A stretch of 36,948 bases of DNA from Acidobacteriaceae bacterium (GCA_003164255.1 PLST01000461.1:4139-41086); one strand, 5' to 3'; shown: positions 1-36,948, counted from the stretch's first letter. A program made the numbers and translations. The notes: a model not told the origin generated them from the sequence alone.

Positions 1-335
1 ATCCGGATGTGTTCATTAGGGACTGTTTGGTAGTAAACCGCGAGGCGCTTCCTCACCTCGGCTGCGCGGGAGCGGACCACCGGGTCTTCGTTCGTGTCGT
101 AGTCCGGGCGTCTGCCAAAAACGCTCGCCCCGATAATTCGCTCCTTCAGCATCTCCGGATGACCGGATAGAGTCTGATCCACGATGTACTGCAACAACTC
201 CTGAGACTGTTTGCTGGAGTGAAACGGCGTACTTTGCAGGACTGCCGACAAGGCCCTCTGGACTTCGGCCGCCGGTACAATCTCCGAGTCCTCTTGCCGG
301 TCAGGAGAGTCGGTCCTTTCGACTGTATTCCCCAC
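1..335 (-). CDS. Partial protein with acidobacterial conserved N-terminal domain
   Basis: The gene runs off the left edge, so only about the first 111 residues are present. The start is a GTG at 335: GAGG lies 6 bases upstream and an in-frame TGA two codons before it excludes any earlier start. Read from the minus strand, the fragment has a polar N-terminus, then a helical stretch with LLQYIVDQTL, LKERIIGASVFGR, PDYDTNEDPVVRSRAAEVRK and RLAVYYQ. I recognise this as a domain common at the N-terminus of acidobacterial proteins, many of which continue with a membrane segment and TPR repeats. Its biochemical role is not known to me; a regulatory role is possible. It is divergent from the receptor at 620, so both promoters lie in 336-619. 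The domain call is fairly safe; the remainder of the protein cannot be seen. Confidence 0.75.
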   Translation of the reverse strand, partial: MGNTVERTDSPDRQEDSEIVPAAEVQRALSAVLQSTPFHSSKQSQELLQYIVDQTLSGHPEMLKERIIGASVFGRRPDYDTNEDPVVRSRAAEVRKRLAVYYQTVPNEHIR

Positions 336-619
336 AGGTCACCTCAGTTCACTGGCCGCAAGCGTACTGTACTCCCCTTTATATCCTATTGACAAGTCAG
401 AACTAACACCCGAGCGCTCTCGAACAATACCGTACAGTACGTTGTCATTCCTCTGTAGAAAGCGCTCCCTTGTGCGTGGAATCGGGGCTGGTCTGTCGGG
501 TGGGCGATATCCAAACTCCCCCGGCCGATTCGACCGCCGCGTAGGCTCCTGGTTTTCCCTACTCAAGGGCCTGGGGCAATCAAATGGGAAATCAACAGAG
601 AAACATCTGGGGAGGCAGA
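336..619. promoter_or_regulatory. Divergent intergenic region with operator-like palindromes
   Basis: This stretch separates the partial minus-strand gene from the receptor at 620. It holds two copies of a quasi-palindrome: CGTACTGTAC at 363-372 and CGTACAGTACG at 431-441. Between and after them are two AGCGCT-centred sites: GAGCGCTC at 412-419 and GAAAGCGCTCCC from about 458. The four sites alternate in order. A perfect TTGACA occurs at 389-394 on the plus strand, but no good -10 follows at 16-18 bases, so I do not call it a promoter. The symmetric sites suggest binding of one or two dimeric regulators. The AGCGCT centre resembles LacI-family operators; the CGTAC sites have no match I can name. 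Confidence 0.45.
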
Positions 620-3600
620 ATGAAAAGGTTACGTCTCGTACACCTGGCAGTCTTGATGGTAACGATGTTCCTAGGGCTGACATTTGTTACAAAACTCCAG
701 GCGCAGTCGAAGAGCATCACAGCCTCGCTTTCGGGAACTGTTACCGACCCTACCGGGGCCAGAATCCCGAAAGCCGCGGTGAAGCTAACCAACCCGGAAA
801 GTGGAACTACTCGAAGCGACACCACGTCGGCGCTCGGTGAGTTTAACTTTGCGTTTCTCCCGACGGGCACCTACGTTCTTGAGGCGAGCGCGCCGGGATT
901 CAAGACAACCCGGCAGGAAGGCATCGTTCTGGCTCAGGGGGATTCAGTGAGCATGGGGGTCAGTCTGACGGTCGGCGCCACCGAGCAAGTCACCGTCAAC
1001 ACGACAGGGCCGCTGCTTCAAACTGAGGACTCGAGCATGAGCACCGAGCTCACGAGCCAGCAACTTCAGGAGCTTCCACTCAACCTCCGGAACGACCTCT
1101 CCTTTGCGACATTGAACTCCGCCGTGAACACACAGGGCTACCGGCAGCTGTTGGCATCCGGCGGCAGTGAAGACACAGCCGACCAGGATTACTCCTTCCT
1201 GAATTTCGGTGGCGGCTACTTCGGAACCAACCTATTCCTTCTGGAGGGCGGCTACGACGTGGCCCAAGGCTGGGGAGGAAGCCAGTATGTTCCCGCTCCG
1301 GAAGACACGGACCAGGTGAAAGTAACCAGCTACGAGTTTTCAGCCGAGTACGGATTCAGCACCGGCAATGCAATCAGCATCACTACGAAGGCCGGCACCA
1401 GCAACTACCATTTCCTGGCCGACGAATACTTGCGCAACCAGGACCTGGACGCTAACCTTTATTTCAACAAGCTGGCGGGCTTGCCCAGAGTTGACGATCA
1501 CCGGAACCAGTTTGGAATCGCCGGTGGCGGCCCGCTCTACATCCCGGGCATCTATAAACACAGGGACAAAACCTTCTTTTTCGCCAACTATGAGGGTCTC
1601 CGGCTCAACGGCGGCCTCACCTTCGGCGGCAATGTGCCGACCACTGCCGCGTTGGGTGGTGACTTCTCATCGGAACTGACGACCACTCAGGTCGGAACCG
1701 ATGCGCTGTGCCGGCCTATCTACAAAGGGGCGATCTACAACCCCTATACATCCAGAGCGGTTACGGCTACCTGCGCTACTGCCAATAGCACCGTGGGACA
1801 AACCGTTGAAATCCGCGATCCCTATGCGGGAAATATCATACCCACAACCGGCGTAGGCGCAATCGACGCTCTGGCCAACAAATTCGCCAAGGGTAACTAC
1901 TGGCCGGCGCCAAAGAATCCGGGCGGTGGCTACAACTTCAACACCTCGACGAGCGCGCCGACCTCCTCCAACGAGTGGGGAATCCGCATTGACGAAAACA
2001 TCAACGCAAATAATAAGATCTACGGGCAATTCTCGAATAAGCACGAGGGAAAGGTGCAAACGGGCGCCTTTTACGGAAACGATATTGCCGGGCCCTACGT
2101 GTTTGACCCGAACAACCGTATGTTTGGGGTTTTGGGCTATTCTCACGTCTTCAGCCCAACTCTTATCCTCACCACCGACTTGTTTTTCACTCGCTTTGCC
2201 GCGGGGAACGTGGTCCAGGGCTATGGTTTCAAACCTTCGTCGCTCGGGCTGCCGGGCGTTCTCGACACGTGGACACCACAGTTTCCGCAGATTTCGTTCG
2301 GAAACACCTTTAGCGGCCAGGGATCATATGCTCCCCTGGGGGCGACACAAAACTCGGGCGAAGCCACCTTCCCTGAGAATAATGGCAGCCTGAACGCCGA
2401 CCTGAACAAAAGCTTCAAAGCACATTCGGTTTCGATCGGGTATCTGGGCATTTGGCAAACCACAGACGGCGGCAGGTTGACCCCAACTGTAATGAATTTC
2501 AGCGTCCCCATGACGGCAGGTCCCGACCCGTCGAATCCGGCGACATCAACAAACGGAGACGGGCTTGCATCCTTCCTGGCGGGCGCCGGCAACTCTGGGG
2601 TCGGCTCGGCTGGAACCACTGGCTACACCGCGTTTGCGGCGACGACCAATTACCTGCACGGAATGTACGTCCAGGACGACTGGAAAGCCAACCGGAAGTT
2701 GACGTTGAACCTCGGCTTCCGTTATGAAATCCAGATGCCGGCTACGGCACGGCATAATCAACAGGCGTACTTCGATTTCCACGCTATCAACCCGATCAGC
2801 GCGGCGACGGGGATTCCGGTTACTGGGGAAATCGTCTACAACACTCCGGGGAACCGCGGTCTCTATCAAAAGAACTTGAACGACCTAGCGCCCCGCGTGG
2901 GCTTTACGTACGCCATCTTGCCGAAGCTGGTGATGCGCGGTGGCTACGGCTGGTATTACGCCAGAAACTGGTATGGCGGTTCCGGTCCGGACCCGGGATA
3001 CTCGACCTCGACAGCCTGGACTTCTTCGCCCGACGGGATCACGGTGACGACGCCGCTCGCGCAGGCATTCCAAACTGGACTTGTGCCGGTGACCGGGAAC
3101 GCGCTGGGAAGCCTGACCGGCGTTGGTCAGGGTGGCGGCGGCGTGAATCCATTCCGTCCCGATCCTCTTACCAAGGAGTTCGCCTTTGGGCTCCAATACG
3201 CCTTCACGGCCAACGACGTGCTGGATGTTGCCTACGTCGGAGGCCGCGGGTCGCGCATTACGATCGGCGGCATGAACTACGGCCAGCTGAATCCAAGCTA
3301 TCTTTCCCAGGGTTCGGCGCTGAACGCCTCGGCGGGCACCAACCCGTATGCCCATGCGTTGAGTTCCCTGGGACTTACTGCTATGGCTTGCCCGTGGACG
3401 GTCGCGCAGTCCCTGATGCCGTATCCGGAGTTCTGCGGGGGCGCCTCAGCCACAGACGAGCCCGTCGGAATCAACAACTACAACGCATTGCAGGCAAATT
3501 TCAAGCATCGTTTCGGGGCCGGCCTGATCCTCACAGCCTCCTACACGTACTCGAAGTTCCTGTCTGACGTTGCCGGACCGGAGGAATGGGGATCGGTCAA

Positions 3601-4255
3601 CGGCGATACCGGCGGCTCCGGTATTCGCAATTACTACAACCTGAAAGCCGATTGGACGGTCGACGGCGAGGATATTCCTGAATCGCTGGTTTTGAACTAT
3701 GTGTATGAACTGCCGTTTGGCCGGGGCAAGACGATTGGCAGCGGCATGAACAGGGCTGAGGATGCAATTGTGGGCGGCTGGCAGTTCTCGGGCATTACCA
3801 CCGTGCAGAGCGGTTTCCCGATGTCGATCGGCCCCAACGGGAACAGCTCAACCGTCTTTGGCGGCAGCCAACATGCAAACCTGACCGGGGCGCCATTCAG
3901 GACCGGCAGCTGCGGCAACGGCAAGCCCGGTAATCCGGTCATTTCTGTGGGAACGAAGTATTGCTTCTTTAACCCGGCGGCCTTTACACCGCCGCCCGCA
4001 TACACCTTCGGCACCGGACCACGCTACTATTCCAATTTGCGGGCACCGAGATACGTGGACGAAGATCTGACACTAGGGAAGTGGTTCAACCTCGTGGAAG
4101 GATTCAAGCTGCAGTTCGCGGTCCAGATGTTCAACGCTTTCAACCACCCCAATTTCGGTATACCGGACTCCGGCGTCGGCGATGGAACTATGGGTGAGAG
4201 TTCGTCCACGCAGGGAGCGAGAGAGATGCAGGGCGTACTGAAGGTCACCTTTTAG
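620..4255 (+). CDS. TonB-dependent receptor, Oar-like
   Basis: Outer-membrane receptor expected to take up a large substrate, here probably an oligosaccharide, using TonB energy. I chose the ATG at 620 because GGAGG lies about 5 bases upstream and a clear signal peptide follows, ending near LQAQ at residue 29; an in-frame ATG at 584 lacks this. The protein is 1,211 residues. Residues about 30-130 form a carboxypeptidase-regulatory-like domain (SGTVTDPTGARIPKAAVKL ... GFKTTRQEG), followed by a plug around 140-260 and a long barrel. Barrel motifs include YVQDDWKANRKLTLNLGFRY, VYELPFGRGKT, MFNAFNHPNFG and a C-terminal phenylalanine (VLKVTF). It heads a plus-strand run whose next gene, a TPR protein, starts 13 bases after its stop. 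The family is large in Acidobacteriota; the exact ligand cannot be read from sequence. Confidence 0.93.
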   Translation: MKRLRLVHLAVLMVTMFLGLTFVTKLQAQSKSITASLSGTVTDPTGARIPKAAVKLTNPESGTTRSDTTSALGEFNFAFLPTGTYVLEASAPGFKTTRQEGIVLAQGDSVSMGVSLTVGATEQVTVNTTGPLLQTEDSSMSTELTSQQLQELPLNLRNDLSFATLNSAVNTQGYRQLLASGGSEDTADQDYSFLNFGGGYFGTNLFLLEGGYDVAQGWGGSQYVPAPEDTDQVKVTSYEFSAEYGFSTGNAISITTKAGTSNYHFLADEYLRNQDLDANLYFNKLAGLPRVDDHRNQFGIAGGGPLYIPGIYKHRDKTFFFANYEGLRLNGGLTFGGNVPTTAALGGDFSSELTTTQVGTDALCRPIYKGAIYNPYTSRAVTATCATANSTVGQTVEIRDPYAGNIIPTTGVGAIDALANKFAKGNYWPAPKNPGGGYNFNTSTSAPTSSNEWGIRIDENINANNKIYGQFSNKHEGKVQTGAFYGNDIAGPYVFDPNNRMFGVLGYSHVFSPTLILTTDLFFTRFAAGNVVQGYGFKPSSLGLPGVLDTWTPQFPQISFGNTFSGQGSYAPLGATQNSGEATFPENNGSLNADLNKSFKAHSVSIGYLGIWQTTDGGRLTPTVMNFSVPMTAGPDPSNPATSTNGDGLASFLAGAGNSGVGSAGTTGYTAFAATTNYLHGMYVQDDWKANRKLTLNLGFRYEIQMPATARHNQQAYFDFHAINPISAATGIPVTGEIVYNTPGNRGLYQKNLNDLAPRVGFTYAILPKLVMRGGYGWYYARNWYGGSGPDPGYSTSTAWTSSPDGITVTTPLAQAFQTGLVPVTGNALGSLTGVGQGGGGVNPFRPDPLTKEFAFGLQYAFTANDVLDVAYVGGRGSRITIGGMNYGQLNPSYLSQGSALNASAGTNPYAHALSSLGLTAMACPWTVAQSLMPYPEFCGGASATDEPVGINNYNALQANFKHRFGAGLILTASYTYSKFLSDVAGPEEWGSVNGDTGGSGIRNYYNLKADWTVDGEDIPESLVLNYVYELPFGRGKTIGSGMNRAEDAIVGGWQFSGITTVQSGFPMSIGPNGNSSTVFGGSQHANLTGAPFRTGSCGNGKPGNPVISVGTKYCFFNPAAFTPPPAYTFGTGPRYYSNLRAPRYVDEDLTLGKWFNLVEGFKLQFAVQMFNAFNHPNFGIPDSGVGDGTMGESSSTQGAREMQGVLKVTF

Positions 4256-4268
4256 GGTTCCTATATCC

Positions 4269-6203
4269 ATGCAAAGGACCGTCCTTGCTCTCTGCCTTAC
4301 GGTCGCGCTCACGAATTCAGCCGTGAGCGCGGTCGTAAGTGCGCAAGAGCCTGCACAAACTCTTCAACCCGTCCTGGCTGGCGCCCAAGCGGCCCAGTCC
4401 AGGGGGGATTTTCAAGCTGCGGCGGATGCATACCGGAAAGCCACCGAGGTTGCACCCTCGATTCCGCAACTGTGGGCCAATCTGGGCCTCATGGATCACC
4501 AACTGGGGAAGTCACCTGAAGCGATTGAAGCCTTCAGGAAAGCGGCCGAGCTGGACTCGTCTCTATTTGTTCCGCAGCTCTTTCTCGGCATCGAGTACCT
4601 CGATGCCAAGAATCCAGCAGCAGCTCTGCCATATCTGAAACGTGCCGTGACGATCAATTCCAAGGATGTGCAGGCTGCACTTTCCCTGGGCAGCACGTAT
4701 TCCATGCTGGATCGCGGCAGTCAGGCTGCCGAGTCCTTTTGGAATGCAACGGAGATTGCCCCGAACAACGGAAGTGCATGGCTTGGCCTCGGGAGAGCGT
4801 ACCTGCAGCAGGTTGAAAGCGACGCGCGTCTTATGACTTCAACTTACAAACATTCACCGTACGTCGTTCTGCGGACCGCGGAGACTCTGGCCGAACAGGG
4901 CAAGCTGGTTGACGCGGAGAGCGCCTACAAGGCCGCGATCGCGTTTCCGGCACCGGCGCCGTGTGCTCATGCAGAGTTCGGGATTGCGCTGCTTCGGGAA
5001 AAGAAGATCGCAGAAGCGCGCGAACAGTTCGAAGCGGAGGCTCGGACGGAAGAACACTGCAGACTAGCGTCGATAGGCAATGCTGTAGCGGCTGCTACAG
5101 AAGGGAAACCGGAGGAGGCCGTCAAAGCGCTCGCAGCGATTGCCGCGAACGATCCCAGATTCATTGAATCAAATCTGTATCTGTTCCGCGATGCTTTATC
5201 GGCAGACCAGGCACGATCAATGGCCGATCTGGCACGGATGCAACAGAGCGACGAAGGGTCTTCAGCCGATTTCGGCACTGTAGTTGAGCAGGCGCTTGTT
5301 TCCGATGTGCAGATCGCGGCGGGAATTGATGAGGCGGAAGCGGCTCAAGGGACGCGACCCGCATCGGCGGCAGCACGGACACTTTACCTTGCCGGGAAGT
5401 ACACAGCCTGCGATCGGGCCCTGATGCCGGCGCTGGAAAAGCTGGACAGCGCGCAACTACAACTGCTTGCATCCTGCGCGTATTACACTGGCGACTTCCT
5501 CTCGGTTTCAAAGGTCGCTAAAAGGCAGAAAGCAAATCCAGCCACATTGCTGCAAGGTTTGTACTGGGAGACGAAGGCCGATCAGAAACTGGCGATTGCC
5601 TCGTTGACTCGAGCGGGCGAGATTGACCCCGACTCGCCGCGGATGCATGTCTTGACGGGAGATGTGTTTCGCCAGAAGCGGCGCTGGAGCGAGGCGGAGG
5701 CGGAATATCGAAAAGCTCTTGCCATCGATCCCGCGAGCCACGGAGCGCGGCTGAACCTTGGGATTGTGCTGTTCAGTGAACTGAAGACAGATGAAGCCTT
5801 CACGATTGCCAAGTCACTGCTCGCGGAGGCACCGGAAGACCCTGAGGCGAACCTGCTCGCCGGAGAGATTCTGGTGCTGGACCACAAGTTTGAAGAGGCC
5901 GAGCCATACCTAACCCATTGCCAAAACCTTGCTCAGGAGTTCGTTCCGTATCTTCATATTCTGCTAGGGCAGGTGTATGCGGAAACGAATAGGGTTCCAG
6001 AGGCCATCTCGGAGTACAAGCTGGGTCTCGTAAGCGATGAGAATGGCGGACTCCACTACCAACTGGCGCGTCTTTATCAGAAGACCGGGGATACAAAGGC
6101 AGCGGCAGAAGCTTTGCAGGTTTCGCAGCGGTTGCGAAAGCATTGGGACGATCGCGCAAGCATTGTCCTTCAACAGTCGGCGACAGACATCAGTCATCAA
6201 TAG
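4269..6203 (+). CDS. Exported TPR-repeat protein
   Basis: The protein has 644 residues. A signal peptide (MQRTVLALCLTVALTNSAVS ...) ends near VVSAQ at about residue 26, so it acts outside the cytoplasm. TPR units are plain at about 40-175, for example AYRKATEVAPSIPQLWANLG and AFRKAAELDSSLFVPQLFLG, and again at about 440-630 (EYRKALAIDPASHGARLNLG). The middle is helical with weaker repeats. No catalytic motif is visible. It follows the receptor by 13 bases and is probably co-transcribed. A TPR protein directly behind a receptor recalls the SusC/SusD pair, since SusD is itself rich in TPR-like helices; that role is inference, as no lipoprotein cysteine or SusD motif is seen. A weak ribosome-binding site suggests translational coupling. 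Confidence 0.85.
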   Translation: MQRTVLALCLTVALTNSAVSAVVSAQEPAQTLQPVLAGAQAAQSRGDFQAAADAYRKATEVAPSIPQLWANLGLMDHQLGKSPEAIEAFRKAAELDSSLFVPQLFLGIEYLDAKNPAAALPYLKRAVTINSKDVQAALSLGSTYSMLDRGSQAAESFWNATEIAPNNGSAWLGLGRAYLQQVESDARLMTSTYKHSPYVVLRTAETLAEQGKLVDAESAYKAAIAFPAPAPCAHAEFGIALLREKKIAEAREQFEAEARTEEHCRLASIGNAVAAATEGKPEEAVKALAAIAANDPRFIESNLYLFRDALSADQARSMADLARMQQSDEGSSADFGTVVEQALVSDVQIAAGIDEAEAAQGTRPASAAARTLYLAGKYTACDRALMPALEKLDSAQLQLLASCAYYTGDFLSVSKVAKRQKANPATLLQGLYWETKADQKLAIASLTRAGEIDPDSPRMHVLTGDVFRQKRRWSEAEAEYRKALAIDPASHGARLNLGIVLFSELKTDEAFTIAKSLLAEAPEDPEANLLAGEILVLDHKFEEAEPYLTHCQNLAQEFVPYLHILLGQVYAETNRVPEAISEYKLGLVSDENGGLHYQLARLYQKTGDTKAAAEALQVSQRLRKHWDDRASIVLQQSATDISHQ

Positions 6204-6313
6204 GGTTCCGAAAGATCGCGAGTTGGAATTGCTTGAATAAGAGTTGATCAGGATTGATCGAGGAAGGGAACAAGCTTGCTTGCCGGGTGAGCAAAGCATC
6301 ATCGGGTAACCGT

Positions 6314-8971
6314 ATGTTCCATTTTGATTGGTTTAGTTCAAAGTTGACACGGGAGTTCATTTTGATCTCATCAGGTTGTACGAAAGCCGTGCTTGCCGTC
6401 GCAGCGCTCGTATTCTCGGGCTCGACACTTTCTTATTGCGCTGGCAATGAGATACGTTCGTTCGAACGAAACGCCAATGGCGCAACTCTGTACGCAGACG
6501 GGGGCGCCTTACGCATCACCGTATGCTCGGATCGGATTGTCCATGTGGTTGCCAGCCCCGCTCGAGAGATTCCGGTTGCGATTGTGCCCGCGGTGATTGG
6601 CGAGTGCAACGACACTCAGTTCAGAATTGAGTCCAACAAGTCAAAGATCTCGGTTCGCACTGCAGCTCTCGAAGTGAGCGTAGACCGTGCAACGGGCGCC
6701 GTCCGCTTCCTCACAGTTGACGGTAAGACGATACTTAGCGAGCCGGTAAGTGGGGGAAGAAAGCTGACCCCGGAAACGATTCAAGGCGTCTCCACATTCC
6801 AGGTGCAGCAGGCGTTTATGTCGCCCGCCGATGAGGCGCTCTATGGTCTCGGCCAGCACCAGGAGGGAATCTTCAACCTGCGAGAGCTTCCGCTTCGTTT
6901 GCAGCAAGCCAATACGAATATTTCTATTCCTGTTTTGGTGTCGACCAAAGGCTATGGGCTGCTTTGGAACAACGCGTCGTTGACGGACTTCAATACGGCC
7001 GACGAACCGATTACGTTGAATGCCGCGACAGGCGAAGGGACATTCAGAACAGGTGCGGCGGGAGAGTATGGATTTTTGCTGATCGGGAACCGAAGGAGCA
7101 AGCTGCGCCTTTCTGTCGACGACAAGGCGATCATCGATATCAACAATATGTGGGTTGCAGATTCTGCCAGCGCTAAGATCAGGCTAGAGGCGGAAACAGA
7201 CTACAAGATTTCGGCTCAAACTGGCGGCAATACCAGTCTGTTTGTGCGCCCTCCTTCCGCGACTACTGAATTTCGTTCTGAGGCCGGTGGAGCGGTGGAC
7301 TACTACTTCTTCTACGGGCCAGAGCTGAACCAGGTGATTGCAGAGTATCGCCAGATGACCGGTGCTGCTCCGCTGCTACCTCAATGGGCATATGGCTTTT
7401 GGCAGTGCAGGGAGCGGTACTCAAGCCAGCAACAGATTCTGGATACGGCCGCGGAGTTTCGCACGCGCAAGATTCCAGTCGATGTAATTGTTCAGGATTG
7501 GCAGTATTGGGGCAAGTATGGGTGGAATGCGTTGCGCTTCGACGAACGGTATTATCCCGAGCCGGCGCAGCTGATGACCCAGCTGCACGAAGAAGATATT
7601 CATCTTGTGGCTTCAGTGTGGGCGAAGTTTGGAACCGAGACCGCAGTCGATCAGGATATGAAGAAAGAGCATCTGATGCTGGCGTCAGCGAATGGCCCTC
7701 GGGAACCCGGAGAGGGACAAGCAAAAGAGGATTGGGTTGACCTTTTCAATCCGAAGGCACAGAAGATGTTCTGGTCTGAGCTGAATCGCGGCCTGTTTCA
7801 CGACGGACTGGACGGATGGTGGTTGGACGCCTCAGAGCCCGAAGGGGACCCGCTCAAAGGAGCGCCAACATTTCTAGGTCCCGGAGAACTTGTACGCAAT
7901 GCGTATCCGCTTTATGAAACCACAGCAGTTTATGACGGACAGCGCGCTGCCGATGACCGGAAGCGCGTCGTGATTCTCACGAGGTCCGCGTTTACCGGCC
8001 AACAGCGCAACGGGACTATCTCGTGGTCGGGCGATATCTCAGCGAACTGGGAGACACTCCGCAGGCAGATCCCGGCAGGGCTGAGCTTCAGCATGTCGGG
8101 GATGCCCTACTGGACCACAGACATTGGCGGCTTCTTCCGTCCGCGGGACCAATACACTTCGGACGCCTATCACGAGCTTCTCATCCGGTGGTTTCAGTTC
8201 GGTGCTTTCAGTCCCATCTTTCGAGTTCACGGCTACCAATCGGAAACCGAAATGTGGAAGTACGGCCCCCAGGTCGAAGGAATCCTGAAGGAATTCGATG
8301 AGCTTCGTTACCGGCTCCTGCCCTACACGTACTCAACTGCTTGGGGAGTCACTAACCGCGGAGCGACGATGATGAAGGCTCTGCCTTTCGTCTATCCAAG
8401 TGATCAGTCCTTGAGAGAAGTCAGCGATCAATTCTTATTTGGCGATTCGCTTCTGATCAATCCAGTAACAGAGCCCAACGTGACGACTCGTAGAGTCGTC
8501 CTCCCTGCGGGCAGTGATTGGTTCGACTTCTGGAGTGGTCAGAAATATCACGGGGGACAAACGATGGTTGCAGATGCCCCGTTGGACAAGATGCCCATTC
8601 TGGTAAGGGAGGGAAGCATTGTTCCTCTCGGGCCCAACATTCAGTACGCTGCTGAAAGTCATGATCCGATTGAACTCCGCATCTACGGCGGCAAGGATGC
8701 CGACTTCCAACTATACGAAGACAGCGGAGACGGATACGCCTACGAGCGTGGGGAACGAGCGACGATAAACCTGCACTGGAATGACAAAACGCGCGAACTA
8801 ACCATCGGTGATCGGAACGGTTCGTTTTCCGGATTGCACGCCAAAATACATCTTAATGTCGCACTGGTCCGGCAAAACCATGGAACAGGAATAGCGGCAG
8901 AGAAATCATTTGACAGTTCGGTGGTCTATGAGGGACATCGGATGACCGTTGGGCTGAAGACAGTAAATTGA
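6314..8971 (+). CDS. GH31 alpha-glycosidase (alpha-xylosidase-like) with PA14-like insert
   Basis: Retaining glycoside hydrolase acting on terminal alpha-linked xylose or glucose. From the ATG at 6314, residues 30-200 form the N-terminal beta-sandwich (ALYGLGQHQEG is the usual GH31 motif). Residues about 237-311 are a PA14-like insert (GEYGFLLIGNRRSKLRLSVD). The barrel follows, with nucleophile D505 in WWLDASEPE and acid/base D574 in SWSGDI, then GMPYWTTDIGGF and RWFQFGAFSPIFRVHG. The C-terminus has a DUF5110-like sandwich (FQLYEDSGDGYAYE). PA14-bearing GH31 enzymes include xyloglucan alpha-xylosidases, which favours that activity. The start is uncertain: the frame is open from a TTG at 6254, and a TTG at 6362 has GGGAG 6 bases upstream and gives a compact signal peptide. 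It is exported in either of the later cases. It lies in the same run as the receptor and TPR genes. Confidence 0.9.
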   Translation: MFHFDWFSSKLTREFILISSGCTKAVLAVAALVFSGSTLSYCAGNEIRSFERNANGATLYADGGALRITVCSDRIVHVVASPAREIPVAIVPAVIGECNDTQFRIESNKSKISVRTAALEVSVDRATGAVRFLTVDGKTILSEPVSGGRKLTPETIQGVSTFQVQQAFMSPADEALYGLGQHQEGIFNLRELPLRLQQANTNISIPVLVSTKGYGLLWNNASLTDFNTADEPITLNAATGEGTFRTGAAGEYGFLLIGNRRSKLRLSVDDKAIIDINNMWVADSASAKIRLEAETDYKISAQTGGNTSLFVRPPSATTEFRSEAGGAVDYYFFYGPELNQVIAEYRQMTGAAPLLPQWAYGFWQCRERYSSQQQILDTAAEFRTRKIPVDVIVQDWQYWGKYGWNALRFDERYYPEPAQLMTQLHEEDIHLVASVWAKFGTETAVDQDMKKEHLMLASANGPREPGEGQAKEDWVDLFNPKAQKMFWSELNRGLFHDGLDGWWLDASEPEGDPLKGAPTFLGPGELVRNAYPLYETTAVYDGQRAADDRKRVVILTRSAFTGQQRNGTISWSGDISANWETLRRQIPAGLSFSMSGMPYWTTDIGGFFRPRDQYTSDAYHELLIRWFQFGAFSPIFRVHGYQSETEMWKYGPQVEGILKEFDELRYRLLPYTYSTAWGVTNRGATMMKALPFVYPSDQSLREVSDQFLFGDSLLINPVTEPNVTTRRVVLPAGSDWFDFWSGQKYHGGQTMVADAPLDKMPILVREGSIVPLGPNIQYAAESHDPIELRIYGGKDADFQLYEDSGDGYAYERGERATINLHWNDKTRELTIGDRNGSFSGLHAKIHLNVALVRQNHGTGIAAEKSFDSSVVYEGHRMTVGLKTVN

Positions 8972-9089
8972 GAGTACTGCATTTGTTCCTTTTGAAATTG
9001 GTAATGTACCGGAGCTTTAAGCAAAGTGATCCAAATCTGATTTCACTAGTTTGAAATCTGCGCCGAGTTTTGTCCAACAGGGGTAAGAA

Positions 9090-10127
9090 ATGCAACAGCA
9101 AGGTGAGGTTGTGGTGTCGGCACGGGAGCTAGTCTCTCCTGCCCTGGTGCCTCAAAGAACGCTTTACACCGGAGCACGAATGCCAGCCGTTGGACTTGGC
9201 ACATTCGGCTCCGATCACGTAACGCCGGATCAAGTAGCTGATGCGGTGCTGGGAGCGGCAGCTGTGGGGTATCGCCACTTTGACTGCGCCTCCGTTTATG
9301 GAAATGAGCGCGAAGTCGGCAGCTCACTTGAGCAGATCATCAAGGGGGGCATCAAACGAGAAGAGCTTTGGGTTACTTCCAAGGTATGGAATGACAAGCA
9401 CAATGGTGATGATGTCATCAATTCGTGTCGCCAGTCGCTAAGAGATCTTCGCCTGGACTATCTTGATCTGTATCTTGTTCACTGGCCGTTTCCTAATTTT
9501 CATCCGCCGCAGTGTGACGTGACCTCGCGCAGTCCCGAGGCCAAGCCTTACATCCACGAAGACTACATGAAGACCTGGCGCAAGATGGAGCAACTGGTCG
9601 ACATGGGCCTGGTGCGCCATATTGGCACCTCGAATATGTCGGTACCGAAGCTGAAGCTGGTTCTACGCGATGCACGCATCAAACCCGCCGCCAACGAAAT
9701 GGAGTTGCACCCGCATTTCCAGCAGTCTGAGCTTTTCAAGTATGTGGTTGCTAACGGTATTGTTCCGGTAGGCTATTGCCCCATCGGATCTCCGGGACGG
9801 CCAGAGCGCGACCGGACACCGGAGGATACGACACCTACACAGGATCCGGTTATTCTCGACATCGCCAGGAGCCACGGCATTAGCCCGGCGAGTGTCTGCA
9901 TCAAGTGGGCTGTGCAGCGCGGGCAGGTTCCGATTCCTTTCTCCGTCAACCACTATCGCGACAACCTTGAATGCGTGACCAAAGACCCGCTTACGGACGA
10001 AGAAATGCGCGCCATTGGCTCCATTGACCGCAACTGCCGCCTGATCAAGGGCCAGGTTTTTCTTTGGAAGGAAGGCCAAACCTGGGAGGCATTGTGGGAC
10101 GTGAATGGCGAAATCACGCCTCCGTAA
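9090..10127 (+). CDS. Aldo/keto reductase
   Basis: NAD(P)H-dependent reductase of sugar aldehydes or ketones, 345 residues, close to the usual length for the family. The catalytic tetrad is complete: D65 (HFDCASVY), Y70, K98 (VTSKVWN) and H131 (YLVHWPF). MPAVGLGTFG near residue 31 is the standard first strand, and IKWAVQRGQVPIPFSVN near residue 270 lies in the cofactor-binding region. There is no signal peptide, so it is cytoplasmic, unlike its exported neighbours. It sits 118 bases after the GH31 gene and 133 bases before the GH29 gene, consistent with reducing a sugar released by that module. Substrate is not predictable from the sequence; xylose or another aldose is a reasonable guess. Confidence 0.9.
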   Translation: MQQQGEVVVSARELVSPALVPQRTLYTGARMPAVGLGTFGSDHVTPDQVADAVLGAAAVGYRHFDCASVYGNEREVGSSLEQIIKGGIKREELWVTSKVWNDKHNGDDVINSCRQSLRDLRLDYLDLYLVHWPFPNFHPPQCDVTSRSPEAKPYIHEDYMKTWRKMEQLVDMGLVRHIGTSNMSVPKLKLVLRDARIKPAANEMELHPHFQQSELFKYVVANGIVPVGYCPIGSPGRPERDRTPEDTTPTQDPVILDIARSHGISPASVCIKWAVQRGQVPIPFSVNHYRDNLECVTKDPLTDEEMRAIGSIDRNCRLIKGQVFLWKEGQTWEALWDVNGEITPP

Positions 10128-10260
10128 GCACAGCTCCCTGCTGTCAGGTTTCAGCCATTAGCTAATTTACGCGAGAGCAAGTCTCAGCCTGTTTTGCGGG
10201 GACTCTCAATCGGGCATCCTTAAGGTGGCAGAATTACGAAGGAGGATATCCAGAGGGAGA

Positions 10261-12609
10261 ATGGATTCCATGAATCGCAGGAAATTCCTAACGGCTGGGA
10301 TATCTACGATCGCGCTAACTCAGATGATGAAGGCGACCGACACGAAAGGTTTGCAAACGCAAAACGCCAAACTCATTGGCGGCGCTTCGAAGATAGCTGA
10401 TCGCGATTCTTCGCAAGGATATCTCGTTAGTTTGACTCAAGCCGGTCACGGTGTTACTTTCGCGGGTCTGCCGGCGGGAAACAGGTTGACGATTCGCTAT
10501 TCGTCGCTATCCGTGGGTACGATCAGTGTTGCGGTCAACGACAAGCCGGCATGCAAGGTAAATATCCATTCATCGGGAGCACTCACCAGTTCCTATCTTG
10601 ACGCCATTGTTGATTTGGCGATACCTGCGAATGCCAATGTGACAATCAGTCTGGCGCCCAACGACGTCGGGGTGAATATCGATCGGATCGTTGTTGGTGA
10701 CATATTAGGGTTGCCGCCGGACGTCTGGAACCTGCCCGCGTTACCAGTTGCCAACGGTCCATATTCCGCCGACTGGAAGGCCCTGGGGCGAGCCTATGCC
10801 GCTCCGTCGTGGTGGCGCGATGCAAAGTTTGGCGCATGGTCGCACTGGGATCCGCAATCGATGCCTGAGCAGGGCGATTGGTATGCGCGCGGAATGTATA
10901 TGCAGGGCAGCCCGCAATATGAGTTCCACCTCAAACATTTCGGCCATCCATCGGAATACGGTTACAAGGATATCTGCCACAACTGGGTGATCGACCGATG
11001 GAACCCTGACGGGTTGATGGATCTGTATGTTGAGATGGGTGCCCGTTACTTTATGGCGATGGGCTGTCATCACGACAACTTCGACTGCTTCGACTCAAAG
11101 TATCAACCATGGAATTCGCTGCATGTTGGCCCCAAAGTGGACATCGTCGGCACGTGGGAAAGGGTGGCGAGAAAGCGCGGGATGCGGTTCGGCATTGGTT
11201 TTCATGACACTCCAGCCCGAACCTGGGGCCAGTTTATGCCAGTGCGTTACGCCAGCGACAAGAAGGGGGCCATGATGGGCGTGGACTACGATGCCCTTCA
11301 AACAGTGCGAGACGGGAAAGGAAAATGGTGGGAAGGCATGGACCCGGTCAATTTATATGGCCCGGTCCACACATCGCTGGACCCGCTGAATTCGCCGTTC
11401 GCCAACCAGTTTATGTGGCGAGTGGATGACGCCATTACCAAGTACCACCCCGATGTGATCTATTTTGACGAGCACGCGGGCGATTCGCAAGTGGATTTGG
11501 GCGTTCATATGGGGCTTGGTTTTCTCGCCCCGCGGTTGATCGCGAATTACTACAACAAATCGTTGCAGTGGAACCATGGGAAGATGGAAGCGGTCGTCAA
11601 TCTCAAAGGTGTGGGTGGGCGTTACAACAGCTTCCAGGATCACCCTGAACTGCTTCCCGACGTTGACCGCTCCCTGGTGAAGAGCACCGAAGCAATCATC
11701 GAACCGGAGATTATGGCCTATCCGTTCCAGACGGAAACGAGTATCTCGGATTGGCATTACAAAACGGGGCAGAAATACCTGGATGCCCAGAGAATCATTA
11801 ATTTGTTGATGCAGAACGTATGCCGCAACGGGACCATGCTGCTCAACCTCACCCAGCACGGTCGCGGCGATCTTGATCCGGAGGTGGTGCGCGCCGCCAA
11901 AGACGTTGGTGCGTGGTTGAAACTGAATGGCGAAGCTGTCTACAGCTCACGGCCGTTTGAGGTCTATGGTGAAAGCGGGATTTGCTATACACGCAACAAC
12001 GGCAATGTATATGCCACACTGCTGGATTGGAGCGGCGGCCCGGTTACTCTCAAAGCTCTCTGCGCCGGCGGAGCGACCCTGGGCAAGATTTCCAAAGTTG
12101 AACTGCTTGACTCCGACATTTCCCTTGCGTTCGTTCAAGATGATGCGGGGTTGACCGTCACCCCGGGCGCAACCCCGCAACCGCTTCCGGGAATTACCAG
12201 CGAATCGCTGGCAACTTCGTGCCGGGTGCTGCGTATCAGTCACGACAAAGGCTGGATCAACGATGACGATCTCCGCGTTGTGTCTCATGGGTGGATGCGA
12301 CGCTGCAACCTGGGAACCGGCGACTACAACAACGACCTCACCACCAGCGACAAGCCCGGGGATGTTTGGGGTTGTTCCTTTACCAGCAGCAGCGTCTCGG
12401 TCATCGCGCCGAAAGAAGCAGGAGCTGGACAGATCGAGGTTCAGATTGACGGTCGTACCCGCGCCAAGGTGGACCTGTCAACGACAAGTGCGCGTCAAGC
12501 CCAACAAAGAGTTTTTGAAGTGAAGGATCTGGTTCCCGGTAAACACTCCATCGCCATTATCAATAGGGGGCCTGGGCGGGTGGCCGTGGATGCCCTGATC
12601 GTGGATTGA
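10261..12609 (+). CDS. GH29 alpha-L-fucosidase-like, Tat-exported, flanked by carbohydrate-binding sandwiches
   Basis: Exo-acting retaining hydrolase predicted to remove alpha-L-fucose. The N-terminus has a twin-arginine signal (MNRRKFLTAG), so the folded enzyme is probably exported by Tat. Residues about 40-145 form a CBM35/CBM6-like sandwich. The GH29 barrel spans about 170-545, with GCHHDNF and CFDSKYQPWNS, and the nucleophile expected at D403 in VIYFDEHAGD. A second sandwich ends the protein (about 655-782). The GAGG-to-ATG distance is short at 10261 and longer at the next ATG, 10270; either keeps the Tat signal, while the upstream GTG at 10225 would bury it. The acid/base residue is not conserved well enough in this family to assign by eye. 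Another hexosidase specificity within GH29 remains possible. A hairpin follows at 12644. Confidence 0.87.
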   Translation: MDSMNRRKFLTAGISTIALTQMMKATDTKGLQTQNAKLIGGASKIADRDSSQGYLVSLTQAGHGVTFAGLPAGNRLTIRYSSLSVGTISVAVNDKPACKVNIHSSGALTSSYLDAIVDLAIPANANVTISLAPNDVGVNIDRIVVGDILGLPPDVWNLPALPVANGPYSADWKALGRAYAAPSWWRDAKFGAWSHWDPQSMPEQGDWYARGMYMQGSPQYEFHLKHFGHPSEYGYKDICHNWVIDRWNPDGLMDLYVEMGARYFMAMGCHHDNFDCFDSKYQPWNSLHVGPKVDIVGTWERVARKRGMRFGIGFHDTPARTWGQFMPVRYASDKKGAMMGVDYDALQTVRDGKGKWWEGMDPVNLYGPVHTSLDPLNSPFANQFMWRVDDAITKYHPDVIYFDEHAGDSQVDLGVHMGLGFLAPRLIANYYNKSLQWNHGKMEAVVNLKGVGGRYNSFQDHPELLPDVDRSLVKSTEAIIEPEIMAYPFQTETSISDWHYKTGQKYLDAQRIINLLMQNVCRNGTMLLNLTQHGRGDLDPEVVRAAKDVGAWLKLNGEAVYSSRPFEVYGESGICYTRNNGNVYATLLDWSGGPVTLKALCAGGATLGKISKVELLDSDISLAFVQDDAGLTVTPGATPQPLPGITSESLATSCRVLRISHDKGWINDDDLRVVSHGWMRRCNLGTGDYNNDLTTSDKPGDVWGCSFTSSSVSVIAPKEAGAGQIEVQIDGRTRAKVDLSTTSARQAQQRVFEVKDLVPGKHSIAIINRGPGRVAVDALIVD

Positions 12610-12643
12610 CCTCGCCAAAACCCTACCCGGCTAGTGATGGTTC

Positions 12644-12660
12644 CCCATCATCCTGATGGG
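12644..12660 (+). terminator. Short hairpin after the GH29 gene
   Basis: A perfect 7-base stem, CCCATCA and TGATGGG, surrounds the loop TCC. It lies 34 bases after the GH29 stop. No run of T follows, so it is a weak candidate for intrinsic termination and may only protect the 3' end. Confidence 0.35.
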
Positions 12661-12671
12661 ACATTCGACAC

Positions 12672-13314
12672 TTGCACTACTCGAAGCTGATGGGTCGTGC
12701 AGGGTCCGTCGGACTTCGATGTGAAGCACCGCGTGGTCGCCTCAGTGATTTACCACCTGCCCGTCGGGCCCGGCCTCCTCTTCAGTCCTTCGTCGAAAGC
12801 TCTGGATGCGGTGATCGGAGGCTGGGAACTCAGCGCCGTCGCCACCCTCCCGACCGGCGTACCCTACAACGAGAGATACAACGACGACAATGCCAGCACC
12901 AATACCATTGTTGGCGGCACCCAACCGACGAGGCCGAATTACGTTCCTGGCCAACCGTTCGTTCTCGCCAACCGCACGGCCGGATCCAACGGACAATGGG
13001 TGAATCCTGCTGCCTGGCAGGAGCCGGCTCCGGGCTTCCTCGGAACCTCGGCGCGCAACATGCTCTACGGTCCTGGCTACCAACGGTTCGATATGTCTCT
13101 CGACAAGAACTTCAACATGACCTACAACGAGCACCACCAGTTGCAAATCCGATTTGACGCGTTCAACGCATTCAACCACACCAATTTCGGCAACCCGAAC
13201 ACCTTTCTGGACGGCACATCGACACCCGGCAGAATCACGGGTTCCGATGCGCCTTCAGGAAGCGCCAATGGAGGTTCGCGCGAACTGCAGCTAGCCGCCA
13301 GGTACTCGTTCTAG
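12672..13314 (+). pseudogene. Relic of an Oar-like TonB-dependent receptor, C-terminal end only
   Basis: The stretch encodes about 205 residues of the final barrel strands of a receptor, beginning GPSDFDVKHRVV and ending in AARYSF, with the family marker FDAFNAFNHTNFGNPN. About 1,000 upstream residues, including signal peptide, regulatory-like domain and plug, are missing. Just upstream, in another frame, YSKLM (12678-12692) matches the strand that normally precedes this segment, so a frame shift lies between about 12690 and 12700. No good ribosome-binding site precedes the only in-frame start, a GTG at 12697. The frame stays open because decay is recent or the fragment is short. It is best read as what is left after a deletion between receptor paralogues. 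Confidence 0.85.
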
Positions 13315-13666
13315 CGTCGGATACCTCAAGCTTGTTCAACCGTTATGGGCACCCCAGGTCTCAAACCAGAGACCTGGGGTTCACTGGGTGAGCCCCTTGC
13401 GTGAGACGGTTTGCTGAAGACCCAGTTGGCGTTGAGTTCCGAGACGACAACTGGATTTTCCCGTCAGGTCGGGTAGATGGATTTGCCATTACCCGTCATT
13501 TGCGAATATTGTTCGAGTGGCTGAAATTTCCTGCAAAATCGACGACTTTGGGCTTAAATCCACATGCCCCAATGCCGTGGGGGCAAGTTCCCCTCTGGGC
13601 ACAAGAAGTTGGTCCATTACGAATGTTTGGTCTGTTCAAGTTCGACAACGAAAGGTGATCTGAAAA
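13315..13666. other. Intergenic stretch with a strong perfect hairpin
   Basis: The 352 bases between the receptor relic and the first enolase-superfamily gene hold a 12-base perfect hairpin at 13351-13380 and, just before 13667, AAAGGTGATC as the likely ribosome-binding site of the next gene. An 85-codon open frame at 13401 has no ribosome-binding site and no recognisable composition. I could not identify a convincing promoter, although one for the following operon is expected here. Confidence 0.6.
13351..13380. terminator. Perfect 12-base inverted repeat
   Basis: ACCCCAGGTCTC and GAGACCTGGGGT pair perfectly around the loop AAACCA. The hairpin lies 37 bases after the relic's stop. No T run follows on the plus strand. 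It may act as a terminator or as an mRNA-end structure, or it may be a dispersed palindromic repeat. I cannot test the last option within this window, where it occurs once. Confidence 0.5.
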
Positions 13667-14938
13667 ATGGCGCAAACTACTCGACGGTCCATGTTGAAAG
13701 GAGCAACCCTTTCGGCATTGGGAACACTCTCGACATTCTCGCTCCCCGCTTTGGCGGGAGCCGTGGAAACCAACAGCTCACCGTTTCAGCGGCCGAAGCT
13801 CAAGATCACCGAGGTGCGCACCGCGCAGGTCATCGTTCATGGACCGCAGACGCACATCAGGATTTACACGGATCAAGGCATCTACGGGCAGGGAGAAACC
13901 ACGGACGCCGCTATCGGAACCGCGTCGCTGATCCATAGTTGGCGGCGCGCGCTCATCGGGCGAGATCCGCTCAATGTCGAAGCGATATGGGAGAGGATTC
14001 GCACCCTGGGAATCTTCGCTGGCGCGCAAGGTGGACAGTACATCACAGCCTTGTCTGGCTTGGAAATTGCGTTGTGGGACCTTGCCGGCAAGGCGCTGGA
14101 GTTGCCCGTGTACCAGCTTATGGGCGGCAAGTTCCGCGATAAAGTCCGCATCTATTGCGACTCGGATATGGATGTTCCCATTGGGGAAGAGTCGGACCGA
14201 AAGCTTCCGTGGATCAAGGCGCAAGGCTTTACGGCGATGAAGATCGACCTCGACGATGCAATGGATCCGGCGCGCTTCGATTCCGTGAATTGGACTGCGA
14301 GCAATGGCGAGATCGATCGCATGGTGAAGTGGGTAGCGCACGTGCGGGAGTCGATTCCAGCCAACATGGACCTGGCCTGCGATATGCATGGCCGCTACGA
14401 TGCTCCGACCGGAAAGAAAGTCGCGAAGGCGCTGGAGCCGTTCAGGCTGATGTGGCTGGAAGAGCCTGTTCCCCCCGAAGACATCGACGCGATGGCGGAC
14501 ATCCGGCATTCGACCTCGACCCCCATCGCCTGCGGCGAGAACCTCTACATGCGCTGGGGATACAGGGAATTGTTTGAGAAGCAGGCAGTGGACATCATTC
14601 AGCCCGACTTCCAGAAGGTGGGAGGGCTTGGCGAAGCCCAGAAGGTCGCCAACATGGCGCAAGCCTACTACATTCCAGTCGCGCCGCACTGCGTGGTTTC
14701 ACCGATTGGGGTGATGGCTACCGCTCACGCATGCACCACATACCCGAACTTTCTGGCATGCGAGTGGCACTGGATCAACCACCTCGATACCTGGAAGACG
14801 TTCGTGAAGGAAGGCGAAATCATCATTGATGGTCACGTCACGCCCACGGAGAAGCCCGGCCTTGGCGTGGAGATGGACGAAGATGCCGCGAAGAAGGTTC
14901 AGATTCCGGGAACACCCTGGTTTGAAGCTGAGAAGTAG
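13667..14938 (+). CDS. Tat-exported enolase-superfamily sugar-acid dehydratase (galactonate dehydratase-like)
   Basis: Predicted to dehydrate an aldonate or uronate-derived acid to a 2-keto-3-deoxy acid. The protein has 423 residues. A twin-arginine signal (TTRRSMLKG) and an alanine-rich stretch to about residue 32 mark Tat export, unusual for this superfamily, whose members are normally cytoplasmic. The N-terminal capping domain covers about 43-160 (IYTDQGIYGQGE) and the barrel follows. Metal ligands are D239 (CDMHG), E265 (WLEEPV) and E291 (CGENLY). H241 and H341 (VAPHCV) match the two catalytic histidines of D-galactonate dehydratase, which I use as the closest characterised model. It is first of two dehydratase/RraA pairs, 36 bases before its partner. 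The exact sugar acid is not predictable; gluconate- or mannonate-type acids are alternatives. Confidence 0.88.
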   Translation: MAQTTRRSMLKGATLSALGTLSTFSLPALAGAVETNSSPFQRPKLKITEVRTAQVIVHGPQTHIRIYTDQGIYGQGETTDAAIGTASLIHSWRRALIGRDPLNVEAIWERIRTLGIFAGAQGGQYITALSGLEIALWDLAGKALELPVYQLMGGKFRDKVRIYCDSDMDVPIGEESDRKLPWIKAQGFTAMKIDLDDAMDPARFDSVNWTASNGEIDRMVKWVAHVRESIPANMDLACDMHGRYDAPTGKKVAKALEPFRLMWLEEPVPPEDIDAMADIRHSTSTPIACGENLYMRWGYRELFEKQAVDIIQPDFQKVGGLGEAQKVANMAQAYYIPVAPHCVVSPIGVMATAHACTTYPNFLACEWHWINHLDTWKTFVKEGEIIIDGHVTPTEKPGLGVEMDEDAAKKVQIPGTPWFEAEK

Positions 14939-14974
14939 TTCTTTGAAGATCACCGGTACTTGGGAGAAGAGACG

Positions 14975-15934
14975 ATGCGGAAGATGATTGCAGGTGTGCT
15001 GGCTGGGATGTCCTTGCTGGCGTTCACTCCGCGCCTGACGGCGCAGCAGGAGTTTTTCACGCGGGACGATGTGATCAAATACACTCCTGACTGGCAGGGG
15101 GAAAGGTTTCCGGACGGTCGGCCCAAGGTGCCCGACGACATCCTGGATCGCATGAAGAATGTGACTCTTGAAGAAGCCTGGGCGACCCTACGCAACGCGG
15201 GTTTTGTGCACCAGTATGAAGATGGCTGGTACTCGATCCATCCTGATCAGATCCTGGTGGGCAGGGCGCTGACGGCGGTATGGATGCCGGGCAGGCCCGA
15301 TATTCAAAAGGTGATTGAAGACCAAGGGAAGAAGGACAATCGCCAGGGGGCTACCAACGCGTGGCCTGTGGACATGTTGCAGCCGCGCGATGTGTATGTA
15401 GCCGACCACTTCGGACTCAAAACGGATGGTCCATCGATTGGCGACAACGTAGGCAACGCCATCTATGCGCGATCGGGGAACGGCATCGTTTACGATGGCG
15501 CGGTTCGCGATATCAATGGTCTGAACGAACTGCCGAATTTTACTTCCTTTGTTCGGTTCTACGACCCTTCGCATCATTTTGGAAGTCTCGCCAGCGGAAG
15601 ACTGCTCAACTCGACCATGGTGAGCATCAACGGGCCGACCCGGATCGGACATGCGACGGTGATGCCTGGAGATGTAATTCTGGGACGGAACGGTGGTGTG
15701 CTGTTCATACCGCCGCAGCTAGCGGAGCGGGTTGTCAAAGAGTCGGAAAGCACTCGTCTTGAGGACACGTTCGGACACCAGCGCCTGAGGGAGAAGAAGT
15801 ACACCGCTGGACAGATCGATGCCAAGTGGTCACCGGAAATCGAACAGGACTACCACCAGTGGCTCAAAGAGAATGAGAATCATCTGACCGTACCCAAGGC
15901 CCAGATTGAAGAGATTTTGAAAGAGGCTAAGTAG
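14975..15934 (+). CDS. Exported RraA-like protein, first copy (aldolase-like)
   Basis: The 319-residue protein belongs to the RraA / HMG-CHA aldolase fold. A Sec signal peptide ends near LTAQQ at residue 25. The ATG at 14975 is chosen because GGGAGA lies about 8 bases upstream; a TTG at 14960 would add five residues. The core spans about 85-260: DVYVADHFG, GNAIYARSGNGIVYDGAVRD with R178 and D179, the pair that binds substrate and metal in the class II pyruvate aldolases of this family, and PGDVILGRNGGVLFIPP. Classical members have about 160-230 residues; this one has an extra N-terminal block with GERFPDGRPKVPDD and a C-terminal helical tail. Aldol cleavage of a keto-acid to pyruvate is the preferred guess. 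Ribonuclease E inhibition is excluded by export. The gene pairs with the dehydratase just upstream. Confidence 0.85.
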   Translation: MRKMIAGVLAGMSLLAFTPRLTAQQEFFTRDDVIKYTPDWQGERFPDGRPKVPDDILDRMKNVTLEEAWATLRNAGFVHQYEDGWYSIHPDQILVGRALTAVWMPGRPDIQKVIEDQGKKDNRQGATNAWPVDMLQPRDVYVADHFGLKTDGPSIGDNVGNAIYARSGNGIVYDGAVRDINGLNELPNFTSFVRFYDPSHHFGSLASGRLLNSTMVSINGPTRIGHATVMPGDVILGRNGGVLFIPPQLAERVVKESESTRLEDTFGHQRLREKKYTAGQIDAKWSPEIEQDYHQWLKENENHLTVPKAQIEEILKEAK

Positions 15935-16170
15935 TCGGATCAGGGCCTGGAGGGATCGCCGATGAGGGCGAGTGTCCGGGTCAATGATTGGCAAACGCAC
16001 GCTGTTCATCTGACTATCGAGGCTTTTTTTGAATTTCGGAAACGGGCAACATGTGCAATTGGCAACTTGCGGCGACGGGCCGATCCAATTGAAGAGGGAG
16101 ATCCCACGGCTCTGCCGGAGGATCCTTACTCAATACAACAAGAACGTAGAGCTGAAAGGAAAAAGAGGAA

Positions 16171-17547
16171 ATGTCAGATAAAAGCAGTCTCAACATGAAT
16201 CGCCGTAGTGTTCTCAAGTCTTCGCTGGCCGTACTGGCAGGTGGGGCTCTCAGCCAAGCTGCTGTAGCTGACGCTGCGGAGTCTTCGATCAAGAATGTCA
16301 ATCTGAACTCGAGTCCATCAACTTTAAAGATCACCGACATGCGCTATGCGGTGGTGGTCAAGCCGGGCCCGAGTCCCTGCGTTCTGATCCGCATTGACAC
16401 GAACCAGGGGGTGTATGGCCTGGGCGAAGTGCGGGACATCGCTGGATATCAGTATGCGATGGTGCTCAAGAACCGCATCGTCGGCGAGAATCCGCTGCAG
16501 ATCGACTATCTATTTCAGAAGATTGCCCAGTTTGGAGGGGGAGCGCGGCAGGCGGGCGGCGTTTGCGCCGTGGAGATGGCGCTGTGGGATATTGCCGGCA
16601 AGGTATACAACATCCCAGTCTACCAAATGCTAGGTGGCAAGTGGCGCGATAGCATTCGCATCTATGCCGATACCGAGGAGTCGCCCGAGCCAAGCGAGTG
16701 CGCGGAGCGAGCCAAAGGACGCGTGGCCATGGGGCTCACCTGGCTGAAGATGGATATTGGCATTCGTCTTCTGGAGGGGAAACCCGGGATGGTGATGGAG
16801 CCGGCCGGTCAAAGCAATTGGGAGATGCGCGTTCAGCCACACCCCTTTGTGGCCACCGAGGTTACCGACAAAGGCATCGATCGCCTCTGTGAGTACGTTG
16901 CCGCCGTGCGCGACGCAGTGGGATACGAGATCCCCTTCTCGATCGATCACCTCGGTCACATCGGCGTAAAGTCTGTCATGCGCCTGGCCAAAGCCTACGA
17001 GAAGTTCAACCTCGAGTGGATGGAGGATGTCATTCCCTGGTACTACACCGACCTGCTCAAGGAAATCACAGAGTCGAGCCCGACGCCGATTCTTACGGGA
17101 GAAGACATCTACGAAATCGCCGACTTCGAAAAGCTGTGCAGCAACCACGCGGTCGACAAAATTCATCCCGACCTTGCGACTTCAGGTGGGATCTTGCGGA
17201 CGCACAGAATTGGCGACATGGCGTTTACCTATGGAGTGCCCATGGCGATGCATTTTGCCGGAACGCCGGTGAGCTGCATGGCAAATGTTCACTGCGCAGC
17301 GGCCACGCGCAACTTCCTGGCGCTCGAAAACCATTCGCTCGATGTGCCCTTCTGGCAAGACCTGGTCACGGGCATTGAGAAACCGATCATCAACAAGGGA
17401 TATATCAAGGTGTCGGATACGCCTGGGTTGGGTATCACGCTCAACGACGATGAAGTGAAGCGGCACCTGAAGCCGGGCACAGGATATTTTGAGCCGACTC
17501 CGATGTGGGACGAAGTGCAGTCATTGGACGATGCGCTCTTCAGCTAG
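16171..17547 (+). CDS. Tat-exported enolase-superfamily protein, second and diverged copy
   Basis: The 458-residue protein shares order and fold with the dehydratase at 13667 but is clearly diverged. A twin-arginine signal (MNRRSVLKSS) ends near AVADA. The capping domain (GVYGLGEVRD, VEMALWDIAGK) is followed by a barrel. Expected metal ligands are D259 (SIDHLGH), E285 (WMEDVIPW) and E311 (TGED); H361 lies where the second catalytic histidine is expected. Instead of the usual EEP after strand 4 it has ED-V, and an insertion of about 20 residues near 200-220 (PGMVMEPAGQSNWEMR) lies in the barrel. This points to a different substrate from its neighbour. The start ATG follows AAAGAGGAA. The gene is 236 bases after the first RraA gene and 179 before the second. 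Confidence 0.86.
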   Translation: MSDKSSLNMNRRSVLKSSLAVLAGGALSQAAVADAAESSIKNVNLNSSPSTLKITDMRYAVVVKPGPSPCVLIRIDTNQGVYGLGEVRDIAGYQYAMVLKNRIVGENPLQIDYLFQKIAQFGGGARQAGGVCAVEMALWDIAGKVYNIPVYQMLGGKWRDSIRIYADTEESPEPSECAERAKGRVAMGLTWLKMDIGIRLLEGKPGMVMEPAGQSNWEMRVQPHPFVATEVTDKGIDRLCEYVAAVRDAVGYEIPFSIDHLGHIGVKSVMRLAKAYEKFNLEWMEDVIPWYYTDLLKEITESSPTPILTGEDIYEIADFEKLCSNHAVDKIHPDLATSGGILRTHRIGDMAFTYGVPMAMHFAGTPVSCMANVHCAAATRNFLALENHSLDVPFWQDLVTGIEKPIINKGYIKVSDTPGLGITLNDDEVKRHLKPGTGYFEPTPMWDEVQSLDDALFS

Positions 17548-17726
17548 AAAAGAAGCTTCGAGTAACCAAGGGGGCGAGGCCAAGGCGATCGCAGCGGAAT
17601 CAATCGCTTTGTTTCGACCCCAGGACCTCAGAAAATCGATCTGAATTGATGGTGAGGCAGTCTGGCCGCTGTTGGGCTGGAAATGGGAATGTCTGCAGCG
17701 GGCCAGTGGGGAAGGAGAAGAGATTC

Positions 17727-18680
17727 ATGAAGAAGACAGTCTCGGCAATTTTGTTGGCATGCGCGGTGTTGATGGCGGCTCCTGCGCGCAGCCAGGTGAC
17801 CATGACGCGGGATCAAATACTCTTTTACACATCGGACTGGAAAGGCGAACGCTTCCCGGATGGCCGGCCGAAATTGCCGGATGCGCTGCTAAAACGCGCC
17901 GTGGATATGACGATTGAAGACATTTGGGAGTTCCTGCGTGGCCAGGGTTACAACAATCAATTTGATTCGGGCTGGCAGGCTCTTCATATGGATAAGCCAT
18001 TTGCCGGCCGGGCGCTTACAGCCCAATACATGCCAACCCGTCCCGATATGCTGAAAGCGATTGCCGCGGAAGGCAAAGCAGAAGGACGAATACTGGGCGC
18101 AGGTTCCGGGACCAACAGCTGGCCCATCAGCGAGCTGCAAATCGGCGACGTGTATGTTGCGGACGGCTTCGGAAAGGTCGTCGACGGTACGCTGATTGGC
18201 TCCAACCTGGGCAACGCCGTTGCAGCGCGCACTCATACAGGATTCGTATTTGACGCCGGGATCCGCGATCAGGAAGAGAATCGGGAGATTCCGGATTTCA
18301 ACGGATTCTATCGAGGGTACGATCCCTCTGCCTGGGCCAATATGGGGTTGACCTCGATCAACGCCCCGATTCGCATCGGACGCGCGGTGGTGTTGCCGGG
18401 AGACCTGGTTCTGTGCAAGCCGGAAGGAGTCATTTTTGTTCCGGCAATTCTTGCCGAACAGGCAATCAGCTATGCGGAATTCACCTCTTTGAAAGACGAC
18501 TTCAATTTTGAGCTCAACCGCGAAGGCAAGAACGGAGCTCAATTTGAAGGAGGCTGGACGGCTGAAAAGTATGACGCATTCGCCAAGTGGATCGACGCTC
18601 ATCCTGAGAAGCTGAAGATGGAGCGCAGCGAGTTTGACGCCTTATTGGCGAAGGCAAGATTACCGCGCTCGGCCCACTAG
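17727..18680 (+). CDS. Exported RraA-like protein, second copy
   Basis: The 317-residue protein is a paralogue of the one at 14975, aligning throughout: signal peptide to about residue 22 (PARSQ), then GERFPDGRPKLPDA, GDVYVADGFG, GNAVAARTHTGFVFDAGIRD with R180 and D181, and PGDLVLCKPEGVIFVPA. The ATG at 17727 follows GAAGGAGAAG; the frame is open further upstream to 17505 inside the preceding gene, but the signal peptide fixes the start. The likely role is metal-dependent aldol cleavage or decarboxylation of a keto-acid outside the cytoplasm. DGAVRD of the first copy is DAGIRD here, and the intervening loops differ, which again suggests different substrates. The MFS transporter gene starts 41 bases downstream. 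Confidence 0.85.
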   Translation: MKKTVSAILLACAVLMAAPARSQVTMTRDQILFYTSDWKGERFPDGRPKLPDALLKRAVDMTIEDIWEFLRGQGYNNQFDSGWQALHMDKPFAGRALTAQYMPTRPDMLKAIAAEGKAEGRILGAGSGTNSWPISELQIGDVYVADGFGKVVDGTLIGSNLGNAVAARTHTGFVFDAGIRDQEENREIPDFNGFYRGYDPSAWANMGLTSINAPIRIGRAVVLPGDLVLCKPEGVIFVPAILAEQAISYAEFTSLKDDFNFELNREGKNGAQFEGGWTAEKYDAFAKWIDAHPEKLKMERSEFDALLAKARLPRSAH

Positions 18681-18721
18681 ACGGCAGCCCCTCGGTTCAG
18701 GCAAAGAGAATTTGAGAAAAG

Positions 18722-20119
18722 ATGTCCATAAGCCAGCTGAAGAAACCCGGTCGCGGTGTGCCCAAGCGCTACCTGCTTGTGTCGTGGGTATTGGTATTGA
18801 GCGCCGTTGCCTTCATGGATCGCACCAATATTTCGATTGCCGGTGTATCGATCTGCCGGGAATTCGGAATAGATAACGCACATCTCGGCTGGATTTTCAG
18901 CGCATTCCTGATCGGCTACGCCTCGTTCCAGATTCCCGGCGGAGTCCTTGCACGCCGCCTTGGTCCGCGCCGTGTAATCGCGATCGGCGTGATATGGTCG
19001 GGGCTCTTTACCGCTCTGACCGCGTCCATTCCGCGGGGCATCCGCGGGGCGCTTTTCCTGCTGGTTCTTATCCGGTTCTCCCTGGCGGCAGGCGAGGCCA
19101 TCACGTATCCGGCGGCAAACCAATTTGTCGAGAGGTGGTTTCCGATTGAAGAGCGAGGCAAGGCCAACGGCATCATCTTTGGCGGCGTCGGGCTCGGATC
19201 GGGACTTACGCCGCCAATCATGACGGCCATCATGTTGCACTACGGGTGGCGCGCTGCATTTTGGTTCAGCGCAGTTGTGGTTTTGCTGGCGGGAACCATA
19301 TGGTACCTGGTAGCACGCGATACGCCGGAAGAGCATCCCTGGGTGCGCGCTGGGGAACTCGAAGTCATCGTCAAGGGCCGCGGCGACGCCGGGAGGCAAG
19401 CGGACAAACTCGCCGTGGCTGCAGCTTCAGGAGCAGAGGGGAAGCGGAGGGTACCGTGGAGCAGAATACTTCGAAGCAAAGAGATTCTCGCCCTGACGGG
19501 AAGCTATTTTACGTTCGGTTACGTGGCCTGGATTTTCTTTAGCTGGTTTTATATCTATCTGGTTCAAGTGCGCGGCCTGAATCTGAAGACCAGCGCGGTC
19601 TACTCCATGTTTCCCTTTATCGCCATGACGCTTGGCTCTCTTACCGGCGGAGTGGCCAGCGACTGGCTCTCGCGCCACATCAGCTTGCGCGCCGGCAGGT
19701 GCTTTCTGCCTGCCTTCGCCTTGGCCTGCACGGCGCTTCTGCTTTCCGTCGGGTCGAGAGCGCACGATGCTCAGACTGCCACTCTTGTTCTCGCGTGTGG
19801 AGCAGGGGCCTTGTATCTGTCGCAGAGCAGCTTCTGGTCGGTCACCGCCGATTTCGCGGGGCAATACTCCGGGGTTGTGTCCGGGACTATGAATACCGGC
19901 TGCCAGTTGGGTGGCGCCGTAACTGCATCGCTCACGCCCATGATTGCCGCTCACTTTGGTTGGGGGGCATCTTTTCTGACTGCGACCGTGCTTGCTGCTC
20001 TGGGCGCAATTGGTTGGCTCATCGTCAATCCCTCGGCGCGGCTCGATGGCCTGGGGCATTCGGCGCCGCGACTGACCCATGTTACCGAACCAATGATCTC
20101 CGCAGGAGCGGACTTATGA
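18722..20119 (+). CDS. MFS transporter, ACS (sugar-acid) family
   Basis: Inner-membrane carrier of 465 residues with the hydrophobic pattern of twelve membrane helices. MDRTNISIAGVSICREFG in helix 1 and ERWFPIEERGKANGI between helices 4 and 5 are typical of the anion:cation symporter family (hexuronate, galactonate, glucarate carriers). LARRLGPRRV is the cytoplasmic loop 2-3 motif. The central loop is at about 205-250. Proton-coupled import of an acidic sugar product is the family function. It lies directly after the second RraA gene and overlaps the next gene by 4 bases (ATGA), so one operon with the dehydratases is very likely. Which acid it carries cannot be read from the sequence. Confidence 0.9.
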   Translation: MSISQLKKPGRGVPKRYLLVSWVLVLSAVAFMDRTNISIAGVSICREFGIDNAHLGWIFSAFLIGYASFQIPGGVLARRLGPRRVIAIGVIWSGLFTALTASIPRGIRGALFLLVLIRFSLAAGEAITYPAANQFVERWFPIEERGKANGIIFGGVGLGSGLTPPIMTAIMLHYGWRAAFWFSAVVVLLAGTIWYLVARDTPEEHPWVRAGELEVIVKGRGDAGRQADKLAVAAASGAEGKRRVPWSRILRSKEILALTGSYFTFGYVAWIFFSWFYIYLVQVRGLNLKTSAVYSMFPFIAMTLGSLTGGVASDWLSRHISLRAGRCFLPAFALACTALLLSVGSRAHDAQTATLVLACGAGALYLSQSSFWSVTADFAGQYSGVVSGTMNTGCQLGGAVTASLTPMIAAHFGWGASFLTATVLAALGAIGWLIVNPSARLDGLGHSAPRLTHVTEPMISAGADL

Positions 20120-23100
20120 AAGTCGTATTACTGATTGTGATCTCGATTTCCTGCGTGGTGAGTGGCTATGGGAGTTCGGTGTATCCCACACGTCTCGACG
20201 ACCCCGCCGCCATTTATCTAACCCCCGAGGACTTTCACGTTCAAGGCGACGGGAAGGCGGATGACAGCTTGGCCGTCCAAGCTGCCATCAACAAGCTCCA
20301 GGAGACCCGGGGCGAGGGAATTGTCTTTATTCCCGAGGGCCGCTACCGGATTACGAGGACCATTTATCTCTGGCCCGGCATTCGCATGATCGGGTACGGC
20401 AGCCATCGCCCTGTCTTTGTTCTTGGCGAAAACACGCCGGGTTATCAGGATGGCATCGCCTACATGTTCTTCTTCGCAGGTGCGCGTCCTAACTCCGGAA
20501 CCGTTATTCAGGGGGGCGTTCCACTGCTGGGCTTCCACATGCCGCCAACGCCTCCAGGAGTTGTTCCGCCGGACCATGCAGTGCCCGACGCCAATCCCGG
20601 CACCTTCTATTCTGCGATGAGCAACATCGATTTTGAAATTGGGCCTGGCAATGGGGGCGCTGTGGCGATCCGCTTCCATGCGGCTCAGCACACCTATCTC
20701 AGCCACATCGACTTCAATATTGGCTCTGGATTTGCCGGCATTCACGAGGTTGGCAACGAGGCCGAGGATCTTCATTTTCACGGCGGCAAGTTTGGCATAA
20801 TGGCCCGTAAACCTTCGCCGAACTGGCAGTTCACTCTCATCGATTCCACCTTTGACGGTCAGCGCGAAGCCGCCATCCGCGAGAACGAAGCGGCACTCAC
20901 TCTGATACACGACGAGTTCAAAGATGTACCTACAGCTGTCTCCATCGATCCGCACTATTCCGATCAGCTTTGGATATCGGACGCGCGCTTCGAGAACATT
21001 TCCGGCCCCGCCGTTCTCATCAGCAACGAGAACAGCCGCATGACCGAAGTGAATTTCGAAAACATTGTCTGCAGTCATACTCCGGTCTTTGCAAAATTCC
21101 GCGAGAGCGGACGGGAGTTTCGCCAAGCCGCAGAAGCTTATCAGGTGAGTGTCTTTTCCCACGGTCTCAGGCTTGAGTCTCCAGGGGCATTGGCGGCATT
21201 CCATACCAGTTACCAGGCGACGCCGCTTGCGATGCTTCCGCCGGCTGTGCCACCGGCCATTCGACCGCTGCCGGATGCATTACAGTGGGTCAATGTCCAC
21301 ACCCTCGGTGTTCAGGGCGATGGACACAGTGACGACACGGCCGCGCTGCAAAAGGCGATCGACCATCATCGCGTACTCTACTTTCCCAGTGGCCGCTATC
21401 TTCTGCGGGACACTCTTACTCTGCGCCCAGACACCGCCCTGATCGGCCTCCATCCAAGCACGACACAGTTTGACCTGCCCGATGGAACGCCGGCGTTTCA
21501 GGGGCCCGGCACTCCCAAACCGCTCTTGCTTGCTCCTGCCGGCGGCGCCAATGTTCTTGTTGGACTGGGCATCTACACCGGTGGGCTGAACAGCCGGGCC
21601 ACGGGCCTGTTGTGGCACGCGGGCAGGGAATCCCTTGTCGACGATGTTCGCTTTCTGGGCGGCCACGGCACCAATGCGCCGGATGGCTCCCGGATAAATC
21701 CCTATAACAACACGCACACGGCCGATCCCGATTTGCATCGTCCGTGGGACTCGCAATACCCAAGCCTTTGGATCGATGGCGGCGGTGGAACCTTCGCCAA
21801 CATCTGGACTCCCGATACCTTTGCTCAAGCCGGCATCCTGATCTCCAACACCACCGTCCCCGGCTTTGTGTACGAGTTGTCGAGCGAGCACCATATGCGT
21901 GCGGAAATCCAGATAAGGGATGCACACAATTGGCAGATCTACGCCCCTCAGACAGAAGAGGAGAGCGGCGAAAGCGGACATGCCTCATCGCTCGAAATCG
22001 ACCGGTCGAGCAATATCACCATTGCCAACTATCACGGATATCGCGTCACTCACATGGAAGAGCCATTTCCCTACGCGGTGCGCGTGTCGGATTCCAGAAA
22101 TATTCATTTCCGCAATGTGCATGTCGACGCCAACTGTTCCATCGTCATCTGCGATGCCTCGGGCGCATGTCGTCAGTTGGTGCGTTCCAACAAAGTTCCG
22201 TTTGAAGATGCGATCGTAGACCAGACACTGCACGCGGTGGTTCGCGATCGCGAGTTTGCTTACCTAGATCTCTCCGACAATCAGGCAAAACCCGCGTCCC
22301 ACCCCGTTTCCAGCTTCACTGAAATAGGCTCCCAGCCCGAACTTCTGGCCACCGGCTTCTTCAACATCTCCGGAGCCGCCGTCAACTCCGCTGGCGACCC
22401 TTACTTTGTTGACGCCCATTTTCAGCGTATCTACCGGTGGTCGCCCAAGTCGCGGAACGCCGTTGTGGTTCGTGACGCCCCGCTCGATCCCGTCAATCTC
22501 GTCTTCGACAAATCCGACAACCTTGTGGTTCTCTCTTCCGGCGGCAAAGATCTCACAGCCTATGCCTTCCGGCCGGATGACGCGGAACAGCAACTCACTC
22601 TTCTTCAACCCCAGCCCGCCAGTAACCACCCCGGACGGACGGCTGCGCTTCCGGTCGACTATTGGTTCAACGGGGACTTTGCCAATACGTTGTCAGCCAC
22701 ACAGCCGTACACCTACACCACTCTCGAGGGGATGTTCAGGAAGGGGCTCGGAGGCCGCAAAGCTCTCGAATTTGTCTCCCCGGATGGCAGCCTGTTCATT
22801 CCGACTGACCCTGCGCTTGTGCAGGGGGAACCATACTTCGGCACCAAATGGGCGCCCGTTCTCGAGGCCTACGGCCTGGTGAAGGGAAATCCCGGCGAGA
22901 CGTTCTATGCAACAAACGAGGCTGAACAACGGACCTATCGCGGAACACTCAACCCCGACGGCACTCTTTCTAATATAGCCACCTTCGTCGAGCGGGGCGG
23001 AGAGAGCCTTGCTCGGGACGCCGAAGGTAAGGTCTATATCGCCGCCGGACAAGTCTTCGTTTACTCACCTAAGGGCGAGCCACTCGGCACAATAACAACT

Positions 23101-23199
23101 CCAGAGCGCCCACACGATATTCTCTTCGGTGGTCCGGACCATCGGACACTGTATCTGCTCTCGGATCACTCTTTGTATTCTGTCCGCATTCGACCTTAA
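20116..23199 (+). CDS. Exported twin pectate-lyase-like helix protein fused to SMP-30/gluconolactonase-like propeller
   Basis: The protein has 1,027 residues with a signal peptide to about residue 20. The ATG at 20116 overlaps the MFS stop by 4 bases and has GGAG 8 bases upstream; the frame is open further left inside the MFS gene but that part is shadow. Two right-handed helix domains of the Pectate_lyase_3/GH55-like type begin at about 30 (FHVQGDGKADDS) and 392 (LGVQGDGHSDDT), each with a FIPEGRY/YFPSGRY strand. From about 735 a propeller resembles SMP-30/gluconolactonase (GESLARDAEGKVYIAAGQVF, HDILFGGPDHRTLYL). A predicted job is polysaccharide cleavage plus lactone hydrolysis. I could not assign lyase or hydrolase catalytic residues, nor confirm all metal ligands of the propeller. 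GH55-type glucanase is an alternative. Confidence 0.82.
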   Translation: MKVVLLIVISISCVVSGYGSSVYPTRLDDPAAIYLTPEDFHVQGDGKADDSLAVQAAINKLQETRGEGIVFIPEGRYRITRTIYLWPGIRMIGYGSHRPVFVLGENTPGYQDGIAYMFFFAGARPNSGTVIQGGVPLLGFHMPPTPPGVVPPDHAVPDANPGTFYSAMSNIDFEIGPGNGGAVAIRFHAAQHTYLSHIDFNIGSGFAGIHEVGNEAEDLHFHGGKFGIMARKPSPNWQFTLIDSTFDGQREAAIRENEAALTLIHDEFKDVPTAVSIDPHYSDQLWISDARFENISGPAVLISNENSRMTEVNFENIVCSHTPVFAKFRESGREFRQAAEAYQVSVFSHGLRLESPGALAAFHTSYQATPLAMLPPAVPPAIRPLPDALQWVNVHTLGVQGDGHSDDTAALQKAIDHHRVLYFPSGRYLLRDTLTLRPDTALIGLHPSTTQFDLPDGTPAFQGPGTPKPLLLAPAGGANVLVGLGIYTGGLNSRATGLLWHAGRESLVDDVRFLGGHGTNAPDGSRINPYNNTHTADPDLHRPWDSQYPSLWIDGGGGTFANIWTPDTFAQAGILISNTTVPGFVYELSSEHHMRAEIQIRDAHNWQIYAPQTEEESGESGHASSLEIDRSSNITIANYHGYRVTHMEEPFPYAVRVSDSRNIHFRNVHVDANCSIVICDASGACRQLVRSNKVPFEDAIVDQTLHAVVRDREFAYLDLSDNQAKPASHPVSSFTEIGSQPELLATGFFNISGAAVNSAGDPYFVDAHFQRIYRWSPKSRNAVVVRDAPLDPVNLVFDKSDNLVVLSSGGKDLTAYAFRPDDAEQQLTLLQPQPASNHPGRTAALPVDYWFNGDFANTLSATQPYTYTTLEGMFRKGLGGRKALEFVSPDGSLFIPTDPALVQGEPYFGTKWAPVLEAYGLVKGNPGETFYATNEAEQRTYRGTLNPDGTLSNIATFVERGGESLARDAEGKVYIAAGQVFVYSPKGEPLGTITTPERPHDILFGGPDHRTLYLLSDHSLYSVRIRP

Positions 23200-23345
23200 T
23201 TGGTGCAGACAACATTGAACATGGGAAACTGTCAATCGCTGGAGAGGACTGGCCTTGCCCTCAGAATGCGTATCTCTTAACCGGACGGATTTTGAGGATT
23301 GAATTCATCCCCGTCGTCGGGGCGGTGGAAACATGGGAATCGGCC

Positions 23346-23600
23346 TCATCGGATTCCAAGGATTGTGGGAAGGGCTGAAAACGGCACGATCGTTTTCCGG
23401 GCTTTCCATAAGCCGTCATGTCCATGGCCTGCCTCGATCGCCGCGAACTCCTGGGCGGCGATCTTTACTGCTGCATCCATCCAGTCTCTCGCGAACTGCG
23501 GTGGGCTTTTATGGTGCAGCGTTGAGTGCATGCGTGTTTGGTGACACCACACGAAGCGGCGCCAAGAGACGAATCCGACTAATGTTCTTGAGGAATTGCC
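23346..23600 (-). mobile_element. Remnant of IS3-type transposase C-terminus
   Basis: On the minus strand, about 23481-23541 encodes TRMHSTLHHKSPPQFARDW. The spacing R-x-H-S-x-L, then S-P-x-x-F and a following W, is the signature of the end of IS3-family OrfB (integrase core C-terminus). The frame continues to 23346 with a helical tail. The upstream part with the DDE residues is absent; the frame breaks at about 23600-23633, next to where the GH27 relic begins. I see no matching terminal inverted repeats. The assignment rests on one motif and is moderate. Confidence 0.5.
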
Positions 23601-23639
23601 GTTGATCGCGCAAATCAGTGGCCACACACTCATCGCTCA

Positions 23640-24230
23640 GTGCAAACTGGGAGCAACAGAGTGGAGCGAACGGTCACGCTGATCGGGCTTGGATTGAAGG
23701 AGGATTATCGGATCGGCATGATCGATATCGTAGACATCAACGCAGACCTGTACGCGTTTGCGGGTCCCGGGCATTGGAACGATCCTGACATGCTGCAGAT
23801 CGGCAATGGTGGCATGACGCCGGTGGAATATCGAACCCAGTTCAGTATGTGGGCCATGATGGCTGCGCCTCTGATGGCGGGCAACGATCTTTCGGCTATG
23901 TCGGAAGATACAAAGTCGATCCTGATGAACAAGGAAGTGATAGCTGTTGATCAGGATCCGCTGGGCGAAGCCGGTCGTCGGGTTTGGCAAAATGGGAATC
24001 TCGAAGTATGGTCACGCAATCTGACTGGTGGGTATCGCGCCGTAGTCTTGTTGAACCGGGGAACGGCGGCCGGCATCATCACCGTGCATTGGGCGGACAT
24101 CGGATACCCTGACTCATTGAATGCCCAGGTTCGCGACCTGTAGAAGGCAAGAGAAATGGGCAGCGTGAAGAGTTATTATACAGCCGAGGTTGCTTCGCAC
24201 GGTGTTGTCATGCTGACAGTCATGCCATAG
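23640..24230 (+). pseudogene. GH27 alpha-galactosidase relic, 5'-truncated, with amber stop
   Basis: The frame encodes the C-terminal part of a GH27 enzyme: FAGPGHWNDPDMLQIGNGGM, YRTQFSMWAMMAAPLMAGND, NKEVIAVDQDPLG and the start of the C-terminal sandwich. The N-terminal half, including the expected catalytic nucleophile segment (KYDWC type), is missing. At 24141-24143 the frame stops with TAG where the family normally has tryptophan (VRDL-W), and the same frame continues with SYYTAEVASHGVVMLTVMP to a second TAG at 24228-24230. This is a TGG-to-TAG change. The gene cannot be functional. It shows that an alpha-galactosidase once stood beside the GH31 and GH29 module or the sugar-acid operon. 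The junction with the transposase tail is at about 23600-23660. Confidence 0.85.
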
Positions 24231-24392
24231 CATCACGAGTCGGCCCACATGCCTTTTCTGTATGACATTGATTTCCAGCGATGCAGCACCTTTGCAGTGC
24301 AGAGGTCGCGGCCGAACCGGAACAGACATCTCGAAACGAAGCAAAGAGAAGTACGGCGGCTCGATTTCAACTCAATCCATCAAGAGGTCACC

Positions 24393-27300
24393 TTGGCAAA
24401 TCAATACAAATCGCTTGCTTCTCGTGCAGTAAGGCTCGGAAAATCCACAGTTACCTCCATGCTTCTGGGAATCATTTTTGTTCCACTCGAGAATGTGGTT
24501 CATGCCCAGGCCCGGGCGTTCATGGGATCGATCACGCTGCCAACTTATCAAGAAGGCCCACCGGATCCAAACCCGCCCTTCGACGCTTATGCACCCGAAG
24601 GCTCCAATTATCCCTATACTATGCGAACCAACCTGACCGGCGCAAAGGTGGAACACACGTGGCGTGCGGTCATCCTCGAAAACGAGTATTTGAAATGCAC
24701 AATCCTGCCTGACTTAGGCGGACATATCTACACTTGCGTGGATAAGATCAGCGGAAAGCCGATGTTCTATGAGAATCCAACGATCAAGAAGGCGAAAATC
24801 GGTCACCGCGGGGCCTGGGCTGCTTTCGGTCTCGAGTTCAACTTCCCTGTTTCGCATAACTGGGTGTCACTTTCACCGGTTGACTTTGCCTACGCGACCA
24901 ATACGGACGGCAGTGCTTCGGTGACGGTCGGAAACATCGACCGGCCCTACGGGATGCAGTGGACGGTTGAACTGGTGCTCCGGCCAAAGTCCGCGCTTCT
25001 CGAAGAGCATGTTATCCTCTACAACCGTAGCGACGTGCGTCATCGTTACTACTGGTGGGACAACGCCGCAGTGCAAGTGTGGGATGACTCACGCATCGAC
25101 TATGCAATGAAGTTTGTCGCTTCGCATGGCTTTACGGATGTGTATCCTTGGCCGAATCTCCGCCCGGGCGGAAGAGATTTCAGGTTTATCGCGAACCAGC
25201 TAGACGGCCCTGTCTCCTACTTCGCGCATGGAAGCCATGAGACGTTCATGGGTATCTGGAACCCGAAGACGGATACAGGCACGGCGCAGTATTCCAAGTA
25301 CGAAGACCTTCCTGCAAGGAAAATCTGGTCGTGGGGAGTTGATGCCGATGGGTTGGCGTGGAGGACAGCGCTCTCCGATAACCAGAGTGCCTATGTCGAA
25401 GTGCAGGCCGGACTCTTTCGCAATCAGGAAACGTATTCGTTTCTAGATCCTGGCCAGACGATTAGCTTTACTGACTATTGGATGCCCGTGCGCGGAACCG
25501 GTGGGATTTCGCGTGCGAATGAGGCAGGCGTGGTCAAGCTCGACGTGCAGGACGCACAGCTTACGGCTCGCCTGAATGTGAATGCGCCAATCGCTGCAGC
25601 GGAAATTTCGCTCGTGGAGGGCAGCCGGGTTTTATGGCGTGAAAAATCCAATCTGGACCCTGCGAAGACTTGGACAAAAACAATAGGCCTGCAGGATTCA
25701 ACATCCGCCGTAACGTTTGAGCTTAGAAATCGGGACGGTCACTCGCTCCTGCGACAAACGGAGGGCGAGTATGACATGGACCCCACGAGCTCGATCAAAC
25801 CCGGGCCGCAGGCCGCTTATGTGATGCCCGGGCCGGAGCAGCGATCGGAGGATGACTGGTTGCAACTCGGCACAGACCAAGAGCTCAATGGAGAGGTCGT
25901 GCGGGCGATGACAACTTATGAAACCGCGCTGAACAAGTATCCCCGAGGATTTTCCCTGGAAGTGGCAGCGGGGCGGCTGGCCACAGCGCTGCAAAGATAT
26001 GCGGAAGCAGTTCCATGGCTCGAAGACGCGCAAAGCCGGGGCACGGCCAATTCTGTTGTGGCCTATTATCTGGGAATCGCTGAGGAGGGGTTGGGGAATC
26101 CGCGTGCGGCAGAAACTGCGTTTGAGATTGCGTACCGTCAGTCTTCGATGCGAGCGGCAGCCGGCATAAAGCTGGGCGAGTTAAAGGCGCGTGAAGGAAG
26201 ACTTCAGGCCGCACTCGACTTCTTCAAGACCGCTGTGGATGCCGATCCGGAGAACGGCCTAGCGCAAGAACAGTTAGAAGCTGTTACGCGTGCATCCGGG
26301 GCTGCAGCGGACGCTGATAAAGACGCTCACCGGGCCCTGAGAAAGTCTCCCACCAGCGATTTCCTCAAGGAAGAGCTTGGCATTACGGATGTGGGGCATC
26401 TCGCCGCCGATCCGTACCGTGTGCTGCGCGTCGCTGCACAGTATATGGACCTTGGGCTCTATCAAAAGGCCTTCAACGTCCTGACCCCGAATTACAAGCC
26501 GGTTCCTGAGGATGAAATTGAGCCCGGCTCTGTACTTCCACAGGACCATGCTCTCGTGATGTATTACGCCGCATACTGTCGCATGAAGCTTGGCGAAAGT
26601 CGGCGCCATGATTGGGAGGATGCGTCGAAGCTCTCGACGAGCCTGGTGTTTCCTTCGACGGAGACGGATCGTATCGTGTTGGAGGCAGCGCTCGATGAGA
26701 ACCAGGCAGATGCTTCAGCACACTACCTGCTGGGAACACTGCTTTTTTCCAAAGGACTATTCGATGACGGCATGAAGCAGTGGGGCGATGCGAAGGCTAT
26801 CGCGCCAAACAAATCCGTAGTCGACGCGGATTTGGGGAATGCATGGCTCCTGATCAAGCACGACATGGTGCGCGCAAAGCAGGCCTTCATTGAAGGGTCA
26901 ACGAGTGATCCCGGCAACGCGGACATCTACATTGGCCTGGACCAGGCGATGAGCCTGACTTCGTCGCCCGCAGCAGAGCGCGCGACCATGCTATCGCGCT
27001 ATCCTCACGCGGACAGCCCGCAATCCACAATGCCGGTAAATCTGGTTTATCAGCTTGCACTGACGCGGGCGGAAGCGGGTCAGTACGACTCGGCATTCGC
27101 CCTCTTCAAGGACCGATTCTTCGCCCGCGAAGAAGGAGGAATTTCCTCGGACCAGGTACTGTTTGAAGTAGAGTTGATGCGGGCCGAAGCGGATGCGGCA
27201 TCCGGAAACTGCGAGCCAGCCGAGGCCTTTCTGATCAAGGAAGCTTCTTCGCCGGAAACAACCAAAGCATCTCGGACGCTTTTCAAGATGGCTGGGATCG

Positions 27301-27656
27301 CGCGGCAATGCGGCAAAACAGAGCAGGCGCAATCGCTCCTGAAGGAGGCCGGAGTCACGACACCATCGTCTGAAAACCTTCCGTGGATAATCCAAGCTGA
27401 TGAGGCACTCGGCACTGGGGATATTGCGCAGCTTAAAGCGGAGCTCAGCGGAACCATTCCCTCGGCGGAACGTCTGACCGAGATCGGCACCTACAGCAGC
27501 CGCCGCTGGTACGCGATCGGCTTCGACCAAGCCACACTTGGCAACGTTGCTCAGGCTGAGACATCATTCCGGAATGCATTTCTGCTTCCTGATTCTTTTA
27601 TGTCACACCACCTCGCCCGCGCGGGGTTGGCCTCGCTGCAGTCAAGCGGCCGTTGA
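24393..27656 (+). CDS. Exported DUF5107 and TPR protein, TTG start
   Basis: From a TTG at 24393 the protein has 1,087 residues. AAGAGG lies 5 bases upstream of this TTG and it gives a proper signal peptide (… VTSMLLGIIFVPLENVVHAQ); the frame is open to an ATG at 24249, but that adds a charged leader without features. Residues about 50-350 form DUF5107, with LKCTILPDLGGHIYTCVDK, AAFGLEFNFPVSHNW and RYYWWDNAAVQVW, a fold resembling aldose-epimerase-like sandwiches. From about 487 to the end there are many TPR units (AAETAFEIAYRQSS, LGTLLFSKGLFDDGMKQWGD). DUF5107-TPR proteins are frequent in carbohydrate loci; a glycan-binding or mutarotase/hydrolase role is inference. It follows the GH27 relic and faces nagB-like on the other strand. 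Confidence 0.85.
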   Translation: MANQYKSLASRAVRLGKSTVTSMLLGIIFVPLENVVHAQARAFMGSITLPTYQEGPPDPNPPFDAYAPEGSNYPYTMRTNLTGAKVEHTWRAVILENEYLKCTILPDLGGHIYTCVDKISGKPMFYENPTIKKAKIGHRGAWAAFGLEFNFPVSHNWVSLSPVDFAYATNTDGSASVTVGNIDRPYGMQWTVELVLRPKSALLEEHVILYNRSDVRHRYYWWDNAAVQVWDDSRIDYAMKFVASHGFTDVYPWPNLRPGGRDFRFIANQLDGPVSYFAHGSHETFMGIWNPKTDTGTAQYSKYEDLPARKIWSWGVDADGLAWRTALSDNQSAYVEVQAGLFRNQETYSFLDPGQTISFTDYWMPVRGTGGISRANEAGVVKLDVQDAQLTARLNVNAPIAAAEISLVEGSRVLWREKSNLDPAKTWTKTIGLQDSTSAVTFELRNRDGHSLLRQTEGEYDMDPTSSIKPGPQAAYVMPGPEQRSEDDWLQLGTDQELNGEVVRAMTTYETALNKYPRGFSLEVAAGRLATALQRYAEAVPWLEDAQSRGTANSVVAYYLGIAEEGLGNPRAAETAFEIAYRQSSMRAAAGIKLGELKAREGRLQAALDFFKTAVDADPENGLAQEQLEAVTRASGAAADADKDAHRALRKSPTSDFLKEELGITDVGHLAADPYRVLRVAAQYMDLGLYQKAFNVLTPNYKPVPEDEIEPGSVLPQDHALVMYYAAYCRMKLGESRRHDWEDASKLSTSLVFPSTETDRIVLEAALDENQADASAHYLLGTLLFSKGLFDDGMKQWGDAKAIAPNKSVVDADLGNAWLLIKHDMVRAKQAFIEGSTSDPGNADIYIGLDQAMSLTSSPAAERATMLSRYPHADSPQSTMPVNLVYQLALTRAEAGQYDSAFALFKDRFFAREEGGISSDQVLFEVELMRAEADAASGNCEPAEAFLIKEASSPETTKASRTLFKMAGIARQCGKTEQAQSLLKEAGVTTPSSENLPWIIQADEALGTGDIAQLKAELSGTIPSAERLTEIGTYSSRRWYAIGFDQATLGNVAQAETSFRNAFLLPDSFMSHHLARAGLASLQSSGR

Positions 27657-27972
27657 CCGTGAGTTGCTGAATACTGACCAGCGCGCCATGCTTTCGACTA
27701 TTTATGGATCAGTAGAAGCGCTTCTAATCTGGTACGGGGTCATGCCCGGGAAAGTTGAGCGCCCGGATGAAGAGTCTTCGAGCGGTCCGCTCATTTCAAT
27801 CGACCTCGACAGAATTCAATCTCGCCAGTTGTATCCAGGCTTTCCCGGTTCAAGCCGCGGGGGAACTGTCTTCGGAGGAACTTGTCTGCCGGAACCGGAT
27901 ATTTCGCGACCTATTCCCACTTAAGCAAACGGATAAACCAGTCATCACAGGTTCACGGGAGGCAGGCCTAAA
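27657..27972. other. Convergent intergenic stretch with a 14-base palindrome
   Basis: The 316 bases between two convergent genes hold no gene I can support; overlapping open frames lack ribosome-binding sites. TAGAAGCGCTTCTA at 27713-27726 is a perfect palindrome with the AAGCGCTT centre of LacI-family operators. No terminator hairpin with a T run was found for either gene. Confidence 0.55.
27713..27726. promoter_or_regulatory. Perfect palindrome, LacI-type operator-like
   Basis: TAGAAGCGCTTCTA is a perfect 14-base palindrome whose AAGCGCTT centre matches the core of cre-type sites bound by LacI-family proteins. It shares the AGCGCT centre with two sites upstream of the receptor at 620. Its position between convergent genes is unusual for an operator, so function is uncertain. 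Confidence 0.3.
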
Positions 27973-28782
27973 TCAGCCCGGAAGCGCGGACCAGTCGAGT
28001 TCAGAGGCCGACTCCTGATCGAGGTAGACCGTGACATCGGGATGGGTACGGAGAATCGAAGCTGGGCATTTGGTTGAGATTGTTTCCTCGAGCGTTCGCC
28101 GCATGATCGGGGCTTTACGGCTTCCTGGGACAGAGACGATAAGCTTCGGGACGCGAAGGATCGCCGGGATGGTAACGCTGATCGCGCACTCGGGAACCTC
28201 CTCTCTGTTCTTGAACCAACCTTCCGCTACTTGCTGTGCCCGGCAGGCCGTGTCCAACCTGATAACTCTCACGTCCTGCGGATCTTTGAAGTCGGCAACG
28301 GCGGGGTCCATGAACGCAAGGTGCCCGTTTTCGCCGATGCCCAGCAGACAGAGTTTCGGACTGGCTGCCTCAAGCTTCTCAGCATAGAGTCGGCAGAATT
28401 TATCCAGATCCTGCGTCGTGCCATCCACTTCGTTAAACGCCAACAAACCGACTTTCTGAATGAGGTTTTCTCTGAGGTAACGACGGAAGGAGGCTGCGTG
28501 CTCGATCGGCAATCCTACGTATTCGTCCAGGTGGAAGCCTTGCACCCGATCCCAGGGAATGCCTTCTATGCGGGTGAGAGCTTCGAGAGTGTCTAGCTGT
28601 GAAACGCCCGTGGCAAAAATCACTCCAAACGATTCCAAACTGGCGCCCAGTTGTTTCATGGCCTCGGCCGCTGCAAGTGCCGCCGCAGCCCCCAGCGATT
28701 CTCGGCTAGGGTGCACCTCGACCGATAGGTTCTCAATCCGAAAACGTCTCACTTTTGCATCGACTGCGATCATATTTCTCAT
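27973..28782 (-). CDS. Glucosamine-6-phosphate deaminase-like protein
   Basis: The cytoplasmic protein has 269 residues and belongs to the NagB/6-phosphogluconolactonase superfamily. ATGVSQ (57-62) is the phosphate loop, HLDEYVGLP (84-92) the catalytic aspartate region, and LLGIGENGHLAFMDP (146-160) the active-site segment with H154. Compared with E. coli NagB, the position of D141 is N152, as also in Bacillus-type enzymes, and E148 is D159. The predicted reaction is conversion of glucosamine-6-phosphate to fructose-6-phosphate and ammonia; related amino-sugar or sugar-phosphate isomerisation is possible. It lies 338 bases downstream of the LacI-type regulator on the same strand and has its own candidate promoter at 28880-28908. 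Two in-frame starts exist, 28782 and 28773; no strong ribosome-binding site separates them. Confidence 0.85.
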   Translation of the reverse strand: MRNMIAVDAKVRRFRIENLSVEVHPSRESLGAAAALAAAEAMKQLGASLESFGVIFATGVSQLDTLEALTRIEGIPWDRVQGFHLDEYVGLPIEHAASFRRYLRENLIQKVGLLAFNEVDGTTQDLDKFCRLYAEKLEAASPKLCLLGIGENGHLAFMDPAVADFKDPQDVRVIRLDTACRAQQVAEGWFKNREEVPECAISVTIPAILRVPKLIVSVPGSRKAPIMRRTLEETISTKCPASILRTHPDVTVYLDQESASELDWSALPG

Positions 28783-29120
28783 CGAGGGATGTACGGACTC
28801 CGCTCTTTACATGAAACGTGTTGCCTGTTCATCGTCTGGCTTGAGACTGAAATCGCGCCTTCGTGGAACAGGTATTGCAACCTTAGCGAGTCCTGATCAT
28901 CATGTCAAGAAAATTTGCACACATTTGTGAAACACATTGCGTCGAACGGATGAGTTTCGTGGTCAAACGGCTAAGCAGCCAGATTCGAGCAATGAATCGA
29001 GAGGAGGCCTTGTGATCGAGGCAGGATTCTGCCTGAAGCTGCGCGAGCCCCCCCGAGAGCTCTTGTTGGCCCCGCGATGAATTTCCCTTGTGGTTTCAGA
29101 AAGGCCGCCTGGTTATGGGC
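28783..29120. other. Intergenic stretch upstream of the NagB-like gene
   Basis: The 338 bases between the LacI gene's stop and the NagB-like start contain the promoter candidate at 28880-28908 and a symmetric CACATTTGTG at about 28919-28928, just upstream of its -35 box. No coding region is supported here. Confidence 0.5.
28880..28908 (-). promoter_or_regulatory. Candidate sigma-70-type promoter of the NagB-like gene
   Basis: On the minus strand TTGACA (28903-28908) is a perfect -35 box. A spacer of 17 bases leads to TAAGGT (28880-28885), a weak -10. The start codon is about 98 bases downstream. CACATTTGTG lies just upstream of the -35. Confidence 0.45.
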
Positions 29121-30191
29121 CTAGTCGCTTTGCGGTCCGTTCTCAAGGGCCAAATTGCCGGTAACTGCGATCGGCTGGCATGACTCTCGTTTGATCAATT
29201 CGGTTGGGACCGAGATTTCCCGGGACTCCAGTCCGGGCTTGGCAATGCGGCTTAGGATCAGCTCGGCCATTCGCATGCCTAAATGCTCTGGAAATTCGCG
29301 GATGGTGGTCAGACCTGGATAGAGCCACTCACCTACGGTGTCGTCGCAGCCGGCCACGCTGATGTCATCGGGAATCCTCAAACCGCAATCCCGGAGCCCC
29401 TTATATACTCCATGTGCCGTTGCATCATTGCCGGCAAAAATCGCAGTTATACGCTCACCACGGGCCATCAGGGATTTAGTTGCGATGTATCCGACTTCGG
29501 CGTCGTCCTCGGAATTCACACTAAGGTAACGAGAAGGTAGACCTGCATCTTCCATTGCCTGTCCATAGCCGGCAAAGCATCGCGCAAACCATGGAAGATG
29601 GGTATTTCCGACGAACCATATGTCCCGATGGCCAAGGCCGAGAAGATGGCGGGTCATATCGCTGGCCCCACGCGTTTCGTCGGAGTAAACCAGGTCTCCT
29701 TTGGACACAGACCCGAGGTTGAAGATGTTATTGCCGAGTGCGACATAGGGCAAACTCTCGTGCTCGAGCAGCTCGATGAGACTCCCCGAGTTCGTGCCGG
29801 CAACCATGACGGCGCGAATCGCATCGCGGCGTTCAAGGATTTTGGGAAGGTGAAGCCGGTCCCAGTGCGAATTGAGAGAGTAGTTGAAAGAAAGGAAAAC
29901 GATGTCCCAACCTTGCGCGGCGCAATAGCCTTCGGCGCCGCTCAGGATGCTGGAATGGAAGGGATGGAGCATGACTCGATTGCTGAGAAGAAAGGCCAGC
30001 GCCCTGGCCTTGTTGCGCTGCAGCAGATCGAGATCGAACTTCGCAGCCGCATCAAGAACCGCCATTTGAATGGCTGGATCGACACGGTTGTTTCCGTTCA
30101 GAACCCTCGACACCGTCGCAATACTGACCTTGGCCTCTGCCGCGATCTGTTTGAGGCCGACCCTACTTCCCTGTGAAGGTGACTTTTTCAT
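29121..30191 (-). CDS. LacI-family transcriptional regulator
   Basis: The 356-residue DNA-binding protein responds to a sugar or sugar phosphate. The helix-turn-helix lies at about 12-33 (LKQIAAEAKVSIATVSRVLN), followed by the hinge region and a periplasmic-binding-protein-like effector domain (about 65-340; ITAIFAGNDATAHGVYKGL, DDISVAGCDDT, PGLTTIREFP). It is divergent from the receptor at 30566, with 374 bases between them, and upstream of the NagB-like gene on the same strand. This suggests control of one or both neighbours and of itself. A symmetric site at 30213-30228 lies 22 bases before its start codon. The effector cannot be predicted. Confidence 0.93.
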   Translation of the reverse strand: MKKSPSQGSRVGLKQIAAEAKVSIATVSRVLNGNNRVDPAIQMAVLDAAAKFDLDLLQRNKARALAFLLSNRVMLHPFHSSILSGAEGYCAAQGWDIVFLSFNYSLNSHWDRLHLPKILERRDAIRAVMVAGTNSGSLIELLEHESLPYVALGNNIFNLGSVSKGDLVYSDETRGASDMTRHLLGLGHRDIWFVGNTHLPWFARCFAGYGQAMEDAGLPSRYLSVNSEDDAEVGYIATKSLMARGERITAIFAGNDATAHGVYKGLRDCGLRIPDDISVAGCDDTVGEWLYPGLTTIREFPEHLGMRMAELILSRIAKPGLESREISVPTELIKRESCQPIAVTGNLALENGPQSD

Positions 30192-30212
30192 GCAGAATCC
30201 GGTAAAACGGGA

Positions 30213-30228
30213 TTGAGAAACTTTTCAC
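30213..30228. promoter_or_regulatory. Candidate LacI-type operator
   Basis: TTGAGAAACTTTTCAC is a quasi-palindrome (TGA-GAAA, TTTTCA arms) 22 bases upstream of the regulator's start. Read on the other strand, it begins GTGAAAAGTTTC, close to GTGAAAGTTTAC at 30378-30389 beside the receptor's -35 box. Two related sites in one divergent region fit autoregulation plus control of the receptor. Confidence 0.35.
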
Positions 30229-30388
30229 GCAAGCGATACTAATAGACTATACCGCATCCGCTGCGATTCAAAACAGCCGAATTAAGATCTCAAATTGTCA
30301 AATTCTCTTCGTGAATAGAGCCGAAGGCGGCTGGAGATAGGATATCTCTGCTAATTCTGTCAATTTTCTCAATAATGTGAAAGTTTAC

Positions 30389-30418
30389 TTGACATCGTGA
30401 ATTGCGCCGCCCTATGGT
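30389..30418 (+). promoter_or_regulatory. Candidate promoter of the second receptor
   Basis: TTGACA at 30389-30394 is a perfect -35 box; TATGGT at 30413-30418 is a -10 candidate after an 18-base spacer. Transcription would begin near 30425, giving a leader of about 140 bases before the ATG at 30566. GTGAAAGTTTAC overlaps the first base of the -35 box. Confidence 0.45.
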
Positions 30419-30499
30419 GTTTTGAACATCACCGCTCCTCAGTCTCTCGCGTTGCAGGTCATCGCGTTCTCGCTTGAAATCGAGGAGCAGGCAGCCTCA

Positions 30500-30520
30500 G
30501 GCCCCGAGGGATTCGGGGCC
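30500..30520 (+). promoter_or_regulatory. Leader hairpin of the second receptor mRNA
   Basis: GGCCCCGA and TCGGGGCC form a perfect 8-base stem around GGGAT. It lies 45 bases before the receptor's start codon. CTTTT follows within 10 bases, so it could work as an attenuator or stabilise the leader. A five-codon frame (ATG CAA CTT TTG GAG TGA) begins at the next base. Confidence 0.35.
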
Positions 30521-30565
30521 ATGCAACTTTTGGAGTGAATTGACGCAGGTCAAGGAAAGGTTTCC

Positions 30566-32686
30566 ATGAGAATCAACATCTTCAAAGGGGCGTTGCTGAG
30601 TTGTGCGGCTCTGGCTCTTTCGTTGAGTGGGGCGGCGGCAGTGGCACAGACAATCACTGGTTCGCTTCGTGGAACGGTAACCGACCCGAGCGGTGCTGTG
30701 GTTTCCGGGGCTCGGGTCATGATCACCAACCTGGGGACTGGCGTAGCTAAGCAGATAGTCACAGACGCAAGCGGGTTGTATAACGTCGATTTCCTCGAAC
30801 TCGGCGATTACGCGGTAACGGCAACGGCTTCCGGCTTCGAAACCACCTCGATGGGGCCCATCGCGCTGCGGATCGACCAGATTGCGGTTGCCGATGTGAA
30901 ACTGCAGGTGGGAACGGCGACGACGACGGTTACCGTTTCGGCTGCTGCTGCCAATCTGTTGAACGCCGAGAACTCCACGACCAGCACCTCGATCACATCG
31001 ACCACCCTGGAAAACATGCCTCTCAATGCGCAGAACGTCCAGATCGCGACCTTGTTTGTGCCGGGAGCTTACAACCCAAATGCGACAGCGATGAGCGGAG
31101 CCATGGGGACGGAGCGCGATGCCTACCAGGGGTATAGCGAGCCGGCGGATGCGCAGCCCTCATTCAATGGCAATCGGCAACAGACGAACAGTTACATCCT
31201 TGACGGTGTCGATATAAACGAAACCTTGAACAACGCTGTCGGCTACAATCCTTCTCCGTACTCTATACAGGAAGTGCACGTTATCACCGGAAACGCGGAC
31301 GCCGAGTTTGGCAACGTGAACGGCGCCGAAGTCCTCATGGTAACGAAGAGTGGAACCAACCAGTTCCACGGCAGTGGCTTTGAATATCACGAGAACAGTG
31401 GGCTCACCGCAAATACCTGGGCCAACGAGCATTCACTTACGCCGGTCAGCAAAACGAGCTTCAATCAGAATCAATTCGGCGCAGCGGCGGGCGGGCCCAT
31501 TTTCAGGAACAAGCTGTTCTTCTTCGGCAACTACATTGGCTTGCGCTACAGCGTTCCTCCCAGTCAAAAAATCGAGAGCGTTCCCACCGCAGCCGAACGC
31601 GGTTTTGCGCCGACGGCATCCTGTCCAGCGGGCAATGCCGACCTTTCGCAAGTGCTGACGATCGAGGGCATTCAACTCTACAACACCTCATCGGGAACAA
31701 ACACCCAAACCCCTTACCTGAACAACTGCATACCGATTGTCAACCCGGTAGCAAAATTCCTTTTCACCACCCAAAGTGAAAAGCTCCTGCCTCTACCAAA
31801 CGCAACGCCCGCGCCTAACTCGGTTTCGAGCGGCAACTATATAGGCTACCAGTCCAGCATTATGCACAATGACCAAGGCGATCTTCGCATCGATTACACC
31901 CTCAACGCGAAGGACACGCTGATGGGCAAATACAGCTATGGCGACGCATGGGACACCCAGAGCAAGGTCCCCATAGAGGTGCTGTTTCCTTACGGGAACG
32001 ATTACCCGTTCACCAACGTCGCCATCGCATGGTTTCACATTGTTTCTCCCACGATCGTCAATAACGCGCGTGCTGGCTTCACCCGGAACGTCCTCAATCA
32101 GGGCGCGTTCACCGATCCGTCCGGGCAGTTTGGAACACATGGCGATACCACACTCGGCATTCCTCTTGCGAACCAGTCCATAGCGGGTTTCACCTTCATG
32201 TCAATTCAGAATTCGGATGTTAACTCCTTCGGAACGCAGATCCTCGGAGCATTCAATGTGGACAACAACTTTGACTACAACGACACCCTCACGTGGGAGC
32301 ACGGAAATCACATCTTCAAATTCGGCGCCGAGTTCCTTCGCTACCAGCAGGACTTCTTCGCGCCGGGCAATCAGGGAGGCCTGCTGGGCCAGTTCAGCTA
32401 CAGTGGTGCCTATACCGGCCCCGGTAATTATGGATTCGCCGACTTTATTATCGACGAGGCGTCGAGCGCGAACATTGCCGGCGCAGCAGGTCCATTCGGA
32501 CAGAGGCAATGGCGCGACGCGGCCTATATCCAGGACGACTGGAAGATCCTGCCCAATCTGACCCTGAATCTGGGCGTGCGGTACGCTTACGACCAGCCCA
32601 TTTATGAAGTCAACAACAAGATGGTGGGAGTGAATCTGCCCCTGCATATCAGGCGCCAGTATCCAAGCCGGTCCAGTCGATGCTGA
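30566..32686 (+). CDS. TonB-dependent receptor, Oar-like; N-terminal part of an interrupted gene
   Basis: The outer-membrane receptor begins with a signal peptide (to about GAAAVAQ, residue 28), then a carboxypeptidase-regulatory-like domain (ITGSLRGTVTDPSGAVVSGA), plug (YILDGVDINETLN, VTKSGTNQFHGSGFEYHE) and much of the barrel (YIQDDWKILPNLTLNLGVRY). AAAGG precedes the ATG. After VNLP the frame runs into an early stop at 32684-32686. The expected continuation, AYQAPVSKPVQSMLNYAGQF, is in the next frame and is restored by adding one C to the C4 run at 32639-32642. Two more one-base shifts lie downstream. If all three are corrected, the whole gene (30566-34107) is a single frame of 1,180 residues, normal for the family. 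It is divergent from the LacI-type regulator. Confidence 0.88.
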   Translation: MRINIFKGALLSCAALALSLSGAAAVAQTITGSLRGTVTDPSGAVVSGARVMITNLGTGVAKQIVTDASGLYNVDFLELGDYAVTATASGFETTSMGPIALRIDQIAVADVKLQVGTATTTVTVSAAAANLLNAENSTTSTSITSTTLENMPLNAQNVQIATLFVPGAYNPNATAMSGAMGTERDAYQGYSEPADAQPSFNGNRQQTNSYILDGVDINETLNNAVGYNPSPYSIQEVHVITGNADAEFGNVNGAEVLMVTKSGTNQFHGSGFEYHENSGLTANTWANEHSLTPVSKTSFNQNQFGAAAGGPIFRNKLFFFGNYIGLRYSVPPSQKIESVPTAAERGFAPTASCPAGNADLSQVLTIEGIQLYNTSSGTNTQTPYLNNCIPIVNPVAKFLFTTQSEKLLPLPNATPAPNSVSSGNYIGYQSSIMHNDQGDLRIDYTLNAKDTLMGKYSYGDAWDTQSKVPIEVLFPYGNDYPFTNVAIAWFHIVSPTIVNNARAGFTRNVLNQGAFTDPSGQFGTHGDTTLGIPLANQSIAGFTFMSIQNSDVNSFGTQILGAFNVDNNFDYNDTLTWEHGNHIFKFGAEFLRYQQDFFAPGNQGGLLGQFSYSGAYTGPGNYGFADFIIDEASSANIAGAAGPFGQRQWRDAAYIQDDWKILPNLTLNLGVRYAYDQPIYEVNNKMVGVNLPLHIRRQYPSRSSRC

Positions 32687-32895
32687 ACTACGCAGGGCAG
32701 TTCAATTCAGCCACGAACAAGGCCAATAGCAGGTCGCTTTACAATCCTTATTATCTGAATATCATGCCTAGATTCGGCTTCGCGTATCGTGTCAATCCGC
32801 AGTTGGTTGTGCGCGGAGGCTACGGAGTGACGGACGAAATGGAGTCCACAGGCACGGGCTGCGCATGACGCAAAACCCACCATTCCAGCCATCCT

Positions 32896-34107
32896 TTGCG
32901 CAAAACGCCGCAGCACCCAGCACAACAGCGGGGGGGAACCTGGTTCCCGGTGGAGGCTGGCTTTCAAACCACGGCCGGCAACAATCAGAACGTAAATGGA
33001 TCAGGCTACGACACCTGGGATCCGAACATGCGTCCTGCCGTGATCCAGCAATTCAACCTGACCGGGCAGTACCAGATCGACAGTCACACCACGGTTCAGG
33101 CGGGTTATGTAGGCAACATTGGCCAGCATCTGGCGGTACCCATTTGGATCAACCAATATAGCGAACTCCCACCCAGTACTTGCGATGTCAATTTCATGTT
33201 GGCCATCGAGCCGTACTATACGCTTGTGGGCCCGGGCGGCGACGTCATTGAGACGGCCTCCAGGGCGATTACAAACTATCATTCGTTGCAGGCTACTCTG
33301 CAGCGCCACCAGACAAAAGGCCTGGAACTCCTGGTGAACTACACGCTTGCCAAGAACCTGACGAACAACGTCGGGTATTATGGCGTCGATGGTTTCGGCG
33401 TCGATGATTCTTTCTGGCAGAACATAAACAATCCGCGAGGAGACTACGGGCCCTCAAGCTTCGATGTAAGGCAAATGGTAAGTGCAAGTGCGGTGTATGG
33501 CCTGCCGTTCGGCCGCGGAAAACTCTTCGGTTCACGCTGGAGCCCCATCGTGGACGAAGCGTTCGGTGGATGGCAATGGTCTATGACAGCCCGTCTCAAT
33601 ACGGGACTGCCAATGTCGGTGACTCAGAGCCCCGGCAACAATTGTTCAAACATAAACTGCCCTGGACTCGCGGACTATATCTCACATGCTAACCGGTATG
33701 CGCCACTTGAGATTCGCGGCCGGGGCACCGTCGGGGGTGTATTCCACTGGTTCGGCACAGACCCGTCGGCAGTTCCTTGTACCAGTCACTACGATCCTGC
33801 GTCGGGCACAGGGACCGCGCCGACCGGGGGCTGCGCTTACGGCCGTGCTTTGGGTTTCGGGGATGCTGGCGTTGGTACACTGCGCGGACCGGGATTCCAG
33901 GACTACGACTTCTCGCTCTCCAAGGCCTTCCAGATCGTCGAAAGTCAAACCTTGAAAGCCCGAATTGACGCTTTCAACGCACTCAACATCGCGAGTTACG
34001 GGAATCCAACAACCCGTATCGGAGGCAATGCGGCCAGCTTCGGTGTGATCGGCGGAACAATATCCGCACCGCGGCAACTCCAGTTGTCGCTGGTCTACCA
34101 GTTCTAA
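32896..34107 (+). CDS. C-terminal part of the same interrupted TonB-dependent receptor
   Basis: This frame carries the rest of the barrel of the receptor that begins at 30566: VEAGFQTTAGNNQNVNGSG, YNLPFGRGK-like VYGLPFGRGKLFG, IDAFNALNIASYGNP and the terminal LVYQF. It has no signal peptide or ribosome-binding site of its own, so it is not an independent gene. The linking segment (about 32640-32930) is coded partly in this frame (MPRFGFAYRVNPQLVVRGGY, 32764 onward) and partly in another (RMTQNPPFQPSFAQNAAAPS, 32862 onward). Shifts are a missing C at about 32859 (GGGCTG for GGGCCTG) and an extra G in the G7 run at 32930-32936. The ATG used as the left bound is only nominal. Confidence 0.85.
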   Translation: MRKTPQHPAQQRGGTWFPVEAGFQTTAGNNQNVNGSGYDTWDPNMRPAVIQQFNLTGQYQIDSHTTVQAGYVGNIGQHLAVPIWINQYSELPPSTCDVNFMLAIEPYYTLVGPGGDVIETASRAITNYHSLQATLQRHQTKGLELLVNYTLAKNLTNNVGYYGVDGFGVDDSFWQNINNPRGDYGPSSFDVRQMVSASAVYGLPFGRGKLFGSRWSPIVDEAFGGWQWSMTARLNTGLPMSVTQSPGNNCSNINCPGLADYISHANRYAPLEIRGRGTVGGVFHWFGTDPSAVPCTSHYDPASGTGTAPTGGCAYGRALGFGDAGVGTLRGPGFQDYDFSLSKAFQIVESQTLKARIDAFNALNIASYGNPTTRIGGNAASFGVIGGTISAPRQLQLSLVYQF

Positions 34108-34720
34108 CCGCAGCCTTAGAGCATGTTTTCAACTTTGACGTCTCAACCGGTAAGGCTCCTGGGGCCCGGCTTAAAGCCGGGTTCCACCTTAAGCAGCCCC
34201 AACGAGACCAAGAGGAGACACGAAAACAAGCCAGGAAAACGCAAAAAGTGCATGGGCTAAGATGGCTAGCGAGCGCCTTGGAGTGCGGTAGTCTCACGGT
34301 CCGAGTTTCTTAGAATAGGTTGCAAAGGCGATCGATGAACTGGATGGCGGGAGATGTCGCATAGGTTCTGTCTTCCACCTCGATCATTCGCGTCGCGGAA
34401 TGACAGGTGAATCTGAAGGAAACCTTAGACAGAAGGGTTCTGGTTAACAGGAACCGTCAATCACCGCCGGAGCTGACATTTTGAGGTTCATCGCAATGAT
34501 CGTCAATGGCCTGCCGCGCTTCGAAACCTGTCATGACGAGAGGCTGAAAATTGTATTCAACTGGAATGACGCGGAGAAAAGAACGGTGCTGTTTTGTTTG
34601 GCAACGTGCGCCCATGATGGGATTGTCTCCGGACGATGTCCATTTTTTCCGATGGGAATCGGGCTCGCATTGATTTCTTTGGCTCACAAATCCGTGAATC
34701 GCTCCGACGAAAGCAGGGAC
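34108..34720. other. Intergenic stretch of 613 bases with hairpins
   Basis: Between the second receptor and the converging sensor kinase gene no coding region is supported; an 86-codon plus-strand frame at 34481 overlaps the kinase gene's end and resembles nothing. The stretch holds a terminator-like hairpin (34165-34181) and an imperfect 20-base palindrome at 34436-34455 (GGTTCTGGTTAACAGGAACC, 16 of 20 symmetric) centred on GTTAAC. Confidence 0.6.
34165..34181 (+). terminator. Hairpin after the second receptor
   Basis: CCCGGCT and AGCCGGG pair perfectly around TAA, 58 bases after the receptor's stop, with GTTCCACCTT following. The stem is GC-rich but there is no long T run, so termination is plausible and not certain. 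Confidence 0.45.
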
Positions 34721-36022
34721 TTAATGAGTCGCGCCTTGTAACGGGAACGATATGGTTAACATCGCTCCGGGAATGGCGTTTTTGACCGTAATATCTCCAC
34801 CGTGAACGCGAACTGCTCTTCGGGCGATGGCCAATCCTAGGCCCAGGCCCCCAGTTCGCCCATCGCGTGACGCGTCGGCTCGGAAGAAGGGATCAAATAT
34901 TCGCTGTGTTAGCGAGTCCGGGATTCCTGGACCGAAGTCACGCACCGTAATACTGGCTGTATCTCCGTCGCTCTTCAGAGAGACTTCTACAGACCGGCCA
35001 CGAGGCGAGTACCGGATTGCGTTGCGCACGACATTCTCAACCGCACGCCGAATCAATTCGGCGTTCCCTTGAACGATCGTTTCCGGTTCTGAGCTCACAT
35101 CGATCCTGCATCCGGCGCCCTGTGCGTCAACGTCGCAATCCTCAACTGTCAACGTCAACAGATCGTTGAGGCAGACTCTCTCCATTTCGACAGCTCCGGG
35201 CTCGCCTTCCGCCCGGGCCATGTCAATCAAGGTCTCCACAAGATCGGACAGCCGTTCAATCTCGTGGCGAAGCCGAGTTGCCGTAACATCCCGATCTGTC
35301 GTTTTGCGAACCATCTCCGCTTCAAAGGTCAGGCGAGCCAGAGGAGAGCGAAGTTCATGGGAAACATCCTGCAGCAACTGCCTTTCAGTCATGAGCAGCG
35401 TCTCAATGCGTTCGGCCATCGCGTTGAACGATCTGCCCAGATTGCCGATTTCGTCGTTTGACCGCGGCGTCGCGCGTGCTGTCAGCTCCCCGGCTCCAAA
35501 CCGGTCCACCACACCGGCAAGTTGTCGAACCGGGCGCGTGATGTACATCGTAACCAGCCAGTACAACGCTACGACCGTTACTAGCAGCAGAACATAGAAT
35601 GGGGTAAACAGGATAGTGGATGGCCCGATGGAAGTCGCAAGCCAGATGTAGTTCCCCTCGTCGGAGCGCAGTCCCATGGTGAGCTGGTTGTGTTCTCCGC
35701 GGTACGGGCGCTCTTTCCCAACGGAAACTTTGATCAGCTCAGAATGGTCCTCGCCACTTTCAAGATCGTGCCCGGAAGCATTGCAAATACTGTAATGGGT
35801 TTCTCCGGGCTGGTTCAACTCCTGCATGTAGCGCGCCAGTCCTTCCTTTCCATCCGCATGGTAGACGGTGAGCGCATAGCGAAACAGTTGCTGATTTGCG
35901 TGAGTGAAGTTTTCGGTTGTGGACTTGCCGATGACGTTGGCGCCAATCAAGAGAAATACGGCCAGAGAGATCGCCAGCGCCGCAACCGACCATATGGTGA
36001 CTTTCAGCGATATCGATTTCAC
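34721..36022 (-). CDS. Sensor histidine kinase, CpxA-like
   Basis: The 433-residue inner-membrane kinase senses an envelope signal and phosphorylates the regulator encoded just upstream. Membrane helices are at about 8-33 and 139-162, with a periplasmic domain of about 105 residues between them. HAMP covers about 160-212. The dimerisation motif is QDVSHELRSPLARL with H222. The ATP-binding motifs are NVVRNAIRYSP (N box), DFGPGIP (G1) and GGLGLGLAIARR (G2). The architecture matches CpxA/EnvZ-type kinases. It overlaps the response-regulator gene by 4 bases (36019-36022, ATGA), so the two are co-translated. The sensed signal is unknown. Confidence 0.93.
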   Translation of the reverse strand: MKSISLKVTIWSVAALAISLAVFLLIGANVIGKSTTENFTHANQQLFRYALTVYHADGKEGLARYMQELNQPGETHYSICNASGHDLESGEDHSELIKVSVGKERPYRGEHNQLTMGLRSDEGNYIWLATSIGPSTILFTPFYVLLLVTVVALYWLVTMYITRPVRQLAGVVDRFGAGELTARATPRSNDEIGNLGRSFNAMAERIETLLMTERQLLQDVSHELRSPLARLTFEAEMVRKTTDRDVTATRLRHEIERLSDLVETLIDMARAEGEPGAVEMERVCLNDLLTLTVEDCDVDAQGAGCRIDVSSEPETIVQGNAELIRRAVENVVRNAIRYSPRGRSVEVSLKSDGDTASITVRDFGPGIPDSLTQRIFDPFFRADASRDGRTGGLGLGLAIARRAVRVHGGDITVKNAIPGAMLTISFPLQGATH

Positions 36023-36720
36023 TGCTCGTCTCCTGCCAGCACATAGCCTATGCCGCGAATGGAGCGAATAGTAATGCCAGCGCTTTCGATTTTCCGCCGC
36101 AGGCGGCTAATGTGCACCTCAAGCGATCGTTCGAATGGCGTGGCCTGCCGCTGGTACAGGATGCCGCAAACCTGGTCGCGGGTAACTACCTTGCCTCTCG
36201 CTCGGGCCAGAAGATCGAGAATGTCGAACTCGGTCGATGTAATCTCGATCGGCTCATCTCCAATCCAGGCACCGCGTGATGCGGCGTTCAACCGCAGCGG
36301 TCCGACAGAGATCGTCTCGCTTCTCGCGGTCTGAGAACTTTGCGTTCTGCGCAGCACCGCCGCGATGCGTGCCGCCAGTTCTTCGGGACCGAAGGGTTTG
36401 GCGAGATAATCGTCGGCGCCTGTGTTCAGGCCTCGCACGCAGTCTTCTTGCGCACCGCGAGCTGTCAGCATAATGACGGGCACAGAAGAGCGGCGGCGCA
36501 GCTGCGTGAGCACTTCAAACCCGTCGAGTCCGGGCAGCATAATGTCGAGAAGGATGAGATCAAACTTCTCATCGACTGCACGTGCCAAGCCGGTTGCGCC
36601 ATTATGGACGGCGTGGATCGCATAGTCGGATTCGGAGAAGAATTCGCCGATCAACTGGCACAGGCGTACATCATCGTCAATGATCAGGATGCTGTTCCGT
36701 CCGTGGTGCTCACTCTCCAT
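36019..36720 (-). CDS. OmpR-family response regulator, CpxR-like
   Basis: The 233-residue cytoplasmic transcription factor has a receiver domain at about 10-122 with acidic residues D15-D17, phosphorylation site D59 (LILLDIMLPGLDG), a threonine in MLTARG and the lysine of LAKPFGPEEL. A winged-helix domain follows at about 133-230 (LTSTEFDILDLLARA-like STEFDILDLLARARGKVVTR; VHISRLRRKI; IRGIGYVLAG). It is first in a two-gene minus-strand operon with the kinase. The upstream region (36721-36948) has a pair of direct repeats that could be binding sites for the regulator itself. Confidence 0.94.
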   Translation of the reverse strand: MESEHHGRNSILIIDDDVRLCQLIGEFFSESDYAIHAVHNGATGLARAVDEKFDLILLDIMLPGLDGFEVLTQLRRRSSVPVIMLTARGAQEDCVRGLNTGADDYLAKPFGPEELAARIAAVLRRTQSSQTARSETISVGPLRLNAASRGAWIGDEPIEITSTEFDILDLLARARGKVVTRDQVCGILYQRQATPFERSLEVHISRLRRKIESAGITIRSIRGIGYVLAGDEQ

Positions 36721-36948
36721 GCTGCATCCTCTTTTACCACAATTCAGCGAGCGGTGATCGGCCGGTGCCGGAGCCTTAACAATTCTTGAGGCTTCGTGGC
36801 ACTGGTGTTAGGTGGCCTGTCCGATTTCACAAATCTTGAGGTTCGCCCAGCGTTGTCTGGTGTTCAATCGGGTTAAGAAGCCGATAAGCAGGATGGAACC
36901 GACTCTGAAAGGCACGCAGATGCAACTGAGAACCAACTATCGCTCAAT
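36721..36948. promoter_or_regulatory. Region upstream of the two-component operon with direct repeats
   Basis: Two related elements, CAATTCTTGAGGCTTCG (from 36780) and CAAATCTTGAGGTTCG (from 36830), lie exactly 50 bases apart, about five helical turns. Tandem sites on one face of the helix are typical of OmpR-family binding. At 36893 an ATG opens a plus-strand frame (MEPTLKGTQMQLRTNYRS) to the window's edge, with GCAGG too close for a good ribosome-binding site; whether a divergent gene starts there cannot be decided. Confidence 0.4.

Follow-up and report, generated by a model that had tools for sequence, protein, structure and literature searches.

About one in five of the receptors examined in soil Acidobacteriota directly precedes a gene for an exported TPR protein, and this receptor-TPR pairing is not a product of chance. 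The pair described here lies in the window, by which we mean the whole 36,948-nucleotide stretch of Acidobacteriaceae DNA that was analysed. Our preferred reading, to which we assign a probability of roughly 50%, is that the TPR protein works as a periplasmic accessory to the receptor it is paired with, in a xyloglucan-oligosaccharide uptake operon, docking to that receptor and passing on its cargo. The pair and the genes that follow it are arranged in the window as listed below.

620..4255, plus strand: Oar-type outer-membrane receptor with a Sec signal, a CarboxypepD_reg domain, a putative plug-like segment and a PF25183 beta-barrel
4256..4268, plus strand: gap of 13 bases between the receptor stop and the TPR start
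4269..6203, plus strand: exported TPR protein of 644 aa with a Sec-type signal without lipobox and two helical TPR blocks
6254..8971, plus strand: GH31 glycosidase with three GH31 domains and DUF5110 (Pfam); the TTG start at 6254 is uncertain
9090..10127, plus strand: aldo/keto reductase (Pfam), also found downstream of GH31 in L118
10225..12609, plus strand: GH29 alpha-L-fucosidase (Pfam)

The receptor gene opens with an ATG at position 620, closely preceded by a GGGAGG motif, and ends with a TAG stop codon whose last base is 4255. Pfam identified a CarboxypepD_reg (PF13620) N-terminal extension (2.8e-21) and an OMP_b-brl_4 (PF25183) barrel matched over all 838 profile positions (8e-177), and no NCBIfam model matched the receptor. 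The plug family PF07715 gave no Pfam match in the receptor, even with E up to 1. Alignment showed a TonB-box-like TEQVTV and a conserved ELPLNLRN segment that we infer, from sequence only, to be plug-like. With only 13 bases to the ATG of the TPR gene, the two genes could be co-transcribed and translationally coupled.

The original prediction of an exported, all-helical TPR protein 13 bases past the receptor was borne out by a Sec-type signal, a TPR_16 match (6.8e-31) and an AF2 model. Many further TPR families, TPR_Slam among them, also matched the protein in Pfam, and its sole NCBIfam match above the cut-off was a generic TPR domain model. The AF2 model, made from seven sequences, is all-helical (mean pLDDT 83, pTM 0.67), with regular helix pairs throughout that are arranged in two blocks at about residues 26-343 and 365-641 and a low-confidence linker near 328-364 between them. 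Its fold neighbours in the PDB are protein-protein scaffolds (Ctr9, OGT, Ski3, APC/C and NatA subunits), and a viral fold library returned generic TPR matches only. Conserved cysteines are found at C232, C264, C381 and C403, of which C381 and C403 are invariant across 16 homologues. Conservation was 0.68 at concave helix-A positions and 0.59 at outer helix-B positions, a difference to which no significance is attached; together with the scaffold-type fold neighbours, it counts for a periplasmic accessory. The signal itself, MQRTVLALCLTVALTNSAVSAVVSA/QE, can be read directly from the sequence, and its type hints at a periplasmic location. A rule-based reading of 21 paired TPR proteins identified an N-terminal hydrophobic Sec-type segment in 21/21 and a convincing lipobox in 0/21, the one regex match, in the orthologue L245, lying too close to the N-terminus for credibility. 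Thus, no SusD-like lipid anchor was seen.

In order to determine how often a TPR gene follows a receptor, neighbourhoods were sampled from the window's own genome (5.1 Mb, 632 contigs, 68% complete, 74 PF25183 matches) and from G017 and G119, both from the same family and each assembled as a single contig. Searching the own genome with the window TPR protein gave 18 matches, several of them directly 3' of another receptor. ORFs were called with a simple ORF caller, and a pair was defined by a same-strand TPR gene at most 400 bases downstream of the receptor, which leaves L119 (gap 457 bases) outside the count. By this definition, a downstream TPR gene was present at 5/24 receptors in the own genome, 6/25 in G017 and 6/34 in G119, the last two sets being the best-scoring receptors, so that the rate does not come from a random sample. 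Over the three genomes, the next gene was a same-strand TPR gene at 17/83 receptors and the previous gene at 0/83 (Fisher 3e-6), and the order therefore recurs more than chance would give. The same was seen in G017 against background, where TPR proteins account for 6/25 genes behind receptors versus 3/336 ORFs (0.9%) in twenty evenly spaced 20-kb stretches (Fisher 4e-6).

TPR proteins are nevertheless common, four genomes of the family having 102-132 TPR_16 matches each, and the pair could reflect chance or a generic operon neighbourhood in a TPR-rich genome. Given the downstream to upstream asymmetry of 17 to 0 among 83 receptors, the background of only 0.9% of ORFs and the fact that several orthologous loci have gaps of 3-7 bases, we consider this highly improbable. 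The receptors are themselves numerous, with at least 57, 55, 55 and 56 PF25183-class matches in four genomes. Most of those sampled (66/83) have no adjacent TPR gene, and some have an enzyme-like gene directly next instead; the suggestion that acidobacterial receptors generally have this TPR protein as their partner therefore does not hold. In a phylum sample, no downstream TPR was seen at the 18 receptor loci with the highest scores; because these are the top Pfam matches and carry flanks of no more than 1.5 kb, the result limits the claim and is an uneven test. Receptor-TPR pairs were present in another family of the phylum, at L233 and L235 of G325. Two TPR-less receptors, in L133 and L155, are directly followed by an exported protein (L133:6755-8653, L155:6737-8593) with a IDRIDPPNWWAEMP-like motif that is putatively neopullulanase-like, and the slot 3' of the receptor may therefore hold an enzyme instead.

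Homologues of the window TPR protein with 55-67% identity were found in Acidobacteriaceae and Acidobacterium MAGs, and Terracidiphilus gabretensis has one homologue with 43% identity. A TPR homologue of that species, in L122, is accompanied by a receptor on the opposite strand. The receptor-TPR-GH31 order is kept in 11 other loci, namely L119 (= L089), L090, L118, L120, L121, L169, L183, L239, L241, L245 and L250, and GH31 is the conserved third gene in related loci. A restriction of the TPR protein to GH31 loci was rejected, as receptor-TPR pairs exist with other third genes. FG-GAP/UnbV_ASPIC proteins neighbour the pair in L157, L158 and L161, FG-GAP proteins only in L181 and L108, and the third gene of L104 is without a Pfam match; the TPR subfamily follows the kind of locus, GH31 versus FG-GAP/UnbV_ASPIC. 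A module of receptor, exported TPR protein(s) and FG-GAP protein recurs at L157:6934-9926, L158:6766-9434, L161:953-3929 and L181:6833-11001, the first three with the UnbV_ASPIC domain, which has 9-20 matches per genome. Tandem TPR genes were also observed behind sister receptors (L144:6992-9783 and L181:6833-9847), the second encoding 586 aa in both.

Some close relatives of the TPR protein (L117, L122, L240, L242 and L243) have no same-strand receptor directly upstream, which counts against a periplasmic accessory of the receptor. The TPR protein could instead be a scaffold for GH31 or a periplasmic sensor, with the receptor a mere operon neighbour: L117 has TPR-GH31 with no same-strand receptor directly before it, L242 shows the order receptor-GH31-TPR, and in L144 the receptor and two TPR genes are followed by a histidine-kinase gene. 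However, the third genes beside the pair are varied or absent in L104, L235, L246, L248, L251, L157 and L158, and the receptor is therefore the more constant neighbour of the TPR protein, which makes a role tied to enzyme or regulation unlikely.

The history of the pair was examined on a tree of 88 receptors. A single clade of TPR-paired receptors was rejected, with 15 label changes for 20 paired rows. Shuffled labels gave a mean of 18.1 changes, and 17/500 shuffles were as low as the observed tree; small clades are paired, and the whole pattern is scattered. Sister receptors tend toward sister TPR proteins (Mantel rho 0.32; 8/2000 permutations as high), as in L054/L165, L132/L161, L144/L181 and the GH31 clade. 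On the basis of the scattered tree and the matching sisters, pairing has been gained or lost many times, and the pair, where present, tends to pass on as a unit.

The genes downstream of the pair bear on the likely cargo. The closest solved relatives of the GH31 protein are the alpha-xylosidases 7kmp, 5jou and 2xvg, and the enzyme is accordingly predicted to be of the alpha-xylosidase type. The fucosidase shares one cluster with the receptor, and L121 contains two GH29 genes after GH31. The gene cluster thus looks as if it were built for plant xyloglucan use, and the combination of GH31, GH29 and a TonB-type receptor resembles the xyloglucan locus of Cellvibrio (PMC4285296). No endo-xyloglucanase or beta-galactosidase was seen among the genes scanned, on a contig that continues and in a genome that is 68% complete.

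Further along the window, a 205-aa frame at 12697-13314, between the fucosidase and a sugar-acid dehydratase, matches only the PF25183 barrel end (658-838) and is either what is left of another receptor or a join made in assembly. At 13667-18680, two genes for sugar-acid dehydratases of the enolase superfamily are interleaved with two for RraA-like aldolases, and an MFS transporter gene comes next at 18722-20119, a set that looks like sugar-acid (possibly fuconate) breakdown downstream of the fucosidase. A short frame at 23640-24143 resembles, by eye, the C-terminal part of a GH27-type alpha-galactosidase, the N-terminal part of which is in no ORF. The cluster encodes a second TPR-bearing protein at 24249-27656, a 1135-aa protein with DUF5107 and a TPR region. 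A second PF25183 receptor at 30566-34107 is interrupted near 32640-32690, where a frame change or stop divides it into two partial matches (profile 1-408 and 408-838), by assembly error or as a pseudogene.

The original prediction had proposed the TPR protein as a substitute for SusD. SusD is a surface lipoprotein that acts as a surface-anchored lid, and its fold combines TPR helices with large insertions. To act as such a lid over substrate, a protein has to be exposed at the cell surface, for which a lipid anchor is the usual means. The claim that no SusD homologue is present was confirmed across the bacterial family, own genome included, with PF07980 found in 0/150 genomes and PF14322 in 0/120, both profiles matching in Bacteroides as a positive control. 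SusD families were also not among the Pfam matches of the window TPR protein or of other receptor-linked TPR proteins, and SusD was not among the 50 best PDB fold matches of the TPR model.

As the receptor-TPR order is recurrent and SusD is absent, the TPR gene occupies the position that SusD has in Bacteroidota loci. This part of the proposal stands, and the conserved, co-inherited order of the pair together with the all-helical TPR fold would also suit a TPR protein at the cell surface that contacts the receptor from outside and captures glycans in the manner of SusD. The rest is not supported: whereas SusD proteins are surface lipoproteins, a convincing lipobox is lacking in all the paired TPR proteins, no SusD profile match or top-50 fold was found, and most receptors have no TPR gene. 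In addition, the locus of a proteobacterial xyloglucan receptor in Cellvibrio lists no SusD (PMC4285296). We therefore judge such a surface-exposed substitute to be decidedly unlikely. Without SusD features, the TPR protein is more likely a helper acting at the inward-facing side of the membrane than a SusD replacement. A broader version, which we regard as doubtful, is that the part played by SusD was taken over independently in Acidobacteriota by a family of soluble TPR proteins, each of which would bind the glycan handled by its receptor and gate that receptor, from the extracellular side or, mirroring SusD, from the periplasm; this family would span the substrate classes of the xyloglucan-type GH31 and the FG-GAP/UnbV_ASPIC loci.

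The periplasmic accessory is supported by the recurrent order, the co-inherited pairs, the Sec signal without lipobox and the adjoining GH31. In the mechanism that we propose, the signal is cleaved and the TPR protein, judging by signal type, would remain in the periplasm as a soluble two-block superhelix. The superhelix may then dock at the periplasmic face of the receptor, at the plug or the CarboxypepD_reg domain, and could tether the incoming oligosaccharide or hand it to a periplasmic enzyme or protein encoded alongside. The TPR protein would thus act on the side of the membrane opposite to that of SusD. In Cellvibrio, which has a homologous kind of locus, oligosaccharides are saccharified in the periplasm after TonB-dependent import (PMC4285296).

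A periplasmic-type signal and one TPR gene immediately downstream of each receptor gene would also be expected of a chaperone for receptor folding or insertion, or for the export of proteins encoded alongside, that makes no contact with substrate. TPR proteins take part in the assembly of outer-membrane proteins and of pili, and the weak family or PDB matches of the TPR protein include PilW and PilF. However, four fifths of related receptors have no dedicated TPR gene, and a TPR subfamily that changes with the kind of locus is not what such a biogenesis or quality-control role suggests; we therefore hold it as a tentative possibility only.

No description of this TPR protein paired with a receptor was found when an open-access library was searched in full text. 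Soils are rich in Acidobacteriota, whose genomes each encode dozens of such receptors, yet in the sampled family SusD is absent. A TPR protein that recurs as a receptor partner would offer a first entry point to how cargo is selected by these receptors and handed on, and the operon context of the window pair suggests xyloglucan oligosaccharides as a testable substrate.

Among known systems, SusC/SusD of Bacteroidota shares the arrangement of a receptor with a CarboxypepD-type N-terminus, then an exported helical protein and then glycosidases. Unlike SusD, the window protein is a pure TPR superhelix without SusD profile match or lipobox, and only about one in five of the sampled receptors has the TPR partner. 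In the BcsC, PgaA and Slam export systems, a periplasmic TPR superhelix likewise serves an outer-membrane barrel, and BcsC is a weak PDB match of the TPR protein. In those systems, however, the TPR part belongs to an export machine and is fused to the barrel, whereas the window TPR protein is encoded on its own next to a receptor of the import type, and the resemblance is one that TPR proteins share in general. Myxococcus Oar, of a TonB-dependent transporter subclass, has the same CarboxypepD_reg extension (PF13620) ahead of the barrel and is needed for secretion of the protease PopC. It differs in that the paper on PopC secretion mentions no TPR partner and the window operon encodes sugar enzymes; for this comparison, Pfam finds no plug PF07715 in the window receptor. 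The Cellvibrio japonicus locus has a GH31 alpha-xylosidase, an alpha-L-fucosidase and a TonB-dependent receptor as in the window, but no TPR protein is among its listed genes, its fucosidase is GH95 rather than GH29, and it has GH35 (PMC4285296). Finally, in TatT-TatP of the Treponema TRAP system, a TPR protein is encoded with the transporter and contacts the substrate-binding component (PMC5812351). Although TatT is a lipoprotein that works with an inner-membrane transporter and its ligands are probably hydrophobic, TatT of the TPAT transporters sets a precedent, in that a TPR protein serves there as a dedicated part of a transporter (PMC5812351).
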